NCBI RefSeq assembly: GCF_032814565.1
Contig: NZ_CP136521.1
Span: forward strand, 3,568,501 to 3,632,500
Direction of reading: 5' to 3'
Source: Hwangdonia lutea
GTDB lineage: Bacteria; Bacteroidota; Bacteroidia; Flavobacteriales; Flavobacteriaceae
Length of the DNA stretch: 64,000 bases
The notes under the pieces are model-generated. The model was not told the origin of the DNA. It saw only the letters and a list, made by a program, of their open reading frames with translations, and did no database searches. The translations under genes were made by a program, and so were the position numbers. Positions within the stretch are counted from its first letter, which is position 1. Every line of letters begins with the position of its first letter. Of this stretch, positions 1-64,000 are shown piece by piece.

Positions 1-428
1 AAGATTTGTTAAAGTTTAGAGGTATATACGACCAAGTGTCACTTTTAGACGTTAAAAATTTTCGATTTGCAAATATAATTCAGAAAATGGCATTACAACT
101 AAATTGTTAATAACTATTAGAAAATCACCTAGTTACAGTGTAAAATCACTGTTTTCAGATGTAAATTCTTATGTTCTGCAAACAATTTTAACATTGTTTT
201 ATATTTTCACCACTCAATTTTCTAAAGAATCTTGACGTTTTTGATAAAAAAATTATCAAAAAAGCATCACTTTTTACGCTTAGAAAAGGAGGTTAATGTG
301 TCTCACCGATAAAATAATTAGGATAAACGGAATTTTAATGTGATAAACCAATACTATAAAAGATAATTTTATATTTGATTTATTTTTAACTCATACGCAT
401 TGAAATTTTATAACCTACCGCGCTTCTA
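1..428. other. AT-rich intergenic sequence left of the glycan island
   Basis: I see no coding region in this stretch: all frames are interrupted by stop codons within short distances, and the base composition is extremely AT-rich. It presumably carries the promoter and leader of the downstream sugar transferase. I could not recognise a convincing TAnnTTTG box close to the start codon, so the promoter may lie further upstream. Confidence 0.5.
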
Positions 429-1061
429 ATGACTTATAAATCGACATTTAAACCCATTTTAGACTTTCTAATTTCAATAGTATTAATTACACTGCTTTCG
501 CCTATAATACTTATTACTACAATTTTACTTTGGTTTGCAAACTCCGGAAAGCCTTTTTTTCTTCAAAAACGACCTGGAAAAAACGAAAAAATTTTTAATA
601 TTATCAAGTTTAAAACCATGACAGACAAAACAGATATTGATGGTAAGCTCCTTCCTGATTCAGATAGATTAACTTCTATTGGAAAATTTGTTAGAAAAGC
701 GTCAATTGACGAGATACCTCAATTATTTAATGTTTTAAAAGGCGATATGTCCATTATTGGCCCTCGACCCTTATTGCCACAATATTTACCCTATTATACT
801 AATGAAGAACGAAAACGACATCAAGTAAAACCTGGTATTACTGGTTTAGCGCAAGTTAATGGAAGAAATTATTTAGATTGGGTTCCCAGATTAAAACTTG
901 ATGTGGAATATGTAAATACCGTTTCATTTAAAGTGGATTTTAATATTTTGGTGAAAACAATATATAAAGTGCTGGCCTCAAAAGATGTTGCGATTGATGC
1001 CACCAAATCCCAACCTTATTTAGATGAAATGCGTCGAGAGCAAATAAATAATAAAGTGTAA
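429..1061 (+). CDS. PglC/WcaJ-type phosphoglycosyl transferase (bacterial sugar transferase)
   Basis: This 210-residue protein is a monotopic phosphoglycosyl transferase of the short PglC type. Members transfer a sugar 1-phosphate from a UDP-sugar to undecaprenyl phosphate and so start a surface glycan repeat unit at the inner membrane. An N-terminal hydrophobic helix (about residues 10-38) precedes the conserved catalytic core. That core contains KFKTM, the SIDEIPQ segment with the Asp-Glu dyad, GPRP and PGITGLAQVNGR. The length equals the minimal catalytic unit, without the extra membrane region of WbaP or WcaJ. The gene directly downstream encodes a PglD-like acetyltransferase, a classic partner when the sugar is a diacetamido or aminodeoxy sugar. 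Substrate identity is inference. Confidence 0.93.
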   Translation: MTYKSTFKPILDFLISIVLITLLSPIILITTILLWFANSGKPFFLQKRPGKNEKIFNIIKFKTMTDKTDIDGKLLPDSDRLTSIGKFVRKASIDEIPQLFNVLKGDMSIIGPRPLLPQYLPYYTNEERKRHQVKPGITGLAQVNGRNYLDWVPRLKLDVEYVNTVSFKVDFNILVKTIYKVLASKDVAIDATKSQPYLDEMRREQINNKV

Positions 1062-1141
1062 ATAAGGATAATAATTCGTGTACAGCTAATTATTAATTAA
1101 ATCATTATTTTTAAAAAGAATTCCAGAATGAAAACCTGTTT

Positions 1142-1786
1142 ATGATTAATTTAAAAGAAAACAATAAAGTACGAATTTATGGAGCTGGCGGTCATTCGCA
1201 AGTTATAAAGGAAGTTTTGCAAGAAAATAATTTTAATGTTATTGAAACTTTTGACGATAACCCTTCGGGAAGCCACCATGCATCTAAAAATGTTGTTATG
1301 GGTGCTAGAGGAGATTTAAAAAAATTCCCTCATAATGGACCTCCAGTAATCATAGCGGTAGGTATAAACTCAGATAGGGCCGAAATTGCTGGCTTTTTAA
1401 AGTGTAAATATGGAAAAGCGATACATAAGTCGGCAATTATTTCCTCGACTTCAAAAGTTGGAGAAGGCACTGTAGTTTTTGCTGGAGCAATTATACAACC
1501 CAACACAACCGTTGGTAAACATGTAATTGTTAATACTGGTGCTAGTATTGACCACGATAATGTTATTGGTGATTTCGCACATATATCGCCAAAAGCTGCT
1601 CTATGTGGTCATGTTGAAGTTGGTGAAGGCTCACATGTGGGTGTCGGAGCCGTTGTGATTCCAAAAGTAAAAATAGGAAAATGGTGCACTATTGGAGCTG
1701 GCACCATAGTTATCAGGGATATACCCGATTATTGTACTGTTGTAGGTAACCCTGGAAAAATAATTAAAAGAAACATGCCAAAGTAA
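1142..1786 (+). CDS. PglD/NeuD-type sugar O/N-acetyltransferase, first copy
   Basis: This 214-residue protein has the PglD/NeuD architecture. An N-terminal Rossmann-like subdomain (YGAGGHSQVIKEVL, about residues 13-26) binds the nucleotide sugar, and left-handed beta-helix hexapeptide repeats fill the C-terminal half. The motif SIDHDN contains the histidine expected to act as catalytic base. Family members acetylate the amino group of UDP-4-amino-sugars using acetyl-CoA. The stop codon overlaps the start of the next gene (TAATG), which indicates translational coupling. The partner PglE-type aminotransferase and PglF-type dehydratase are not in the window and may lie to the left. Confidence 0.9.
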   Translation: MINLKENNKVRIYGAGGHSQVIKEVLQENNFNVIETFDDNPSGSHHASKNVVMGARGDLKKFPHNGPPVIIAVGINSDRAEIAGFLKCKYGKAIHKSAIISSTSKVGEGTVVFAGAIIQPNTTVGKHVIVNTGASIDHDNVIGDFAHISPKAALCGHVEVGEGSHVGVGAVVIPKVKIGKWCTIGAGTIVIRDIPDYCTVVGNPGKIIKRNMPK

Positions 1787-4446
1787 TGTTTAGAGACTCT
1801 AAAAAAATATCAGATATTTCCTTTATTGGTTCCGGAATTTCGGCATCATTTACTATTTTAAATTTTCTTGACCTCATTAAAAATAGTCCAAAATTAAAAA
1901 ACAGAATATCAATAAATCTTATTGATAAATTCCCTGAATTTCATACAGGTATTCCTTACGGAGACAGATCTGGTTCAACAACACTCTTGATAACATCGTT
2001 GAGAAATTTTTTGCCAGAACCTGAACTTAATAAATTCATACTATGGTTAGATGCAAATAAAGAATGGCTTTTAAAGGAATTTAAAAATGAAGGCGGCATT
2101 TTGTCTGAAAAATGGCTAGCTAAAAATAGAGTTGCTATACAAAATAACAAATGGAAAGATCTTTTTATTCCTCGTCGATTTTTTGGCTACTATATTAATG
2201 AAATGGTTGAAAGCAACATAAGGGATTTAACAAATACAAATGCCATTAAAGTTAATTACATAACTGCAGAAGTTTTAAACCTAAGTAAAAAAAACAACAC
2301 CTACACCATTACTTTAGGTAACAACAAGCAAATTTTATCAGAAAAGGTTATACTATCGGTAGGCTCATTACCTGTAAACAACCTATGGAAAAATGAAGCT
2401 TTAATTGAAGAACAAAACTTAATGTTTGTCAACACTCCTTATGAACCTAAACTTGAAGTTACGCTAAAAAATGTTAATCGGTTTACAAAAAACAGATCTC
2501 ACAAAGAAACTAATGTACTAATAATTGGTGCCAATGCAAGTGCACTCGAAATACTGTATAAGTTAAATGATGTTTCAAATGCTGGTGATTATATCCCAAA
2601 TAATTTTGTGTTTTTATCTACTCAGGGTAGAGCTCCGGATGCCGTAATTGATAAAAAAAGGAAAAAGGACTTTAAACCGATTCATTTAATTGAACTTCAA
2701 AATGCAAACTCTTTAACTGCAGAATCTATAGCAGAAGCTACATTTAAAGATATTAATTTATCCGATGATATTAAACTAGGTGCGGCATCTACGGTGGATA
2801 TTATATCATCAGCTTTTGGCAGATTATTGGAGAAACTTAACGAATCGGAACTTGAAAAATTTGCCTGTTTTTATGGTAACGAAATAGGAAAAAAACAACG
2901 TTGCGCGGGTGTTCACTACTCCAATACCATAGAAATGCTTAAAATGGACAAGCGTTTTGAGCATATTGCCGGTAGGTTTGTTGATCTAGAAAAAAAGAAT
3001 AACAATTACTTTTTAAAATATCTGGACACGAACACAGGGGAAACTAAAACATACAACAAAGAATTCAATTTAATATTTAATTGTATTGGAGGCAAAAACC
3101 TAACGCAAAACGACGTACCAAAATTAATTTTAAATTTAATAGAGAATGGCTATTGTAAACCAAACAAGTCTAAAATAGGATTTCATGTTAACCACAATTT
3201 TGAAGCATCAAGTAACTTACACGTTATGGGACCTTTGTTAGCAGGTAATGTAATTGATAATAAAGCTGTTTGGCATGTTGAACATTGTGGAAGAATAATT
3301 TCGATATCTCAAATACTTGCTAAAAACATTCACAATTACTTTCTGGAAAAAGATAATAATGTTGAAATTTCTCAAACTAAAATTAATTGCAAAGAAAAAG
3401 AAAGCAAAAAGGCATACTTTGAAGCAATAACCAACAAAACAGATTGGGATGCTTTTTTAAATAATATCGAGTCTTATGACTTTTACCATACCTACGATTA
3501 TCATAAATTATCGGCATCAGAAACCGAAACGCCCATACTCTTAAAATATGTAAATAAAGAAGTTCAAATAGGTTTACCGCTTTTGATACGAAACATACCA
3601 AATTCTGATTATAAAGATGCTACTTCCGTTTATGGTTATGTTGGGCCAATATCCAAAGGTGTAAACGCATCTTTTGACAATTTTAAATTTTCAAAAGGGA
3701 TAACCAATTATTTTAATAATAATAATATAATCTCTGTTTTTTCCAGGTTAAATCCTTATATAGAATTCCAGCATGCTATACTAAAGAATTTTGGAGAAAT
3801 TGTTCCGCAAGGCAAAGTGGTAAACATAGATCTTAGTTTGGACTTGGATTCGCAAAGGAAAAACTATAGAAACCGACTTAAAACCCATATTAATAAAGCA
3901 AGAAGATTGTGCACTGTAAAAGCATCCTCTAGCCATAAAGATTTACAAAAATTTATTGAACTGTATAATGAAAATATGGATCGAGTAAATGCTAAAAAAT
4001 ACTATTATTTTAGTAAAGCTTATTTTGAAAATATTCTAAAAAGTAACGATTTTGAAACCACTATTTTATCGGTAATAGATAACGAATCGGGAGAAGTTAT
4101 TGGCGCCAGCATGTTTATTGCTACTAATTCCATATTACAATATCATTTATCCGGATCTAAAAACGAATATTTACATTTAATGCCTACAAAATTATTGATT
4201 GATGAGATGAGAATAATCGCCAAAGAAAAAGGCTGCTTTAATGCTTTTAACTTAGGTGGTGGTTTAGGCGGTAGAGATGACGATTCATTATTTCATTTTA
4301 AATCGTCGTTTTCAAAAGATTTCAAACAGTTCAATTTATGGAAATTTGTCGTTAACCAAGAAATTTATGATGAGCTCGTAGAAATTCATAAAGTAAATGC
4401 CAATACAGATTATTTTCCAAATTACAGGTCTAATGAAATAATCTAA
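1786..4446 (+). CDS. Fusion of an FAD/NAD(P)-binding domain and a FemAB/BioF2-like acyltransferase domain
   Basis: This is an 886-residue two-part protein. Residues 1 to about 520 resemble the FAD/NAD(P)-binding proteins of Pfam family FAD_NAD_binding_9. They have a dinucleotide-binding glycine motif near the start (FIGSGISAS, about 13-21), the segment FHTGIPYGD and a second Rossmann motif (LIIGANASALE, about 245-255). Residues from about 540 to the end form a GNAT/FemAB-type transferase domain with the characteristic ending FNLGGGLGG followed by FKSSFS. The start is fixed by the TAATG overlap with the preceding gene. Each half is recognisable; the combination is unusual. Possible roles are oxidation or hydroxylation of a substrate followed by its acyl transfer onto a sugar, but no reaction is proven. 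Confidence 0.75.
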   Translation: MFRDSKKISDISFIGSGISASFTILNFLDLIKNSPKLKNRISINLIDKFPEFHTGIPYGDRSGSTTLLITSLRNFLPEPELNKFILWLDANKEWLLKEFKNEGGILSEKWLAKNRVAIQNNKWKDLFIPRRFFGYYINEMVESNIRDLTNTNAIKVNYITAEVLNLSKKNNTYTITLGNNKQILSEKVILSVGSLPVNNLWKNEALIEEQNLMFVNTPYEPKLEVTLKNVNRFTKNRSHKETNVLIIGANASALEILYKLNDVSNAGDYIPNNFVFLSTQGRAPDAVIDKKRKKDFKPIHLIELQNANSLTAESIAEATFKDINLSDDIKLGAASTVDIISSAFGRLLEKLNESELEKFACFYGNEIGKKQRCAGVHYSNTIEMLKMDKRFEHIAGRFVDLEKKNNNYFLKYLDTNTGETKTYNKEFNLIFNCIGGKNLTQNDVPKLILNLIENGYCKPNKSKIGFHVNHNFEASSNLHVMGPLLAGNVIDNKAVWHVEHCGRIISISQILAKNIHNYFLEKDNNVEISQTKINCKEKESKKAYFEAITNKTDWDAFLNNIESYDFYHTYDYHKLSASETETPILLKYVNKEVQIGLPLLIRNIPNSDYKDATSVYGYVGPISKGVNASFDNFKFSKGITNYFNNNNIISVFSRLNPYIEFQHAILKNFGEIVPQGKVVNIDLSLDLDSQRKNYRNRLKTHINKARRLCTVKASSSHKDLQKFIELYNENMDRVNAKKYYYFSKAYFENILKSNDFETTILSVIDNESGEVIGASMFIATNSILQYHLSGSKNEYLHLMPTKLLIDEMRIIAKEKGCFNAFNLGGGLGGRDDDSLFHFKSSFSKDFKQFNLWKFVVNQEIYDELVEIHKVNANTDYFPNYRSNEII

Positions 4447-4535
4447 AAAAAAAATTGGTTGTTTCTAAATAGAGCCGATTATACATTTTGGGTTTAAGTG
4501 ATTATATTGTAGTCGTATTTAAATAAAACAATAAA

Positions 4536-5587
4536 ATGTTATCAAGAATTAAAAATCTAAATGTATTCTTAAAAGACCCGGACAAAAAAAAAAATTAAAA
4601 ATAATCAAAGAAGTTATTCATTTTTCGTGGATAAAGAAAGCCCTACCAACCGATTATTTTAGAAAGTATTTGTATCGAAATGATGTGACTGATTACGCAA
4701 GTTATTTATCATATAAGGAATATAATAGTATATTGTCTTCCAAACAATTAGTGTTTCCAGAAATATCTTCTATACTAAATAATAAATTAAGTTTTAGTTT
4801 AATGTGCCAAACAAATAAAATTAAAACTCCTGAATTGTTTAGTTATCACGTAAAAAACACATTTTATTTTAACGATAAAATCTTTGTGATAAAAACCGAA
4901 AATGATCTTTTAAATTTTTTTAAAAACGTTTTCAAAACACTAAAAATTGATGCGCTTTTTTTAAAACCTATTCAAGGTATTGGAGGGCAGCATTGTATCT
5001 TATTAAAAAAAAACAATGCAAAAGCGCAAATACAACTTGCAAAAAAAACACTTTTAAAGGCTAGTTATTTACATCAAGAGTGTATTAAACAACATGCTGA
5101 AATAAACAAAATACACGCTAAATCCATAAACACATTAAGATGTGTTACATATATTGATAAAGAAGGTAAAACACAGATTATTTCAATGTTCATGCGATTT
5201 GGTATTGGAAATAGTGTAACCGACAACGTAAGCAGTGGTGGTTTTTATGTTGCGGTAAATACCGAAACAGGGGTTTTACAAGGTCAAGGAAGGCAAAGTG
5301 TTGTAATGGGCGGCCAAGTGTTTTACAACCATCCAAATTCAAATTTTAAACTGGATGGCTTTAAAATTCCGTATTTTAAAGAAGCTTGTGAACTGGCTAA
5401 AAACGCAACTTTATACTTTCCTAGTAGAATTATAGGTTGGGATATTGCCATAACCCCCTCTGGTCCTATTATTATTGAAGGAAATCACAATCCGGATTTA
5501 CAAATTTCAGATACTGCATACGGCGGTTATTGCAAAAGCCCTATTATAAAAGAAATTTTAAAGGACATTAATACTACATCTGCGTAA
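4536..5587 (+). CDS. Sugar-transfer-associated ATP-grasp ligase with a probable frameshift in an A11 tract
   Basis: The C-terminal part (frame open from 4553, ending at 5587) looks like the ATP-grasp proteins found in polysaccharide loci. It has LKPIQGIGG (nucleotide-binding lysine and glycine loop), INTLRCVTYI, and GWDIAITPSGPIIIEGNHNPD with the metal-binding acidic residues. In this frame the first usable start is a weak TTG at 4670. A good ATG at 4536 opens another frame that encodes MLSRIKNLNVFLKDPDKKK and then stops just after a run of eleven A (4584-4594). One extra A would join both frames into a continuous protein of about 350 residues, so the gene is frameshifted, slippage-dependent or mis-sequenced. 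Its role is probably ATP-dependent amide or ester formation on a sugar. Confidence 0.7.
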
Positions 5588-5590
5588 AAT

Positions 5591-6895
5591 ATGTTATTAT
5601 TTACAAACCCAAGGTTATTTGCTTTTAATGTATTTGACATCTTTAATGGAAATAAAAAAAGAAAACAATTAAATGATGTGAAAACTATTATTGATAACAC
5701 TTCGGCAAAATATCTTCATTACAAGACAAATAAATACCTTTCAGAAGTTTTAAACCATGCCTGTACTACTACACCTTTTTATAAAAAATTTGCGGGTACT
5801 AAAAACTTAGAAGATTGGTCGGTAATTAATAAAAATATAATCAAAGGTAATTTTAACGAATTTGAATCTTATACATATAAAAATCTTAAAAAAATCACGG
5901 TAAAAACAAGTGGTTCCACAGGAACGCCATTTATACTATACCAAGATGTTAATAAAACAAACCGCAATGAAGCAGATAATTTATATTTCTCTCAAAAAGC
6001 AGGTTACACTATTGGTAATAAGCTTTATTACTTTAGGCTGTGGAATGCATTTCACAAAAAAAGCTTTTTTGCTAAATGGGCACAAAATATAAAGCCCATA
6101 GATGTATTTGATTTAAACAACACTTACATTGAAAAGTTAATAACAGATTTAAAAAAAAACAAATCACCGAAAAGCTGGATAGGCTATGCTTCAGCATTCA
6201 ATCAAATTTGTAAATATTTAAATAATATTAACTCAGAGCCCATAAATTGTAATATAAAATCTGCAATAGCAATTTCCGAAAGCTTATCCCCTAACACAAA
6301 AAAAGATTTAAAAAAATTTTTTAATGTTGATACCGTATCGAGATATTCAAACGTTGAAAATGGCATTATAGCTCAACAACTTCCTAATAACTCTTACTTC
6401 GAAATCAATACAGCAAGCTATTATGTTGAGGTTTTAGAACTTAATTCAAATATGCCGGTAAAACTTGGTGAAAAAGGTAGAATTGTAATTACCGATTTGT
6501 TTAATTACTGTATGCCAATGATACGATACGATACTGGAGACATTGGATGCATGGGTCATGCAGATGATAAGCTTGTTTTAACACAAATTGAAGGCAGGAA
6601 AATTGATTCAATAACAAATACTGAAGGTGAAATAATATCCAATAATCTACTTTTATTAATTAATAAATATCATGAATTAAATCAATGTCAACTCATTCAG
6701 AAAACAAGAAGAGAATATGTTTTCAAAATAAATATTGACGGAAAATTCAAAAATGAAAAACAGTTTATTAACGAGTTTAAATCGCATTTAGGAAAAAATG
6801 CCATAATAAACATAAACTATGTTAAAGAAATCCCGTTGTTAGCATCTGGGAAAAGAAGAGTTATGGTAAATGAATATAATAAAAGCCTAATGTAA
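5591..6895 (+). CDS. CapK/PaaK-like adenylate-forming enzyme
   Basis: This 434-residue protein belongs to the phenylacetate-CoA ligase/CapK group of adenylate-forming enzymes. It carries the phosphate-binding motif KTSGSTGTPF (about residues 103-112), a later IRYDTGDIG motif typical of the ANL superfamily, and a C-terminal LASGKRRV segment. CapK-like proteins occur in capsule loci and probably activate a carboxylic acid, but their acceptors are mostly unknown. It starts 3 bases after the ATP-grasp stop codon, so both are likely co-translated. The context suggests that it supplies an activated acyl group for one of the many acyltransferases downstream. Confidence 0.82.
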   Translation: MLLFTNPRLFAFNVFDIFNGNKKRKQLNDVKTIIDNTSAKYLHYKTNKYLSEVLNHACTTTPFYKKFAGTKNLEDWSVINKNIIKGNFNEFESYTYKNLKKITVKTSGSTGTPFILYQDVNKTNRNEADNLYFSQKAGYTIGNKLYYFRLWNAFHKKSFFAKWAQNIKPIDVFDLNNTYIEKLITDLKKNKSPKSWIGYASAFNQICKYLNNINSEPINCNIKSAIAISESLSPNTKKDLKKFFNVDTVSRYSNVENGIIAQQLPNNSYFEINTASYYVEVLELNSNMPVKLGEKGRIVITDLFNYCMPMIRYDTGDIGCMGHADDKLVLTQIEGRKIDSITNTEGEIISNNLLLLINKYHELNQCQLIQKTRREYVFKINIDGKFKNEKQFINEFKSHLGKNAIININYVKEIPLLASGKRRVMVNEYNKSLM

Positions 6896-7074
6896 ATAAT
6901 TTTAAAATAGTTATGGGTAAGAAAGAGCTTTATTTATAGAAAAAAAATTATTACTTTCATTGAGTGATTACTTAACTTTTAACCCTAAACATAGAAGAGT
7001 TTTATATGAAATGAGTACAAAAAATCTAAAGAATTTTACAGGCGTATATATTACATAAAAAACAATCGATTATT

Positions 7075-7776
7075 TTGAAGACTTTTAATAAACAGAATAT
7101 TGTAATTATTGGCGCATCTGGACATGCCAAAGTTATCATAGATATAATTGAAAAATTAAACCATTTTACTATTGTTGGTTTAATCGATTCCTATAAACCT
7201 ATCGGAACTCAAATATTTGATTATATGGTATTGGGTAGAAAAGAGGATGTTCCTTTGTTAAAAAAAACATATAACTTTAATAAAGGTATTATAGCCATAG
7301 GTGATAATTGGGCACGTAAAATAAATTATGAAAAGTTGACCACTATCGATCCGGATTTTGAATTTATAAGTGCTGTTCACCCTAATGCGATTATTGGCAA
7401 AAACGTAAGTATTGGCATGGGTGCGGTTATCCTTGCAGGAGTTATTATTAATAGTGATGCTATTGTTGGTGACTTTTGTATTATTAATACCAAAGCATCA
7501 CTTGGGCATGATAGTCAAATAAAAAAATACTCAAGCTTAGGACCAAATGCTACAGTTGGTGGTCATGTATCTATTAAAACCTGCACTTATATTGCTATGA
7601 GCGCTACTATAATACAAAGCATTAAAATTGGTAAACATTCCATTGTAGGTTCTGGAGCTCTAATTGTTAGAGATGTGCCAGATTTTAATATGGTTTATGG
7701 TGTACCCGGAAAATTTATTAGAAAAGTAGCTAAAGCCGAAAAATACTTTTATCATAAAAATAATACTAATACATAA
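7075..7776 (+). CDS. PglD/NeuD-type sugar acetyltransferase, second copy
   Basis: This second PglD-like protein (233 residues) has the N-terminal nucleotide-sugar motif VIIGASGHAKVIIDII and hexapeptide beta-helix repeats from about residue 100. The candidate catalytic histidine lies in LGHDSQ. It is clearly distinct in sequence from the copy at 1142, so the two may act on different amino sugars or with different acyl donors. No ATG precedes the conserved motif in frame after the last stop; the start used is TTG at 7075. A 180-base gap precedes the gene and contains an open frame of about 45 codons without a proper start, possibly a gene remnant. Confidence 0.87.
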   Translation: MKTFNKQNIVIIGASGHAKVIIDIIEKLNHFTIVGLIDSYKPIGTQIFDYMVLGRKEDVPLLKKTYNFNKGIIAIGDNWARKINYEKLTTIDPDFEFISAVHPNAIIGKNVSIGMGAVILAGVIINSDAIVGDFCIINTKASLGHDSQIKKYSSLGPNATVGGHVSIKTCTYIAMSATIIQSIKIGKHSIVGSGALIVRDVPDFNMVYGVPGKFIRKVAKAEKYFYHKNNTNT

Positions 7777-7820
7777 CTTTTCTCGTACAAAAGAATTTTA
7801 CCAAACAATTAAGTAAACTC

Positions 7821-9068
7821 ATGATAAAAAGCAACCCTTTTTTTTCTTTAATCTTTATTAAAATATGGCATAGACATTTTAATACTGAAAAACCATTATA
7901 TAGTTTTAATTTTATTAAAAACATTTCTTTTTATAAACCTAGCCCCTTCCCCTTATTTATCAATTCAGGTAAAAACTTAACTAAAGGAGTTTCATATAAT
8001 TTAGATACCGAAAACGGAGAAATGGATTTTAAATCCAAATGTTTTTTAATCTATGATGTTCCGAAATTTTTTAATGTTAATACAACCAGCAGTAACAAAA
8101 ACCTAAAAGTAAAGAAAGTAAAACAATACCCTGGTTTTTTAGTCCAATTGGGAAAACATAACGACTTCAACACGTACTTTAAGTCAACTTTCAGCAAAAG
8201 TAGTGTCCAAAAATTTAGAAGATACAATCGGCGTTTGGAACATTGTTTTTCAATTACCTATAAAATGTATTATGGTGATATTGACAAAAAGGAATACGAT
8301 TTCGTTTTTAGCTACTTTAATACATTATTAACCAAAAGATTTGATGATAAGCAAATAACAAACAACAATTTAAACCCAAAGGAATGGGATTTTTATTACG
8401 ATGTGGTTTATCCCTTAATTTTAGAAAAAAAAGCCTCTCTTTTTGTTATCTATAATGATGGGGTTCCTATTACCGTTCGTTTAAACTATTTTTCTGAAGA
8501 TATTATTTTTGATGCCATAACCGTTTTTGATATAGATTATAGCAAGTTTCACATTGGAAAAATTTCCATAATGAAAATATTGGAATGGGCTTTTGAAAAC
8601 GATTTTAAAGTCTTTGATTTTACAAAAGGATATTTCGACTACAAAGTGAAGTGGAGTGATTTAAAGTACGATTTTGAATATCATATTTATTACGACTCAA
8701 AATCCATAATTGCTACGTTAACAGCTCATTTTCTTAATTCGTTTTTTCAACTAAAACAATATTTAAGAGAAAAAGATTTCAACACTAAACTGCATAAACT
8801 TTTGTTTTTTATTAAAAAAAACCAAAGCAATAATGCTGTTAGCTACAACATAAAACCAATTATTAAGAGTGAGGAATATAAATATGAAAAAACAGAAGAA
8901 ATTGATATAAACAAATCTAAAAACTCTTTTTTAAAAAAGATAGTTTTCGATTACCTGTATACAAGTTCAGAAAACCTGAAACATATCAATTTATTTAAAT
9001 GCAACACCGCTCCCAATACGTATGTTTTAATAGGTGGTAAAGAACCTCAAGTAATTACCTGCGTTTAA
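7821..9068 (+). CDS. FemAB/BioF2-like GNAT protein, paralogue 1 of 6
   Basis: First member of a tandem array of six related proteins (415 residues). The conserved core has, in order: a basic segment that begins the transferase domain (KFRRYNRRLE), YKMYYGDI (about residue 148), KKASLFVIYNDG (about 203), DIDYSKFHIGK and FDFTKGYFDYKVKWS (about 265-280). The last element matches the glycine/lysine/tryptophan ending of Acetyltransf_6 (BioF2-like) domains. A separate C-terminal segment of about 60 residues follows, predicted soluble, with VFDYLYTSSENLKHI. Its N-terminal 90 residues differ most from the other copies, and a 256-base gap separates it from copy 2, so it may be transcribed separately. 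The acyl or aminoacyl donor is unknown. Confidence 0.75.
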   Translation: MIKSNPFFSLIFIKIWHRHFNTEKPLYSFNFIKNISFYKPSPFPLFINSGKNLTKGVSYNLDTENGEMDFKSKCFLIYDVPKFFNVNTTSSNKNLKVKKVKQYPGFLVQLGKHNDFNTYFKSTFSKSSVQKFRRYNRRLEHCFSITYKMYYGDIDKKEYDFVFSYFNTLLTKRFDDKQITNNNLNPKEWDFYYDVVYPLILEKKASLFVIYNDGVPITVRLNYFSEDIIFDAITVFDIDYSKFHIGKISIMKILEWAFENDFKVFDFTKGYFDYKVKWSDLKYDFEYHIYYDSKSIIATLTAHFLNSFFQLKQYLREKDFNTKLHKLLFFIKKNQSNNAVSYNIKPIIKSEEYKYEKTEEIDINKSKNSFLKKIVFDYLYTSSENLKHINLFKCNTAPNTYVLIGGKEPQVITCV

Positions 9069-9324
9069 TCTAAAAAAACTACAATCACTCCTCAGTAAAA
9101 CAAACATATAATTAAGCTACAGAAGTAACACTTCTGTTTTATTAATTTATAAATAGGAAAATTTTTACTTTTTATAACCTCACTTGGTCAATTATTATTA
9201 CTTTTTATCTATTAAAGAGTAACACTAAACTTTATAATAATTACCTTTAAAATTTAAAAGCAACTTTTATTTTTTAACGTTATTTTACCAAAAAATTACT
9301 ACTTAGTTTTCAATTAAAATATTA

Positions 9325-10533
9325 ATGATAAAAAAAATACTTAATGTTGGACATCACAGCTTTAATTTTTTTGAAAACAGAAAACTACCTGATTTTTATA
9401 CTGCAATTCTATATAACGATGGTGTTAAAGATTTGATTTTTAAGGAATTTGAAAGCGCTAAAGTGTTAAGTGAGAATAAGTTACATCGCGTTTACAATAT
9501 TCCTCCTTATCTGGACTTATTGTTAGATAATACCAATACCTATCGTAAAATAACACTTCCAGAAATAGATAAAGGCTTACTGGTGGACATTAGCAAGTTT
9601 ACTACCATTGAAGATTATACGGCAAAACAATTTAACTCTAGAAAAAGAAAGCAAATGCGGTCTGCTTTAAAACGGGTCGAGACTTGTTTTAATATTGAGT
9701 ATAAATTTTATTTTGGAGAAATAAACAAAGAGCACTATGATTTTTTATTAAAAACGGCGCGCACCTTTATAAAGCGAAGGTTTGAACAAATAAATAAAAA
9801 TCATTTTATTCTTGCTCAGTGGGATTTAATTAATGACAATTTGTATTCTTTAATTTTAGAGAAAAAAGCCTCTGTTTTTGTGATTTATGACAATGACAAG
9901 CCTATCAATATTTGTTTTAGTTATCATTTTAATAAAATAACAAAGAATAAATTTGCCAGCTACGATATAGATTATGCAAAATTTAGCCTCGGAAGCATTG
10001 ACTTATACAAACAATTGGAATGGAATATCAACAAAGGTTTTAAAATTTTTGACTTGGCCATGGGTGCATCAAAATACAAATTTAAATGGTGCAATAGTCA
10101 CTATGATTTAAAGCATGATTTAATTGTAGAAAAAAAATCGGTTGTCAGTAATCTTTTGGGGGTGCTAATGTATGGCTATCTAAAAATAAAATTTCATGTT
10201 TTCAGGTATTACTACAAACACCCAAACAATAAGTTGCTCTTTTTTTTAAATAGGTTTATACCAAGCCCAACAAATGATAGTAAAAGCAATGAGGTAAACC
10301 CTATAAAAATTGAATCAAAAATTATTAAAGTTTTAGATTTTAAAACGCTTAACCTAAAAAAAATAGATATTGAAACCAAAACTTATGCATTTTTAAGGAA
10401 ACCATTTTACGATTTTTTACACGCTAACCCGGAGTTGAAAAACAACGTATTGATTTATAAATTGCATAATGAAGACAATAGCTATATTATAAAGGGAAAG
10501 AATAAGATTCAAAAGCTTATAATTATTAAATAG
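9325..10533 (+). CDS. FemAB/BioF2-like GNAT protein, paralogue 2 of 6
   Basis: This 402-residue copy opens the tight part of the array; the next gene starts 9 bases after its stop. The core motifs are KRKQMRSALKRVE, YKFYFGEI, KKASVFVIYDND, DIDYAKFSLGSID and FDLAMGASKYKFKWC. The position after the glycine is SKYKFKW, keeping the lysine and tryptophan common to the family. The C-terminal domain is present and ends with IIKGKNKIQKLIIIK, very like copies 3, 5 and 6. The 256-base upstream gap is a plausible promoter region for copies 2 to 6, although I find no clear TAnnTTTG box close to the start. Confidence 0.75.
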   Translation: MIKKILNVGHHSFNFFENRKLPDFYTAILYNDGVKDLIFKEFESAKVLSENKLHRVYNIPPYLDLLLDNTNTYRKITLPEIDKGLLVDISKFTTIEDYTAKQFNSRKRKQMRSALKRVETCFNIEYKFYFGEINKEHYDFLLKTARTFIKRRFEQINKNHFILAQWDLINDNLYSLILEKKASVFVIYDNDKPINICFSYHFNKITKNKFASYDIDYAKFSLGSIDLYKQLEWNINKGFKIFDLAMGASKYKFKWCNSHYDLKHDLIVEKKSVVSNLLGVLMYGYLKIKFHVFRYYYKHPNNKLLFFLNRFIPSPTNDSKSNEVNPIKIESKIIKVLDFKTLNLKKIDIETKTYAFLRKPFYDFLHANPELKNNVLIYKLHNEDNSYIIKGKNKIQKLIIIK

Positions 10534-10542
10534 ATTAAATAT

Positions 10543-11718
10543 ATGGCGTTGAAAAACATTTGTAAATCAAATTTTTACTCAGATATTTTTGAAGAAAATG
10601 CTATTCCATCTATCTATGAAAAAATCAAACTAAAAGATAATGAGTATGCATTTTGTAGCCCCGGTACTAAAACACTACCAGCCTCAAGACTATATGCTTT
10701 TGAGTTGGTTCCTAACTATTTTGAGCTAGAAGTTAAAGATGGATATAATTGCAAAGAAATATTTCAAAAATATGGTTATGCTGTAAATTTAATGGGATAT
10801 AATTCGGTGGATAACTACCTTAAATCGGAATTTAAAACGAGTATTAGAAAAAACTTTAATCGTACAAAAAACAAACTTGAAAATTGTTACAATATTAACT
10901 ATGCATTTTTTTATGGCGCTATAAGCAACGAAGAATATTATGCGCTAATGCACGCTTTACACGAAATGCTAAAAAAAAGGTTTAAAGAGCGTAACGACAG
11001 AAACCCTGTACTGGAAAATTGGGAACATTATGTACAAAACACACTTCAACTTATAAATAGCAAAAAGGCATCTTTACTTGTAATTTTTAGTGATAATGAA
11101 CCCGTTGCAATAACCTTAAATTATCATCAGGGAAAAGTAATATATAGTGCGATTGCTTCATATAATATAGATTTTTACAAATACAGCCTTGGCAATCTTA
11201 TGATTTACAAGCTTATAGAGTGGGCTATTTTAAATCATTACGTACTTATTGATTTGGGCTACGGAAATTTTAGTCATAAACAAATCTGGAACAATAAAAG
11301 ATATAGTTTCAACAACCATGTAATACATTCAGAAAATGTATGGTTTGGAAAATTATATGCTGTCTTTATTCATTATAAATACCAATTAATAAATTATTTG
11401 CTTTCTAAAAAAGTAAATGTTTATTACAAAAATTTCAAACAGTTTTTTAAAGGGATTCCAAAGGAAGAACCATTGGATACTTTTAAATTTGAAACTATCA
11501 AAATCAACCACTTGTCAAATGAAGATGTTAAAAGTCTCAACCTCATAAACTTTAAAAAAGAAGATTATTTGTTTATGAGAAAACCCATTAACGATTTTAT
11601 TTACTCCAATAACAATCACATAGATAATATGTCTATTTTTAAGGCGAAAATCCAGGATAATATTTTTTATATAAAAGGTGAAAAGTGTTCAATAAAATTA
11701 ACCTACACCAAAAATTAA
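10543..11718 (+). CDS. FemAB/BioF2-like GNAT protein, paralogue 3 of 6
   Basis: This 391-residue copy has the recognisable core IRKNFNRTKNKLE, YAFFYGAIS, KKASLLVIFSDN, NIDFYKYSLGNL and IDLGYGNFSHKQIWN. In the last motif the usual Tyr-Lys is replaced by His-Lys-Gln, a local deviation near the presumed active site. The C-terminal domain (about residues 310-391) contains FMRKPINDFIYSNNN and ends with IKGEKCSIKL. It begins MALKNICKSNFYSDIF, and copies 5 and 6 begin with a related MALL/MGLF...DFYNT pattern, so copies 3, 5 and 6 also share their N-terminus. Confidence 0.75.
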   Translation: MALKNICKSNFYSDIFEENAIPSIYEKIKLKDNEYAFCSPGTKTLPASRLYAFELVPNYFELEVKDGYNCKEIFQKYGYAVNLMGYNSVDNYLKSEFKTSIRKNFNRTKNKLENCYNINYAFFYGAISNEEYYALMHALHEMLKKRFKERNDRNPVLENWEHYVQNTLQLINSKKASLLVIFSDNEPVAITLNYHQGKVIYSAIASYNIDFYKYSLGNLMIYKLIEWAILNHYVLIDLGYGNFSHKQIWNNKRYSFNNHVIHSENVWFGKLYAVFIHYKYQLINYLLSKKVNVYYKNFKQFFKGIPKEEPLDTFKFETIKINHLSNEDVKSLNLINFKKEDYLFMRKPINDFIYSNNNHIDNMSIFKAKIQDNIFYIKGEKCSIKLTYTKN

Positions 11719-11733
11719 GGTTTACAATGTGAA

Positions 11734-12660
11734 ATGACACAATTAAGAAAAGAACAATTTATATATGATTTTCTTCAAAATGGTAAAGCAATAGTACCAG
11801 GCTGTTATAAGTATATTTATGTAAATAATAAATCGTTTCTGAATAAAAAAGCATTTAAACCAAACCAATTAAGCGATGTTATTTATGTAAGCCTATTCCC
11901 TACTTTTTTAGATTTTAAAATTGTAAATGAACCCGCGTACCACTCAAAAAAAATAATACATCATGGTATTTCGGGTGCTGGTATATTACTGGATGAAAAT
12001 TACACCGTAGAATCATATTTGGACAAGCATACCAATAATAAGTTTAGAAAAAATTTACGAAAATATTTTACTGGACTTAAAGATTCTTGTAATGTAAGGT
12101 ACGTTTGTTACTATGGAAGGATATCTAAGGAGAGGTGTGATTTTTTACTTGATGCCCTCCGCGAAATGATAGAAAAGAGATTTAAAACCAAGAATGTTAA
12201 GCATGTTTTTATGGCGGAATGGGATAATAATGTTAAAGATTTGCACGAATTAATAAATCATAAAAAATCATCATTAATTGTAGTTTATGACGAAGATAAG
12301 CCTATAAGCATATCATTAAATAGGCACATAAACAACAGTATTTTTTTTGGTGAATTACACGCTTATAACGCAAACTACAGTAAGTATGGACTTGGACACA
12401 TAAATAACCACTTACGCTTAAACTGGTGCATCGACAATAAGTTTGATTTTATAGATTTGGGTATTGGTGTTTTTGATAATAAAAAAATATGGTGCAATGT
12501 GTTTTATAACGTAGAATACCATTTGTTTTATAAAAAAAAATCGCTTAAAACAAAAGCCATTGCTCTATTGGAAATCTATAAAATTAATTTTAAAAATTTT
12601 ATAAAGTCAAAAACTATTGGTTGTTCGATTAAAAAAATTAAAAGCTTCTTTAATCAATAA
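11734..12660 (+). CDS. FemAB/BioF2-like GNAT protein, paralogue 4 of 6, lacking the C-terminal domain
   Basis: At 308 residues this is the shortest copy. The transferase core is intact: FRKNLRKYFTGLKD, YVCYYGRIS, KKSSLIVVYDED, NANYSKYGLGHI and IDLGIGVFDNKKIWC. The protein stops soon after the core, and the C-terminal segment of about 80 residues seen in all other copies is absent. The next gene begins 20 bases later and the reading frame ends cleanly, so this looks like a stable deletion rather than ongoing decay. It therefore suggests that the C-terminal domain is dispensable for the transferase fold, or that this copy has a different partner. Confidence 0.73.
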   Translation: MTQLRKEQFIYDFLQNGKAIVPGCYKYIYVNNKSFLNKKAFKPNQLSDVIYVSLFPTFLDFKIVNEPAYHSKKIIHHGISGAGILLDENYTVESYLDKHTNNKFRKNLRKYFTGLKDSCNVRYVCYYGRISKERCDFLLDALREMIEKRFKTKNVKHVFMAEWDNNVKDLHELINHKKSSLIVVYDEDKPISISLNRHINNSIFFGELHAYNANYSKYGLGHINNHLRLNWCIDNKFDFIDLGIGVFDNKKIWCNVFYNVEYHLFYKKKSLKTKAIALLEIYKINFKNFIKSKTIGCSIKKIKSFFNQ

Positions 12661-12680
12661 AGAAAATTAAAAACTTATTT

Positions 12681-13853
12681 ATGGCGCTTTTAAACAAAGT
12701 AGATTTTTATAACACCTTTTTTCAAAAAGATAAAATTTCAACTGTATTCTCTAGACTATTTTATAAACACAATAATGCATTGTTTTACAGTTTAGAAAAG
12801 ACAGAGAAAAAAAATGATGAGGCCACAGTAAATTTCATTAGTTTATTTCCGCAGTACCTTTACCCTGAAATAAAACAAGCCCAAAACGTTAGAGTAAAAA
12901 AGATTCAACAAAAAAAACTTGATGGATTTGCTATTCTGATAAATGGCTTTAAAGATGTCGACACATATTTGGCAAACACCCTTAAATCTAGTACTCGTGG
13001 CCCTATTAAAAAGAAAATTAAGCGTTTAGAATTGTGTTTTAATATACACTACAAGATGTTTTATGGTGACATTTCTGAAGCCGAATACAATGTTATAATG
13101 CCTCAATTAAAGAGCATGATTGAGCGCAGGTTTACCGAACGAAATAACACTAACGAAGCTTTGGGCAAATGGGATTCGTATCTCAGAACAACACTATCAC
13201 AAATCAAAAAAAAGGAAGCTTCATTGTTTGTACTTTATTCGGCCGATGAGATTATTGGCGTATCTCTTAATTACCACATTAACAAGGTTTTTATCGGTCA
13301 TATTATTGCTTATAATATCGATTATTCAAAATTTGGCTTAGGTAACACCATCGTTTATAAATTATTAGAATGGAGCATTAATAACAATTACTCTATTTTT
13401 GATATGGGAAATGGGGCCTTAGACTATAAACGGATTTGGAGTAATTTGACTTATAATTACAATTATTATATAGTTTATAACACATCGTCATTTTTAGCCT
13501 TTATTTTTGGTAATCTGCAAGTTTTTAAAGTGCAGTTAAAAAACACTTTAAAAGTATTGAATGTGATTTATATTTACAGAAAAATTAAAGCACATATTTT
13601 CAATAAAAACAAGAAAGATACAAGCCTTCAAACATCAGTTAAATATGAAAAAATTAATATCGAAGCCTTTAAGAAATTAAGATTAACTAAAATTGAATAT
13701 CAAAATATAGAAGATAACCTCGTAAAAAAAGCAATAATAGATTTTACATTTGCGCATCAAAATCATATTAATGATATTGAGGTTTATAAATTAGATAGCA
13801 CCAGTTTTATTATAAGTGGGAAAAAAAGCATACAAAAAATTATAATCGATTAA
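12681..13853 (+). CDS. FemAB/BioF2-like GNAT protein, paralogue 5 of 6
   Basis: This 390-residue copy is complete. Core motifs are TRGPIKKKIKRLE, YKMFYGDIS, KKEASLFVLYSAD, NIDYSKFGLGNT and FDMGNGALDYKRIWS. The C-terminal domain runs from about residue 315 and ends with IISGKKSIQKIIID. Among the copies it appears closest to number 6: both share YKMFYG, the DYKR/EYKR motif before the final tryptophan, and a similar N-terminus (DFYNT). It lies 8 bases upstream of copy 6. This closeness suggests that 5 and 6 are a recent duplication within an older array. Confidence 0.75.
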   Translation: MALLNKVDFYNTFFQKDKISTVFSRLFYKHNNALFYSLEKTEKKNDEATVNFISLFPQYLYPEIKQAQNVRVKKIQQKKLDGFAILINGFKDVDTYLANTLKSSTRGPIKKKIKRLELCFNIHYKMFYGDISEAEYNVIMPQLKSMIERRFTERNNTNEALGKWDSYLRTTLSQIKKKEASLFVLYSADEIIGVSLNYHINKVFIGHIIAYNIDYSKFGLGNTIVYKLLEWSINNNYSIFDMGNGALDYKRIWSNLTYNYNYYIVYNTSSFLAFIFGNLQVFKVQLKNTLKVLNVIYIYRKIKAHIFNKNKKDTSLQTSVKYEKINIEAFKKLRLTKIEYQNIEDNLVKKAIIDFTFAHQNHINDIEVYKLDSTSFIISGKKSIQKIIID

Positions 13854-13861
13854 ATTACAAA

Positions 13862-15025
13862 ATGGGTTTATTCACTACACATGATTTTTACAATACACTA
13901 TCAAAAAAACACTTCGTGTTTGATATCTATGAAAAATTATTTCTTGCTCATAATAATTACGAGATTTATAATGCTAATCCTACAAATAATGCTAACGCAT
14001 TAAAAAAAGTATACACTTTTGATTTGTTTCCATCCTACTTAAAACCCATATATAGAAATCCTGAGCTTAATAAACTAAAAATAATACCCCAAAAAAAAAT
14101 TATTGGATACGCTATACAAATCAATGAAAATAAAGGGTTCAGTGATTTTTTTAAAAATGAATTTAGTAAAAGCTTTAGAAGCAATACAAGACGATTTGTA
14201 AATAGGTTTGAAGCATGTTTTAATGTAAGCTACAAAATGTTTTATGGCAACATTGATAAAACAGAATATAACACATTAATGAGTGCGTTGCACACCATGC
14301 TCACCAAAAGGTTTAACCAGCGTGAAGAATCCAACAAAATGCTTGAAAATTGGGAGTTTTATCAAGCAACAGCATTTAAAAACATCAACTCTAATAAAGC
14401 TTCTTTATTTGTTATATACCACGATAATATTCCTGTGCAAATATCGCTTAACTATCATTTTAACAATATCCTTTTTATAGCCATTCCGTCATACAATATT
14501 GATTATGCAAAGTTTTCATTGGGCAATATTTCCATTTATAAATTGTTGGAATGGGCGGTGACCGAAAACTACGATCTTATGGATTTAGAATATGGTTATT
14601 TGGAGTATAAACGAAGATGGAGCAATTATATTTATTCGTTTGCACACCATGTTGTTTACCCGAAAAACGATGTAAAATCTAACGTTGTTGCCACTATTTC
14701 AATTTTAAAACTCAAGCTTAAAAACTTCTTTAAATCAATACATGTTGATGAGCTTATTAAAAATTTAAAATGCTATTTTTATAAGCACAAAGGCACCTTT
14801 AAGGATATCACCTACACTACTGAGCCCATTCAATTTGATAACGCAAACAATCTAGAATCTTTAAATATAAACAGCCCGAAAGTTGTGGGTATTAAAAAGG
14901 CTATGTTCGATTTCCTTTTTATAAACAAAGAACATGTTAACAATTTAAAAATTTATGAAATAGTACCCTTTAAAGAGTATGTATTTAGCGGTAAATCCGT
15001 ATCTCAAAAAGTCGTTGTTTTATAA
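13862..15025 (+). CDS. FemAB/BioF2-like GNAT protein, paralogue 6 of 6
   Basis: This is the last copy (387 residues). Core motifs are FRSNTRRFVNRFE, YKMFYGNID, NKASLFVIYHDN, NIDYAKFSLGNIS and MDLEYGYLEYKRRWS. The third residue of the final motif is Glu rather than Gly, so the loop differs slightly from its siblings. The C-terminal domain ends with FSGKSVSQKVVVL. An A9 run occurs near codons 77-80. A gap of about 175 bases follows before the SGNH gene, and I saw no clear terminator hairpin in it. Confidence 0.75.
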   Translation: MGLFTTHDFYNTLSKKHFVFDIYEKLFLAHNNYEIYNANPTNNANALKKVYTFDLFPSYLKPIYRNPELNKLKIIPQKKIIGYAIQINENKGFSDFFKNEFSKSFRSNTRRFVNRFEACFNVSYKMFYGNIDKTEYNTLMSALHTMLTKRFNQREESNKMLENWEFYQATAFKNINSNKASLFVIYHDNIPVQISLNYHFNNILFIAIPSYNIDYAKFSLGNISIYKLLEWAVTENYDLMDLEYGYLEYKRRWSNYIYSFAHHVVYPKNDVKSNVVATISILKLKLKNFFKSIHVDELIKNLKCYFYKHKGTFKDITYTTEPIQFDNANNLESLNINSPKVVGIKKAMFDFLFINKEHVNNLKIYEIVPFKEYVFSGKSVSQKVVVL

Positions 15026-15199
15026 GCAGCCCTGTTTTTATTCAAAATTTCAAACCTCAAATTTTTAATAAATTAAAATGTTTACTTATCGAAAATCCCC
15101 TATTAAAAGCAAAAAGAATGTATTTAAACGATTATTAATTTAATACTTACAAATTGTAATTATATTTATCTTACAACTAAACTTTTATGCGTTAAAAAA

Positions 15200-16168
15200 A
15201 TGAAATTATTAATTGGTAAAATGATTTTATATTTTATACTAATCTTGGTATTCTTAGAGGTTTGCGTACGCGTTTTTCATCTGTATTTTGAATATCCAAC
15301 TTATTATATTAATGAGTTTAATGTAAAAACATATTTGCCAAAACAACAAGGGTACTACGTTACTGGCAACAGGCGGATGAATTATATAAAATACAATATT
15401 AATGACAGTGGGTTTAATTCATACAAAGAATACAACCCTACTAATAGCACAACAGATATTGCACTTATTGGCGACTCATTTATAGAAGGCTTTCATCAAG
15501 ATTATTATAAGTCAATTGGAAAAAAAATAGAAACCAAACTAAAAAACGCGGTAAATGTTTTTGAATATGGGCACTCGGGCTACGATTTGGCCGATCAATT
15601 ACACCTCATTCAAGCTTATCAATCACATTTTGAAAACATTGATTATATTTTTATTTATATTAAATTCAATAACGATTTAAAACGAGGAAAATATACTCCA
15701 AATCAGTGGCGGGTAGATTTACAAAATTCTTTCTCGTTTAAAATTAGAGACAAAATTAAATTAACTACCTATGCCGAAGGCATTGGTGTTTTTGAACCAA
15801 TTTTAAGATTAAGGGATAAGTTCTTTGGAATTATACCAGAAACATATAGTGATGACCCGGTTTCTGAAGCTGATGCCAAAAAATATTTAGTGAATCTTCA
15901 ATCGTTAGTTGATACGTATGGTTTTGACAAAACTAAAACTAGTTTTCTTCTTGATAAAGATAAAACAAGTACATATTTTTTAGATTATTGCGATAAAATG
16001 GGCTATAATTATGTAGATTTTGGTAAGGCATTCAAGCAATCGGACAAACCCACTACTTTAATCTACGATATGCATTGGAACAACCACGGTAGAAATTTAA
16101 TTGCCAACAGTATTGTTGACTATTTAAATAAAAAATTAGAAACTAAAAAAAACACAATCGAGAAATGA
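15200..16168 (+). CDS. Membrane-anchored SGNH/GDSL-type hydrolase
   Basis: This 322-residue protein has one N-terminal membrane anchor (about residues 8-28) and an exported SGNH-hydrolase-like domain. The nucleophile motif is ALIGDSFIEG (serine near residue 93), and the distal Asp-His block is YDMHWNNHGRN near residue 288. The family includes esterases and the acetyl transferases that pair with MBOAT proteins in alginate and peptidoglycan O-acetylation. A MBOAT gene lies 2.4 kb downstream on the opposite strand, so joint O-acylation of a surface glycan is plausible. The stop codon overlaps the next start by 4 bases (ATGA), which supports co-translation with the cupin protein. Confidence 0.8.
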   Translation: MKLLIGKMILYFILILVFLEVCVRVFHLYFEYPTYYINEFNVKTYLPKQQGYYVTGNRRMNYIKYNINDSGFNSYKEYNPTNSTTDIALIGDSFIEGFHQDYYKSIGKKIETKLKNAVNVFEYGHSGYDLADQLHLIQAYQSHFENIDYIFIYIKFNNDLKRGKYTPNQWRVDLQNSFSFKIRDKIKLTTYAEGIGVFEPILRLRDKFFGIIPETYSDDPVSEADAKKYLVNLQSLVDTYGFDKTKTSFLLDKDKTSTYFLDYCDKMGYNYVDFGKAFKQSDKPTTLIYDMHWNNHGRNLIANSIVDYLNKKLETKKNTIEK

Positions 16169-16995
16169 ATATTTTAAACGAAATTTTATCTCAAAGCATG
16201 CCCATTGAAGAGTGCACATCATTTGATTCTTCAACCTTTAAAAAAAAATATTACAATAAAAAACCAGTTGTTTTTAAAGGGCTTGCTAAAGATTGGGGAG
16301 CAACCAAAAATTGGGATTTAGAATTTTTGTTAAATTTAAAAGAAGACAAGGATATTCTTTTACTTTCTGGAAATTTTATACAAGATGATAACCGATACAC
16401 AAAGGCATCATTTAAAGATTACATTAAAAAATTAAAAACGGCTGATGCTAATAAAGAATCTTTCAAAGACTACTTAACCACGCTAAACATTTTTAATTAT
16501 TACCCACATTTAAAAAATGCCATTGATTTTTCTTTTTTTGAAACCTATAATAAAATAAATGATGTCACAGCTTGGATTGGCCCCTCAAATACAGTGTCGG
16601 GATTTCATAATGATACAGGTAAAAACATGTACGCCCAAATAAAGGGAAAAAAAATGTTTATACTTAGTTCTACTAAATTTAATAAGAAAATGTACCCGAG
16701 CGATAAATACATCAATGGTGCTGTAGCTAGTCAAGTCGACATAAATAATTTTGATGAGATTAAATTTCCTAAATTTAAAGATGTGAAATTTTCAAGTATT
16801 ACATTAGAGCCTGGAGATGTACTTCATGTACCATCAAAATGGTGGCATTATGTTCAGTCGTTAGACACGTCTATTAGCATAAGCAACTTTGGATACTCAA
16901 AACGGGAAATGTTTATTATTAAAGCAATTGATTATTTGCACAGACGCGGATATTATAAACCTAAAAATTGTTTTTGCTGTAATAATGACAAGTAA
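16165..16995 (+). CDS. Cupin-8/JmjC-like Fe(II)/2-oxoglutarate oxygenase family protein
   Basis: This 276-residue protein fits the cupin_8 (JmjC-like) family of Fe(II)/2-oxoglutarate-dependent hydroxylases. The iron-binding HxD motif is in GFHNDTGKN (about residues 147-149), and the distal histidine lies in VPSKWWHYVQ (about 226). The YAQIKGKKMFIL segment between them is typical of the jelly-roll. Family members hydroxylate proteins, peptides or small molecules. Within this locus it could hydroxylate an acyl or amino-acid substituent before or after attachment. It overlaps the genes on both sides, so it belongs to the same translational unit. Confidence 0.82.
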   Translation: MNILNEILSQSMPIEECTSFDSSTFKKKYYNKKPVVFKGLAKDWGATKNWDLEFLLNLKEDKDILLLSGNFIQDDNRYTKASFKDYIKKLKTADANKESFKDYLTTLNIFNYYPHLKNAIDFSFFETYNKINDVTAWIGPSNTVSGFHNDTGKNMYAQIKGKKMFILSSTKFNKKMYPSDKYINGAVASQVDINNFDEIKFPKFKDVKFSSITLEPGDVLHVPSKWWHYVQSLDTSISISNFGYSKREMFIIKAIDYLHRRGYYKPKNCFCCNNDK

Positions 16996-17503
16996 ATTAT
17001 TTGAAAAAAAGATATATTTTAACATTGTTGCTACATTAATATTAGTGCCAAATATTTTTGTCGCTATTATTGGTATTGAAACCTTTCCCTACACTTGCGC
17101 CCCTATGTTTGGGCATTATATTGATGACAACACCAATTTATACTTGTTAAAGTTTGAAGGTGTAAACGATTCTACAAAAACCAATTTAACAGAGTTTTAC
17201 GGCAAATCCGAAGATCTTTTTATAAGACATTTTTTTAGTAAAGTTTACGGCTCAACACACGCCATATCGCCATTTGATAGTAAATTATCAGAAAGTAAAT
17301 CCGACTTTCAATATAGAATGGACACATTTTTCAATCATTTTTCCACATTTATTTTAAGTGAATACAACCTTTCTTTTGACCAAATCAATTTATCTGTTAA
17401 AAATGTAGACCAAAACAGAAACATCATCACAGACTTTAAACCTATTGGCTATTTTGATTATAGCGATAAAAAATACCATACGTTTTATGAAAATAGCAAT
17501 TAA
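16985..17503 (+). CDS. Membrane-anchored protein of unknown function
   Basis: I do not recognise this family. With the start at the ATG at 16985, which overlaps the cupin stop codon by 11 bases, the protein has about 172 residues. A longer open frame starts at 16889, but its extra N-terminus lies inside the cupin gene and has no membrane-protein character. One hydrophobic segment (about residues 8-30) is followed by PYTCAPMFGHYIDD and a soluble remainder without recognisable catalytic motifs. The next gene overlaps its 3' end. The two are probably a pair, with this one a small partner of the HTTM-like protein. Confidence 0.6.
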   Translation: MTSKLFEKKIYFNIVATLILVPNIFVAIIGIETFPYTCAPMFGHYIDDNTNLYLLKFEGVNDSTKTNLTEFYGKSEDLFIRHFFSKVYGSTHAISPFDSKLSESKSDFQYRMDTFFNHFSTFILSEYNLSFDQINLSVKNVDQNRNIITDFKPIGYFDYSDKKYHTFYENSN

Positions 17504-18548
17504 ACTAATAGGTTTTTTAAGGTCTATATTAGCACAACCTTTAAGTATTTTAAGGTTTTTACTATCAATAGTAATGGGTAAATATGTGTTGGAACGTCTT
17601 AATGCTATTTTTCAATTAGAAAACAATCTACAGTATGCTCTATCAAAAACTTGGTTTACCAGCCTTTTACCCGATGTGTTTTTAGTACTTGATACAAACC
17701 TTTATACAACGGTTAAATTTTTGATTATAATTTCAGCCTTTGGTGCGGCGTTAGGTATTCTGGGTAGGTTAAATTTACTTATTCTTGCCCTTTCATGTTT
17801 TTACGTTTTTGGAGTTGGCGAGGGCATTGGTGTTTTCGATCACCACGCCTCATTACCCAGTCAGGTTATTTTTGCCCTAGCACTTGTACCGGGATCTATG
17901 ACATTGTCTATTGATTATCTCTTATTGCAATTTTATTATAAACGCAAAATGAAGATTTTAGACTTAGCAAGCAATCCAAAGTGGGGCTTGAATTTAATTT
18001 TGGCTTTGGTAGCTATTACTTACTTTTCCGCCGGCGTTTCAAAGCTCAGGTATGGCCATGGTGTCTCATGGTTGGATGGCTCAACTTTAGGGTTTTATTT
18101 AAAGGAAAGAACTAAAAATTATGATGCTAACGAATCTCAATTAATTATTGGTGATAGTAAAATTAAAGAAAATGAAAAATGGAAGGATGAATTTGGTTTT
18201 ATAGCTCATACTTATGGCAACTTTCAAACAAAAAAGAAACTAAATGATATTGCCGAATATATAGCGCGCAATAAATTTCTGGTTGTCGGCCTATCCATTG
18301 GCTCAGTATTGTTTGAATTACTTGCATTTATAGTGTTTATAAACACAAAATATAGAAATATATACCTTATATCTGCCATTATTTTCCATCTGTCAATTGG
18401 CTCTTTAATGGGTATTTCATTTCGGCAATATAGATTAATTTGTTTCTTCTTAATTGATTGGGATTTCTACTTAAGATTTGTTTTAAAAAAACTTAAATTA
18501 CAACATCTTTTAAACGAAAGCAGCAAAATCAAAATTGAAAGTAGATAA
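17487..18548 (+). CDS. HTTM-like polytopic membrane protein
   Basis: This polytopic protein of about 353 residues resembles the HTTM group related to vitamin K-dependent gamma-carboxylase. It has several long hydrophobic helices and the signature-like segment TYFSAGVSKLRYGHGVSW in the middle, where HTTM proteins carry a similar Gly-Lys-Trp loop. The ATG at 17487 gives a reasonable N-terminus and overlaps the previous stop; an earlier start at 17445 is less likely. Bacterial HTTM proteins are mostly uncharacterised. The 3' end overlaps the convergent MBOAT gene by 20 bases. The family assignment rests on my reading of one motif and the topology. Confidence 0.6.
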   Translation: MKIAIKLIGFLRSILAQPLSILRFLLSIVMGKYVLERLNAIFQLENNLQYALSKTWFTSLLPDVFLVLDTNLYTTVKFLIIISAFGAALGILGRLNLLILALSCFYVFGVGEGIGVFDHHASLPSQVIFALALVPGSMTLSIDYLLLQFYYKRKMKILDLASNPKWGLNLILALVAITYFSAGVSKLRYGHGVSWLDGSTLGFYLKERTKNYDANESQLIIGDSKIKENEKWKDEFGFIAHTYGNFQTKKKLNDIAEYIARNKFLVVGLSIGSVLFELLAFIVFINTKYRNIYLISAIIFHLSIGSLMGISFRQYRLICFFLIDWDFYLRFVLKKLKLQHLLNESSKIKIESR

Positions 18549-19980
18549 ATGACCTATCTACGCCATCATCATAAAATAACATCATCAATAAAATCACTAT
18601 AGCGTAGGCAACAAACCTAACCACTTTAGATTTGAATTTAAAGGGTGAACGCTCATCTTTTCTCATCCTATATTCATATACTAAAAAAACCGCTATTAAA
18701 ATATAGTAGTCTATCATTCTGTAACCCATGGGGTGATGGTACGCTTCATAACTAAAATCAGAGAATATTCTTCTTATAAAGGCAAAAGCATCGGTGATAG
18801 ATTCTGATCTAAAAAATATTCTTGAGAACGTTACAATTCCAAAGGTTAAAATTACTTGACCAATTTCTTTCAGCGAAGGAAAAAAGGAGTTTTCTCCAAC
18901 TACACTGTTTTTATAAATGGTATTTCTGCCCAACAAGAAAACAGGAATAAATGCCAATGCGTGAAATGCACCCCAAAAAATAAAGGTCCAATTTGCACCA
19001 TGCCAAAAGCCACTAACCAGAAAAATAATTATGATATTTCTAACCGATTTAAGCTTACTAACACGCGATCCGCCTAAAGGTATATAAACATAATGCCTAA
19101 ACCACGTAGAGAGTGAAACGTGCCACCGCTGCCAATATTCTGCAACATTTCTTGAGAAATTAGGGAATTTAAAATTAGACATCAATTCTATTCCAAAAAG
19201 TTTAGCGGTACCTATTGCAATATCAGAATAACCACTAAAATCGCCATAAACTTGAAAACTAAAAAGTGTAACACCCAAAATAAGCGTTGATGCCGGATAA
19301 TCATGGTAATTGGCAAAAATATCGTCAACCATTGGCCCAAGTGAATCTGCTATTACAACTTTTTTAAACAGCCCCCACAATATCAATTTGAGACCACTAA
19401 CAGATTGGTGGTAACTAAAAGTTCTTTTATGGGTAATTTGCGATAATAAGTTTGAGGCGCGCTCGATGGGTCCTGCCACTAATTGTGGAAAAAAACTAAC
19501 AAAGGCAGCAAATGACAAAAAATCTCTTGTAGGCTTTAGTTTTTCATAATAAATGTCGAACGAATACGACATGGTTTGGAAGGTGTAAAATGATATCCCT
19601 ATGGGTAAGATGACACGTAATGTCCAAGTACTTTGCATGTTATACCCAAACATTGCGAACATATCAACCCATGAATCTACAAAAAAATTGAAGTATTTAA
19701 AAAAGCCTAAAAGCCCAACATTGAAAATAACCGTTACCCATAACCATGCTTTTCGAATAGATTTTTTTTCATTGTTATGAATTTTTAACCCAACAAAATA
19801 ATCCACTATTGTACTGAGTAATATTAATGAAAGAAATCTCCAATCCCACCAGCCATAAAATAAATAGCTGGCAAAAAGCAATAGCCAATTTTGTGATTTT
19901 AAACTTTTTTTGAAAATTATCCAATAGAGGAAAAAAACTATTGGTAAAAAAATAAAGAATTCTAAAGAATTAAATACCAT
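18529..19980 (-). CDS. MBOAT-family O-acyltransferase (AlgI-like)
   Basis: This 483-residue integral membrane protein matches the AlgI/DltB group of membrane-bound O-acyltransferases. It has about ten hydrophobic segments, a conserved FPQLVAGPIERA motif, WQRWHVSLSTWFRHYVYIPLGG in the middle and SGFWHGANWTFIFWG with the invariant active-site histidine (about residue 327). Such proteins pass acetyl groups from the cytoplasm to an exported acceptor. The gene converges on the HTTM-like gene with overlapping 3' ends. Its function is probably linked to the SGNH hydrolase and the glycan island. Confidence 0.93.
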   Translation of the reverse strand: MVFNSLEFFIFLPIVFFLYWIIFKKSLKSQNWLLLFASYLFYGWWDWRFLSLILLSTIVDYFVGLKIHNNEKKSIRKAWLWVTVIFNVGLLGFFKYFNFFVDSWVDMFAMFGYNMQSTWTLRVILPIGISFYTFQTMSYSFDIYYEKLKPTRDFLSFAAFVSFFPQLVAGPIERASNLLSQITHKRTFSYHQSVSGLKLILWGLFKKVVIADSLGPMVDDIFANYHDYPASTLILGVTLFSFQVYGDFSGYSDIAIGTAKLFGIELMSNFKFPNFSRNVAEYWQRWHVSLSTWFRHYVYIPLGGSRVSKLKSVRNIIIIFLVSGFWHGANWTFIFWGAFHALAFIPVFLLGRNTIYKNSVVGENSFFPSLKEIGQVILTFGIVTFSRIFFRSESITDAFAFIRRIFSDFSYEAYHHPMGYRMIDYYILIAVFLVYEYRMRKDERSPFKFKSKVVRFVAYAIVILLMMLFYDDGVDRSFIYFQF

Positions 19981-20144
19981 ATGGGCGAGTCAAATTGGTT
20001 GGTAAAATTCGAAAAATCAAAAGACTGTTATAAAAATGACGAAACTTACATACTAAATCAAAAAATTTCTTTGAAATGCCTAAATAGCTATACAAGTAAC
20101 ATTAATAGGATTATTCTAAGTTCAGAAATCAAATATTAGACATT

Positions 20145-20171
20145 AAAAAAGCCCATTTTAAAGGGCTTTTT
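20145..20171. terminator. Bidirectional intrinsic terminator after the Lrp gene
   Basis: A hairpin with AAAAAAGCCC on the left and GGGCTTTTT on the right encloses an 8-base loop. It has A-rich and T-rich flanks on the two sides, so it can work in both directions. It lies just downstream of the Lrp/AsnC gene stop on the minus strand. Confidence 0.8.
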
Positions 20172-20196
20172 CTATATCTATTTTTTTAAAAGTAAA

Positions 20197-20676
20197 CTAC
20201 AGCTCATTAAAAATAGAGTGCATCAAACGCTTTTTGTCGTTTAGGCTTTCTTCAAGCGATATCATGGTTTCTGTTCTGTAAACCCCTTCAATATCGTCTA
20301 GCATAAAAATAACTTCTTTAGCGTGCTCTGTGCTTCTAGCTCTAATTTTACAAAATATATTAAATTTTCCAGTAGTAATATGTGCTACCGTTACAAAAGG
20401 AATGTTATTGATACGTTCCAACACAAATTTTGTTTGAGAGGTGTTATTCAAAAATACGCCAACATAGGCGATAAAAGAATATCCTAGTTTTTTATAATCT
20501 AAGGTTAAGGATGAACCTCGAATGATACCGGATTCTTCCATTTTTTTAACACGTACATGCACTGTACCTGCAGAGATTAATAGTTTTTTTGCAATGTCTG
20601 TAAACGGAATTCTTGTATTATCGATTAACATATCAAGAATTTGGTGGTCGATTTCGTCTAATTTAATTTTCCCCAT
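20197..20676 (-). CDS. Lrp/AsnC-family transcriptional regulator
   Basis: This 159-residue protein has the standard Lrp/AsnC arrangement. The N-terminal winged helix-turn-helix includes LDEIDHQILDMLIDN and RIPFTDIAKKL, and the C-terminal RAM ligand-binding domain contains YVGVFLNN and TGKFNIFCKIRA. Members respond to amino acids or small ligands and bind DNA as dimers or octamers. The gene stands alone, with a terminator behind it and a -7 box 24 bases before the start. The adjacent M14 peptidase gene is in the same orientation upstream and could be a target, but this is inference. Confidence 0.93.
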   Translation of the reverse strand: MGKIKLDEIDHQILDMLIDNTRIPFTDIAKKLLISAGTVHVRVKKMEESGIIRGSSLTLDYKKLGYSFIAYVGVFLNNTSQTKFVLERINNIPFVTVAHITTGKFNIFCKIRARSTEHAKEVIFMLDDIEGVYRTETMISLEESLNDKKRLMHSIFNEL

Positions 20677-20700
20677 AATTAATTATTCTTAAATAAAAAG

Positions 20701-20708
20701 CAAAATTA
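20701..20708 (-). promoter_or_regulatory. -7 box of the Lrp gene
   Basis: The minus strand reads TAATTTTG here, a match to the Bacteroidetes -7 consensus TAnnTTTG, 24 bases upstream of the start codon. The wider region begins and ends with GCAAAA and TTTTGC, an imperfect inverted repeat that could serve autoregulation. Confidence 0.55.
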
Positions 20709-20752
20709 ATACATTTTCATCAAAAAACACATATCATTTTTGCTTTATATTG

Positions 20753-21895
20753 TCAAAATAAAGCAATTTTGCTATTATCTATCATTACGAAATCGTTTTC
20801 GTTACCAACTTTTACGCCCTCACCTTGCAAATCCAATACAACCAAATTATTGGCATCAAACTCTTTATGTCCATAAAAGCCCGTTAATTTTTCAATTTTT
20901 TCAATTTTTGGTATAAACTCAATTTTACCGTCAATTAATTTTTCGTGATACATAATTGCAATATCCTCTACTCTATTGTCACTTGTTTTGGCATTTCGGA
21001 TAATAACATCAAAAAAACATTTTTCGTTTTCAGGAATATCAAAATAAGGTTTATATAAGCTGCCATCAACCTTATTATTGGCAATATACTCCAGCGATTT
21101 CAACATAGTCATATAAATATACTCACGGGTTATTTCCCGAGCATAATCACCCTTAAAATGTCCAGCTTCAAACAAAATAGTGGGTACATTTTCACTCTGA
21201 AATGTATCGCCTACACAGTTCAAATTAAAGGCATCATCGTAAACCCCAACTTGATTGGGTATAATGTTTTGAAGCACTTTGTTCATAACGCCAATTACCT
21301 CCATGGCAATCTTTCGGTTTGCCGTTATGGTACAATTTTTATCCTGTGCCGGCGCTAAAAAAGAAACCGTAGCCGATTTATTTGTTTTTCCAGCGCTAAA
21401 AATGGTACGTTGTCCATGTAGATTATAACAAAAGTGTGGCTTAAAATGATTAAAAACACCTCTTAAAACCTTACTTTCTGGTTGCGACAAGTCTTGGGCA
21501 TCTCTATTCAAGTCTACCGCATTTGCATTCACCCGAGTGTAGGCTTCAGCGCCATCTGGATTTAAAATGGGAATGATGTATAAAGTACATGCTTTTAAAA
21601 TAGAATTAAGAGCCGTGTTTTTATCTAAAAGCGTATTTAAAAGGTCGAATAATGCTTTAGTTGTGGTCGACTCGTTTCCGTGCATTTGCGACCACATTAA
21701 TATTCTTTTTTCGCCTTTGCCGATTTTTAATGCATAAATAGGTTTTCCTAAAACCGATTTTCCAAGGGTATGTACATCTATTTTTTTTTCTAAGTCATTT
21801 AATAAAGGTTCAATTTTAAGATTGGTAATATAACGATGGTGGAGACTACTTTCTTTGTGCGTTAAAAACAGTGATTTAAGATATGCTACGTTCAT
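20753..21895 (-). CDS. M14-family zinc carboxypeptidase-like protein
   Basis: This 380-residue protein has the M14 metallopeptidase pattern. The first zinc ligands are in WSQMHGNEST (His72 and Glu75), the third in CYNLHGQRT (His160), and NPDGAEAYTRVNANAVDLNRD contains the substrate-binding arginine. No clear signal peptide is seen (the N-terminus is MNVAYLKSLFLTHKES), so it is likely cytoplasmic. Such proteins trim C-terminal residues from peptides or muropeptides. It is divergent from the XRE-type regulator, and the region between them contains repeated TTACAnnTGTAA-like sites. Confidence 0.88.
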   Translation of the reverse strand: MNVAYLKSLFLTHKESSLHHRYITNLKIEPLLNDLEKKIDVHTLGKSVLGKPIYALKIGKGEKRILMWSQMHGNESTTTKALFDLLNTLLDKNTALNSILKACTLYIIPILNPDGAEAYTRVNANAVDLNRDAQDLSQPESKVLRGVFNHFKPHFCYNLHGQRTIFSAGKTNKSATVSFLAPAQDKNCTITANRKIAMEVIGVMNKVLQNIIPNQVGVYDDAFNLNCVGDTFQSENVPTILFEAGHFKGDYAREITREYIYMTMLKSLEYIANNKVDGSLYKPYFDIPENEKCFFDVIIRNAKTSDNRVEDIAIMYHEKLIDGKIEFIPKIEKIEKLTGFYGHKEFDANNLVVLDLQGEGVKVGNENDFVMIDNSKIALF

Positions 21896-21910
21896 TGAAA
21901 TTATTTAATA

Positions 21911-21944
21911 TACAAATGTAAACATTTACTAATTTACATTTGTA
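21911..21944. promoter_or_regulatory. Inverted repeat overlapping a possible M14 gene promoter
   Basis: TACAAATGTAAA and its exact reverse complement TTTACATTTGTA are separated by 10 bases. On the minus strand the arm contains TACATTTG (21920 to 21913), a possible -7 box about 18 bases upstream of the M14 start. Each arm also contains the TTACAnnTGTAA core seen again at 22148, which suggests operator sites for the divergent XRE-type regulator. Confidence 0.6.
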
Positions 21945-22146
21945 AACACTAGTTTTTAATGTTTTTGTTTACATAGGTTAACTAAAACATAGTCTTAAAT
22001 GATTTAGAAGTCAATAATTTTATTAAACTTTTAATAATAATAACTTTATTATTTATTTTCAGTTTATTACACTTAATTATATAAACTATTAATTTAATAT
22101 AAAACGACTTATTTCATGATATAAACACGAATATTAAAATTATATT

Positions 22147-22160
22147 GTTACATTTGTAAC
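22147..22160. promoter_or_regulatory. Operator-like site overlapping the -7 box of the XRE gene
   Basis: GTTACATTTGTAAC has arms GTTACA and TGTAAC around TT and contains TACATTTG, a -7-like box 32 bases before the ATG at 22188. The 12-base core is identical to the one at 21935-21946. The arrangement suggests autoregulation by the XRE-type protein. Confidence 0.6.
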
Positions 22161-22187
22161 ACAATCTGTTCAAAATCCGTGTTTACA

Positions 22188-22559
22188 ATGATAAACAATG
22201 AAGCTTTTATAAAACGACTCCAAAAAGTAATAGATTATTACGGTGAATCGGCTTCCTCTTTCGCCGAAAAAATTGGTGTACAACGATCTAGCATTTCGCA
22301 CATTTTATCGGGCAGGAACAAACCAAGTTTAGACTTTGTTTTAAAAGTGCTTTCCTCCTTTCCGGAGGTTGAATTGTATTGGCTGCTTAATGGCAAAGGC
22401 GAATTTCCTTCAAATAAAGCTATAACCACCTCAAATACGAAACCTCAAGATTTAAAAATTGAAGAAACATTAAAGTCTGAAAATAAGACTGGTAAAAAAA
22501 TTGAGCGAATTGTTATTTTTTATGCGGACGGTAGTTTTGAAAACTTTAAAAACGAATAG
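22188..22559 (+). CDS. XRE-family helix-turn-helix regulator
   Basis: This protein of about 123 residues has an N-terminal HTH_3 (Cro/CI) domain containing ESASSFAEKIGVQRSSISHI and GRNKPSLDFVLKVL, followed by a linker and a C-terminal tail ending in IVIFYADGSFENFKNE. The same layout (HTH plus short tail) is common in flavobacterial regulators of unknown target. The ATG at 22188 is preferred over the GTG at 22179 because it starts directly at the conserved region. The upstream operator-like palindromes suggest that it regulates itself and the divergent M14 peptidase gene. Confidence 0.85.
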   Translation: MINNEAFIKRLQKVIDYYGESASSFAEKIGVQRSSISHILSGRNKPSLDFVLKVLSSFPEVELYWLLNGKGEFPSNKAITTSNTKPQDLKIEETLKSENKTGKKIERIVIFYADGSFENFKNE

Positions 22560-22600
22560 CAATTTTGCCTTAAAATGTCGCATATAAATACTTTGTTTAG

Positions 22601-22608
22601 TAGCTTTG
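22601..22608 (+). promoter_or_regulatory. -7 box of the small lipoprotein gene
   Basis: TAGCTTTG matches the Bacteroidetes -7 consensus TAnnTTTG and lies 17 bases before the ATG at 22625. No well-placed TTG element for the -33 region is apparent. Confidence 0.5.
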
Positions 22609-22624
22609 CCGAAAAAGATATGTT

Positions 22625-22993
22625 ATGCGTTTATTCTGTTTTGTATTGTTGTTTAGCTTAATGAGCTGTTACGAAACTTCAAGAGATTGTAAAGCCTATA
22701 AAACGGGGGAGTTTTACAGCGAAGTTACTATAAACGATGTGTTGTACACATCTACTTTTAAAAGAAGTGAAGATTTACAAATTGAAACGTACAATAAAAA
22801 AATAGATTCTTCTAAATTACGATGGATAAACGACTGCGAGGTTATTTTTAAAACCATAAACCCTAAAAACATGGCCGAACGAAAGGATGTGCACTTAAAA
22901 ATTTTAACTACAACCGATTCATCGTACACCTTTGAATATTCGTATGTTGGCGAAACAAAAAAACAAAAAGGTATCGCTTACAGAACAAAGTAA
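22625..22993 (+). CDS. Small lipoprotein of unknown function
   Basis: This 122-residue protein has a lipoprotein signal: a short hydrophobic stretch ending with the lipobox LMSC, so Cys15 is probably lipidated. The mature part is rich in charged and aromatic residues and contains RWINDCEVIFKTINPKNMAE, then ending VGETKKQKGIA. I recall homologues of this type in many Flavobacteriaceae, where database names are often unreliable. No enzymatic motif is seen. It converges with the gene at 22994, with adjacent stop codons. Confidence 0.75.
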   Translation: MRLFCFVLLFSLMSCYETSRDCKAYKTGEFYSEVTINDVLYTSTFKRSEDLQIETYNKKIDSSKLRWINDCEVIFKTINPKNMAERKDVHLKILTTTDSSYTFEYSYVGETKKQKGIAYRTK

Positions 22994-23497
22994 TTATCTA
23001 TCAAAAGAATATAAAAACGATTCCACCAAATTGAACTTTAGCTGCTTATCCGCCGTTATTTCATAAGTCAAAAATATTTCGCCCCAAAATTCACCATCAG
23101 AAAAATCGGCAATAATCCATTTATGGTTTAGCATCTTTACTGTATTAATCATCATTCTTCTGCCCTCACTTGCCGCATAAGGCACAATGGGGTGCTCGCC
23201 ACTGGTTTCGTTTAATTTGTAAAGTTCGTCTTTTATAAAGGGAATTAATTCATCTACATTATAGCCATCATTTTCAAAATAACTAATGGCATCTTCATTT
23301 CTATATAAATTAAAATGCGAGAGATTTAAAATATCGTCCTGTAAAACCGCTATGGAATCTTTATACTTTATGGATTTTGATTTATAGGTTTCCATTTTAT
23401 TGTTCATGTCTTCAAAAATACGTTTCGAGTTAACATACTGAAACAGTACCAACAATATTGAAAACACAAACAAATACATAAAAATTTTCTGCTTCAT
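22994..23497 (-). CDS. Single-pass membrane protein of unknown function
   Basis: This 167-residue protein has an N-terminal hydrophobic segment (about residues 3-22), then a charged region likely to form a coiled coil up to about residue 60, and a globular C-terminal part with KWIIADFSDGEFWGEIFLTY. I do not recognise a named family. It lies 12 bases downstream of the MBL hydrolase gene on the same strand, so they are probably cotranscribed. Confidence 0.7.
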   Translation of the reverse strand: MKQKIFMYLFVFSILLVLFQYVNSKRIFEDMNNKMETYKSKSIKYKDSIAVLQDDILNLSHFNLYRNEDAISYFENDGYNVDELIPFIKDELYKLNETSGEHPIVPYAASEGRRMMINTVKMLNHKWIIADFSDGEFWGEIFLTYEITADKQLKFNLVESFLYSFDR

Positions 23498-23509
23498 TCT
23501 ATACTTTTT

Positions 23510-24271
23510 TTAAAGGGTTATTTGTAAGCCATCATAGGCTAGAAAAACATTTTTTGGCAGCTTTTGTTGCACCTCGTCATGAAAACCCAACAAATGGCTT
23601 ATGTGTGTGAAATAGGTTTTTTCGGGTTTCACTTTTTCAACAAATTGCAAAGCTTCTTCTAAATTAAAATGAGAAATATGTGGTGTTATTCTTAGTGCAT
23701 TTACCACCAAAACCTTAAGGTTCTTCAGTTTTTCGATTTCTTTCTCTTCAACCGTTTTTACATCCGTTAAATAAGCAAAATCCTTGAACCTATAGCCAAA
23801 AACCTGAACAAAATAATGGTTCACGTTTATAGGTGTTACTTCAATTCCAGATAAATAGAACGGTTTATTTTCAATTCTATTTGCTATAACCGTTGGTGCA
23901 CCGGGATATTTGTTTTCGGTTTTAAAAATGTAATCGAAACGGTTTTTTATGGATGCAATAACACGTTGGTGGGCATAAATATTCATATCGCCATTCATAT
24001 AACACAGCGGTCGGATATCATCTAGCCCCGCAACATGATCGGCATGTTCGTGTGTAAATAAAATACCATCGATTTTTTCGCATTTACTGCGCAGCATTTG
24101 TTGCCTAAAATCCGGCCCGCAATCTATCACATAGGCAAAATTATCCCATTCTACTAAAGCCGACACCCTAAGCCGTTTATCTTTAGGGTTATCACTTAAG
24201 CAGACAGGGTGTTTGCTTCCAATAACCGGAATGCCTTGAGATGTACCTGTACCTAGAAATGTAATTTTCAA
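23510..24271 (-). CDS. PhnP-like metallo-beta-lactamase-fold hydrolase
   Basis: This 253-residue protein is a metallo-beta-lactamase-fold hydrolase resembling the PhnP branch. The opening MKITFLGTGTSQGIPVIG is typical, and the metal-binding motif THEHADH (His74, His76, Asp78, His79) is complete. TYFTHISHLLGFH near the C-terminus gives the later metal ligands. PhnP is a phosphodiesterase acting on cyclic ribose phosphates, and related proteins include tRNA-processing and lipoate/octanoate hydrolases. With no phn genes nearby, the substrate cannot be assigned. Confidence 0.85.
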   Translation of the reverse strand: MKITFLGTGTSQGIPVIGSKHPVCLSDNPKDKRLRVSALVEWDNFAYVIDCGPDFRQQMLRSKCEKIDGILFTHEHADHVAGLDDIRPLCYMNGDMNIYAHQRVIASIKNRFDYIFKTENKYPGAPTVIANRIENKPFYLSGIEVTPINVNHYFVQVFGYRFKDFAYLTDVKTVEEKEIEKLKNLKVLVVNALRITPHISHFNLEEALQFVEKVKPEKTYFTHISHLLGFHDEVQQKLPKNVFLAYDGLQITL

Positions 24272-24308
24272 AAATGCAATATTTAATCACAAAAATAAAC
24301 TTATTTTT

Positions 24309-24337
24309 TTGTAAGCTATAGTTATTTGATACCTTTG
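24309..24337 (+). promoter_or_regulatory. Promoter with -33 TTG and -7 TACCTTTG
   Basis: TTG at 24309 is followed after 18 bases by TACCTTTG at 24330. This is the best match in the window to the Bacteroidetes vegetative promoter and lies 30 bases before the start of the gene at 24368. Confidence 0.75.
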
Positions 24338-24367
24338 TAACTATTAGCAACAACTCAAAAAAAAACT

Positions 24368-25846
24368 ATGGAAATTACCATAAAAGGTGATAAGGAATTT
24401 GATGATATTCCGTCGTTAAAATCTAAAGCATTACGAATTAATTTAAACGAAAATATTTACGGCACCTTTGCTGAAATTGGCGCGGGCCAAGAAACTTGCC
24501 GTCATTTTTTTAGAGCTGGCGGCGCATCGGGTACGATTGCAAAAGCAATGTCGGCCTACGATAAAGATTTTAGTGATGCCATTTATGGAATAGAGGATGA
24601 TAGACGCTATGTAACCGAAGCTCGCTTACGCAAGATGCTTACCCATGAAATGAACCTTATGGAAAAGCGTATTACCAGGGAAAAACACCCCAACAAAATA
24701 TTTTTTACCTATGCCAATACTGTTGCTACCATAGATTTTTCAAAAAAATTCAAGGGCCACGGCTGGGTGGGAATTAAGTATCAAGTTGAAGCCGATGCCG
24801 ATTATAATGAGATTATATTGCATGTTCGTTTTAAAGAAACCGATGCACGATTACAACAGGAAACCCTTGGTGTTTTAGGCACAAATCTTATTTACGGTGC
24901 TTTTTATAAATACAACGAACCCAAAAAATTACTACGTTATTTATACGATCATTTAGATCAAGATCAATTGGAAATTGATACGATTAACTTTTCTGGCCCT
25001 GTTTTTAAGGATGTAGATAATAGATTGATGAGTTTGCAGTTGGTAAAGAATGGGATGACCGATGCCGTAATGTTTGGACCTGATGGCAACAACGTACTTC
25101 CGGCTAGAGTGCTTTACAAAAAAAACATACTGGCTTTACGAGGCAGTTTCAGGCCAGTGACCAAGGTTAACATGGCCATGTATGAGAAATCATACGATAT
25201 GTTTATTAAAGAAAATAAAGTTGATGAAAACAAAACAGAAGTTGTATTTGAAATCACTTTATCCAACTTGCGAGCAGAAGGCGAAATAGACGAACAGGAT
25301 TTTATGGACAGGGCCGATTTATTATGCTCGCTCGGACAATCGGTAATGATTTCCAATTTCCAAGAATATTATAAAGTGGTTGAGTATTTTTCAAGTTACA
25401 CCAAAGCAAGAATGGGGCTTGCCATGGGCGTTAATAATTTGATTGATATTTTTGACGAAAAGTACTACCGCCATTTAAGCGGTGGCATTCTTGAAGCTTT
25501 TGGCAAATTGTTCTTTAAGGATTTAAAGGTGTATTTATACCCTATGCTCGATCCGGAAACCGGTGAACTTATAAATAGTAAAAACTTAAAAGTTTATCCT
25601 CGAATGAAAGAGTTGTATAAATTCTTTAAATATAACGGAAAGGTTATTGACATTGAAGAATACGACGAAAGCATTATGAGTATTTTTTCCAGGGAAATTC
25701 TCCAAAAAATTGAAGCAGGAGAGCGAGGTTGGGAAGATATGCTACCTGAAGGTACAGCAGATTTAATTAAAGATTATAGGCTGTTTGGCTACACCCGTAA
25801 GCCATTAAAACCTATTCGCATAAAAAAAAGAGCGGTAAAAAAATAG
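24368..25846 (+). CDS. Conserved Bacteroidetes protein of unknown function (492 residues)
   Basis: The protein is long, soluble and strikingly acidic/basic mixed. Its start is MEITIKGDKEFDDIPSLKSK, followed by NIYGTFAEIGAGQETCRHFF and GGASGTIAKAMSAYD. I recognise it as a widely conserved protein of Flavobacteriia whose database labels (such as nicotinate-nucleotide adenylyltransferase) are not supported here: I see no adenylyltransferase signature such as the GSFDPIHxGH motif. The C-terminus is basic (KPIRIKKRAVKK). High conservation and a strong promoter argue for a core function. Function unknown. Confidence 0.75.
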   Translation: MEITIKGDKEFDDIPSLKSKALRINLNENIYGTFAEIGAGQETCRHFFRAGGASGTIAKAMSAYDKDFSDAIYGIEDDRRYVTEARLRKMLTHEMNLMEKRITREKHPNKIFFTYANTVATIDFSKKFKGHGWVGIKYQVEADADYNEIILHVRFKETDARLQQETLGVLGTNLIYGAFYKYNEPKKLLRYLYDHLDQDQLEIDTINFSGPVFKDVDNRLMSLQLVKNGMTDAVMFGPDGNNVLPARVLYKKNILALRGSFRPVTKVNMAMYEKSYDMFIKENKVDENKTEVVFEITLSNLRAEGEIDEQDFMDRADLLCSLGQSVMISNFQEYYKVVEYFSSYTKARMGLAMGVNNLIDIFDEKYYRHLSGGILEAFGKLFFKDLKVYLYPMLDPETGELINSKNLKVYPRMKELYKFFKYNGKVIDIEEYDESIMSIFSREILQKIEAGERGWEDMLPEGTADLIKDYRLFGYTRKPLKPIRIKKRAVKK

Positions 25847-25876
25847 TAGTTTAGTTTTTAGTAAACTATAAAAAAG

Positions 25877-25964
25877 GCTGTCTAAAAAGTCTAAATCCAC
25901 TCTAAATATCAGTCTCGAAGTTTCGGCATTGATATTGGATAGTTGCTTTTTAGACAGCTTTTTT
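25877..25964. repeat. Long hairpin between the conserved gene and bcp
   Basis: GCTGTCTAAAAAG (25877-25889) and its exact complement CTTTTTAGACAGC (25946-25958) flank 56 bases that contain a second pairing, ATATCA with TGATAT. A T run follows on the plus strand. It can act as a terminator for both convergent genes, but its long structured loop resembles a dispersed intergenic repeat. Confidence 0.65.
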
Positions 25965-25969
25965 GGTGC

Positions 25970-26422
25970 TTATTCTAATATTTGAGCGGCGTGGTCTTTA
26001 GTTTTTACTTTATCAATAACACGCTCAACAATGCCTTTTTCATTAACAATAAACGTTTTTCGGTGAATGCCATCAAACTCCCTGCCCATAAACTTTTTTG
26101 GTCCCCAAACACCAAAAGCGTTAATTACGGTTTTATCCTCATCGGCCAACAACGGAAACGGAAAATCGTATTTCTTTTTAAAGTTAGATTGTTTTCGTGC
26201 AGAATCAGCGCTTACGCCTAATAACTCATAACCTTTTTCTTTTAAAACCTCATAATTATCCCTCAAATTACACGCTTCTGCCGTACACCCTGGTGTGTTT
26301 GCCCGTGGGTAAAAAAACACGATGAGTTTTTTTCCTTTATAATCATTTAATGAAACGGTGTTTCCCTGTTCATCTTTAGCTGAAAAATTAGGCACAGCAT
26401 CACCTTGTTTTAATGTATTCAT
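25970..26422 (-). CDS. bcp: Bcp/PrxQ-type peroxiredoxin
   Basis: This 150-residue thiol peroxidase is of the Bcp (PrxQ) type. It detoxifies hydrogen peroxide and organic hydroperoxides in the cytoplasm, with electrons from thioredoxin. The active-site region FFYPRANTPGCTAEACNLRD carries the peroxidatic Cys46 and, five residues on, the resolving Cys51, as in atypical 2-Cys PrxQ enzymes. It is divergent from the endonuclease III gene, sharing a region of only 36 bases between the two start codons. Confidence 0.95.
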   Translation of the reverse strand: MNTLKQGDAVPNFSAKDEQGNTVSLNDYKGKKLIVFFYPRANTPGCTAEACNLRDNYEVLKEKGYELLGVSADSARKQSNFKKKYDFPFPLLADEDKTVINAFGVWGPKKFMGREFDGIHRKTFIVNEKGIVERVIDKVKTKDHAAQILE

Positions 26423-26435
26423 AATCTTAACTTTG
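26405..26435 (+). promoter_or_regulatory. Promoter of the endonuclease III gene, inside bcp
   Basis: TTG at 26405 and TAACTTTG at 26428 are 20 bases apart and fit the Bacteroidetes -33/-7 promoter. The -33 element lies within the first codons of the divergent bcp gene, and the ATG of nth follows 23 bases after the -7 box. Confidence 0.6.
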
Positions 26436-26444
26436 ATTTTTAAG

Positions 26445-26452
26445 CAAAAATA
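26445..26452 (-). promoter_or_regulatory. -7 box of bcp
   Basis: The minus strand reads TATTTTTG, a TAnnTTTG match, 22 bases before the bcp start. It sits between the -7 box and the start codon of the divergent nth gene, so the two promoters are interleaved and transcription of one may interfere with the other. Confidence 0.5.
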
Positions 26453-26458
26453 CGACTT

Positions 26459-27118
26459 ATGACCAAGAAAGAAAAAGTGAACTTTATTATTAATACATTA
26501 TATAAACTTTACCCCGAAATCCCTGTGCCCTTAGACCATAAAGACCCATACACCCTTCTTATTGCAGTATTATTGTCTGCACAAAGCACCGACGTAAGAG
26601 TTAATAAAATTACGCCATTACTTTTTGAGATAGCGGATAATCCGTACGATATGGTGAAACTTTCGGTTGAGGAAATTCGCGATATTATAAAACCCGTTGG
26701 GCTTTCGCCAATGAAAAGCAAGGGCATCCATGGATTGTCTAAGATTTTAATTGAAAAACACGATGGTAAAGTCCCAAAAAGTTTTGAGGCTTTGGAAGAG
26801 CTTCCGGCCGTTGGCCATAAAACAGCAAGCGTAGTGATGTCTCAAGCGTTTGGCGTGCCTGCATTTCCTGTAGACACCCATATTCACCGATTAATGTACC
26901 GATGGAATTTAAGCAATGGTAAAAACGTGGTGCAAACAGAAAAAGATGCTAAGCGCTTATTCCCAAAAGAGTTATGGAACGATTTGCATTTACAGATTAT
27001 TTGGTACGGTCGCGAATATTCTCCGGCACGAGGCTGGGATTTGGAGAAGGATATTATCACAAAAACAATCGGTAGAAAAAGCGTTATAAACGAGTACTAC
27101 AAGCAAAAAAAGTCCTGA
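26459..27118 (+). CDS. nth: Endonuclease III-like DNA glycosylase without the iron-sulfur cluster
   Basis: This 219-residue helix-hairpin-helix DNA glycosylase/AP lyase belongs to base excision repair and removes oxidised pyrimidines. The catalytic lysine is in ELPAVGHKTASVV (Lys121) and the catalytic aspartate in FPVDTHIHR (Asp139), so activity is expected. The C-terminal four-cysteine loop that binds the [4Fe-4S] cluster in E. coli Nth is missing: the region reads WYGREYSPARGWDLEKD, and the whole protein has no cysteine. MutY is excluded because it needs a longer C-terminal domain. The start is fixed by the promoter and conserved N-terminus. Confidence 0.92.
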   Translation: MTKKEKVNFIINTLYKLYPEIPVPLDHKDPYTLLIAVLLSAQSTDVRVNKITPLLFEIADNPYDMVKLSVEEIRDIIKPVGLSPMKSKGIHGLSKILIEKHDGKVPKSFEALEELPAVGHKTASVVMSQAFGVPAFPVDTHIHRLMYRWNLSNGKNVVQTEKDAKRLFPKELWNDLHLQIIWYGREYSPARGWDLEKDIITKTIGRKSVINEYYKQKKS

Positions 27119-27138
27119 TTAAAAAAATCAGGACTTTT
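27108..27138. terminator. Intrinsic terminator overlapping the nth stop codon
   Basis: AAAAGTCCTGATT and AATCAGGACTTTT form a perfect 13-base stem with a 5-base loop. The left arm contains the nth stop codon, and the T-rich end on either strand lets it also serve the small convergent gene. Confidence 0.85.
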
Positions 27139-27147
27139 CCATTAAAC

Positions 27148-27297
27148 TTAATTTAGAAGCGCTTCAAACTTCCAATTATTATTACAATTTATAACACTTA
27201 AAGCCTTGGAATAATTTAGAAGAAAATTAACCGTTTCTTCCTTCGGTTCTAGATCGTTAAAATTTTTAATAGAATTTTCAGTGTAAAGTTTTGCCAT
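27148..27297 (-). CDS. Small protein of 49 residues, conserved-looking
   Basis: A short open frame begins MAKLYTENSIKNFNDLEP and ends NWKFEALLN, with stop codon at 27148-27150. It has normal amino-acid composition and a clear ATG, and it fills the space between the nth terminator and the ECF sigma factor gene on the same strand as the latter. The middle reads TVNFLLNYSKALSVI, likely helical. I recall similar short proteins next to sigma factor genes in Flavobacteriaceae, but cannot confirm this. Its position downstream of the sigma gene suggests cotranscription; function unknown. Confidence 0.65.
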   Translation of the reverse strand: MAKLYTENSIKNFNDLEPKEETVNFLLNYSKALSVINCNNNWKFEALLN

Positions 27298-27353
27298 TTC
27301 AATAAATTAAAGGTTATTTATTAGGCTAACGTCACAAAACTTACTTTATTGTG

Positions 27354-27944
27354 CTAATTGGTTAAAACTATATTATGTTTGTCTATTATTTTACGCAAAT
27401 TAATTAGCGCATAGCGCATACGCCCCAATGCGGTGTTAATGCTTACACCTGTTCTTTCAGAGATTTCCTTAAAGCTCATATCGTTGTAAATACGCATCAT
27501 TAGTACTTCTTTCTGGTCTTCTGGCAGCTCGTCAACCAATCGTCTTACATCGTGTTCAACCTGTTCTTTAATTATGGTTTTTTCTGCGTTTAAACTCGTA
27601 TCGCTTAGCACGGAAAAAATGCTAAAATCGCCACTGTTATCAAACTTTGGCATACGGTTGTTCTTTCTAAAAAAGTCGATAACCAGATTATGCGAAATAC
27701 GCATCACCCAAGGTAAAAACTTCCCTTCTTCGTTGTAAGCCCCACGTTTAAGCGTTCGTATCACCTTAATAAATGTGTCCTGAAAAATATCTTCGGCCAC
27801 ATCCCTATCGTAAACTTTTGAATAAATAAAACTGTAGATTTTTTGCTTGTGCCTGGTGATGAGGATTTCTAAAGCACCTTCATCGCCTTGAATATAACTA
27901 CTAACTAATGTAGCATCAGAAATAAGTTTGTATTTCATAATCAT
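27354..27944 (-). CDS. ECF-type RNA polymerase sigma factor
   Basis: This 196-residue protein is a sigma-70 family factor of the extracytoplasmic-function type, with only regions 2 and 4. Region 2 includes VYDRDVAEDIFQDTFIKVI and FLPWVMRISHNLVIDFFRK. Region 4 includes LPEDQKEVLMMRIYNDMSFKEISE followed by the helix-turn-helix TGVSINTALGRMRYALINLR. No anti-sigma factor gene is adjacent; the small gene downstream has no membrane segment. It may be regulated by another mechanism, as for several Bacteroidetes sigma factors of growth-related type. Confidence 0.92.
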   Translation of the reverse strand: MIMKYKLISDATLVSSYIQGDEGALEILITRHKQKIYSFIYSKVYDRDVAEDIFQDTFIKVIRTLKRGAYNEEGKFLPWVMRISHNLVIDFFRKNNRMPKFDNSGDFSIFSVLSDTSLNAEKTIIKEQVEHDVRRLVDELPEDQKEVLMMRIYNDMSFKEISERTGVSINTALGRMRYALINLRKIIDKHNIVLTN

Positions 27945-28140
27945 TACTTTTGTTGCATCGAAGCAAATGCCTCATTGCTTGGGGTTAAGTTTTTAAAAGT
28001 AATGTTATGCTATAGGCGAGAGTTGTTTTTTAATTGATAAATCAAATATAACAACAATCGTTCCTAAAAAACAAAAAAAATCTATTTTTTTTAACAATTC
28101 TTTAAACAATAATCTATTTTTTAAGCTGATTTACTTATAG

Positions 28141-28148
28141 TATCTTTG
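28141..28148 (+). promoter_or_regulatory. -7 box of uvrA
   Basis: TATCTTTG matches the Bacteroidetes -7 consensus and precedes the uvrA ATG by 23 bases. I do not see an SOS-type palindrome in the 200 bases upstream. Confidence 0.65.
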
Positions 28149-28171
28149 CAAAATTATCCTTTTAAAAGCTT

Positions 28172-30955
28172 ATGATTCCTAATATTTCTGAAGTAAACCC
28201 AAAACAAAACATCATTATAAAAGGTGCAAAACTGCATAACCTAAAAAATATCGATGTTATTATCCCAAGAAACAAATTAGTGGTTATTACGGGATTATCT
28301 GGTTCGGGAAAATCCAGTTTAGCTTTTGATACGCTTTACGCGGAAGGACAAAGACGCTATGTGGAAAGTTTATCGAGTTATGCGCGTCAATTTTTGGGCA
28401 GACTAAACAAACCCAAAGTAGATTACATAAAAGGTATTGCACCGGCCATTGCCATTGAGCAAAAAGTGAATTCTACCAACCCTCGATCAACCGTTGGCAC
28501 CACGACCGAGATTTACGATTATTTAAAACTTTTATTCGCCAGAATCGGAAAAACCTATTCGCCGGTTTCTGGAAATGAAGTTAAAAAAGATACCGTTTCT
28601 GATGTTTTAAAGTACTTGAAAACATTTTCTGAAGGCGAAAAATTACTGCTCCTCGCCCCTATTCATTTGGAAGAGGGCCGTACAATGGACGATAAACTCA
28701 AAGCCTTAAACCAACAAGGCTATGCCAGAATTAAAATCAACAATACCGTTATTAGAATTGATGAAGCAAAAGATGTTACCGATAAAGAAAACATCTTTTT
28801 AGTTGTCGACAGAATTATAATTAGAAACGAGGAAGATTTTTTTAATCGATTGGCCGATGCCATTCAAACCGCTTTTTTTGAGGGCCAAGGAACCTGTATT
28901 GTGGAAACGCTTGCTGATAACGGGCAACGGGAATTCAGCAACATATTTGAATTAGATGGCATTACTTTTTTAGAGCCCAATGTACATTTATTCAGCTTTA
29001 ATAATCCGTACGGCGCTTGCCCAAAATGCGAAGGCTATGGCGATATTATTGGTATTGATGACGATTTGGTTATTCCAAACACGGGATTATCGGTTTATGA
29101 AAATGCCATTTTTCCTTGGCGTGGTGAAAGCATGAGTTGGTACAGAGATCAGTTGGTAAACAATTCGCATAAGTTTGATTTTCCTATCCACAAACCGTAT
29201 TTTGAGTTAAGCGATGCCCAAAAACAACTTATTTGGACGGGCAACCAACACTTCGAAGGTTTGAATTCATTTTTTGCCGAACTGGAATCTAAAGCTTATA
29301 AAATTCAAAACCGTGTGATGCTTTCGCGTTACCGCGGAAAAACAAAATGTAAAACCTGTAACGGCAAACGCTTACGAATTGAAGCCAATTATGTAAAAAT
29401 TGCGGGTGCGACTATTACCGATTTGGTTGAAATGCCTTTGGATAAGTTGGCAAGCTTTTTTAAGCAATTAGAGCTAAATGATTACGATACACAAATAGCC
29501 AAAAGGCTTTTAAAGGAAATTAATAACAGGTTGTTGTTCCTTTCAAATGTCGGATTGGATTATTTAACTTTAAACAGAAAATCGAACACACTTTCTGGTG
29601 GCGAAAGCCAGCGCATCAATCTCGCGACATCGTTGGGCAGCAGTTTGGTTGGATCGATGTATATTTTAGACGAACCCAGTATTGGCTTGCATCCAAAAGA
29701 CACCGAACGTTTAATTTTAGTTTTAAAACAACTGCGCGATTTAGGCAACACGGTTATTGTAGTAGAACACGATGAGGATATTATGAAAGCCGCCGATAGC
29801 ATTATTGATATTGGTCCCGAAGCAGGTACTTTTGGTGGTCATGTGGTGGCACATGGTACTTATAGTGATATTTTAGAATCGGATTCCTTAACGGCTCAAT
29901 ATCTGAACGACACACTAAAAATTGAGGTTCCAAAAACACGCAGAACCTCAAAATATTACGTCGATATTATTGGAGCCCGCGAAAACAACTTAAAAAATAT
30001 CGATGTTCGTTTTCCATTAGGTATGCTAACGGTTATCACAGGCGTTTCCGGTAGCGGAAAAAGCACTTTGGTTAAAAAGATTTTATACCCAGCTTTACAA
30101 AAAAAATTGACTGATTTTGGCGATAAACCCGGTCAGTTTACAGCTTTAGACGGCCATTTTAGCAACATTAGCCATATTGAATTTGTGGATCAAAATCCAA
30201 TTGGACGCTCCTCACGATCAAATCCCGTAACCTATATTAAGGCCTACGATGATATTCGCGCTTTATACTCCAAACAGAAATTAAGTAATATACGCAACTA
30301 TCAACCAAAACACTTTTCGTTTAACGTAGATGGCGGACGCTGTGAGACTTGTAAAGGTGAAGGTGAAGTAACCATTGAAATGCAATTTATGGCAGATGTG
30401 CATCTGGAATGCGAAACCTGTAAAGGCAAACGTTTTAAAAAAGAGGTTTTAGAGGTTACCTTTGCCGATAAAAGTATCGACGATATTTTAAACCTAACCA
30501 TTGATGATGCCGTTGCATTTTTTGAAACCAATAAGCAAACAAAAATTACAACTAAATTAAAACCTTTACAGGATGTTGGTTTAGGCTATGTTACTTTAGG
30601 ACAAAGCTCTTCCACACTGTCCGGTGGCGAAGCACAGCGTATAAAGCTCGCATCGTTTTTAGGCAAGGGAAATACAAAGGAAAAAGCCCTTTTTATTTTT
30701 GATGAACCCACAACAGGATTGCATTTTCATGATATTCAAAAACTTTTAAAATCTTTTAATGCTTTGATTGAAAAAGGACATTCTATCATTGTTGTTGAGC
30801 ATAATTTAGAACTTATTAAGTGTGCTGATCATATCATTGATTTAGGACCAAGTGGCGGCGAAACCGGAGGGAATTTAGTTGCCGCAGGTACGCCCGAAGA
30901 GGTTATAAAAATTAAGACTTCTGAAACTGCTAAATATTTAAAAGATAAACTATAA
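28172..30955 (+). CDS. uvrA: Excinuclease ABC subunit A
   Basis: This 927-residue protein is UvrA, the damage-recognition ATPase of nucleotide excision repair, which works with UvrB and UvrC. It has two ABC modules: Walker A GLSGSGKSS near residue 42 and GVSGSGKST near 624, each with its signature (TLSGGESQRINLA and TLSGGEAQRIKLA). Zinc-finger pairs CPKCEGYG/CKTCNGKRL and CETCKGEGEV/CETCKGKRF are intact. The length is close to the family's usual 940 residues. The gene stands alone, with its own promoter. Confidence 0.98.
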   Translation: MIPNISEVNPKQNIIIKGAKLHNLKNIDVIIPRNKLVVITGLSGSGKSSLAFDTLYAEGQRRYVESLSSYARQFLGRLNKPKVDYIKGIAPAIAIEQKVNSTNPRSTVGTTTEIYDYLKLLFARIGKTYSPVSGNEVKKDTVSDVLKYLKTFSEGEKLLLLAPIHLEEGRTMDDKLKALNQQGYARIKINNTVIRIDEAKDVTDKENIFLVVDRIIIRNEEDFFNRLADAIQTAFFEGQGTCIVETLADNGQREFSNIFELDGITFLEPNVHLFSFNNPYGACPKCEGYGDIIGIDDDLVIPNTGLSVYENAIFPWRGESMSWYRDQLVNNSHKFDFPIHKPYFELSDAQKQLIWTGNQHFEGLNSFFAELESKAYKIQNRVMLSRYRGKTKCKTCNGKRLRIEANYVKIAGATITDLVEMPLDKLASFFKQLELNDYDTQIAKRLLKEINNRLLFLSNVGLDYLTLNRKSNTLSGGESQRINLATSLGSSLVGSMYILDEPSIGLHPKDTERLILVLKQLRDLGNTVIVVEHDEDIMKAADSIIDIGPEAGTFGGHVVAHGTYSDILESDSLTAQYLNDTLKIEVPKTRRTSKYYVDIIGARENNLKNIDVRFPLGMLTVITGVSGSGKSTLVKKILYPALQKKLTDFGDKPGQFTALDGHFSNISHIEFVDQNPIGRSSRSNPVTYIKAYDDIRALYSKQKLSNIRNYQPKHFSFNVDGGRCETCKGEGEVTIEMQFMADVHLECETCKGKRFKKEVLEVTFADKSIDDILNLTIDDAVAFFETNKQTKITTKLKPLQDVGLGYVTLGQSSSTLSGGEAQRIKLASFLGKGNTKEKALFIFDEPTTGLHFHDIQKLLKSFNALIEKGHSIIVVEHNLELIKCADHIIDLGPSGGETGGNLVAAGTPEEVIKIKTSETAKYLKDKL

Positions 30956-31015
30956 TAAAAAAGAAAAGTACTCATTTGAAACAAGCACTTTCTTTCTTTG
31001 AAAATTTAAAAAATA

Positions 31016-31597
31016 TTAAAACTTATACCCTACACCTACTTGTATCCCTCGTAGTTTCACTGAGTTTCCTCCCGGATTTTTCAACAAGTTCGTTAAGCCC
31101 AAATCGTAGCGTGCATTCACATTGAATTTTTCACCAATATCATAGGCTGCACCAAAATCAATTCCAAAATTAAAAGATTTCAATCCATTTGGAGCATCTA
31201 ACAGAAAACCTAAGTTCGGACCTGCTAAAAGGCTAAAGGCATCTGCAACATTATACTTTACTAAAATAGGTGCTTGAATTTCATTCAAATCCTTAACCAA
31301 TAGAAAGTCTATTTCCGGTTGAAGCTCAAAATCTTCACTTAAAGACAAATCGGTAAAATAAATACCAATAAGAAAACCCGAAGTCGACGTTGTGTTGGAA
31401 GCCCGTAATAAGGCGCTATTCGCAGCAGCAGCGGCCTTACTTGTATGAGCTGATTTTGAAGCCGTAGGCGCTAACGAAATTCCAGATGATGAAAAACTAC
31501 TACTTTCTTGACGGGCAAGATAAGCAGCTCGTGTACCGCAGGAAACTAAAAACAAGGTGATAAAACAAAATGAAATGAGGTTGGTAAAATTTTTCAT
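31016..31597 (-). CDS. Putative outer-membrane lipoprotein with a small beta-barrel
   Basis: This 193-residue protein has a lipoprotein-type signal (hydrophobic stretch ending LFLVSC, Cys20) followed by an Ala/Ser-rich linker. The C-terminal part of about 120 residues has alternating hydrophobic and polar residues and ends in an aromatic residue (GIQVGVGYKF), as do outer-membrane beta-barrels. It resembles the small barrel domains annotated in Bacteroidetes as OMP_b-brl. A lipid-anchored barrel is unusual, so the cysteine could be coincidental and the signal of ordinary type. Function unknown. Confidence 0.68.
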   Translation of the reverse strand: MKNFTNLISFCFITLFLVSCGTRAAYLARQESSSFSSSGISLAPTASKSAHTSKAAAAANSALLRASNTTSTSGFLIGIYFTDLSLSEDFELQPEIDFLLVKDLNEIQAPILVKYNVADAFSLLAGPNLGFLLDAPNGLKSFNFGIDFGAAYDIGEKFNVNARYDLGLTNLLKNPGGNSVKLRGIQVGVGYKF

Positions 31598-31711
31598 AAT
31601 TAAATGTTTTAGGATTAATATAATACAATATACTAAATATCAGACATTTAATAAAAAACACATCAATCAAAATTGTCCTCAAACATCATCTTTGTAAAAA
31701 ATTAAAAGACC

Positions 31712-32788
31712 TTAATAAAACAGAAACCCAACGAAAATTATAATAACCATAGCAACAGGAATTACCATCATTAAATAAATAAAAGTGGCCAATCCCGATT
31801 TAAAAAGGCTTAAAAACCAGCCCTGTTTATAAAAATGCTTTATGGCCAATAAGAGATAAAAATAGGTTGAAAGTGTGATTAAAAAATCTATCCAATCGGG
31901 CAAATCCCATAAATAATTAATAATGAGCAATATGCTAAACACCGTAAACAAAAACGAAAAGAAATAAAAACTAAATACCAAGTGATGTGCATAAACACCT
32001 CGATTAAAAAACAGTAGCTTTAAAATTAATGCGAAAATAGGCAACAGAACAAACAGTGAAATTGGTATTGTATCAATGGCTGCTTGCATTATTTGTCCGC
32101 CATTGCGCTGTTTATAAAACTTTAAGCTTTGCTCGTAAAATTTTCTTTTAATGGCGCCCGCATCATCACTCATTCCCATAGCCTTAAAAATAGTATCGTT
32201 GGCAGCGTTAGCAGCTATTAACGAATCTACTTTTTTGGTATTAAAATCAAATGATGTTCCATAATTCTTTTTACCATTCGCTTCTTTTTTTATTAAAGAA
32301 TCTATTATTTTCACTTGATTTTCATCTATTCCAGTTAATCCTTTTTTCTTTAAAGGCATTAAAATACTATCGAGTTTTATAGAATCAATTGCCTTTTGCG
32401 CCTGAACTTTTGTGCTATCGGAAATTAATGGGTTTTCTAAGGTTTTCTTTAATGCTGTATCCAGTTCTGCAACCGAATCCCTAACCACAATTACAGTCAA
32501 CAAAAAGAAAAACACCACCGAAATAAATAAATAGAGTTGTGCTGGGTGTAAATACAGCAACCGTTTCCCTTCAATAAATTTACTTGCCAAATACCCGGGT
32601 TTAAACAGAAGCGGTAAAAAGCTTTTAAAAAAACGTGCATCAAACGAAAAATAGTTGGTTATCGTGTTGTAGAACAAAACACCAAGGGTGAGCTCATCTT
32701 TTGCTTTTTGTCCGCAATGTGGGCAATACTCAAATCCTACTTCAAAACTTTCCTCGCAGTTTTTACACGTTTCGCATTGTTTTTCCAT
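31712..32788 (-). CDS. DUF3667 membrane protein with an N-terminal zinc ribbon
   Basis: This 358-residue protein starts with a zinc-ribbon-like segment (CKNCEESFEVGFEYCPHCGQ) and has FKPGYLASKFIEGKR, the conserved motif that defines DUF3667 for me. A membrane segment follows (about 82-104), then a long polar, charged loop of about 130 residues rich in Lys and Asp, and further membrane helices at the C-terminus. No enzyme function is known for this family. It is probably an inner-membrane protein with its zinc ribbon in the cytoplasm. Confidence 0.82.
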   Translation of the reverse strand: MEKQCETCKNCEESFEVGFEYCPHCGQKAKDELTLGVLFYNTITNYFSFDARFFKSFLPLLFKPGYLASKFIEGKRLLYLHPAQLYLFISVVFFFLLTVIVVRDSVAELDTALKKTLENPLISDSTKVQAQKAIDSIKLDSILMPLKKKGLTGIDENQVKIIDSLIKKEANGKKNYGTSFDFNTKKVDSLIAANAANDTIFKAMGMSDDAGAIKRKFYEQSLKFYKQRNGGQIMQAAIDTIPISLFVLLPIFALILKLLFFNRGVYAHHLVFSFYFFSFLFTVFSILLIINYLWDLPDWIDFLITLSTYFYLLLAIKHFYKQGWFLSLFKSGLATFIYLMMVIPVAMVIIIFVGFLFY

Positions 32789-32873
32789 TGAAATGATTGG
32801 TTTTTATAAAAGTAAAAAAAAAGCAACAACAAAACACGCAGCAGTAAACTATTAATAATTAACGACTTACAAT

Positions 32874-32890
32874 TTTGGCACATTAATTGA
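32874..32890 (+). promoter_or_regulatory. Sigma-54-like -24/-12 element upstream of the acidic-tail secreted protein
   Basis: TGGCAC followed by 5 bases and TTGA gives the -24/-12 geometry, with GG at 32877 and the -12 G at 32889 exactly 12 bases on. The -12 element has TTGA rather than the preferred TTGC. The same arrangement precedes the paralogous gene at 36588. Confidence 0.55.
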
Positions 32891-32950
32891 AAACTACAAA
32901 GCAATAGCGTAAGCCGAAAAGCTAAAGAGTAGGCATAAATTTAATCCTAT

Positions 32951-33673
32951 ATGATTATGAAAAGATTAGTACTATTATTTACAGTGATGTTAATAGGATT
33001 GGCACCTGTATCAGCAACAGAGCTAAACCACCAAAAACAAAAAACCAAGTTGGATATAACAAAACGCTATCGTTTCGCTCAACCTATTATGTTTGTTGAA
33101 CGCGGTATTGAGTTTTTGGTTTTTCCCGACGGAAGTTTTGATTTTAACACCAATTACGGAGATGCTTTTTACAACGATTCGTATTATAAAACACGGGGCT
33201 CTAAAAGACGTAGTATAAACATAACTTACGGCGCACCAGGGAAACGTTTTAAATACACATCTAAAAGATATCGAAATAGAGGTGTTTCAATCTCTCATGA
33301 TAGAGACGGAAAAGTAAGACGGATTGGTAATTTGTATTTAAACTACGACAGATACGGTAAGCTTAAACGCGTGGGCTCTATTTACATGAGCTATAAACGT
33401 AATGGCACCTTAACCCAAGTTGGTGGTTTAAAGGTAAAATACAACCATTGGGGAGAAATAGTTTATACTCGAGGACAAGTAAACCGTTTTAGCAACAGTT
33501 GTAATATTTGTGGAGCTAGTGGTTGTAATATGGACCACAACCATAGGGACAGGGATTATGATTACGACGACGATTGGTACGATGATGATATTTATGATGA
33601 TGATGATGATGACCACTATTACTATTACAAACAGAATGGTAAAGTAAAAAAGCATAAAAAGAGAAAGCACTAA
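32951..33673 (+). CDS. Secreted protein with tyrosine-rich repeats and an acidic tail
   Basis: This 240-residue protein has a signal peptide (about residues 1-23, ending PVSATE) and no membrane segment after it. The mature part has FVERGIEFLVFPDGSFDFN and then repeated short units of the form YxRxGKxRRxGxxYxxY, about 20 residues each. The end is unusual: CNICGASGCNMDHNHR, then a run of Asp and Tyr, and a basic last segment. A possible restart is the ATG at 32957. It is a paralogue of the protein at 36588. A periplasmic or surface location is likely; the Asp/His-rich tail could bind metal ions, which is inference. Confidence 0.75.
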   Translation: MIMKRLVLLFTVMLIGLAPVSATELNHQKQKTKLDITKRYRFAQPIMFVERGIEFLVFPDGSFDFNTNYGDAFYNDSYYKTRGSKRRSINITYGAPGKRFKYTSKRYRNRGVSISHDRDGKVRRIGNLYLNYDRYGKLKRVGSIYMSYKRNGTLTQVGGLKVKYNHWGEIVYTRGQVNRFSNSCNICGASGCNMDHNHRDRDYDYDDDWYDDDIYDDDDDDHYYYYKQNGKVKKHKKRKH

Positions 33674-33692
33674 CTCTTTTTAAAAATTATAC

Positions 33693-33732
33693 AAAAAACC
33701 CGAAATACTTATTATAGTGTTTCGGGTTTTTT
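33693..33732. terminator. Strong bidirectional terminator
   Basis: AAAAAACCCGAAA at the left and TTTCGGGTTTTTT at the right form a perfect 13-base stem around a 14-base loop. It separates the convergent genes ending at 33673 and 33757. Confidence 0.85.
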
Positions 33733-33756
33733 ACTATTTAGCAACTAAGTTTTACT

Positions 33757-34065
33757 TTAAGGATTAGGGGTTGTAGCATCTTTGTACCACTCAATAAGTA
33801 AAAAACCAAAATAAAACTGATAGCTTCGGTCTTTTTTAGGATTGTAAAGCACTGCCCGTGAATGGATAAAATATTCTTGGATATTTCTGGGAGTCCGTTC
33901 GAGAATAACCTTCAAATCGGCAGTTACTCGTTCTAAATATCCCTTTTCAGATCTAAAAATAGTGCTGCATAAATTAGTGGCTCTTTTCAATTCCTTATAA
34001 AAAAGCTGAACCATGTGTGGTTTAAGTTCTATGCGATTCCCATTTTTTTCTAAAAAAACTTTCAT
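33757..34065 (-). CDS. Small protein downstream of the CHAT/caspase-like gene
   Basis: This 102-residue basic protein starts 2 bases after the stop of the caspase-like gene and is thus translationally linked to it. It contains TNLCSTIFRSEKGYLERV and TPRNIQEYFIHSRAVLYN, predicted mostly helical, with a C-terminal KKDRSYQFYFGFLLIEWYKD. I do not recognise a family. The tight coupling suggests a partner, substrate or inhibitor of the upstream protein. It could equally be an unrelated small protein. Confidence 0.6.
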   Translation of the reverse strand: MKVFLEKNGNRIELKPHMVQLFYKELKRATNLCSTIFRSEKGYLERVTADLKVILERTPRNIQEYFIHSRAVLYNPKKDRSYQFYFGFLLIEWYKDATTPNP

Positions 34066-34067
34066 GA

Positions 34068-34685
34068 TTACCAGTTATCAAATTTGTTCCAAACATTATT
34101 CCCATTGGCATCTTCGCCATTCCAATAACTGGGATGTGTTACTTTATTCCCATTTTTTCCTTCTGCAATCACCTTTTCATTACCCATCATTTTCGAAGTC
34201 CCTTGGTACATATAGCCTTTGGTGCCATACACACTAACATGATATGGGAATGTTGTTGCATCGAATGGAATATCATCACATATATTTTTAGCAATAGAAT
34301 CCCAAGGGCCAAAATCAATACCTGTGTTACAACCAGAGCAATACATGTGGACTTCATCACATAATATATCTTTGTTTTGTTTTACTAGGAGCCCAAAAGC
34401 ATCTGTGTTATCATTGCCAAATTCGTCACTAATGCCGTCGATATAATCAGGTGATCCATGAGCGCTTATTTCCAATACTGTAACACAATCTACGTCTGGT
34501 GCATTCCGCTCACATATAGCTCGTATTTTTGTCCATAAGTCATTTATTGATGTAAAAGTAGGTATGAATTCGTGTCCGTTTGCAACATGGTTTAATCTAT
34601 AGGTATCCCTTTGAAGTCTTAACCCTGTGCCGTGCTGTGCACGTGTATTTGTTGGTAGTGCTACAATTTTTATTGGCTGGCCCAT
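34068..34685 (-). CDS. Small CHAT/caspase-fold-like protein
   Basis: With the start at 34685 (MGQPIKIVALPT), the protein has 205 residues. Two motifs look like the catalytic dyad of clan-CD, caspase-like peptidases: a hydrophobic strand ending ISAHGSPDYIDG (His76) and a later strand VHMYCSGCNTGID (Cys116 or Cys119). The spacing fits CHAT and DUF4347-like folds. A longer open frame starts at 34754 and would add a hydrophobic N-terminus of 23 residues, possibly a signal peptide; the correct start is uncertain. No other domain is present. Overlooked toxin, effector or regulatory peptidase are all possible. Confidence 0.55.
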   Translation of the reverse strand: MGQPIKIVALPTNTRAQHGTGLRLQRDTYRLNHVANGHEFIPTFTSINDLWTKIRAICERNAPDVDCVTVLEISAHGSPDYIDGISDEFGNDNTDAFGLLVKQNKDILCDEVHMYCSGCNTGIDFGPWDSIAKNICDDIPFDATTFPYHVSVYGTKGYMYQGTSKMMGNEKVIAEGKNGNKVTHPSYWNGEDANGNNVWNKFDNW

Positions 34686-34779
34686 AATAAAAATGAATAA
34701 AAATAATCTGCCACTTAAGATACAAAAAAAACACGAAACAAACATGTAAATCATTCATTTTTAGCGTTTTAAATAACAA

Positions 34780-34814
34780 AATCCCCTTAGCCGTTTTAGC
34801 AAAGGGGATTTTTT
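34780..34814. terminator. Terminator behind the GH109-like gene
   Basis: AATCCCCTT and AAGGGGATT form a 9-base stem around 13 bases. T-rich sequence on the plus strand and A-rich sequence on the left side allow function in either direction. Confidence 0.75.
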
Positions 34815-34832
34815 ATGACTATTTAAAATGAA

Positions 34833-36233
34833 TTATTTTAATATAGCAAGTGGCTCGGTGGTTTTCCATTTTCCTCTGGTAAAATCGGGAAAAGCTTGTG
34901 GTGCGCCACCTTGAGCAACCGATCTTTCACTTAAAGGCGCTACAGCACTCCAATGACAACCCTCGTAAACGTTTTGGTCCAATGGTTCGCCGTTACGTAA
35001 ACATTCTATTACCCTAAAAAGCATCATAAAATCCATGCCGCCATGGCCTCCCATTTTTTTAGCTAACTCACCAACGCGATTATATAATGGGTGCTCGTAT
35101 TTTTCGTAAATTTTTTCTAATTGTTCACCTTGAGCCCAACTGTGGTGGTCTTTGGTTGCGCCTTCCACACCACCTTCAAGAGCTACTCGTGTTGGGAATC
35201 CGGCCAATGTTCCTTTGGTGCCTTGCACTAAGTTGTGACGTGAATATGGCCGTGGACTGGTTTCGTCCCATTGTACCATTATGGTTCTACCTAAAGTGGT
35301 TTTTATAATCGACGTATTTAAATCGCCACCTTTATAATCCAACTTGTTCCATTTGTGGTCTGCAGGATAATTTTTCTCAGCATACTGTTTTCTTCCTAAA
35401 GAAGGGGTTGAAAACGAGACCAAACTATTAAAATTATCTTCGCCTCTAGCCAAATTCATATATTGCGCCACAGGGCCTAAACCGTGAGTTGGATAAAGGT
35501 TGCCGTTTCTTTTGGCATAATGAGGGGTTCGCCATGAACCCGTACCGCGTTCCTGCTCTTCCATTTGAAATCTCAGTTCGTGAATGTAAGACGCTTCGCC
35601 ATGTAGAATATCGCCAATAACACCTTGCCTGCACATGTTTAAATACAATAGTTCGTCTCTACCGTAATTCACGTTTTCCAGCATCATACAGTGTTTTTGG
35701 GTTTGTTCGGATGTAAACACAATATCCCACATTTCTTCCAAGGTTACCGCAATTGGCACTTCAACAAAGGCATGGGCGCCTTTTTTCATGGCTTCAATAG
35801 CCATTGGTGCATGGTTTTTCCAGTTTGTGGAAATAAAAACAGCGTCTGGTTTTACTTCATCAAGCATGGTTTTCCATTTATCTTCATCACCATAATAAAG
35901 GGCAATGTTTTTATGACGTTCTCCCTTGCCTATGGCTTTACATCTTTTTGCCGATCGGTTAGCATAATCTTCGTACAAATCGCTTATGGCTACAATTTCC
36001 GTGCCTTCAATAGTTGCTAATTGGGCAGCATGACTACTACCACGAGCACCTACACCAATTAAGGCAACACGTACTTTGTTTAATTTTGGTGCTGCAAAAC
36101 CGCCCATATATTTACCCTCATGGTTAAAAAACGGATGGTTGCTTGGGTAAGCGGGCAACATGCTCCCTAAACCCAAGGCAACGCCTGTAAGCGATGTTTT
36201 TTTAATAAAACTTCTTCTATCTAAATTTTTCAT
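34833..36233 (-). CDS. Tat-exported Gfo/Idh/MocA protein, GH109-like
   Basis: This 466-residue protein has a twin-arginine signal (DRRSFIKKTSLTGVALGLGS) and a Gfo/Idh/MocA oxidoreductase fold: the Rossmann motif ALIGVGARGSSHA (about residues 57-69) binds NAD, and FVEVPIAVT is the family's substrate-site motif. The C-terminal region with GGHGGMDFMM and FPDFTRGKWK is characteristic of the GH109 group. GH109 enzymes hydrolyse alpha-N-acetylgalactosaminides by an NAD-dependent mechanism, in the periplasm or outside. Substrate here is unproven; the flavobacterial family is broad. Confidence 0.88.
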   Translation of the reverse strand: MKNLDRRSFIKKTSLTGVALGLGSMLPAYPSNHPFFNHEGKYMGGFAAPKLNKVRVALIGVGARGSSHAAQLATIEGTEIVAISDLYEDYANRSAKRCKAIGKGERHKNIALYYGDEDKWKTMLDEVKPDAVFISTNWKNHAPMAIEAMKKGAHAFVEVPIAVTLEEMWDIVFTSEQTQKHCMMLENVNYGRDELLYLNMCRQGVIGDILHGEASYIHELRFQMEEQERGTGSWRTPHYAKRNGNLYPTHGLGPVAQYMNLARGEDNFNSLVSFSTPSLGRKQYAEKNYPADHKWNKLDYKGGDLNTSIIKTTLGRTIMVQWDETSPRPYSRHNLVQGTKGTLAGFPTRVALEGGVEGATKDHHSWAQGEQLEKIYEKYEHPLYNRVGELAKKMGGHGGMDFMMLFRVIECLRNGEPLDQNVYEGCHWSAVAPLSERSVAQGGAPQAFPDFTRGKWKTTEPLAILK

Positions 36234-36587
36234 TACTATAACTTTATGTGTTTTTTACTTAAGCGAAATAGAATTTTTAAAGTTAATTTATTTTTGCCGT
36301 TTGATACAAATACTTTTTTAGCATTTGCTAATAGGTATTTGTGGAGATTATTCGAAAAAATTAGAAGTTTAATATGATTTTGAGTTTTTTTCGATTTAAA
36401 TACCGACTCGATTTTAAATAGTTTTAAAAATTAGCTGTTTTATCCCACAAAATCAACCAAACCCATTTCATTTTAAAAAAAGTTACCAACCATTGTTTGT
36501 TGATTTTAAAGGCTTTAGGTAGCGCTTCCGTTTTTTTGGCACGTTGTTTGTAATTACATAAACGTAACACAATTAAAACTCACAATT
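36234..36587. other. Intergenic region with nested inverted repeats and a sigma-54-like promoter
   Basis: No gene is evident in this stretch. ACAAATAC (36306-36313) and GTATTTGT (36335-36342) enclose a second palindrome, TAGCA-TT-TGCTA, at 36319-36330. These may be a binding site or a hairpin upstream of the divergent genes. The right end carries the -24/-12 element described separately. Confidence 0.5.
36536..36552 (+). promoter_or_regulatory. Sigma-54-like -24/-12 element upstream of the basic-tail secreted protein
   Basis: TTGGCACG, 4 bases and TTGTA match the -24/-12 consensus except that the -12 motif reads TTGT instead of TTGC. GG at 36538 and the -12 G at 36550 are exactly 12 bases apart. 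It lies 36 bases before the ATG at 36588. Confidence 0.6.
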
Positions 36588-37826
36588 ATGAAAAAATTAA
36601 TATTCTTAATGGCAGGTTTGATCCTTACAGGGTTTACTGCTACTGCAACCACAACCGACACCAAGGCACATAAAACAGCAACTTACTATGGAGGTTATGG
36701 TAATTCTTTCATATTTGTAGAAGACGGTATTGAATTTTCGGTGTTTCGCGATGGGCAATTCGATTTTAATATTTTACGGGGCAACTCGCGTTTAAACGTA
36801 TCTATCGGTTCGCCAAACGTGAGCATCAGTTTTAATTCGGGTTACGACTACAACGCTTACGTACAGTACGATGAATATGGCGCTGTTATTCAAGTTGAAA
36901 ACACCCCTATTTATTATGATTATTACGGTCGCGTTAATCAAATTGGCAATGTAAACATTTACTACAACAGACATGGTTACATTAAGCGCGTTGGTGGCTT
37001 ATACGTGCACTATAACCGTTACAACCGCTACTCCCATTTTACAGGCTTTATAAATATTTATAACAGACACTATGTGTACAGACCGTGGCACAGGTATTAC
37101 AGTGTTCCGGCGTACGATTACTGCGTGGTTTACAACAGACCTTACAGACAATTTTACAACCCGGTTCGCTATACGTACAACAGACCGTTTTATAACAATT
37201 ACAGACCAAGAACCGCTATTGCTACAAGACGTGGGCATAAAGTTTATAGAAACCGAAATTATGCGACGGTTAACCGAAGCACAAGAAACAAAACTCAAAT
37301 AAACAGACGTGCCAATTCTAGACGCGATGTGGCTCAAGTAAATTCAACGAGACGAAATAGCACTTCGACCATAAACAGAAACAATTCTAGAAGCAATTCT
37401 GAAAATGTTAACAGAAGAACATCGACAAGACGTGATGATGCTAGAACAACTAGAACAAATACACGTGCAAATAATACTAAAAGAACGAGAGAAAGCGTTA
37501 CTAGAAGCACAAGACCGAAGGTTAATAACACCAGAACCGTAACTAGAAATAGAAATACTTCGGTTACCAGAAAACCAAATAACTTAAATACTCGTACATA
37601 TAATAAAAGACAGAAAACAACTAGAAACACTCAACGTGTAGCTACAAGAACGACTCAAAACAAACCTAGAACGGCGCAACGCGCAGTGAATAGAACCAGT
37701 AAACCGAGATCGACACAAAGAACAATTTCTAGGTCTACGCAAAGTAAACCAAGAGCAAGAGCAACGCAAAGCAGAAGTGCTTCAAGTAATAAAAGTACAA
37801 GATCGACTTCCAGAAGAAGATCATAA
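36588..37826 (+). CDS. Secreted protein with tyrosine-rich repeats and an Arg/Thr/Ser/Asn-rich tail
   Basis: This 412-residue protein has a signal peptide (about residues 1-21) and a domain paralogous to that of the protein at 32951: FVEDGIEFSVFRDGQFDFN, then repeats such as YDYYGRVNQIGNVNIYYNR. From about residue 185 it becomes a low-complexity tail of Arg, Thr, Ser and Asn to the end. The tail is highly basic and free of hydrophobic residues, so it must be disordered. It may bind acidic polysaccharide or nucleic acid at the cell surface. Function unknown. A similar promoter precedes both paralogues. Confidence 0.75.
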   Translation: MKKLIFLMAGLILTGFTATATTTDTKAHKTATYYGGYGNSFIFVEDGIEFSVFRDGQFDFNILRGNSRLNVSIGSPNVSISFNSGYDYNAYVQYDEYGAVIQVENTPIYYDYYGRVNQIGNVNIYYNRHGYIKRVGGLYVHYNRYNRYSHFTGFINIYNRHYVYRPWHRYYSVPAYDYCVVYNRPYRQFYNPVRYTYNRPFYNNYRPRTAIATRRGHKVYRNRNYATVNRSTRNKTQINRRANSRRDVAQVNSTRRNSTSTINRNNSRSNSENVNRRTSTRRDDARTTRTNTRANNTKRTRESVTRSTRPKVNNTRTVTRNRNTSVTRKPNNLNTRTYNKRQKTTRNTQRVATRTTQNKPRTAQRAVNRTSKPRSTQRTISRSTQSKPRARATQSRSASSNKSTRSTSRRRS

Positions 37827-37847
37827 CAATTTTGGTTGGTTAGTTGG

Positions 37848-37900
37848 AAAGCCCCGCGATTAAGTTTGCCTCAAAGCAAATTCGTGGGGTTTTCTTTTTT
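37848..37900 (+). terminator. Terminator downstream of the basic-tail protein
   Basis: AAAGCCCCGCGA pairs with TTCGTGGGGTTTT across a loop that itself contains the small hairpin TTTGC-CTCAAA-GCAAA. The right arm runs into TTTTCTTTTTT. Confidence 0.7.
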
Positions 37901-37916
37901 AATGAAATTATCGTTT

Positions 37917-37991
37917 GTCACCTTGTGAGTGCCGTCAGAAGGTCATTATAGTTATATCATTTATGGGTTTCGACGGCGTTCAACCCGACAC
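37917..37991. repeat. Intergenic dispersed-repeat-like inverted element
   Basis: GTCACCTTGTGAGTGCCGTCAGAAGGTC at the left and a related, inverted copy at the right (GGGTTTCGACGGCG followed by TTCAACCCGACAC) form an imperfect palindrome around AT-rich sequence. From memory, it resembles short intergenic repeats of flavobacterial genomes (GTCACCTTGAGCG type). Seen only once as a pair here. Confidence 0.5.
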
Positions 37992-38054
37992 TAAATTGCC
38001 GCTTTTTGAACAATCAACATAAAAGAATACTGCTTTCACAGAAAACTTAACATT

Positions 38055-39512
38055 CTATTTCCGCTTTAAAATCTTATCAATAAGCTCGGTTATATTCTCT
38101 GAAAACTTAAACAAATAAATAACGAGTCCGTATAAAATGGTAATAAGCGCCGTTTTTAAAATGATATTAACGATTGGGTGAAAAGAAAAATCCCAGAAAT
38201 AAAACAGCAAAACACCAATACCAATGCACGCTCCTATTTTTAATGTATTCGCGCTAAATGGCAGCATTTTAAATTTTCTGTAAACAAAAAACAGCTTAAT
38301 GGTGTTATATAAAAACATAGCTAAAAAGGTGGCCAAAGCAGCACCGTTAATGCCAAAAAGCGGAATAAAAAGAATGTTTAAAAAAACCATAACTATCACC
38401 AAAATCACCCCGAAAAACAATACCATTCTATAATAATCGCTATTAAACAAAATAGCATTGTTGCTGCCCAAAATGGCGTCGTACAATTTTGCAACGCTAA
38501 TTATAAAAACCACGAAAAGTCCGCCGCTAAATTCTTCGGGGATGATGTTATAAAGCTGATTAATGTTTAATACAATCAGTAAAAAGATAAAACCACTGAC
38601 AATAAATAGGTTTAAAGAGCTTCGTTTGTACAAATCCTTTAGAGAATCAAAATTCTTTTCATTTAAATATTTAGCTGATAACGGCATTAATATTTGATGC
38701 ATGGAGCGTTGCGGAACGGCAATAACCGCCGAAATAAAAATGGCCACATTGTAGTATGCAATTTGTTCGATGGGAATGTAATGCCCTAACATCACTTTAT
38801 CAATATCCAAAAGAACGGTAGCGATAGAGCCTGCAATAATGATTAAAAAGGAGTATTTTATAATAGCACTTAAACGGGCCACCTTTTTAAAGATGATAAC
38901 AGGGATTTTAGTACTGAAGGCATACAGCATCATCACCAACATTCGCAACAGGTAAACGGCAACCAATCCCATCATAAATTGCTCTACATCAATCACGTTT
39001 AAATATAGACAGAATAGCAAAATCATCGTGCCCACGCGATGGAACACCTCTTTCATAAAATTACCAAACACGGTTTGCATTTGCACTTTGGTCCATGCAA
39101 AAAAAACCTCAAAATAAGCTAAAGCTATGGCTATAAATACGGTATGCCATAAATAATTTTTTATGATGGGGTTTTCAGTCGATAAAAATTCCCCAATCAT
39201 TTCATAACTGAAATGTGTAATGATGATGAGCGGAAAAATAATCAACAAAGGCAAAAACAACATCAGCGTTAAAAAGCTATTTAAGGACACGCGTGTTTTA
39301 AATGAGGTGTAAAATTTCACTAAAGTATTGTGCACGCCAAACGCCATTAACGGCATTATCACATAGGCTAAAGACAGCATATAGCCTACCATACCGTAGT
39401 ATGCGTCGCTTAAAAACTCTGTGTACAGAAACAATGTATTTATCGCACCAATAAAAAAACCCAAATACGTGGATATGATGTTTTTAAAAGATTGCGTTGC
39501 AACAATGCCCAT
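38055..39512 (-). CDS. Oligosaccharide flippase, Wzx-like (MATE/MOP superfamily)
   Basis: This 485-residue protein has about 12-14 hydrophobic helices and the general features of the Wzx/RfbX polysaccharide transporter family, which move lipid-linked repeat units across the inner membrane. Characteristic stretches are NIISTYLGFFIGAINTLF at the start and PLFGINGAALATFLAM near the C-terminus. The start codon overlaps the stop of the glycosyltransferase gene upstream (TAATG), so they are coupled. Confidence 0.88.
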   Translation of the reverse strand: MGIVATQSFKNIISTYLGFFIGAINTLFLYTEFLSDAYYGMVGYMLSLAYVIMPLMAFGVHNTLVKFYTSFKTRVSLNSFLTLMLFLPLLIIFPLIIITHFSYEMIGEFLSTENPIIKNYLWHTVFIAIALAYFEVFFAWTKVQMQTVFGNFMKEVFHRVGTMILLFCLYLNVIDVEQFMMGLVAVYLLRMLVMMLYAFSTKIPVIIFKKVARLSAIIKYSFLIIIAGSIATVLLDIDKVMLGHYIPIEQIAYYNVAIFISAVIAVPQRSMHQILMPLSAKYLNEKNFDSLKDLYKRSSLNLFIVSGFIFLLIVLNINQLYNIIPEEFSGGLFVVFIISVAKLYDAILGSNNAILFNSDYYRMVLFFGVILVIVMVFLNILFIPLFGINGAALATFLAMFLYNTIKLFFVYRKFKMLPFSANTLKIGACIGIGVLLFYFWDFSFHPIVNIILKTALITILYGLVIYLFKFSENITELIDKILKRK

Positions 39513-40792
39513 TATATTAATTTAGATAAGGATGCGGTTAACGATTTTCTACTGTATTTTTGCAAACCAATGGCATGCGACTGTAATGTGTTATTTTTAT
39601 AAGCTTTATAATGTGTTAATATAGTTGTTTTCAACGACTCAAAATCATCGTAATAAAAGTAGTTTCCGGTATTGGTTTCTTTAATGATGTTTTCGACATC
39701 CGATCCTTTTGGGCCTAAAGCTATAATGGGGCGGTTTGAAACCATGTATTCAAATAATTTACCTGGAATAATACATTTTGTATCTTCTGAATCGATTTCA
39801 ATCAATAACAAAATTTGTGATTTTTTCTGAAACACAATAGATTGATTATGCGATACATATCCTACTTTATTTACATAATCACTTAAATTTTGGTTTTCAA
39901 CTGAACGCAGCGCATCTTCACTCACCGCACCAACAAAATTAAGCTGAAAATCTTTTGCAAAATCTTTATTCGTTTTAATCAAATCACTTAAAACTTGCCA
40001 TAAAGTTTCAGGGTTTCTTTTTGATAATAATGAGCCAATATGCGCCATTGAAAATTTAGAATCTAATTCAACCTTTCCAACAGACTCGTAATCGTACCCA
40101 TTTGTAATAACTTCAATGGGTTTTGTGGTGATGTTTTTAAATTCTTTTTTAGTCACCGAACTGGTTACAATAATTTGATCGGCAGTACGGAGTACTTTTT
40201 TTTCAAGTATTTTATGCTTTTGCTGTGCGCTTTTAGTAAGCCTAAGTTGCTTATGATACCCAATGGTCGTCCACGGATCTCTAAAATCTGCCAACCACTT
40301 CACCCCTATTTTTTCTTTTAACTGCAACCCAATAAGATGCAAACTGTGAGGCGGCCCCGTAGTAATTATGGTATCTATATTATGTTCTGAAATATATTTT
40401 GAAAGATAAGCTACTGAAGGCTTTACCCAACTTTTTCTGGCATCCGGAATAAAAAAATTGCCTCGGATGTAAAGCATCATTTTTTCAATAAAGCTCTGTT
40501 TTTTTGCTTCTGAAATAATGCCTTTACTTATAGTATTTGATGCTTTTTTAGAAAACAATCCCGCCAATTTATAAGGCTCTTTTATGGGCTGTTTTAATAT
40601 CGTTAAATCCTCTGAAACTTCATCCATTAAACTTTCATCAATCAATGGGTAATTAGGGTTTTCTGGAATGTAAACAATAGGTTCGATATTAAATTCGGTT
40701 AAATACTTAACAAATTTTAACCAGCGTTGTACACCCGGACCACCTGCTGGCGGCCAATAATAGGTTATAATAAGAACTTTCTTTTTACTCAT
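39512..40792 (-). CDS. Glycosyltransferase, GT4-like (GT-B fold)
   Basis: This protein of about 426 residues begins with KKVLIITYYWPPAGGPGVQRW, the opening of many GT4-like enzymes. It has WLADFRDPWTTIGYH in the first domain and FEYMVSNRPIIALGPKG in the second, the nucleotide-sugar-binding half. I prefer the ATG at 40792 because the ATG at 40801 lies in an intergenic dispersed repeat. It adds a sugar to a surface-glycan precursor and is cotranscribed with the flippase gene. Donor and acceptor are unknown. Confidence 0.85.
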   Translation of the reverse strand: MSKKKVLIITYYWPPAGGPGVQRWLKFVKYLTEFNIEPIVYIPENPNYPLIDESLMDEVSEDLTILKQPIKEPYKLAGLFSKKASNTISKGIISEAKKQSFIEKMMLYIRGNFFIPDARKSWVKPSVAYLSKYISEHNIDTIITTGPPHSLHLIGLQLKEKIGVKWLADFRDPWTTIGYHKQLRLTKSAQQKHKILEKKVLRTADQIIVTSSVTKKEFKNITTKPIEVITNGYDYESVGKVELDSKFSMAHIGSLLSKRNPETLWQVLSDLIKTNKDFAKDFQLNFVGAVSEDALRSVENQNLSDYVNKVGYVSHNQSIVFQKKSQILLLIEIDSEDTKCIIPGKLFEYMVSNRPIIALGPKGSDVENIIKETNTGNYFYYDDFESLKTTILTHYKAYKNNTLQSHAIGLQKYSRKSLTASLSKLI

Positions 40793-40798
40793 TTTTGT

Positions 40799-40938
40799 CA
40801 TTCCTGCGAAGACGGGAATACATTATTAGTTTAGTTTTAAATTGAAGCCGCCAAATTAGTTATAAAGCATTTAAAGCTTGTCTAAATATTTTTGACTTCT
40901 TTGTAATTAATATCGGCTTCGACAAGCTCAATCTGACA
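40799..40938. repeat. Remnants of dispersed intergenic repeats
   Basis: TCATTCCTGCGAAGACGGGAAT (40799-40820) resembles the hairpin-forming repeat ATTCCTGCGAAGGCAGGAAT that I know from flavobacterial genomes, and CGGCTTCGACAAGCTCAATCTGACA (40914-40938) resembles a second common repeat. Together with the element at 37917 they mark the edges of this glycan gene block. Copy number elsewhere must be checked. Confidence 0.5.
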
Positions 40939-40979
40939 ACTTAATTTATAAAAGCCACTTTTTAGGCAGTTCCGGTAAA

Positions 40980-43400
40980 CTATTTCTTCTTAAATTCATA
41001 ATACAAACCAGCAATAAGCAATAATCCAAAAAAGATGGAGCTTGCCAGCGCAATGCTGCTTCCTGTTCTTACAACATCGGGATCGAACCTAAACTCAACA
41101 ATGTGTTTGCCTGCCGGAATTTCCATGCCTCGCAATGTGTAATTTACACGCATGTGTGTTGTTTCTTTTCCATCAACAAACGTTTTCCAACCGTTTCCGT
41201 AATACACTTCAGAAAACACTGCAAATCCATCATTAGAATTGTTCGATTCGTATTTTAGATAATTTGGCTGATGCTCAACTAATTTAATCGATGCTAAAGA
41301 GTCAACAGCAAAGGTGTTTTTTGGTACCTTAAATTGATTCGATTGTTTTGATTTTACATAAATAGCCTTGTTTTTATTATCTAAACTATCCAGTGATTTT
41401 ATTTCTTCATTTGCAGAATCAACCTCTGTTAACGATTTCACAAACCATGCATTTCCGTTAGCTTCTTCGTTGGTGTAAGGCATAGGATTGCCTTTTTCAT
41501 CCTGAACAACTATATACTTGGTGTTAAACATATTAAGCACATTAATATTGTTTTGCGAAATATACCAATCGAAAACTTCACGGTAGCGTTTTAAACCTGC
41601 GGCATGATACCCGTTTAAAGAATTGTGGTAATACGATGGCTTTGATTGCCCCGAAACCAAATCGAATACCCTAAAATGCGTGGTATCCTTTAAAATTTCT
41701 TTATCGGCTTCATTTTTAGTGAATGGCTGATTAACCTGCATTGCCGACACAAAATTATCGTTGTTTACATAGCGCCTATCAACACCAACCAAATCAAACA
41801 GTATAAGTACGGCAAACGCTACCATCACCCATTTTTCCTTTAATTTATCTTTTAAAAATGTCCAAATTAAGCCTGCTGAAAGTAATACCAATACAAGGGT
41901 TCTAATGGTGTCTTGAGTAAAAATGGCTTTCCTATCGGCTTTAATGGCATCAATAAAGGCTTGCCCGTAATTCTGTCTATAAAACCCATCGTTTACGCCT
42001 ACAAAATCAAACGAGGATTTAAACAGTAAAAACAAAATCGCAATGCCACCGGTTTTAATTGCCGTAAATTTTAAAGCCTTTAGTTTTTCTTCTTTGTTTT
42101 CAAAATCGTTAAACAATCTTACCAATCCGAAAATTGCTAAAACCGGAATGCATAATTCTAAAATAACTTGAATGGAACTTACTGCCCTAAACTTGTTGTA
42201 AAGCGGTACGTAATCAATAAATAAATCTGTTAAAAACCCTAGATTTTTTCCATAGGACAATAATAGCGATAGTATGCTTCCCCCAACAAGCCACCATTTT
42301 AATCGCCCTTTTACCAGAAATAGAGCAAAGACAAATAAAAACAAAACTACTGCCCCAATGTATGCTGGTGCTTCAACTATGGGTTGATCGCCCCAATACA
42401 TGGGTGCACGTTTCGATTCTTGTAGTGCTTGACTTGGCGATGCGCCTAATTTTCTAAATGCCTCGTAAGTGTTGGAATCTTTGCCCAAGTTTTCACCGTT
42501 TCCGCCGCCCATAAACCTTGGAATATAAAGGTTGAAGGTTTCTAAAATACCATAGCTAAACTGGGTAATATAATCTCTGTCTAAGCCCGAAGTGACTTCT
42601 TTAGGAGATCCGTCGGGATTTATAGTTAATTCGCTTTTACCGCGTGTACTTTCTTTTACATATTCTTTTGTTGCCAGAATTCCGGTTGCATTAAGGGCTA
42701 TCGACAGTAAAACCGCAGTACATAAAATACCGACAGATTTAAAATAGTGAGGTAATATTTTCTTTTTATAAGCATCAATTAAATAAGCGATTCCCAATAT
42801 AATAACCAGTAACATTAAATAATAGGTCATTTGAAAATGATTAGCTACAATTTCTAAACCCATGGCGACAACGGTAAGTAAAAAACCAGCTATATATTTC
42901 CGTTGGAATGTGAGCAGAATACCGCTTAAAACCAAAGGCATATAAGCAATGGCATGTGCCTTACTATTATGCCCAACCCCGAGAATTATGATTAAATACG
43001 TTGAAAACCCAAAAGCCAAAGCACCAATGGCAGCGAGCTTAAAATCGACTTTTAAAACGAGTAAAAGCACATAAAAACTCAGCAGATAAAGAAACAGATA
43101 ATCGGCTGGTCGTGGCAAAAACCGCAAGGCCAAATCTAATTTTTTAATATAGTTATGCGGATACTTAGCACCCAATTGATAGGTTGGCATCCCGCTAAAC
43201 GCACTGTTTGTCCAATAGGTTTCCGCTCCGGTTTCCGCACGAAAATCTTTTTGCTGTTTACTCATGCCAATATACTGCACGATATCGCTTTGAAAAATCT
43301 GTTTTCCTTTTAAAACAGGACTAAAATAAGCTAAAGAAAGTATTACAAAACCCACTAAAACTAGTAGATGTGGAAGTATTTTTTTTAATGAAAATTGCAT
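40980..43400 (-). CDS. YfhO-family polytopic membrane protein
   Basis: This 806-residue protein has about 13 hydrophobic helices and a soluble C-terminal domain of about 200 residues before the last helix. It matches the YfhO family, related to GT-C glycosyltransferases. Loop 1 has LKGKQIFQSDIVQYIGMSKQ, with the acidic residue where GT-C enzymes hold their catalytic Asp, and ELCIPVLAIFGLVRLF in the middle. YfhO is needed for lipoteichoic acid glycosylation in Bacillus; its activity here is unknown. It is the first gene of the block with the GT4 and flippase, separated from them by the repeat element. Confidence 0.87.
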   Translation of the reverse strand: MQFSLKKILPHLLVLVGFVILSLAYFSPVLKGKQIFQSDIVQYIGMSKQQKDFRAETGAETYWTNSAFSGMPTYQLGAKYPHNYIKKLDLALRFLPRPADYLFLYLLSFYVLLLVLKVDFKLAAIGALAFGFSTYLIIILGVGHNSKAHAIAYMPLVLSGILLTFQRKYIAGFLLTVVAMGLEIVANHFQMTYYLMLLVIILGIAYLIDAYKKKILPHYFKSVGILCTAVLLSIALNATGILATKEYVKESTRGKSELTINPDGSPKEVTSGLDRDYITQFSYGILETFNLYIPRFMGGGNGENLGKDSNTYEAFRKLGASPSQALQESKRAPMYWGDQPIVEAPAYIGAVVLFLFVFALFLVKGRLKWWLVGGSILSLLLSYGKNLGFLTDLFIDYVPLYNKFRAVSSIQVILELCIPVLAIFGLVRLFNDFENKEEKLKALKFTAIKTGGIAILFLLFKSSFDFVGVNDGFYRQNYGQAFIDAIKADRKAIFTQDTIRTLVLVLLSAGLIWTFLKDKLKEKWVMVAFAVLILFDLVGVDRRYVNNDNFVSAMQVNQPFTKNEADKEILKDTTHFRVFDLVSGQSKPSYYHNSLNGYHAAGLKRYREVFDWYISQNNINVLNMFNTKYIVVQDEKGNPMPYTNEEANGNAWFVKSLTEVDSANEEIKSLDSLDNKNKAIYVKSKQSNQFKVPKNTFAVDSLASIKLVEHQPNYLKYESNNSNDGFAVFSEVYYGNGWKTFVDGKETTHMRVNYTLRGMEIPAGKHIVEFRFDPDVVRTGSSIALASSIFFGLLLIAGLYYEFKKK

Positions 43401-43519
43401 GAAAATGTGTTAAAAACAATGGTTGTGAAATTAACTATTATTTTCGAGATATACTTAAACTAAAGGAATCAAAATTTAATTGATAAGATTTCGGTCTTTA
43501 CGAAAATAACAAAACAAGG

Positions 43520-43783
43520 CTACTCTATTTCTTCGTAATCCACATAATCGCCAATATCTTTATTTGAAGTTTTAGTATCTGGCATTTTATCAATGGTTAC
43601 CTCGCCTTTGCGTAATGGCTTTTCTTCCTGTTGTTTTCCTTGGAATTGCCCAAATTGTTCACCAAATTGTTTTTCGGCTTTTTTAGCGGCATATTTAATC
43701 AAAAAAGGCGCAAATATTCTAGAAAGCACTTTAATGCCATAATACACCAACACAATAATAAGTATGGTTCTTAATAAACCCAT
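43520..43783 (-). CDS. DUF4834-family small membrane protein
   Basis: This 87-residue protein has one hydrophobic N-terminal segment (MGLLRTILIIVLVYYGIKVL) followed by FAPFLIKYAAKKAEKQFG and an acidic tail ending DYVDYEEIE. This is the pattern of DUF4834, which is widespread in Flavobacteriia and usually occurs next to YfhO genes, as here. Function unknown. Confidence 0.8.
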   Translation of the reverse strand: MGLLRTILIIVLVYYGIKVLSRIFAPFLIKYAAKKAEKQFGEQFGQFQGKQQEEKPLRKGEVTIDKMPDTKTSNKDIGDYVDYEEIE

Positions 43784-43808
43784 TATAGACTTTTTTAAAA
43801 ATTTTATA

Positions 43809-43816
43809 CAAAAATA
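43809..43816 (-). promoter_or_regulatory. -7 box of the DUF4834 gene
   Basis: TATTTTTG on the minus strand matches TAnnTTTG, 25 bases before the start codon at 43783. The region up to 43871 is shared with the divergent promoter. Confidence 0.5.
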
Positions 43817-43870
43817 CGATTCTAAACATTTAAAAAACGCTTAAAAATGATAAAAAAAGTATAAAATATC

Positions 43871-43878
43871 TATATTTG
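43871..43878 (+). promoter_or_regulatory. -7 box of the putative transporter-like gene
   Basis: TATATTTG matches the Bacteroidetes -7 consensus. The ATG chosen for the downstream gene (43950) is 71 bases further on, so there is a leader of about 60 bases. Confidence 0.55.
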
Positions 43879-43949
43879 AGCATCCTATAAAATAATTAGT
43901 GAAAGTATTAGATAACTATAAATTATCGATATATTACAAAACATTCATT

Positions 43950-44954
43950 ATGAGCCCAATCAAATCTACCTTAATTTTATTGCTAAGTTTAATAAGCACA
44001 CAAGCTTTTAGCCAATATACAGATGTTATTAATTCCAACCGACCAGGTGTTTCGCGTAGCGCGTTTTCGGTGGGAACCAACGTTGCGCAATTTGAAGTTG
44101 GTCCTTATATTATAAAAGAAAAAAGAACACCCGCTACAGCGCATGAAGTTTCTGGTTTTGGAGTGGATTTTGCGGCACGATACGGTTTGCTTTGGGAGGA
44201 ACTGGAGTTAAATATTGAAGGTACTTATCAAAACGATACGAAAACATACACCTCTAATTTAGCCGCTGAAGACAGCCGTTCTAACTTTAAATTTGTAAGT
44301 GTTGGTGCGAAGTATTTGATATACGACCCTTACAAAAATTCTGAAAACGACAAGCCCAATCTATATAGCTGGAAAGCCAATAATCGCTTTAAATGGAGTT
44401 CGTTAATTCCTGCTGTTTCAGTTTATTTGGGCGCAAATTACGACACCAAACAAAATCCGTACACAGCACCGGGAATTGAAGGGTTTAGTCCAAAAGTTAT
44501 GGTGGCTACACAAAACAATTTTGCAGGAGGTTGGGTTATGGTGTTAAACTTAATAAAAGATAGAATTGGCACCGATCAGTCTGATTTTCAATACATAGTA
44601 ACCCTAACGCATTCCTTTAACCCAAAGTGGGTGATATTTGGCGAAGCGCAAGGGATTAAAAGTGATTTTTATGCCGATAACTTGTTTCGATTTGGTGGCG
44701 CTTACTTGTTAGGAAAAGACTTCCAGCTAGACACCGCGCTTACCTTTAATACCAAAGATACACCATCTGTTTTTAGCGTAAACTTTGGGGCTTCATACCG
44801 ATTGGATTTTCATAAAGACAAAGAAATCGATAACGGCAATTCCGCCGAAGAAGAATTGGAAAGAAGATCAAGAAGAAGCAAGAAGGTTAAAAATAAAGAC
44901 ACTAAAGAATCAAAGAAAAAGCAAAAAAGAAGAGCTAATGATTTTGATAATTAA
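43950..44954 (+). CDS. Outer-membrane beta-barrel protein of the transporter-like family
   Basis: The ATG at 43950 gives a clean signal peptide (MSPIKSTLILLLSLISTQAFS) with cleavage before QYTDV, whereas the earlier GTG at 43899 would put 17 polar residues in front of it; I therefore use 43950. The mature protein begins with INSNRPGVSRSAFSVGTN, typical of the barrel family related to Phenol_MetA_deg, and has alternating beta-strand segments through about residue 290. A highly charged C-terminal tail of about 40 residues (Lys/Arg/Glu-rich) follows the barrel, which is unusual for an outer-membrane protein. Substrate unknown. Confidence 0.75.
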   Translation: MSPIKSTLILLLSLISTQAFSQYTDVINSNRPGVSRSAFSVGTNVAQFEVGPYIIKEKRTPATAHEVSGFGVDFAARYGLLWEELELNIEGTYQNDTKTYTSNLAAEDSRSNFKFVSVGAKYLIYDPYKNSENDKPNLYSWKANNRFKWSSLIPAVSVYLGANYDTKQNPYTAPGIEGFSPKVMVATQNNFAGGWVMVLNLIKDRIGTDQSDFQYIVTLTHSFNPKWVIFGEAQGIKSDFYADNLFRFGGAYLLGKDFQLDTALTFNTKDTPSVFSVNFGASYRLDFHKDKEIDNGNSAEEELERRSRRSKKVKNKDTKESKKKQKRRANDFDN

Positions 44955-44979
44955 AACCGTCAAAATTTTTCATTAATAT

Positions 44980-46101
44980 ATGATAACACTCAAAGAAGTA
45001 ACCACCAAAAAAGACGTAAAAACATTCGTTAAATTCCCTTTCGAACTTTATAAAGATTCGAAATATTGGGTGCCACCAATAATTAGTCAAGAAATAAAAA
45101 CCTTTAATAAAAAAATAAACCCTGTTTTTAACGATGCCGAGGCAACACTGTTCCTAGCCTATAAAGACAATAAAGTTGTGGGACGGGTTGCAGCCATTAT
45201 TAATTGGTTAGAAGTAAAAGAACAAAACCAAAAGAAAATGCGCTTTGGCTGGTTTGATGTAATAGATGATGTAGAGGTGTCTAAAGTGCTTTTAGACAAG
45301 GTTATAGAAATTGGAAAACAAAATAATTTGGAATTTACTGAAGGACCAGTAGGGTTTTCAAATTTAGATAAAGTTGGCGTGCTAACCTATGGATTTGATC
45401 ATATTGGAACCATGATTACTTGGTATAATCACCCGTATTACGCTTCGCATTTTGAGCAATTAGGATACACTGTTGAAAAACAATATTTAGAAAACAAGCA
45501 TGCTTTCAGCGATATTAAAACAGATAGTTTTGGAAGAATCCAAGAAATAATAAAGAAACGCTATAACTTAAAAGCACTCTATTTTTCTAAAACAAAAGAA
45601 GTGATGCCTTATGCCGATAAAATGTTCGATTTGTTTAACAAAAGCTACTCTTCTTTAGCCTCGTTTGTTGCAATTACTGATGTACAAAAGGCTTATTTCA
45701 AGAAGAAATTTTTAGGTTTTATCAATCCAGAATACATAAAATTTGTTGTTGATAAGAATGATGAATTAATCGCTTTTGGTATTGTGATGCCATCCTATGC
45801 TGAAGCTTTGCAAAAAATGAACGGTAAGTTATTTCCTTTCGGCTTTAAACACATATTACATGCTAAAAAACATAGTAAGAAGGTGACTTTTTATCTTATT
45901 GGCGTGCATCCCGAATATCAAAACAAAGGAATTCACGCCATCATCTTTAATGAGTTTTATAATACGTTTAGCGAAAAAGGCATTGTGGAATGCTTAAGAA
46001 CTCCAGAGTTGGTTGAAAATACAGCCATTCAAAAAATATGGAAAAACTTTAACCCGGTAACCCATAAAAAGCGCTGTACGTTTAGAAAAGATATTTTATA
46101 A
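44980..46101 (+). CDS. GNAT-superfamily N-acyltransferase, conserved in Bacteroidetes
   Basis: This 373-residue protein has a GNAT-like fold. In the N-terminal half, FPFELYKDSKYWVPP and VVGRVAAIINW are followed by FTEGPVGFSNLDKVGVL. In the C-terminal half, FYLIGVHPEYQNKGIHAII is the acetyl-CoA pyrophosphate-binding loop. Substrate is unknown. It starts 25 bases after the barrel protein gene and is probably cotranscribed with it. Its position next to a probable sulfonolipid pair on the other strand could hint at a lipid N-acyl transfer, but there is no direct evidence. Confidence 0.72.
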   Translation: MITLKEVTTKKDVKTFVKFPFELYKDSKYWVPPIISQEIKTFNKKINPVFNDAEATLFLAYKDNKVVGRVAAIINWLEVKEQNQKKMRFGWFDVIDDVEVSKVLLDKVIEIGKQNNLEFTEGPVGFSNLDKVGVLTYGFDHIGTMITWYNHPYYASHFEQLGYTVEKQYLENKHAFSDIKTDSFGRIQEIIKKRYNLKALYFSKTKEVMPYADKMFDLFNKSYSSLASFVAITDVQKAYFKKKFLGFINPEYIKFVVDKNDELIAFGIVMPSYAEALQKMNGKLFPFGFKHILHAKKHSKKVTFYLIGVHPEYQNKGIHAIIFNEFYNTFSEKGIVECLRTPELVENTAIQKIWKNFNPVTHKKRCTFRKDIL

Positions 46102-46151
46102 AAAATGACAGACTTCACCTCTTTTTTGACCAATACAAAAAAGACCATTAT

Positions 46152-46189
46152 AAAAAAATCCGATTCATTAAAATGAATCGGATTTTTTT
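46152..46189. terminator. Perfect bidirectional terminator
   Basis: An 18-base perfect stem begins with a run of A, centres on CCGATTCATT and ends with a run of T, with a 2-base loop. It separates the convergent GNAT and oxoamine synthase genes. Confidence 0.9.
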
Positions 46190-46208
46190 ATATTTTAATA
46201 TGTTTTAA

Positions 46209-47468
46209 CTACTCGCCCATAGCCGCCATAACCGCAGCGGATAAACGTTTGTAGGTACCGTTTTCCAATCGGTCTCTAATCGCGTCAAAAGCATCTAATG
46301 TTTCTTCAACATCTTTTAAAGTATGTGTTGCCGTAGGAATCATTCTAAGTAAAATCAATCCTTTAGGTATAACCGGATAAACCACTATAGAACAGAATAT
46401 TCCATAATTTTCACGCAAGTCTCTTACCAAGGCCATAGCCTCCGGAATACTTCCTTTAAGATATACGGGCGTAACACAACTTTGGGTTGTACCAATATCG
46501 AAACCACGTTCTTTTAATCCAGATTGCAAAGCATCAACAATCGTCCATAAGTTCTGTTTTAACTCTGGCATTGTTTTTAACATTTCCAAACGTTTTAATG
46601 CTCCAACCACCAACTGCATTTGAAGTGATTTAGCAAACATTTGAGAACGTAAATTGTATTTTAGATAATCAATAATTTCTTGGTCGGCTGCAATAAAAGC
46701 TCCCGTACTTGCCATAGATTTGGCAAAAGTTGCAAAATACACATCAATTCCATCTTGAACACCTTGCTCTTCTCCTGCTCCTGCTCCTGTTTTTCCTAAT
46801 GTTCCGAAACCATGTGCATCATCAACAAAAAACCTGAAATTATATTTCTTTTTTAGTGCAACTATTTCTTTTAAACGCCCTTGCTCTCCTCGCATTCCAA
46901 ATACACCTTCAGAAATTACAAGAATTCCACCACCGGTTTGTTCGGCCATTTTCGTGGCGCGTTCTAAGTTTTTTTCTAAACTTTCAATATCGTTATGCTT
47001 GTATGTAAATCGTTTTCCGTGGTGCAAACGCACACCGTCAATAATACAGGCGTGGGCATCGACATCGTAAACAATAATATCATCTTTTGCAACTAAAGCA
47101 TCTATAGTTGACACCATGCCTTGATAGCCAAAATTTAAAAGATAAGCTGCTTCTTTATTAACAAATGCCGCCAATTCTTCTTGAAGCTTTTCGTGCAAAT
47201 CTGTATGGCCAGACATCATTCTTGCTCCCATTGGGTAAGCCGAACCATAATCTGCTGCCGCTTGAGCATCAACTTTTCGAACTTCCGGATGGTTTGCCAA
47301 GCCTAAATAATCGTTTATACTCCAAGTAATAACATCTTTTCCCTGAAACTTCATGCGATTTGAAATCTCTCCTTCCAGTTTTGGAAATACAAAATACCCT
47401 TCCGCTTGAGACGCCCATTTGCCTAACGGGCCTTTATCCTTATAAATCTTTTCGAATAAATCTTTCAT
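46209..47468 (-). CDS. Alpha-oxoamine synthase, probable cysteate C-acyltransferase (capnine synthesis)
   Basis: This 419-residue PLP enzyme belongs to the alpha-oxoamine synthase family (KBL, BioF, serine palmitoyltransferase). Conserved motifs are FVDDAHGFGTLG (about 214-225) and FAKSMASTGAF with the PLP lysine (Lys250). These enzymes condense an amino acid with an acyl-CoA and release CO2. In Flavobacteriia a member of this family makes 3-ketocapnine from cysteate and acyl-CoA, the first committed step of sulfonolipids. A CysK-like gene lies 230 bases upstream on the same strand, which supports this reading over serine palmitoyltransferase or KBL. The assignment depends on that neighbour and on the taxon. 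Confidence 0.78.
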   Translation of the reverse strand: MKDLFEKIYKDKGPLGKWASQAEGYFVFPKLEGEISNRMKFQGKDVITWSINDYLGLANHPEVRKVDAQAAADYGSAYPMGARMMSGHTDLHEKLQEELAAFVNKEAAYLLNFGYQGMVSTIDALVAKDDIIVYDVDAHACIIDGVRLHHGKRFTYKHNDIESLEKNLERATKMAEQTGGGILVISEGVFGMRGEQGRLKEIVALKKKYNFRFFVDDAHGFGTLGKTGAGAGEEQGVQDGIDVYFATFAKSMASTGAFIAADQEIIDYLKYNLRSQMFAKSLQMQLVVGALKRLEMLKTMPELKQNLWTIVDALQSGLKERGFDIGTTQSCVTPVYLKGSIPEAMALVRDLRENYGIFCSIVVYPVIPKGLILLRMIPTATHTLKDVEETLDAFDAIRDRLENGTYKRLSAAVMAAMGE

Positions 47469-47561
47469 TTATTATAATACTTTTTGCGCTATAAAAAAAA
47501 CAAACATGTGTAACACTTTAATTGTGCAGATGAACGCTTTTAGCTCTTTAGTTAGTTGATG

Positions 47562-47569
47562 CAAAATTA
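47562..47569 (-). promoter_or_regulatory. -7 box of the oxoamine synthase gene
   Basis: TAATTTTG on the minus strand matches TAnnTTTG. The start codon is 93 bases further on, so the mRNA would have a leader of about 85 bases. The oxoamine synthase therefore has its own promoter. Confidence 0.45.
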
Positions 47570-47646
47570 AATATTTATATTGTTTGAACATAATTTTTGG
47601 GGTTCAATTATTCATTATATCGTTTATTGATTGATATTAAACCAAA

Positions 47647-47677
47647 AAAAGAGCTTTATATAAAATAAAGCTCTTTT
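47647..47677 (-). terminator. Terminator downstream of the CysK-like gene
   Basis: AAAAGAGCTTTAT and ATAAAGCTCTTTT form a perfect 13-base stem around a 5-base loop. It lies between the CysK-like gene and the oxoamine synthase gene on the same strand, which suggests separate transcripts. Confidence 0.85.
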
Positions 47678-47697
47678 AAGAATATATTATATGCTCA

Positions 47698-48738
47698 TTA
47701 TTTTACGTATTGAACCGTTTTTTCTGTTTCGTGGTTAACACTATCAAAAAAGCCTTGTTCGTTCATCCATTTATCACTGTAAACCTTACTCATATAGCGC
47801 GATCCGTGATCTGGGAATATAACAACCACATTATCGTTTTCATTAAATTCGCCTTGCTCATTTAATTGAGCAATTGCTTGCATAGCAGCACCAGAGGTAT
47901 AACCCACAAACAGCCCTTCGGTTTTGGCTATTAACCTAGCGGTGTGTGCACTTTCTTCATCGGTTACTTTAATAAACTCATCAATGGCATCAAAATCTGT
48001 TGCCGTTGGAATTAAGTTTTTGCCCAAACCTTCAATTCTATACGGATAAATTTCTTTTTCGTCAAACTCTCTGGTTTCGTGATATTTTTTGAGCACAGAC
48101 CCGAAAGCATCAACACCTATTACTTTTATATTTGGGTTTTGTTCCTTTAGATACTTAGCCGTTCCGGAAATGGTTCCACCAGTGCCACTACAGGCCACCA
48201 AATGGGTAATTTTACCCTCGGTTTGATTCCAAATTTCTGGACCTGTTGAGTGGTAGTGCGCATCAATATTCAATTCATTAAAATACTGATTGATATACAC
48301 CGATCCTTTGATTTCTTCGTGCAAACGTTTAGCGACTTGGTAATACGACCTTGGATCGTCTGCGCTGACGTGCGCGGGACAAACATAAACCTTGGCGCCC
48401 ATGGTTTTAAGCATGTCTATTTTATCTGCCGACGACTTAGAACTTACTGCCAAAACACAATCGTAACCTTTAATGATACTAACCATGGCGATACTAAAAC
48501 CAGTATTGCCCGAAGTAGTTTCGATGATGGTATCACCGGGGTTAAGAATTCCCTTTCGTTCTGCTTCCTCTATAATGTGTAATGCAATTCTATCCTTTGA
48601 AGAATGACCTGGATTAAAAGCTTCTACTTTAGCAAAAAAGTTGCCTTTAAATTTTGATGTGATTTTATTAAGTCTAATAAGCGGTGTGTTGCCTATTAAG
48701 TCTAATACATTATCAAAAACCTGATTGTTTTGTTTCAT
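47698..48738 (-). CDS. CysK/CBS-like PLP enzyme, probable cysteate synthase
   Basis: This 346-residue enzyme of the beta-family of PLP enzymes resembles cysteine synthase and cystathionine beta-synthase. The PLP lysine is in GHSSKDR (Lys48), phosphate-binding segments are [10 protein letters not shown] and SGTGGTISG, and the C-terminal region has FPDHGSRY. The active-site stretch is GHSSKDR where CysK enzymes usually read GSVKDR or GGSVKDR. PLP enzymes of this family make L-cysteate from O-phosphoserine and sulfite in bacteria with sulfonolipids. A role in ordinary cysteine synthesis remains possible. The neighbouring alpha-oxoamine synthase argues for cysteate. Confidence 0.78.
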
Positions 48739-48795
48739 AAATGCTTTTTAAAAGCTACCCAATATTACTAAAAATATTTGTAACCTAAAACTTGG

Positions 48796-48803
48796 CAAAA
48801 ATA
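48796..48803 (-). promoter_or_regulatory. -7 box of the CysK-like gene
   Basis: TATTTTTG on the minus strand matches TAnnTTTG and lies 57 bases upstream of the start codon at 48738. The divergence to the peptidase gene is not shared: that gene ends at 48817 on the same strand. Confidence 0.45.
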
Positions 48804-48816
48804 AGTATTTTTTTTG

Positions 48817-50877
48817 TTATGCACTAATTCCTTCTAAATCTAAAATAAAAGCGTACTCTAAGGCCACTTCCTTTAGGCTTTCAAAGCGCCCCGAAGCACC
48901 GCCATGACCAGAATCCATATCGGTGTGCAACAATAATTTGTTTTGGTCTTTTTTCAATTCCCTAAGTTTTGCCACCCATTTTGCGGGTTCCCAATATTGC
49001 ACTTGCGAATCGTGCAAGCCCGTTGTTACCAGCAAATTCGGGTAATGTTTGTCGTCAACATTATCATAGGGTGAATAGGATTTCATGTAATCATAAAATT
49101 CTTTTTCATTTGGATTTCCCCATTCGTCGTACTCGCCAGTGGTTAGAGGAATAGTATCATCGAGCATGGTTGTAACCACATCAACAAAAGGGACTGCCGC
49201 TAAAACACCATGGTACAACTCAGGATTCATGTTTATTATGGCGCCCATCAACAAACCGCCAGCAGAACCGCCATAAGCGTATAAGTGTTTATTGGACGTG
49301 TATTTTTGCTCGATTAAAAATTTAGAACAATCTATAAAATCTCTGAATGTGTTTTTTTTGGTCAACAATTTCCCGTTTTCGTACCAATCCCTTCCCAGAT
49401 ATTCGCCACCACGGATGTGCGCTATGGCGTAAATAAATCCACGATCCAATAAGCTTAAGCGAATGGTTGAAAACGAAGGGTCGATTGTAGAGCCATAAGA
49501 GCCATACGCGTATTGCAGTAAGGGATTTGAGCCATCTAACTTTATCCCTTTTTTATAAACCAACGATATGGGTATTTTAACACCATCTCTTGCCGTTGCC
49601 CACAGACGTTTGGATTCGTAATTTTCTTTTTTAAAATTACCACCCAAAACAGCCTGTTCTTTTTTAATTTTACTTTGTTTGGTGATTAAGTTATAATCGA
49701 TAATCGCATTTGGGTGCGTTAACCCACTATACCCGTATCGCAAGGTATCGCTGCTAAAATCTGGATTGGTGCCAATATATGTGGTATAGGTTTCGGAATT
49801 GAACGGCAAATAGTAATCCTCACTTCCATCCCATTTAATTATACGAAGTTTATTGAGTCCGTTTTCGCGTTCGTTAACCACTAAAAAGTTTTTAAAAATT
49901 TCAATATCTTCAATTAAAACATCTTTTCTGTGTGGTATAACATCTTCCCAAAATTCTTTCTCTGTAGTGTTTACGTGGGTTTTTGAAAGCTTAAAATTAG
50001 TGGATTTATCAATATTTGAAATGATATAAAACGCATCGTTAAAGTGTGCAATATTATATTCTAAATCCGGTATTCTTTTTTGAAATATTTTAAAATTGCC
50101 ATCGGGCGTATCGGCATTTAAAATGCGGTATTCCGAACTCAAGGTGCTACACGACCCTATAATAATGTATTTACTAGATTTCGATTTGTAAACAAAGGTG
50201 TTAAAAGTCTCGTCGGTTTCATGAAAAACGGTAATATCTTCACTTGTTTCTGTATGTAACTTATGCTTTAAAATTTTAAAAGAACGTAGTGTAACTTCAT
50301 CTTTCATGGCATAAAACAAGGTTTTATTGTCGTTTGCCCAAGTTACGCTTCCGGTGGTGTTTAAAATTTTATCGGTGTAAATTTCGCCCGTTTCCAAATT
50401 CTTAATTTGAATGGTGTATTGGCGTCTGCTTACGGTATCGGTTGAAAACGCTGCCAATTTATTGTCTGGGCTTATGGCGATGCTTCCTAAATTAAAATAA
50501 GCGAAACCCTCGGCCATTTGGTTGCAGTTGAATAAAATTTCTTCAGCAGCATCTAAACTTTCCTTTTTTCTGGCGTAAATGGGGTAATCTTTTCCTTTTT
50601 CAAAACGTGTTATGTACCAATAGCCATTAAGTTTGTAAGGTACACTGGTGTCATCTTCTTTAATACGCGCCTTCATTTCTTCAAACAAATCCTTCTGAAA
50701 CCCTTCCGTATGCTGCATCATCTGTTTGGTGTATGCATTTTCGGCATCTAAATATGCGATTACCTCCGGGTTTTTCTTATCGTTCAACCAGTAATAATTA
50801 TCGATTCTTGTATCGTTATGAACCTTTAATGCTTTTGGTGTTTTTTTAGCTATTGGAAGTTGCATTGTATTTTTCAA
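48817..50877 (-). CDS. S9 prolyl-oligopeptidase-family peptidase, oligopeptidase B-like
   Basis: This 686-residue protein has an N-terminal beta-propeller region and a C-terminal alpha/beta-hydrolase domain. The serine nucleophile is in YGGSAGGLLMGA (about residue 536), and the catalytic histidine lies in MDSGHGGASGRFE at the C-terminus. The start MQLPIAKKTPKALKVHNDTRIDNYYWL matches oligopeptidase B, which cleaves short peptides after basic residues. No signal peptide is evident, so it is probably cytoplasmic. Promoter and inverted repeats lie directly upstream. Confidence 0.93.
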   Translation of the reverse strand: MKNTMQLPIAKKTPKALKVHNDTRIDNYYWLNDKKNPEVIAYLDAENAYTKQMMQHTEGFQKDLFEEMKARIKEDDTSVPYKLNGYWYITRFEKGKDYPIYARKKESLDAAEEILFNCNQMAEGFAYFNLGSIAISPDNKLAAFSTDTVSRRQYTIQIKNLETGEIYTDKILNTTGSVTWANDNKTLFYAMKDEVTLRSFKILKHKLHTETSEDITVFHETDETFNTFVYKSKSSKYIIIGSCSTLSSEYRILNADTPDGNFKIFQKRIPDLEYNIAHFNDAFYIISNIDKSTNFKLSKTHVNTTEKEFWEDVIPHRKDVLIEDIEIFKNFLVVNERENGLNKLRIIKWDGSEDYYLPFNSETYTTYIGTNPDFSSDTLRYGYSGLTHPNAIIDYNLITKQSKIKKEQAVLGGNFKKENYESKRLWATARDGVKIPISLVYKKGIKLDGSNPLLQYAYGSYGSTIDPSFSTIRLSLLDRGFIYAIAHIRGGEYLGRDWYENGKLLTKKNTFRDFIDCSKFLIEQKYTSNKHLYAYGGSAGGLLMGAIINMNPELYHGVLAAVPFVDVVTTMLDDTIPLTTGEYDEWGNPNEKEFYDYMKSYSPYDNVDDKHYPNLLVTTGLHDSQVQYWEPAKWVAKLRELKKDQNKLLLHTDMDSGHGGASGRFESLKEVALEYAFILDLEGISA

Positions 50878-50909
50878 ATGAAGCTGTATTTATTCTTGAA
50901 TTAAGGCCT

Positions 50910-50917
50910 CAAAAGTA
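50910..50917 (-). promoter_or_regulatory. -7 box of the S9 peptidase gene
   Basis: TACTTTTG on the minus strand matches TAnnTTTG, 32 bases before the start codon. It lies next to the 20-base inverted repeat that begins at 50918. Confidence 0.55.
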
Positions 50918-50971
50918 CATGATTTTTTTTCATTTAGAAATTGACAAAAAACTAAATGAAAAAAAATCATG
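50918..50971. repeat. Perfect 20-base inverted repeat upstream of the S9 peptidase gene
   Basis: CATGATTTTTTTTCATTTAG at 50918-50937 and its exact complement at 50952-50971 are separated by 14 bases. It covers the position where a -33 element would be expected for the peptidase promoter, so it could be an operator or an RNA hairpin. Followed by a second palindrome at 50998. Confidence 0.8.
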
Positions 50972-50997
50972 AACTAACATAGTGGTTACTGAAGTGT

Positions 50998-51034
50998 AAT
51001 TAAATTTTGTATTTTTTTAATACAAAATTTAATT
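50998..51034. repeat. Perfect 16-base inverted repeat upstream of ybaB
   Basis: AATTAAATTTTGTATT (50998-51013) and AATACAAAATTTAATT (51019-51034) form an exact stem with a T5 loop. It lies 28 bases upstream of the ybaB -7 box, so it may be a transcription-factor site or a terminator against transcription from the left. Confidence 0.8.
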
Positions 51035-51061
51035 TTGCAGAAGAAAAACAGAAAAATTAAA

Positions 51062-51069
51062 TAGCTTTG
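51062..51069 (+). promoter_or_regulatory. -7 box of ybaB
   Basis: TAGCTTTG matches the Bacteroidetes -7 consensus and is followed by the ATG at 51094. It argues against the TTG at 51067 as start codon, because that codon lies inside the box. Confidence 0.65.
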
Positions 51070-51093
51070 TACTGCAAATCAAAATTTAAAAAT

Positions 51094-51417
51094 ATGTTTG
51101 GAGATATGATGAATATGATGGGAAAACTTAAAGAAACCCAGAAAAAAGTTGAAGAAACAAAAAAACGCTTGGATACGGTTTTAATTGATGAAAAAAGCAG
51201 CGACGGACTGTTAAGCATAACTTTAACGGCAAACCGAACTATTAAATCTATTGATATTGCCGATGAATTGCTTGAGGATAAAGAGCAGCTTGAAGATTAT
51301 TTGGTTTTAACTTTAAATAAAGCCATTGAAAAAGCCACCAATGTTAATGAAGCGGAATTAGCTGCCGTTGCCAAAGAGGGTATGCCGAATATTCCGGGGA
51401 TGGATATGTTTAAGTAA
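51094..51417 (+). CDS. ybaB: YbaB/EbfC-family nucleoid-associated protein
   Basis: With the ATG at 51094 the protein has 107 residues and reads [18 protein letters not shown], then ending [12 protein letters not shown]. This fits YbaB/EbfC, a small dimeric DNA-binding protein with the core pattern of a helix, three strands and a helix. It shapes the nucleoid and may affect gene expression. In many bacteria ybaB sits between dnaX and recR; here it stands alone, as is common in flavobacteria. Confidence 0.9.
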
Positions 51418-51468
51418 TTGTAGTATTATAGCACTTACTTTGTTACCTTAAAAAGCTATACCTTCTTC

Positions 51469-52524
51469 CTAATATCTTTTAGGATTTAAAAGTGGGTTTA
51501 AGACATATTTTCTAAACTTTGAATGATAGACTTTAAGAATCAAATACAGCATTAATTTATTATTTATCAAGCTTTTTAATACTTTATAACGCAATATACT
51601 AAATTCTTCGGCATTAAAATGCTTAATGGGATAAGCGCCAACAGCCTCAAACTTAATTAAATTACGCTTAACCTCATTAAAGCTTAGGTTGGCCTTAACC
51701 ATTTTTGTAATTGTAAAAAAAACAAATACATCCCTCCTAAATTTAAAGTTACCGATTATTGTTTTTTTGTAAGGATTTTCTTTGTCTTTAACTTCATCAA
51801 TAAGCTTGCTAAAATCATCTATTAAAGCCACAAAATAATCTATAATTCGTTTTTTAGATTTGTCGCTAGCACTTCTAACGGTTGATTCAGGAGACTGGAA
51901 ATACCTATAAATTTTAGCAGGAAAATAAGCTACCTTTTTAGCCTTTAAAAATAGTTTGAGTGTAAAAACCACATCGCCATCGTAATCAATTCTATCAAAA
52001 GCTATTTGATGCTTGTTTAAAAAATCCCTTTTGACAAAATACCACCAAATTTCAATTCTAAGATTTTTATTGTCTCTAAGAAATTCATTACCTGTGATTA
52101 TTTTTGGCAATTTGGTGTTTTGGAATTTGGCATCTACCTTGTTCATTTTTCGGTTTCTGGCAACCAATGTATCAAACCCAACAAGATCCAATTGATTTGA
52201 TACGGCATAATCAAGCACCGTGTTTAAAGCATTCTCAGCTACATAATCATCAGCATCTACAAAGTAGATATATTCGCCTCTTGCCAGTTTTAGCATTTTA
52301 TTTCTTGTAAATACCGCTCCCCTATTTTCTTGTGAGTGGACAAAAATATTGCTGTGGTTTTTGGAGAATGCTTCTGCTATTTTTAAGCTATTGTCTGCGG
52401 AGCCATCGTTAACAATTATTATTTCATAATCCTGAGCATCAATGCCCTGATTTAACAAACTTGCAAGGCACTTTTCTATATAGCACTCTACATTGTACAT
52501 AGGTATAAGGACACTTAGCTTCAT
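51469..52524 (-). CDS. Family 2 glycosyltransferase, paralogue of the gene at 60131
   Basis: This 351-residue protein has the GT2 (GT-A) opening SVLIPMYNVECYIEKCLAS and EIIIVNDGSADNSLKIA, with the metal-binding DADDY motif (YFVDADDYV, about residue 94). It closely resembles the glycosyltransferase at 60131-61162; both read NDG, NRG/NKG and YIYF[VI]DADDY at the same places. GT2 enzymes transfer sugars from nucleotide donors to growing surface glycans. The acceptor is unknown. It marks the left side of the second glycan island and faces away from the cyclase-like gene. Confidence 0.9.
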   Translation of the reverse strand: MKLSVLIPMYNVECYIEKCLASLLNQGIDAQDYEIIIVNDGSADNSLKIAEAFSKNHSNIFVHSQENRGAVFTRNKMLKLARGEYIYFVDADDYVAENALNTVLDYAVSNQLDLVGFDTLVARNRKMNKVDAKFQNTKLPKIITGNEFLRDNKNLRIEIWWYFVKRDFLNKHQIAFDRIDYDGDVVFTLKLFLKAKKVAYFPAKIYRYFQSPESTVRSASDKSKKRIIDYFVALIDDFSKLIDEVKDKENPYKKTIIGNFKFRRDVFVFFTITKMVKANLSFNEVKRNLIKFEAVGAYPIKHFNAEEFSILRYKVLKSLINNKLMLYLILKVYHSKFRKYVLNPLLNPKRY

Positions 52525-52706
52525 AATTTTGGTTGGAGCAATTAGGCTTTTATGATTTCACGTACATACCGCAAACATAGTTATTTACTCTTTAAAACAA
52601 AACGTAATTTTTTGGTTTTCTGTAAAATCATCACTTAAAATTGTATATTTCGAGCCTGTATACTTACAAAATCACAATTCTAAATTAAACATAAACAAAG
52701 ACTGAA

Positions 52707-53786
52707 ATGTACACTAATGGCGCTAGTCTTGAATTTAAAAACATTGAAGAAAAATTAAATCATGCTATTAAACGGGGTATAGCATATTTAGATAGCCATC
52801 AACTGGCTAATGGTGAATTCATATTATATATGTCTGACGATGATGCTATGCAAGAATGGAATTTACCAGATAGCACCATTTTTCCTGCGGCACTTATTGG
52901 CACCTGTTTGCTCTCGCTCCGAGGCGAAGAGAAAGTAGAAAACATATTAATGAAGGCCGCATATTTTTTACATTACCAAATGGATAGAGCGGGTACTTGG
53001 AATCACTACACCATACTTCATCGGTGGCGGAAACTTTGTCCACAAGATTTAGACGATACGGCTTGCGTGTCATATTTTTTAAAAAAAATGGGGTTTGATA
53101 TTCCAACAAAAAGCAACCAGCAATTAGCCATAGATAACCGACGAAGTGATGGGTTATTTTATACCTGGATTACTTTTAGATGGCGTTTTAATAAAAATCT
53201 TCATTATTGGTATTTAGCCGCCAGAGAATTGAAACATTTTTTGAAGAGCCTTATCTTTTGGCATACACACCAATGCACTCGATATGATGTTGATGCCGTA
53301 GTTAATGCCAACATTTTACATTATATGGAGAAACGCAAGGAAACCGAAGCTATAATACCTTATTTAGTTAATATAATAAAAACAGAAAGAGAAGGTGATT
53401 GTGACACTTGGTACCGTAATGAGTTTACTGTATATTACTTTATCTGTAGAAATATGAATAATGGCTTTACTGAGCTAAATACTATTAAAAATGAAATAAT
53501 TGATAGGATTTTAGAGAAACAAAATCCAGATGGAAGCTTTGGCGTATCTGTGCTTGATACTGCTTTGGGCGTATCTTCCCTAATATACTCTGGATATAAA
53601 GGAATAGAAATCGAAAAAGGGATTAAGCATATAATTGAAACCCAACATGAATATGGGAATTGGGACAGGTGGGCGTTTTATTACGGAGGCCCAAAAAAAC
53701 TATCATGTTTTGGGTCCGAAGAATTAACAACAGGATTTTGTTTGGAGGCTTTAGCCAACTTCAAAAACTTATATAAATCTGAATGA
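52707..53786 (+). CDS. Squalene-cyclase/prenyltransferase-repeat protein with a DxDDTA motif
   Basis: This 359-residue soluble protein has the alpha/alpha-barrel repeats of the squalene-cyclase superfamily: QW-like motifs HQLANGEF (about 31-38), KQNPDGSFG (about 273-281) and THQHEYGNW-like (ETQHEYGNWDRW). The sequence CPQDLDDTACVS (about residues 111-122) is the DxDDTA motif that protonates the substrate in class II terpene cyclases. A second acidic motif is RYDVDAVVNANIL. Known class II cyclases need at least two barrel domains; this protein has room for only one. The adjacent operon with a UbiA prenyltransferase suggests isoprenoid chemistry. Alternatively it is a non-catalytic repeat protein. 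Confidence 0.72.
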   Translation: MYTNGASLEFKNIEEKLNHAIKRGIAYLDSHQLANGEFILYMSDDDAMQEWNLPDSTIFPAALIGTCLLSLRGEEKVENILMKAAYFLHYQMDRAGTWNHYTILHRWRKLCPQDLDDTACVSYFLKKMGFDIPTKSNQQLAIDNRRSDGLFYTWITFRWRFNKNLHYWYLAARELKHFLKSLIFWHTHQCTRYDVDAVVNANILHYMEKRKETEAIIPYLVNIIKTEREGDCDTWYRNEFTVYYFICRNMNNGFTELNTIKNEIIDRILEKQNPDGSFGVSVLDTALGVSSLIYSGYKGIEIEKGIKHIIETQHEYGNWDRWAFYYGGPKKLSCFGSEELTTGFCLEALANFKNLYKSE

Positions 53787-54156
53787 TATGATTTTATTTC
53801 CATTTTTAATTGATATAACTTAAAACCGGCATCAATCTGAGTTTTTAAATATTTAACCCCACACCCTTTATCTAAATTACCACACCATTAATCTAAATTT
53901 TAAACGACTGTATTTAAGATACTTTATATTCGTAAAGACTTTGAAAAAATGGGAGATAAAATTATAATTACACTTTCATGAATTAAAGAAATTGTTTATT
54001 ACAGTCCCTCAAATAATTTACTAAACCTTAACCAAATTAAGTTTAATATGGATCTTATAAAACTACTGCTACCAAAACCTCTTTCCTTTTTTTTTGTAAA
54101 AAGTGTATAATAATAACTTCAACTCCAAATTTGAATAGCAACCCCCAAATAATTCA
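53787..54156. other. Intergenic region upstream of the ABC-transporter operon
   Basis: I see no coding region in this stretch. It is very AT-rich and should contain the promoter of the exporter/glycosyltransferase operon, but I found no clear TAnnTTTG box. Confidence 0.4.
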
Positions 54157-55986
54157 ATGCAAAACATAAAAAAAAAAATAGAGAAGTTAAAAAAGAACCT
54201 TAACTTAAAAAGGACTTTAGGGCTTATTTGGAGTATTACAAAAGGAAAGGTAATCTATACGGTACTTATCATGATAATGGAAAGCCTCGTTTTTATGGGG
54301 TCATTGTATGTCTTTAAGTTACTGATTGATATTGTTGCACTGCCAGACAGAAATGAAAAATATGATTTGGCGGTTTTATACATAATAGCTGCTGGCATAG
54401 CCGCTATTACATTGGTTGTATTAAGTTCTTTAGCTAGTTATATTACCCAAAAACATGCATTTTTAATAAGCGAGTATGTTGATGATAAAATACACTCTAT
54501 TGCTATTGCCCTAGATTTATCATTTTACGAAAGCCCTGCTTATTTTAATACTTTAAATAGAGCTAAAAATGCAGGGCCAGACAGACCCTCCGCAATACTT
54601 ACAAATATTATCAGTATTGTAAAAAATTTAATGACATTAACAGTTATTGGCATTGCTCTAATATCTATAAATTGGGTTTTAATGCCACTTTTGGCACTTT
54701 TTGTATTGCCCACCCTATATGTGCGCTTAAAATTTGCAGATAAACTATATGAGTGGCAAATACAAAAAACGCCAACGGAACGCAAGTCCAAATATTTAAG
54801 CTCTCTCATCACTGGCGAAGTTGCCGCAAAAGAAATTAAATCTTTTGGTTTGGGCCATTACATCAGGTCCATGTATAAAAACCTAAGGATTTATCTTTTA
54901 CTAGAAGACCTCCGAATAAATAAAAAAGGCATCACTAACGAAGCCGTAACCCAAATATTAGCAGCTGCGGGTGTTTATAGCTGTATAGCTTACATTTGCT
55001 TAAGTGCATTAAACGGTGAATCGTCAATAGGCGATATTGCTTTGTTTTTAATTGTTTTCCCTCAACTTTTCGGCATCATGCAAGGGCTCTCTGGGGAGAT
55101 TTCATCTTTATATAAAAACAATATTTTTTTAAGTTACTTATATGATCTTTTCGATTTGGAAAATAAAATGAAAGATCCCCAAAAACCTGTATTAATTTCA
55201 CAGAATAGCCCTGATTTAACTTTAAAGAACGTACATTTCTGTTATCCTCATGCTAACAAAACAGTATTAAAAAACATCAACTTAAAAATACCCGCTGGTA
55301 AAGTAGTTGCGCTCGTTGGTCTTAACGGGTCAGGAAAAACCACCTTGATAAAGCTGTTGTGCAGGCTTTACGACCCCACTTCGGGAGCTATAAAATTAGG
55401 CGGAGAAAATATTAAAAATTTTAAAACAGACGATTATAGAAAGCAAATAAGTGTTGTTTTTCAAGATTTTGTTAAATTTAACATGAGCGTTACAGAAAAC
55501 ATACAATTTGGCAACATACATGAAGAAGCCGACCATGATTTCATAAAAGACTCTGCCATAAAATCCGGAGCCCACGAATACATAAAGGAATTCCCAGATG
55601 GCTACAATACCACTATGGGGCGTATTTTTGATAATGGTAGAGAAGTTAGCATTGGGCAATGGCAAAAGTTGGCTATTGCACGTGCCCTATATAGTAAATC
55701 GCAATTTATAATTTTTGACGAAGCAACAAGTGCACTTGATGCCAAATCTGAACAAGAGATTTTCGACGACTTACGAGAACATATAGGTAATAGAGGCATA
55801 CTGGTTATTAGCCACAGAGTTTCAGCCGTAAAACATGCTGATTATATTTATGTGATGTCTGAAGGTGAAATAGCACAAGAAGGAACACATGAAAAGCTGA
55901 TCTCTGAAAATGGAGATTATGCTAAATTATTTAAACGAAAAAAAACTATAGCGGCAAATAAAACAAGCGAGAATGGCGCAGAATAA
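54157..55986 (+). CDS. ABC exporter with fused membrane and ATPase domains
   Basis: This 609-residue protein is a half-size type I ABC exporter: an N-terminal domain with about six membrane helices and a C-terminal ATPase. Walker A is VGLNGSGKTT (about residues 387-396), the signature segment reads EVSIGQWQKLAIARAL (LSGGQ replaced by VSIGQ), and Walker B is FIIFDEATSALD (about 517). Such exporters act as homodimers and move lipids, peptides or lipid-linked glycans. The start MQNIKKK contains an A11 run, another potential slippage site. The next gene overlaps by 14 bases; the operon suggests export of its product. Confidence 0.9.
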   Translation: MQNIKKKIEKLKKNLNLKRTLGLIWSITKGKVIYTVLIMIMESLVFMGSLYVFKLLIDIVALPDRNEKYDLAVLYIIAAGIAAITLVVLSSLASYITQKHAFLISEYVDDKIHSIAIALDLSFYESPAYFNTLNRAKNAGPDRPSAILTNIISIVKNLMTLTVIGIALISINWVLMPLLALFVLPTLYVRLKFADKLYEWQIQKTPTERKSKYLSSLITGEVAAKEIKSFGLGHYIRSMYKNLRIYLLLEDLRINKKGITNEAVTQILAAAGVYSCIAYICLSALNGESSIGDIALFLIVFPQLFGIMQGLSGEISSLYKNNIFLSYLYDLFDLENKMKDPQKPVLISQNSPDLTLKNVHFCYPHANKTVLKNINLKIPAGKVVALVGLNGSGKTTLIKLLCRLYDPTSGAIKLGGENIKNFKTDDYRKQISVVFQDFVKFNMSVTENIQFGNIHEEADHDFIKDSAIKSGAHEYIKEFPDGYNTTMGRIFDNGREVSIGQWQKLAIARALYSKSQFIIFDEATSALDAKSEQEIFDDLREHIGNRGILVISHRVSAVKHADYIYVMSEGEIAQEGTHEKLISENGDYAKLFKRKKTIAANKTSENGAE

Positions 55987-57139
55987 AAAAATACTAAACA
56001 ACCAGCACATTGCCATACTGTCTACCTGCGTCGACGATTGGGGAGGGAGTGAAGAGCTATGGGCAAAAAGCAGCCATTATTTGCAAAAAGAAGGTTTTTC
56101 AATAACCGTTTTAAAAGAAAATATAAACCATAACCACAAAAGAATTGTTGAACTAAAAAACAAACACCTTGAATTTATAGCTCTAAATAATTGTTATTCT
56201 GAGGTTTTAAAACGTGCTATCAATGCCTATTACCAACTTACAAAACCTTATTTTAGCATACATCTCCATGCTTTTAATAAATTTCTTAAAAAGCAAAAAC
56301 CTGTGTTGGTCATTATTTCTCAAGCCATAAATTTTGATGGCTTACATTACGCACAACTGTGTTTAAAGCAAAACATCCCGTATGTAATTGTATCTCATAA
56401 AGCCGTTGAATTTTTTTGGCCTCCAAAAGATGAGCGCAATTATATGACAAATGTGTACAAGCATGCGAAAAAATGTTACTTTGTTTCAGAACACAACCAA
56501 AATTTAACCGAAGAACAGTTTGGGTTTCGTTTCAATAATGCAGAAATTGTTCGTAACCCAATGAAAATTAAACCTGAGCCCTTAGCTTATCCGTCAACGG
56601 AACAAGGTTTTAAGCTTTTAATGATTGGGCGCTTGTTTGTTATTGATAAAGGGCACGACATCATTTTAAGGGTTTTAGCAAAAGAAAAATGGAAAAAGCG
56701 TAAACTTTCTTTATCCATAGCAGGCACAGGTCCAGATTACGATGGCCTTAAAGCCATGGCAAGTTTGATTAAATGCCAAAATTTAGAGTTTTTAGGACAC
56801 CAAGATGACATCAAGAAAATCTGGTTAAACCATCACGCCTTGGCTATACCATCAAGAAGCGAGGGCATGCCACTAGTTGTCATTGAAGCTATGGCAGCCG
56901 GTAGAATCGTAATTGCAACACATGCTGGTGGCACTACAGAACTTGTTGAAGATGGCGTAACTGGTTTTATAGGTGACGCTACCGAACATGGTTTTGATGA
57001 AACTTTAGAAAGAGCATGGAATATACGCTCACATTGGTATAATATGGGGCTTGAGGCCTCAAAGCATATAAAAAAACAAATATCAACAAACCCTGAACTT
57101 GATTTTGCTAAAGAAATAATAACTTTGATTTATGAATAA
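55973..57139 (+). CDS. GT4-family glycosyltransferase
   Basis: This 388-residue GT-B enzyme has the C-terminal GT4 signature: LMIGRLFVIDKGHDIIL binds the nucleotide, and PSRSEGMPLVVIEAMAAGR contains the conserved E-x7-E motif (residues about 303-317). The N-terminal acceptor domain begins LSTCVDDWGGSEELWA. It probably uses a UDP- or GDP-sugar. The gene overlaps the ABC gene (14 bases) and the next GT2 (8 bases), so all three are translated together and act on the same product. Confidence 0.9.
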   Translation: MAQNKKILNNQHIAILSTCVDDWGGSEELWAKSSHYLQKEGFSITVLKENINHNHKRIVELKNKHLEFIALNNCYSEVLKRAINAYYQLTKPYFSIHLHAFNKFLKKQKPVLVIISQAINFDGLHYAQLCLKQNIPYVIVSHKAVEFFWPPKDERNYMTNVYKHAKKCYFVSEHNQNLTEEQFGFRFNNAEIVRNPMKIKPEPLAYPSTEQGFKLLMIGRLFVIDKGHDIILRVLAKEKWKKRKLSLSIAGTGPDYDGLKAMASLIKCQNLEFLGHQDDIKKIWLNHHALAIPSRSEGMPLVVIEAMAAGRIVIATHAGGTTELVEDGVTGFIGDATEHGFDETLERAWNIRSHWYNMGLEASKHIKKQISTNPELDFAKEIITLIYE

Positions 57140-58106
57140 TCCCCCATTAGTATCCGTAATAATTCCCACCTACAACCGAGTTAAAATTGTAGGTAACGCC
57201 ATAAAAAGTGTTTTGAACCAAACCTATAGTAATATTGAAATTATTGTTGTTGATGATGGCTCTACCGATGAGACCAAAGCATTAATTGATAATTTCACTA
57301 TGGTTAAATACATAGCAAAACCGAATGGTGGACAAGCTTCAGCACGCAATTTGGGATTAAAACACGCTAACGGTAAATATATAGCATCCTTAGATTCTGA
57401 CGATTTATGGGAAACCTCTTTTTTAACCAAAATGGTCGGTGCGCTTGAGAAACACGACTTAGATTTTGCCTTTGCAAATTGGGGGCAACAAAATAACAAT
57501 GGAGACTATAGTGACTTTCTTTCTGAATATGTGTACTTGCCTGCACACATCCCAAAGAAAAAAGATTCGTGGGTATATTTGAGCTATAAAGACTTAAGGA
57601 AAATCTATTTAGCGGCTTGCCCATCGCCGTCTTCTTCTTTGCTTATTCGTGCTTCGGCAATAAAAAGAGGTTGGAACGAGAACATGAACATTGCCGACGA
57701 TTGGTATTTATTATTGGATATAGTATTGCCCAAAGAAGCAAAAGTGGCTTTTACAACCGAAAAACTCTGGAAAAAACATGTGGTTAGCGATAATGTTTTT
57801 GATGGCCGCGATAAGCTAGAGGTTCTCAAGCTTCTATATGTAGAGGACATGTCTGCAATGCTTAAAGGTTTTAAATCTGTTTTAAATGACAAAGAGATTG
57901 AGGCATTAGAAAAAAAATACGTTTTAGACTTAATACTTACCGCTAAAGAAGTATGGTCTAAAGAGAAAAGTATAAAAAACGCTTTTTATTATATTTTTAA
58001 GGCTTGTAGCAAGCATCCTATATATTTTTTACAAATAATTTTTAAGGTTGCTTTTGGAAAGATAAAAAACAAGAACTTAAAAAAAACCGATATTATACTC
58101 GAATAA
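57132..58106 (+). CDS. Family 2 glycosyltransferase
   Basis: This 324-residue GT2 protein starts PPLVSVIIPTYNRVKIVGNA and has VDDGSTDETK and ASLDSDDLWE, the donor and metal-binding motifs. WNENMNIADDWYLLLDIV carries the later catalytic acidic residues. It lacks membrane helices, so the sugar is transferred on the cytoplasmic face. It is different from the two paralogous GT2 genes at 51469 and 60131. Stop and start of the next gene overlap by one base (TAATG), so the UbiA gene is coupled to it. Confidence 0.9.
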   Translation: MNNPPLVSVIIPTYNRVKIVGNAIKSVLNQTYSNIEIIVVDDGSTDETKALIDNFTMVKYIAKPNGGQASARNLGLKHANGKYIASLDSDDLWETSFLTKMVGALEKHDLDFAFANWGQQNNNGDYSDFLSEYVYLPAHIPKKKDSWVYLSYKDLRKIYLAACPSPSSSLLIRASAIKRGWNENMNIADDWYLLLDIVLPKEAKVAFTTEKLWKKHVVSDNVFDGRDKLEVLKLLYVEDMSAMLKGFKSVLNDKEIEALEKKYVLDLILTAKEVWSKEKSIKNAFYYIFKACSKHPIYFLQIIFKVAFGKIKNKNLKKTDIILE

Positions 58107-59110
58107 TGAAAACCCCATCGGTACTTAGAGCGCACGATTGGTGGGCTCCAAAAATCATCCCTTTGTTGTGTATTGGCTATGCAACCATTATACAGCACAA
58201 AGATAATTTGATGGATTATTTTTTATGGTTGCTCTTTTTAATTTTGGCAATTGCCGCAGGTGCCATTTATGTAAGCATAATAAACGATTTTACAGATTTA
58301 AAATATGATATTGCAAGTAAAAAAAGAAACGGACTTGAACGTTTTAATCCAAACATGCAAAAATTATTGTTACTTGCCTCCATTCTATTAGGGGTTCTTT
58401 TTTGCTTTTTTTTTATGAATGATGTGCTTTCCCTAATTTTTTATCTGGCTGCATATCTGTCATTTAGTTTATACTCCATTTCGCCTTTTCGCTTTAAAAA
58501 CAGGGGGATTTTGGGTGTTATTGCGGATGCAAGTGGTGCACACCTCTTCCCTAGTTTTTTTGTAGCTTCTTCTTTAATGTATAAAATGCATGTTCCAATA
58601 GATGTTTATTGGCTATCAATCATCGGCGTTTGGAGTTTTGCCTACGGTTTGCGCGGTATATTGTGGCACCAGTTTTGGGACAGAGAAAACGACCTGTCAA
58701 TAAACCATAAAACATTTGCAACTGCAATGCACGAATCGAAAATGAAGCTTACAGAAATAATTATTACCGGTATTGAAATTATAGCACTATTGGCGATTTT
58801 ATCAACTCTGGGGGTTTTACCTTTTATAGCTTTGTTGTTTTATGTTGCAATCCTTTTTGGCTACAAAAAACTTAAAATTAAAACCATCTTGATTATTACC
58901 GACACCAATCGCTGGCAAATTTTTATGTCAGATTACTATCAGATTTTACTACCTATATCCCTTATAATTGCTTGTAGTTTAAAACACCCTTTATGCTTGG
59001 TTTTATTGTTTTTTCATCTTTTATGTTTTCCTTATACAATCAAATCGTTCATAAAAACGCTTTTTCAAATGATGGGGATAAAAAAAAATTCATTTTTTAA
59101 AAACGGTTAA
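58106..59110 (+). CDS. UbiA-family prenyltransferase
   Basis: This 334-residue integral membrane protein has about eight hydrophobic helices and the two Asp-rich motifs of the UbiA superfamily. These are NDFTDLKYD (residues 60-68) and the second, DRENDLSINHKT (about 192-203), both likely to bind the prenyl diphosphate through magnesium. Members prenylate aromatic acids, glycerol phosphate, or sugar phosphates such as ribose phosphate. As no quinone or heme genes are nearby and glycosyltransferases are, an unusual acceptor is likely. Its coupled translation with GT2 and GT4 is the best evidence that the pathway product is a prenylated glycoconjugate. Confidence 0.88.
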   Translation: MKTPSVLRAHDWWAPKIIPLLCIGYATIIQHKDNLMDYFLWLLFLILAIAAGAIYVSIINDFTDLKYDIASKKRNGLERFNPNMQKLLLLASILLGVLFCFFFMNDVLSLIFYLAAYLSFSLYSISPFRFKNRGILGVIADASGAHLFPSFFVASSLMYKMHVPIDVYWLSIIGVWSFAYGLRGILWHQFWDRENDLSINHKTFATAMHESKMKLTEIIITGIEIIALLAILSTLGVLPFIALLFYVAILFGYKKLKIKTILIITDTNRWQIFMSDYYQILLPISLIIACSLKHPLCLVLLFFHLLCFPYTIKSFIKTLFQMMGIKKNSFFKNG

Positions 59111-59182
59111 AACAGTGGTTTGTTTTTATAAAACCACCTACATAACATTTTTTTGAAAAAGATAATGTAATTGTATTTTTTA

Positions 59183-60079
59183 TCACTCACCTTTCTGGAG
59201 TTTTAAAATGGCATGTTTCAATTCATCTGAAAAAGGGACGTCAAATTTTCTTGCAAATAGTTTGTTTGAGCTTATTATTTTGTCAAAATCACTTGTGTCC
59301 AAAATCGCCGGTGACGGACTATACTTTCCGATTCTTTCAGGATTCCAATCGATATATCTTAAATTGTCATTTATTACATTTTTGGCATAGACCGAATTCA
59401 TTATTACTGTTTGAAAATATAGTTCATCAGAAGCTAAAGTATATTTCATTCTATTTAATAAATACTTGTTTTCTTTCGTATAATCAATTACATATTGAAG
59501 AGTATCTTTAGATAAACTCCACCAACTTGAGCCTCCGTAATATGTTTTAATTTTTTTTGGAAAAGACCTTTTTATTGAAAGCTTTTTTTGAATTTTAACT
59601 AAAAACAGTATTGCTTTTTTGAATTTATGTGAATAAAAAATGTCAAAAAAATAATAATACAAAAATCTATCAAAACCCCCATTTTCGTTATTCCACCTTT
59701 CTCTTGGTAATTCAAAATTTTCTAAATAATCATGTTTTTGTGGATTTTCAAATAGCTTTTTAAATTCAGTAATGCTTTTAACAGGATAATCTTGTCCGCT
59801 TATTAAGTGGAAATAAATATTTTTTCTATTCTTAAGAGCTTCTTCAGCTAATAACAAATAACAATTTAACTGATTTGTGCCCCCCCAGTTTACAATGTAT
59901 CTGCGCGATAACAATTGTAAATTACTAACTGTATTTAATTTTCCGAGAACACTTTTAGGTAATTTTGTTTTTTTGTCAATATGCAGGTAAATTTCAAAAG
60001 TGTCATCATTAAAAAAATCAATTATTTCGATCAAGTGATCAAAATTTTTATATGCAGCGATTAAAATGGCTTGTTTCAT
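59183..60079 (-). CDS. GT14-like glycosyltransferase (core-2/I-branching type)
   Basis: This 298-residue protein resembles the core-2/I-branching beta-1,6-N-acetylglucosaminyltransferase family (GT14). It has KQAILIAAYKNFDHLIEII at the start, YLHIDKKTKLP, HLISGQDYPVKS near residue 90, YGGSSWWSLSKD near 186 and ASDELYFQTVIMNS near 222, all typical of the family. Bacterial members often transfer xylose or GlcNAc. It is the second gene of a minus-strand pair with the GT2 at 60131, about 50 bases apart. Confidence 0.88.
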   Translation of the reverse strand: MKQAILIAAYKNFDHLIEIIDFFNDDTFEIYLHIDKKTKLPKSVLGKLNTVSNLQLLSRRYIVNWGGTNQLNCYLLLAEEALKNRKNIYFHLISGQDYPVKSITEFKKLFENPQKHDYLENFELPRERWNNENGGFDRFLYYYFFDIFYSHKFKKAILFLVKIQKKLSIKRSFPKKIKTYYGGSSWWSLSKDTLQYVIDYTKENKYLLNRMKYTLASDELYFQTVIMNSVYAKNVINDNLRYIDWNPERIGKYSPSPAILDTSDFDKIISSNKLFARKFDVPFSDELKHAILKLQKGE

Positions 60080-60130
60080 TTTATGCTAGTTTTAACTAAA
60101 AACACAATATAATGATTGATGATAAATTAC

Positions 60131-61162
60131 TTAATAAAGCTTTATCAATTTTAGACTATGCATTATTCTTAATGGGTATAAACACAAAAAGAACAGGTAC
60201 TTATGGTTAAAAACATAAGCTGTTACTTTGATTTTTGGATGATTATACACTTCGCCTATAAAGTTTGTTAAAGGATACACATTTATTTTCTCTAAATCTC
60301 TAAGGATTTTATAGATTTTCGGTATCGAAATATTTAACCTGATAAGTTTAAAGAACATAAAATAAATACTTACCGTGCTTTTAAATTTTATATTTTTAAT
60401 AATAGCATCAGTATTTTTTATTTCTTTTTTTGAAATTTCATTTATAAGGGTATTAAAACGGTAAGCTAAACTAATATAATCTGCAACAACTTTTTTTAAG
60501 TGTTTTTGGTCCTCATTGTTCATTATGGAATGGGGAGATTTTACATATCGATGAATGGTTATTGGCAAAAACATAATACGATTTGCCTCTAAAAAAATTT
60601 TGATGGAAAAAACGGCATCTTCCATGAATTTTCCCTCTTCAAATTTCAGATTTGTTTCTAATAAAAACTCGCGTTTTAGTATGTACCACCACGCCTCTAA
60701 CCTGTTGTTTTTATGTTTTACCAAAAAATCATTTCCGGTAATTACCTCAATATTCTCAATAGGTTCCTGTTGGTATGAAAATAAATCTAGCTTATCTGTA
60801 ATAAGTGTTGAAAACCCTAATATATCTAAGTTATTTTTTTCTAAATATTCTAAAGGTATACTTAGAGTGTTAAACGCTAAATAATCATCGGCATCAATAA
60901 AGTAAATATAATCGCCTTTTGCCAGTTGTATGCCAATATTTCGAGAGGCTCCTAGACCTTTGTTTTTTTGGCAATGGACATAAATGTTGATGTGCTTATT
61001 TCTGAATTGTTCTGCGATTGTAATGCCATTATCAGTAGACCCGTCATTTATTAGTATAATTTCACAATCTGATTTAGATAGGTTTTGATTTGTTAAACTT
61101 GTTAAGCACCGTTCTAAATGGTCTTCTGCATTATAAAAAGGAACAACAATACTTAATTTCAT
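60131..61162 (-). CDS. Family 2 glycosyltransferase, paralogue of the gene at 51469
   Basis: This 343-residue GT2 protein has the motifs SIVVPFYNAEDHLERCL, LINDGSTDNG and YIYFIDADDYLAF. Along the entire length it aligns with the gene at 51469, including the C-terminal region with a hydrophobic end. The two genes flank the cyclase/ABC/UbiA operon from both sides, on the same strand, which may result from duplication. It is cotranscribed with the GT14-like gene downstream. Donor and acceptor are unknown. Confidence 0.9.
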   Translation of the reverse strand: MKLSIVVPFYNAEDHLERCLTSLTNQNLSKSDCEIILINDGSTDNGITIAEQFRNKHINIYVHCQKNKGLGASRNIGIQLAKGDYIYFIDADDYLAFNTLSIPLEYLEKNNLDILGFSTLITDKLDLFSYQQEPIENIEVITGNDFLVKHKNNRLEAWWYILKREFLLETNLKFEEGKFMEDAVFSIKIFLEANRIMFLPITIHRYVKSPHSIMNNEDQKHLKKVVADYISLAYRFNTLINEISKKEIKNTDAIIKNIKFKSTVSIYFMFFKLIRLNISIPKIYKILRDLEKINVYPLTNFIGEVYNHPKIKVTAYVFNHKYLFFLCLYPLRIMHSLKLIKLY

Positions 61163-61294
61163 GTAAGCGATTAGATTTAAGCTGGCAATTTAATAAGAAA
61201 AAAAAATAAAGCCATTAGTTATAGACAAACAGCATATATACACTTTAAATTTATTATTATTACATATATTTAAAAAAATGACCTAAATATTTAA

Positions 61295-61990
61295 ATGAAA
61301 TTTATTTATAAGTACCTAAACTTAATCCCTTATAACCTTTCTAAAAAGACAGGTCTTTTTGTTTTTATTTTACCAATATTGTTAACCTTAAGCATTGGTT
61401 TATTGATGATTACCAAGACTACAAGAGCATTTGGTTTCTGGTTACTTGAAGAAAACGCACCTGTTGAAATATTAACATTTGCTTTTTTGTTTGTTGGCTC
61501 TTTTTTTGGAGTTTGGTTCAGCATTCGTTTTAAAAGAGTTCTTAGTCGGTTTAATTTTTTATTTTATCTATTTTTTTCCGTGTGCTTATTTTTAGTAGCC
61601 ATGGAAGAAATTGCTTGGGGACAATGGTTTTTTAGTTTTGACACTCCAAAAGATTGGGCTAATATTAATGTGCAAAAAGAAACCACACTGCATAATATTG
61701 ATGGTATACATGGATACAACGAAAACTTAAGGCTTCTTTTTGGTTTAGCTGGCTTAATGGGAATCTTTTTAGGTCGCTTTAAATTATTTAAAAGCATTGG
61801 TGTTCCCAAGGTTTTGTTTTTTTGGTTTTTTATAGTTTTTTTGCATTCGTTGGTAGATGTTTTAACCAAAATGGATGACAACAAGCAAGTAATGCAACGA
61901 ATTTCTGAGCTAATTGAGATGTTTATTGGTGTTAGTGCTTTTTTATACTTATACTTAAACTACAGAAGCATAAAAATAAATGCAGAATAA
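61295..61990 (+). CDS. Tandem EEIAWGQW membrane protein, copy 1 of 3
   Basis: This 231-residue protein has about six hydrophobic helices and the signature AMEEIAWGQWFFSF followed by ETTLHNIDGIHGYNENLRLL. The acidic pair and His in this region, on the same side of the membrane, look like a metal site. I know related membrane proteins from several phyla but no function. The upstream region separates it from the minus-strand GT2 by about 130 bases. It is followed by copy 2 after 38 bases, so the three form an operon. Confidence 0.7.
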   Translation: MKFIYKYLNLIPYNLSKKTGLFVFILPILLTLSIGLLMITKTTRAFGFWLLEENAPVEILTFAFLFVGSFFGVWFSIRFKRVLSRFNFLFYLFFSVCLFLVAMEEIAWGQWFFSFDTPKDWANINVQKETTLHNIDGIHGYNENLRLLFGLAGLMGIFLGRFKLFKSIGVPKVLFFWFFIVFLHSLVDVLTKMDDNKQVMQRISELIEMFIGVSAFLYLYLNYRSIKINAE

Positions 61991-62028
61991 AACCAGCGAC
62001 GATTAACTATAATGAATAAATATTTAAA

Positions 62029-62709
62029 ATGCTGATACCAAAAAACATTGCTCCAATTAATAAAAATACAGCTATTTTAATTTTTTTTACCCCGATCGTA
62101 ACCTCATTTTTTATTGTGCTAACATTAGCAATACCCTTTTTCAGAACATTTGGGTTTTCTTTATTAAAGGAAAATAATGTTGTGGAGTTATTAACTTTCA
62201 TCACTTTTTTAATTGGTGGTATTTACGGTTTAATCAATACCTATAAATACGCTAAGTATTTAGGAATAGGATTTTCAATATTTTATGCTGTATTTTCCTT
62301 TTTTTTAACTTTAATAGCTATGGAAGAAATAGCATGGGGACAATGGTTTTTTGGGTTTAAAACTCCAGAAAATTGGATAGAAATTAACGCTCAAAAAGAA
62401 ACAACTTTGCATAACCTTAAAGGCATGCAAGGCAATACCGAATTTCTTAGATTAGCTTATGGAATAGGCGGATTGATAGGTATATTACTAAATAAGTATT
62501 CAATCTTTAAAAAAATAAACGTGCACAGCATTCTTGCAATTTGGTTTGTAATTATTACTATACATGCTATTGTAGATATTTATTCAGACTTTATAGAGAT
62601 TGATAACACCTTGGATTTATTCTTAACACTTTCGTCAGAATTTATTGAATTGCTTATTGCTGGTAGTGCCTTTTTATACCTTTGGATTAACAAAAAACGA
62701 TTATTATAA
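62029..62709 (+). CDS. Tandem EEIAWGQW membrane protein, copy 2 of 3
   Basis: This 226-residue copy keeps AMEEIAWGQWFFGF, then ETTLHNLKGMQGNTEFLRLAYG, and a Trp-rich loop TPENWIEINAQ. In the post-signature segment it has one insertion-free alignment with copies 1 and 3, with His to Gln change in the Gly-x-x-Gly position (MQGN instead of IHGYN or FHGHN). Its last third, with HAIVDIYSDFIEIDN, is the most divergent. The start ATG at 62029 follows copy 1 closely. Confidence 0.7.
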   Translation: MLIPKNIAPINKNTAILIFFTPIVTSFFIVLTLAIPFFRTFGFSLLKENNVVELLTFITFLIGGIYGLINTYKYAKYLGIGFSIFYAVFSFFLTLIAMEEIAWGQWFFGFKTPENWIEINAQKETTLHNLKGMQGNTEFLRLAYGIGGLIGILLNKYSIFKKINVHSILAIWFVIITIHAIVDIYSDFIEIDNTLDLFLTLSSEFIELLIAGSAFLYLWINKKRLL

Positions 62710-62748
62710 ACTAATTAGTCCGATGTCATTTCGGTAAAAGCATTATTC

Positions 62749-63459
62749 ATGATAATTAAAAAAAACCTACAAGGATTATTCAATAATTACAGTGTTTCCA
62801 AAAAAGCTGCTTTATTTATTTTTTTTCTCCCAATACTAATTATTATTTGCTATAATAGTTTACTGGCCGTTCCTTCGTTCAGAAGTTTTGCTTTTTGGTT
62901 ACAATATGAAAACAAACCTATTGAAACATTGACATTTCTGTTTTTTTTGTTTGGTGGATTCCTGGGTGTTTATTTAGCTATTACCATTTCAAAACACATT
63001 AAAAAATTAATAGTTGTTTTTTATACGTTCTTCTCTATCTGCCTAATTTTAATAGCCATGGAAGAAATTGCATGGGGACAATGGTTTTTATTTTTTGATA
63101 CACCAGAATATTGGAAAAAAATGAATATACAGGGCGAAACTACCATTCATAATTTAAAAGGTTTTCATGGGCATAATGAAATTCTTCGGTTGCTTTATGG
63201 CTTTTCTGGAATACTAGGTATTGCTTTAAACAAATATGCGATGTTTAAAAAAATTGGAGTACATATAATTTTGTTGCCTTGGTTTGTAATAATCATCCTT
63301 CATTCAATTGCAGATATATTTACCAACTCCGAAAATATCAGTATTAGCATTTATAGAGGGTTGCAAGTCAATTCTGAACTTATAGAGTTACTAATAAGCA
63401 TAAGTGCGTTTCTATACTTATGGTTAAATTCAAAAATGTTGAAAAAGCTTTATTCGTAA
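62749..63459 (+). CDS. Tandem EEIAWGQW membrane protein, copy 3 of 3
   Basis: This 236-residue copy has AMEEIAWGQWFLFF and ETTIHNLKGFHGHNEILRLLYG. It begins with a 14-residue extension (MIIKKNLQGLFNNY) before the first helix. A later HSIADIFTNSENIS matches copy 2, whereas copy 1 has HSLVDVLTKMDD in that position. It is the last gene of the array and ends 4 bases from the stop of the convergent partial gene, without room for a terminator. Confidence 0.7.
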   Translation: MIIKKNLQGLFNNYSVSKKAALFIFFLPILIIICYNSLLAVPSFRSFAFWLQYENKPIETLTFLFFLFGGFLGVYLAITISKHIKKLIVVFYTFFSICLILIAMEEIAWGQWFLFFDTPEYWKKMNIQGETTIHNLKGFHGHNEILRLLYGFSGILGIALNKYAMFKKIGVHIILLPWFVIIILHSIADIFTNSENISISIYRGLQVNSELIELLISISAFLYLWLNSKMLKKLYS

Positions 63460-63463
63460 ATAC

Positions 63464-64000
63464 TTAGCTTAGCTTATATTTTAAGTTAAAATTATACCAT
63501 AATAATATACTCATAACAATCATTTCCCCGCCATCTTCTATAACCGCAAGTTTGTTTTCCCCAAATGGCAATGCAATATGAAGCACATCTATAAAAATAC
63601 CAAAAAATGCTAAGGCAAAAACCAAGATAGCAAGACATCGTGTTATTAACTTTTCCTCAATTCCTTCTTTAATATAAGTGAATATGAATAATACTAAAAA
63701 TGTTAAGCCAACTAAAAAAGAAATTAAAACTTCACCAAAATCTACAGATCGCAAATTAAATTTGGGTTGAATGTTTAAATAATTAGCTAAATATTCACCT
63801 ACATTTTCATGTATGCTTAATGAATCATCTAATAACAAATACAAAAAAAATACAGACCATATTAAGTAAGTCAATTTTCGTTTGCCTACAAATACAAAAA
63901 ACAATAACAAGAAGCTCCAATACTCTTTTAGGTATTGGAAAATTTCTGAATAACCAAAATCTTTTTCTAACGAAAAATTAGAGTTTCCATCAATAATACC
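63464..64000 (-). CDS. Partial membrane protein running off the right edge
   Basis: The frame is open from the right edge of the window (GIIDGNSNFSLEKDFGY) to the stop at 63464, so at least 178 residues are encoded and the 5' end is outside. The best internal start seen (TTG at 63910) is therefore not the real one. About four hydrophobic segments contain FLYLLLDDSLSIHENVGEYL and AVIEDGGEMIVMSILL. The acidic pairs and HE are arranged like those of a membrane hydrolase, but I do not recognise the family. It is different from the EEIAWGQW proteins that converge on it. Confidence 0.6.
   Translation of the reverse strand, partial: GIIDGNSNFSLEKDFGYSEIFQYLKEYWSFLLLFFVFVGKRKLTYLIWSVFFLYLLLDDSLSIHENVGEYLANYLNIQPKFNLRSVDFGEVLISFLVGLTFLVLFIFTYIKEGIEEKLITRCLAILVFALAFFGIFIDVLHIALPFGENKLAVIEDGGEMIVMSILLWYNFNLKYKLS

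Follow-up and report, generated by a model that had tools for sequence, protein, structure and literature searches.

What does a row of six related genes do in a polysaccharide locus, and are its members interchangeable? The question is raised by positions 7821 to 15025 of the window, as we call the 64,000-nucleotide stretch of Hwangdonia lutea contig NZ_CP136521.1 that was analysed, where six adjacent ORFs, all intact and all on the + strand, are paralogues (Table 1). A reading made from the letters alone (the sequence-only reading) had described six consecutive members of a BioF2/FemAB-like GNAT family, copies 2-6 being only 8-20 bases apart, and both points hold. All six proteins match PF13480 (Acetyltransf_6, BioF2/CelD-like GNAT) at E 2e-6 to 4e-13, with 28-50 bits against a curated Pfam cut-off of 22 bits, and the gaps between successive copies 1-6 are 256, 9, 15, 20 and 8 nt. 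NCBIfam assigned no family to the copies. PF13480 has 8 matches genome-wide, 7 of them inside this locus. The array proteins are strongly basic (net charge +13 to +25).

Pairs of copies are 24-37% identical over their whole length and 29-49% within the core, and no direct repeats of at least 22 nt were found across 6880-15200; nor were invertible elements noted at the array. Given the overall identity and the absence of DNA repeats, the copies are, judging by their sequences, old duplications, and recent tandem duplication or recombination is ruled out by the same lack of repeats. Since arrays of this family recur in dozens of further genomes, we consider chance resemblance among the copies excluded. 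The ordered motifs that had been listed for the six copies are real, but the patterns given were slightly too strict: copy 1 has HIG, copy 3 YGAI, copy 5 KEAS, and copy 4 has YGRI, KKSS, and NK at the site of [YH]K in the other copies. In the alignment copy 4 also lacks the C-terminal ~80 aa common to the others. This domain, at about residues 318-387 of copy 6, has a confident AlphaFold model.

Table 1. Features of the locus, with positions in the window and the matches on which each description rests.
Feature	Position	Strand	Evidence
PglC-type phosphoglycosyltransferase (initiating sugar transferase)	429..1061	+	PF02397 E=7e-59
PglD-like acetyltransferase	1142..1786	+	PglD_N, Hexapep
Fusion: flavin/NAD(P)-binding domain + FemX-like transferase domain	1786..4446	+	PF13454, PF02388
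ATP-grasp, sugar-transfer associated; variable accessory	4670..5587	+	PF14397 E=1e-47
CapK/PaaK-like adenylating enzyme; variable accessory	5591..6895	+	NCBIfam DVU_1553-family AMP-dependent ligase 1.7e-20, PaaK 4.8e-12, both below cut-offs
Second PglD-like acetyltransferase	7075..7776	+	PglD_N, Hexapep
Array copy 1, anchor clade, 415 aa	7821..9068	+	PF13480 1.1e-11
Array copy 2, 402 aa	9325..10533	+	PF13480 5.2e-9
Array copy 3, orthologous group D, 391 aa	10543..11718	+	PF13480 4.3e-13
Array copy 4, group P, 308 aa	11734..12660	+	PF13480 2.1e-6
Array copy 5, group Q, 390 aa	12681..13853	+	PF13480 2.8e-12
Array copy 6, group K, 387 aa	13862..15025	+	PF13480 1.9e-9
SGNH/GDSL-like protein	15200..16168	+	weak PF13472 match
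JmjC/Cupin_8 2-oxoglutarate oxygenase	16165..16995	+	PF13621 2.7e-40; HxD...H in sequence
HTTM membrane protein	17445..18548	+	PF05090 7e-9
MBOAT O-acyltransferase	18529..19980	-	PF03062 1.3e-28

AlphaFold (AF2) gives copy 6, at pLDDT 94.6, a double-GNAT fold close to FemX (6snr: Z 16.8, 222 aa, rmsd 4.0; Foldseek 3e-8 to 1xf8), and with the PF13480 matches this model bears out the proposed GNAT/Fem fold. The next PDB matches are Weissella FemX, Sbb17/Sba18, MprF and FemA, all aminoacyl-tRNA dependent, and the first CoA-dependent enzymes rank lower (Z ~13). Such a modelled likeness of fold does not by itself fix the type of donor. The CoA pyrophosphate-binding P-loop [QR]xxGx[GA] (motif A) occurs in 0 of 257 relatives, and Lys250 is invariant (255/255 relatives). 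By the order of secondary-structure elements, Lys250 sits in the helix that corresponds to that of FemX Lys305, following the same strand; profile alignment gave no residue-level match of the two, permissive setting included. Residue 244, beside the invariant Gly245, is group-specific (MI 2.10) and 90% conserved inside groups. None of the six copies matches PF02388 up to E=0.1, and the array profile drew only chance ribosomal-protein matches among PDB sequences.

A seventh FemAB-like domain had been recognised in the fusion protein encoded from 1786, and there the relationship to FemX is plain in sequence as well as in structure. The domain starts at about residue 540 and matches PF02388 at E=8.9e-9 (35.1 bits against a cut-off of 24); the profile of the C-terminal half finds FemX in the PDB at E=1.7e-12, and the AF2 model of the domain aligns with FemX at Z 26 over 309 aa, nearer than the array copies come. 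Its conserved FK pair aligns with FemX F304-K305 (HMMER alignment), Lys305 thus being kept. In 47 of 69 copy-1-clade loci an unfused homologue (c3) sits immediately upstream of copy 1, and where the FemX-like partner is absent from the fetched DNA it is present elsewhere in most such genomes tested. We presume that the domain of the 1786 fusion is the priming Fem enzyme.

For comparison we used 77 loci of marine Flavobacteriaceae. The array is present in ~22% of the sampled Flavobacteriaceae genomes; copy number runs from 1 to 7 among related genomes, many of which have copy 1 alone, and members are gained and lost freely between genomes. Mariniflexile fucanivorans and a Flavivirga strain, for example, carry a full array, Pricia antarctica and Euzebyella only copy 1. 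Sequences of the copy-1 clade (70 in 68 loci, support 1.00) stand first in all 55 of 55 multi-gene arrays, so that we refer to copy 1 as the anchor. The remaining copies form orthologous groups that follow one order across many genera, with 61 of 63 comparisons in agreement when arrays are counted as independent, an assumption that does not hold; a conserved gene order can stem from shared descent alone. The group of copy 3 (D) is found in 11 arrays, and that of copy 6 (K) is normally last in arrays of its type. The fixed first copy, the conserved order and the group-specific active-site residues together indicate, at the level of sequence, that the copies are not interchangeable, and to that extent the sequence-only reading is supported.

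The same reading had placed the array in a glycan locus, as is confirmed by the PglC-type phosphoglycosyltransferase, Wzx, EpsG and glycosyltransferases found there. A CE4-like (deacetylase) gene of the same locus, the type of partner that would free the amine for a VimA-type transferase, lies ~8 kb before the window (L009:10197-11204), and its cluster occurs in only 5 loci. The regular partners of the array are the FemX-like enzyme, the phosphoglycosyltransferase (PglC-type in 42 of the 69 copy-1-clade loci) and the MBOAT/SGNH acyltransferase pair (MBOAT in 37 of those 69; the SGNH/GDSL-like cluster in 35 loci), and the JmjC enzyme co-occurs with longer arrays. The HTTM cluster is found in 4 loci. 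The CapK-like enzyme and the ATP-grasp ligase, to which the sequence-only reading had pointed, are not conserved with the array: their clusters occur in only 9 and 4 loci, respectively, which rules them out as core partners.

Our preferred account, held tentatively as possible but a little short of probable, is that the array encodes aminoacyl (Fem-type, double-GNAT) transferases with divided labour, which decorate a lipid-linked glycan and perhaps extend a short chain. What we infer here is the donor (aminoacyl-tRNA), the acceptor (the sugar amine), the building of a chain and the sequence in which the enzymes act. The polysaccharide setting argues against a peptidoglycan precursor as acceptor. 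The enzymes would work in the cytoplasm, on a sugar that is linked to a lipid or a nucleotide and belongs to a Wzy-type surface polysaccharide. There the first aminoacyl group would most likely be set on the sugar amine by the FemX-like domain of the 1786 fusion, with copy 1 next to act; copies 2-6 would then add further, different aminoacyl groups, probably at least in part onto one another, to give a short defined chain. Hydroxylation of a residue may fall to the JmjC enzyme, and O-acylation of the exported glycan to the MBOAT and SGNH proteins. A stricter version, which we think unlikely, is a Gram-negative template-free assembly line: a FemX-like primer and the ordered array, together as many as eight Fem-type transferases, would draw on aminoacyl-tRNAs to make a defined peptide on a sugar of the surface polysaccharide, with gene order matching residue order and the JmjC enzyme hydroxylating the product.

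The copies could instead add amino acids or other groups to different sugars of the repeat unit without forming any chain, which we judge somewhat unlikely. VimA-type enzymes each attach a single amino acid to a single sugar amine, known marine O-antigens carry single N-aminoacyl groups (e.g. N-acetyl-alanyl), and the free gain and loss of members fits independent decorations; a chain is not obligatory in any case, as many genomes carry copy 1 only. Independent positions, however, need neither a strict order nor a fixed first copy, and by the pigeonhole principle the 7 Fem-type domains of the locus exceed the ~5 sugars expected from 4 glycosyltransferases and 1 initiator, which favours chain building or shared sites.

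It is quite improbable, in our estimate, that the array enzymes are N-acyltransferases whose donor is acyl-CoA or acyl-ACP (with acetyl or hydroxyacyl groups) and not aminoacyl-tRNA. Several loci do contain a ketoacyl synthase III (c47) and an AMP-binding ligase (c25), this group is known to have bacillosamine-type sugars bearing hydroxyacyl amides, and HfsK of Caulobacter, another double GNAT, is classed in an N-acetyltransferase family; yet these acyl-making genes are in 5-10 loci only and do not track the array, the CoA P-loop is missing throughout the relatives, and the nearest folds to the copy 6 model are aminoacyl-tRNA enzymes. Redundancy or antigenic variation, with a pool of paralogues of which one or few are active at a time, would account for the variable copy number among related genomes, but we regard it as very improbable in view of the deep divergence, the want of long repeats or invertible elements, the six intact ORFs with the Lys kept in all, and orthologous groups having their own signatures and a fixed order. 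Anchoring of T9SS cargo through an A-LPS-like linking sugar, an idea prompted by VimA and a Prevotella alanyl sugar, is not favoured, because T9SS is far commoner across the phylum than an array present in about a fifth of sampled genomes.

Fem-type enzymes are best known as 1-3 steps of peptidoglycan bridges, and those acting on glycans mainly as single enzymes such as VimA and HfsK. The array resembles FemABX (S. aureus FemX/FemA/FemB, Weissella FemX) in consisting of several basic paralogues with a predicted double-GNAT fold and an invariant Lys whose place, by the order of secondary-structure elements, may correspond to that of FemX Lys305; FemABX are cytoplasmic and act in fixed order. 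They match PF02388, and are clear sequence relatives of the C-terminal half of the 1786 fusion, whereas the array copies match PF13480. FemABX serve peptidoglycan; the array lies in a Gram-negative polysaccharide locus, has up to seven copies with a separate FemX-like enzyme, and carries the extra C-terminal domain. VimA (Porphyromonas gingivalis/Tannerella forsythia) carries an N-acetyltransferase annotation and determines which of Ser and Gly goes on a sugar amine (PMC7468200). By description it is, like the array, a GNAT-type protein of Bacteroidota acting on a surface glycan (the A-LPS linking sugar), but it is a single enzyme alongside WbpA/B/E/D and VimE. HfsK (Caulobacter holdfast) shares with the array the two tandem GNAT domains, a C-terminal extension and a surface polysaccharide, and its closest solved homologue is FemX (PMC5362036); it is a single gene and a c-di-GMP effector. 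The aminoacyl-tRNA-dependent natural-product enzymes Orf11/Sbb17/Sba18, PacB and DhpH are among the nearest solved folds of the copy 6 model (Z 15.8-16.3), and in DhpH a Lys that is the analogue of FemX Lys305 is essential (PMC12945691); unlike the array, they are single enzymes with small-molecule acceptors.

A literature search reaching few subscription journals found no paper on FemAB arrays in Flavobacteria. About one in five of the sampled genomes has a conserved array of as many as seven members in a set order, which suggests that marine Flavobacteriaceae mark their surface glycans with amino-acid sequences or patterns of several residues. Genomes with natural subsets of 1-7 array genes offer a ready test of which gene adds what. 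If true, such patterning would diversify glycans in a new way, bearing on phage and host recognition.

The sequence-only reading had described six consecutive FemAB-like paralogues here, and the profile search bears this out: six same-strand ORFs between 7821 and 15025 all pass the PF13480 cut-off, with gaps of 9, 15, 20 and 8 nt between successive copies from 2 to 6 and a wider gap of 256 nt between copies 1 and 2. The complete host genome (3.9 Mb; window at 3,568,501-3,632,500) contains eight PF13480 matches, seven of them within this array locus. Because pairwise identity is 24-37% over full length (29-49% in the core, with low values in the N- and C-terminal parts) and no DNA repeats of at least 22 nt common to array copies were found, we regard the copies as old and diverged. 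Array GC is 27-29%, against 32.5% for the whole window. The array's closest named relatives come from Flavivirga sp. (60% identity for copy 1), Mangrovimonas (59%) and Mariniflexile fucanivorans (56%), which places the genome within the Flavobacteriaceae or close to them. The last ~80 aa of copies 1-3, 5 and 6 form an extra alpha/beta domain, missing in copy 4 and in an entire clade of ~320 aa members.

Features of the array locus (W, window positions; L009, coordinates of the locus that holds the window)
Feature	Position	Strand	Remarks
Flavin/NAD(P)-binding domain + FemX-like C-terminal domain	W 1786-4446		PF13454; PF02388 + PF13480
Copy 1	W 7821-9068	+	copy-1 clade (@)
Copy 2	W 9325-10533	+	unplaced (.)
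Copy 3	W 10543-11718	+	group D
Copy 4	W 11734-12660	+	group P
Copy 5	W 12681-13853	+	group Q
Copy 6	W 13862-15025	+	group K
JmjC/Cupin_8 oxygenase	W 16165-16995		3' of array
Small membrane protein; HTTM (vitamin-K-carboxylase-like) protein	W 16889-18548		adjoin JmjC gene
LRR protein	L009 12543-15140	opposite	upstream of window, inside glycan locus; three nearly identical long internal repeats, Por secretion tail
Paralogous secreted proteins	L009 15635-17530, 17796-19469	minus	adjacent; right-handed beta-helix-like by eye

An AlphaFold model of copy 6, built from 62 aligned relatives (mean pLDDT 94.6), has S. aureus FemX as its top PDB match (Z 16.8, 222 aa, rmsd 4.0); the other best matches are Weissella FemX, the aminoacyl-tRNA peptide synthases Sbb17/Sba18, MprF and FemA. 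CoA-dependent GNATs rank below these, at about Z 13, and Foldseek agrees with the ranking. Across 257 relatives, no CoA P-loop was found in the motif-A region, Lys250 is invariant (255/255 with a residue at that position), and Gly221, Gly245 and Arg150 are 98-100% conserved. Lys250 lies in the helix that follows the strand equivalent to the one in FemX, and its equivalence to FemX Lys305 is topological only, because profile alignment gave no exact residue-on-residue match. All copies in the window are basic (net charge +13 to +25) and show no evident membrane helix.

One scan of genome contigs yielded 77 related loci of 1-7 copies; those with a name all belong to marine Flavobacteriaceae or to close MAGs. 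The array family occurs in 77 of 349 genomes of the family sample and 6 of 345 of the phylum sample (five of the six also Flavobacteriaceae); five candidates were scored per genome, so copy numbers from the scan are given up to five only. In the 257-member tree, the homologues of copy 1 group together with support 1.00, as a single clade of 70 sequences (68 loci) that takes first place in 55/55 multi-gene arrays, and the remaining members sort into orthologous groups. Five genomes have the type '@ B L O H F C', of which subsets occur elsewhere ('@ B L H F C', '@ B. H F C', 'B. H F C', '@ B F C'); relatives of the window's '@. D P Q K' are '@ D. P S K' and '@ D Q K'. Order agreed in 61 of 63 pairwise comparisons among 25 distinct arrays (shuffles: mean 36.7, maximum 49), a figure that describes conserved order and is no test of function, because shared descent contributes. 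The exceptions are '@ E J' versus '@ J E', and '@ Q D S K'. The most group-specific positions include 222, 244, 246 and 247, adjoining invariant Gly221, Gly245 and Lys250. At position 244, conservation inside a group is 90%, yet the residue changes from group to group. Such residues near invariant positions argue for different specificities.

The seventh FemAB-like domain suggested for the fusion protein was also recovered. A profile of its C-terminal half and relatives matches PDB FemX at E=1.7e-12, the conserved FK pair aligns to FemX F304-K305, and the model gives Z 26 over 309 aa. In 47/69 loci a free-standing homologue of this half (cluster c3) immediately precedes the homologue of copy 1; c3 or the fusion cluster is within the fetched DNA of 56/69, and c3 is present in 13 of 16 genomes searched whole, picked mostly for c3 missing or non-adjacent. 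The flavin domain is a separate gene in L099 (7136-8710) and L107, whereas L084 shares the window's fusion to a FemX-like domain; L104 is listed alongside these. ORFs of this flavin plus FemX-like kind, 888-896 aa long, also occur in further genomes.

The proposed glycan setting holds: the locus upstream of the window encodes Wzx, a formyltransferase, a pyruvyltransferase, four glycosyltransferases, an EpsG-type polymerase and a CE4-like deacetylase. Genes that regularly accompany copy 1 encode a PglC-type transferase (42/69 loci), SGNH-type proteins (38/69), MBOAT (37/69) and JmjC/Cupin_8 (11/69), and the smallest loci, from several genera, consist of c3 - copy 1 - MBOAT - SGNH (L037, L046, L051). 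Loci with JmjC are longer (mean 5.5 versus 3.0 copies; Mann-Whitney p=4e-4, loci treated without kinship correction), and the gene lies inside the array in three Arenibacter loci (L061, L082, L108). The small membrane protein and HTTM pair stands beside it likewise in L033, L076 and L103; about 13 loci have the beta-helix-like cluster beside their arrays. In 18-20 loci (e.g. L059:7284-8904), c3 is immediately preceded by a PylC-like ATP-grasp and a HAD phosphatase, which possibly make a non-standard substituent.

The earlier idea of a chain built on a sugar is supported in part. The parts that find support are the Fem-type fold, modelled for copy 6, the polysaccharide setting, and copies that differ in role, as judged from their fixed order and group-specific residues. 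The CapK-like and ATP-grasp genes of the window are sporadic (CapK-like in 9 loci, ATPgrasp_ST in 4). The array is most likely an ordered set of predicted Fem-type aminoacyl transferases with divided labour, in which the FemX-like enzyme would prime a sugar amine, copy 1 would act after it, and the remaining copies would extend or decorate. A precedent for such placement of an amino acid on a sugar amine is VimA, which decides between serine and glycine there in P. gingivalis and T. forsythia (PMC7468200); a Prevotella linking sugar carries alanine by an unknown route (PMC11969387). Because Fem-type domains (seven) outnumber the expected sugars (five), we infer that chains or shared sites are favoured over seven separate sites.
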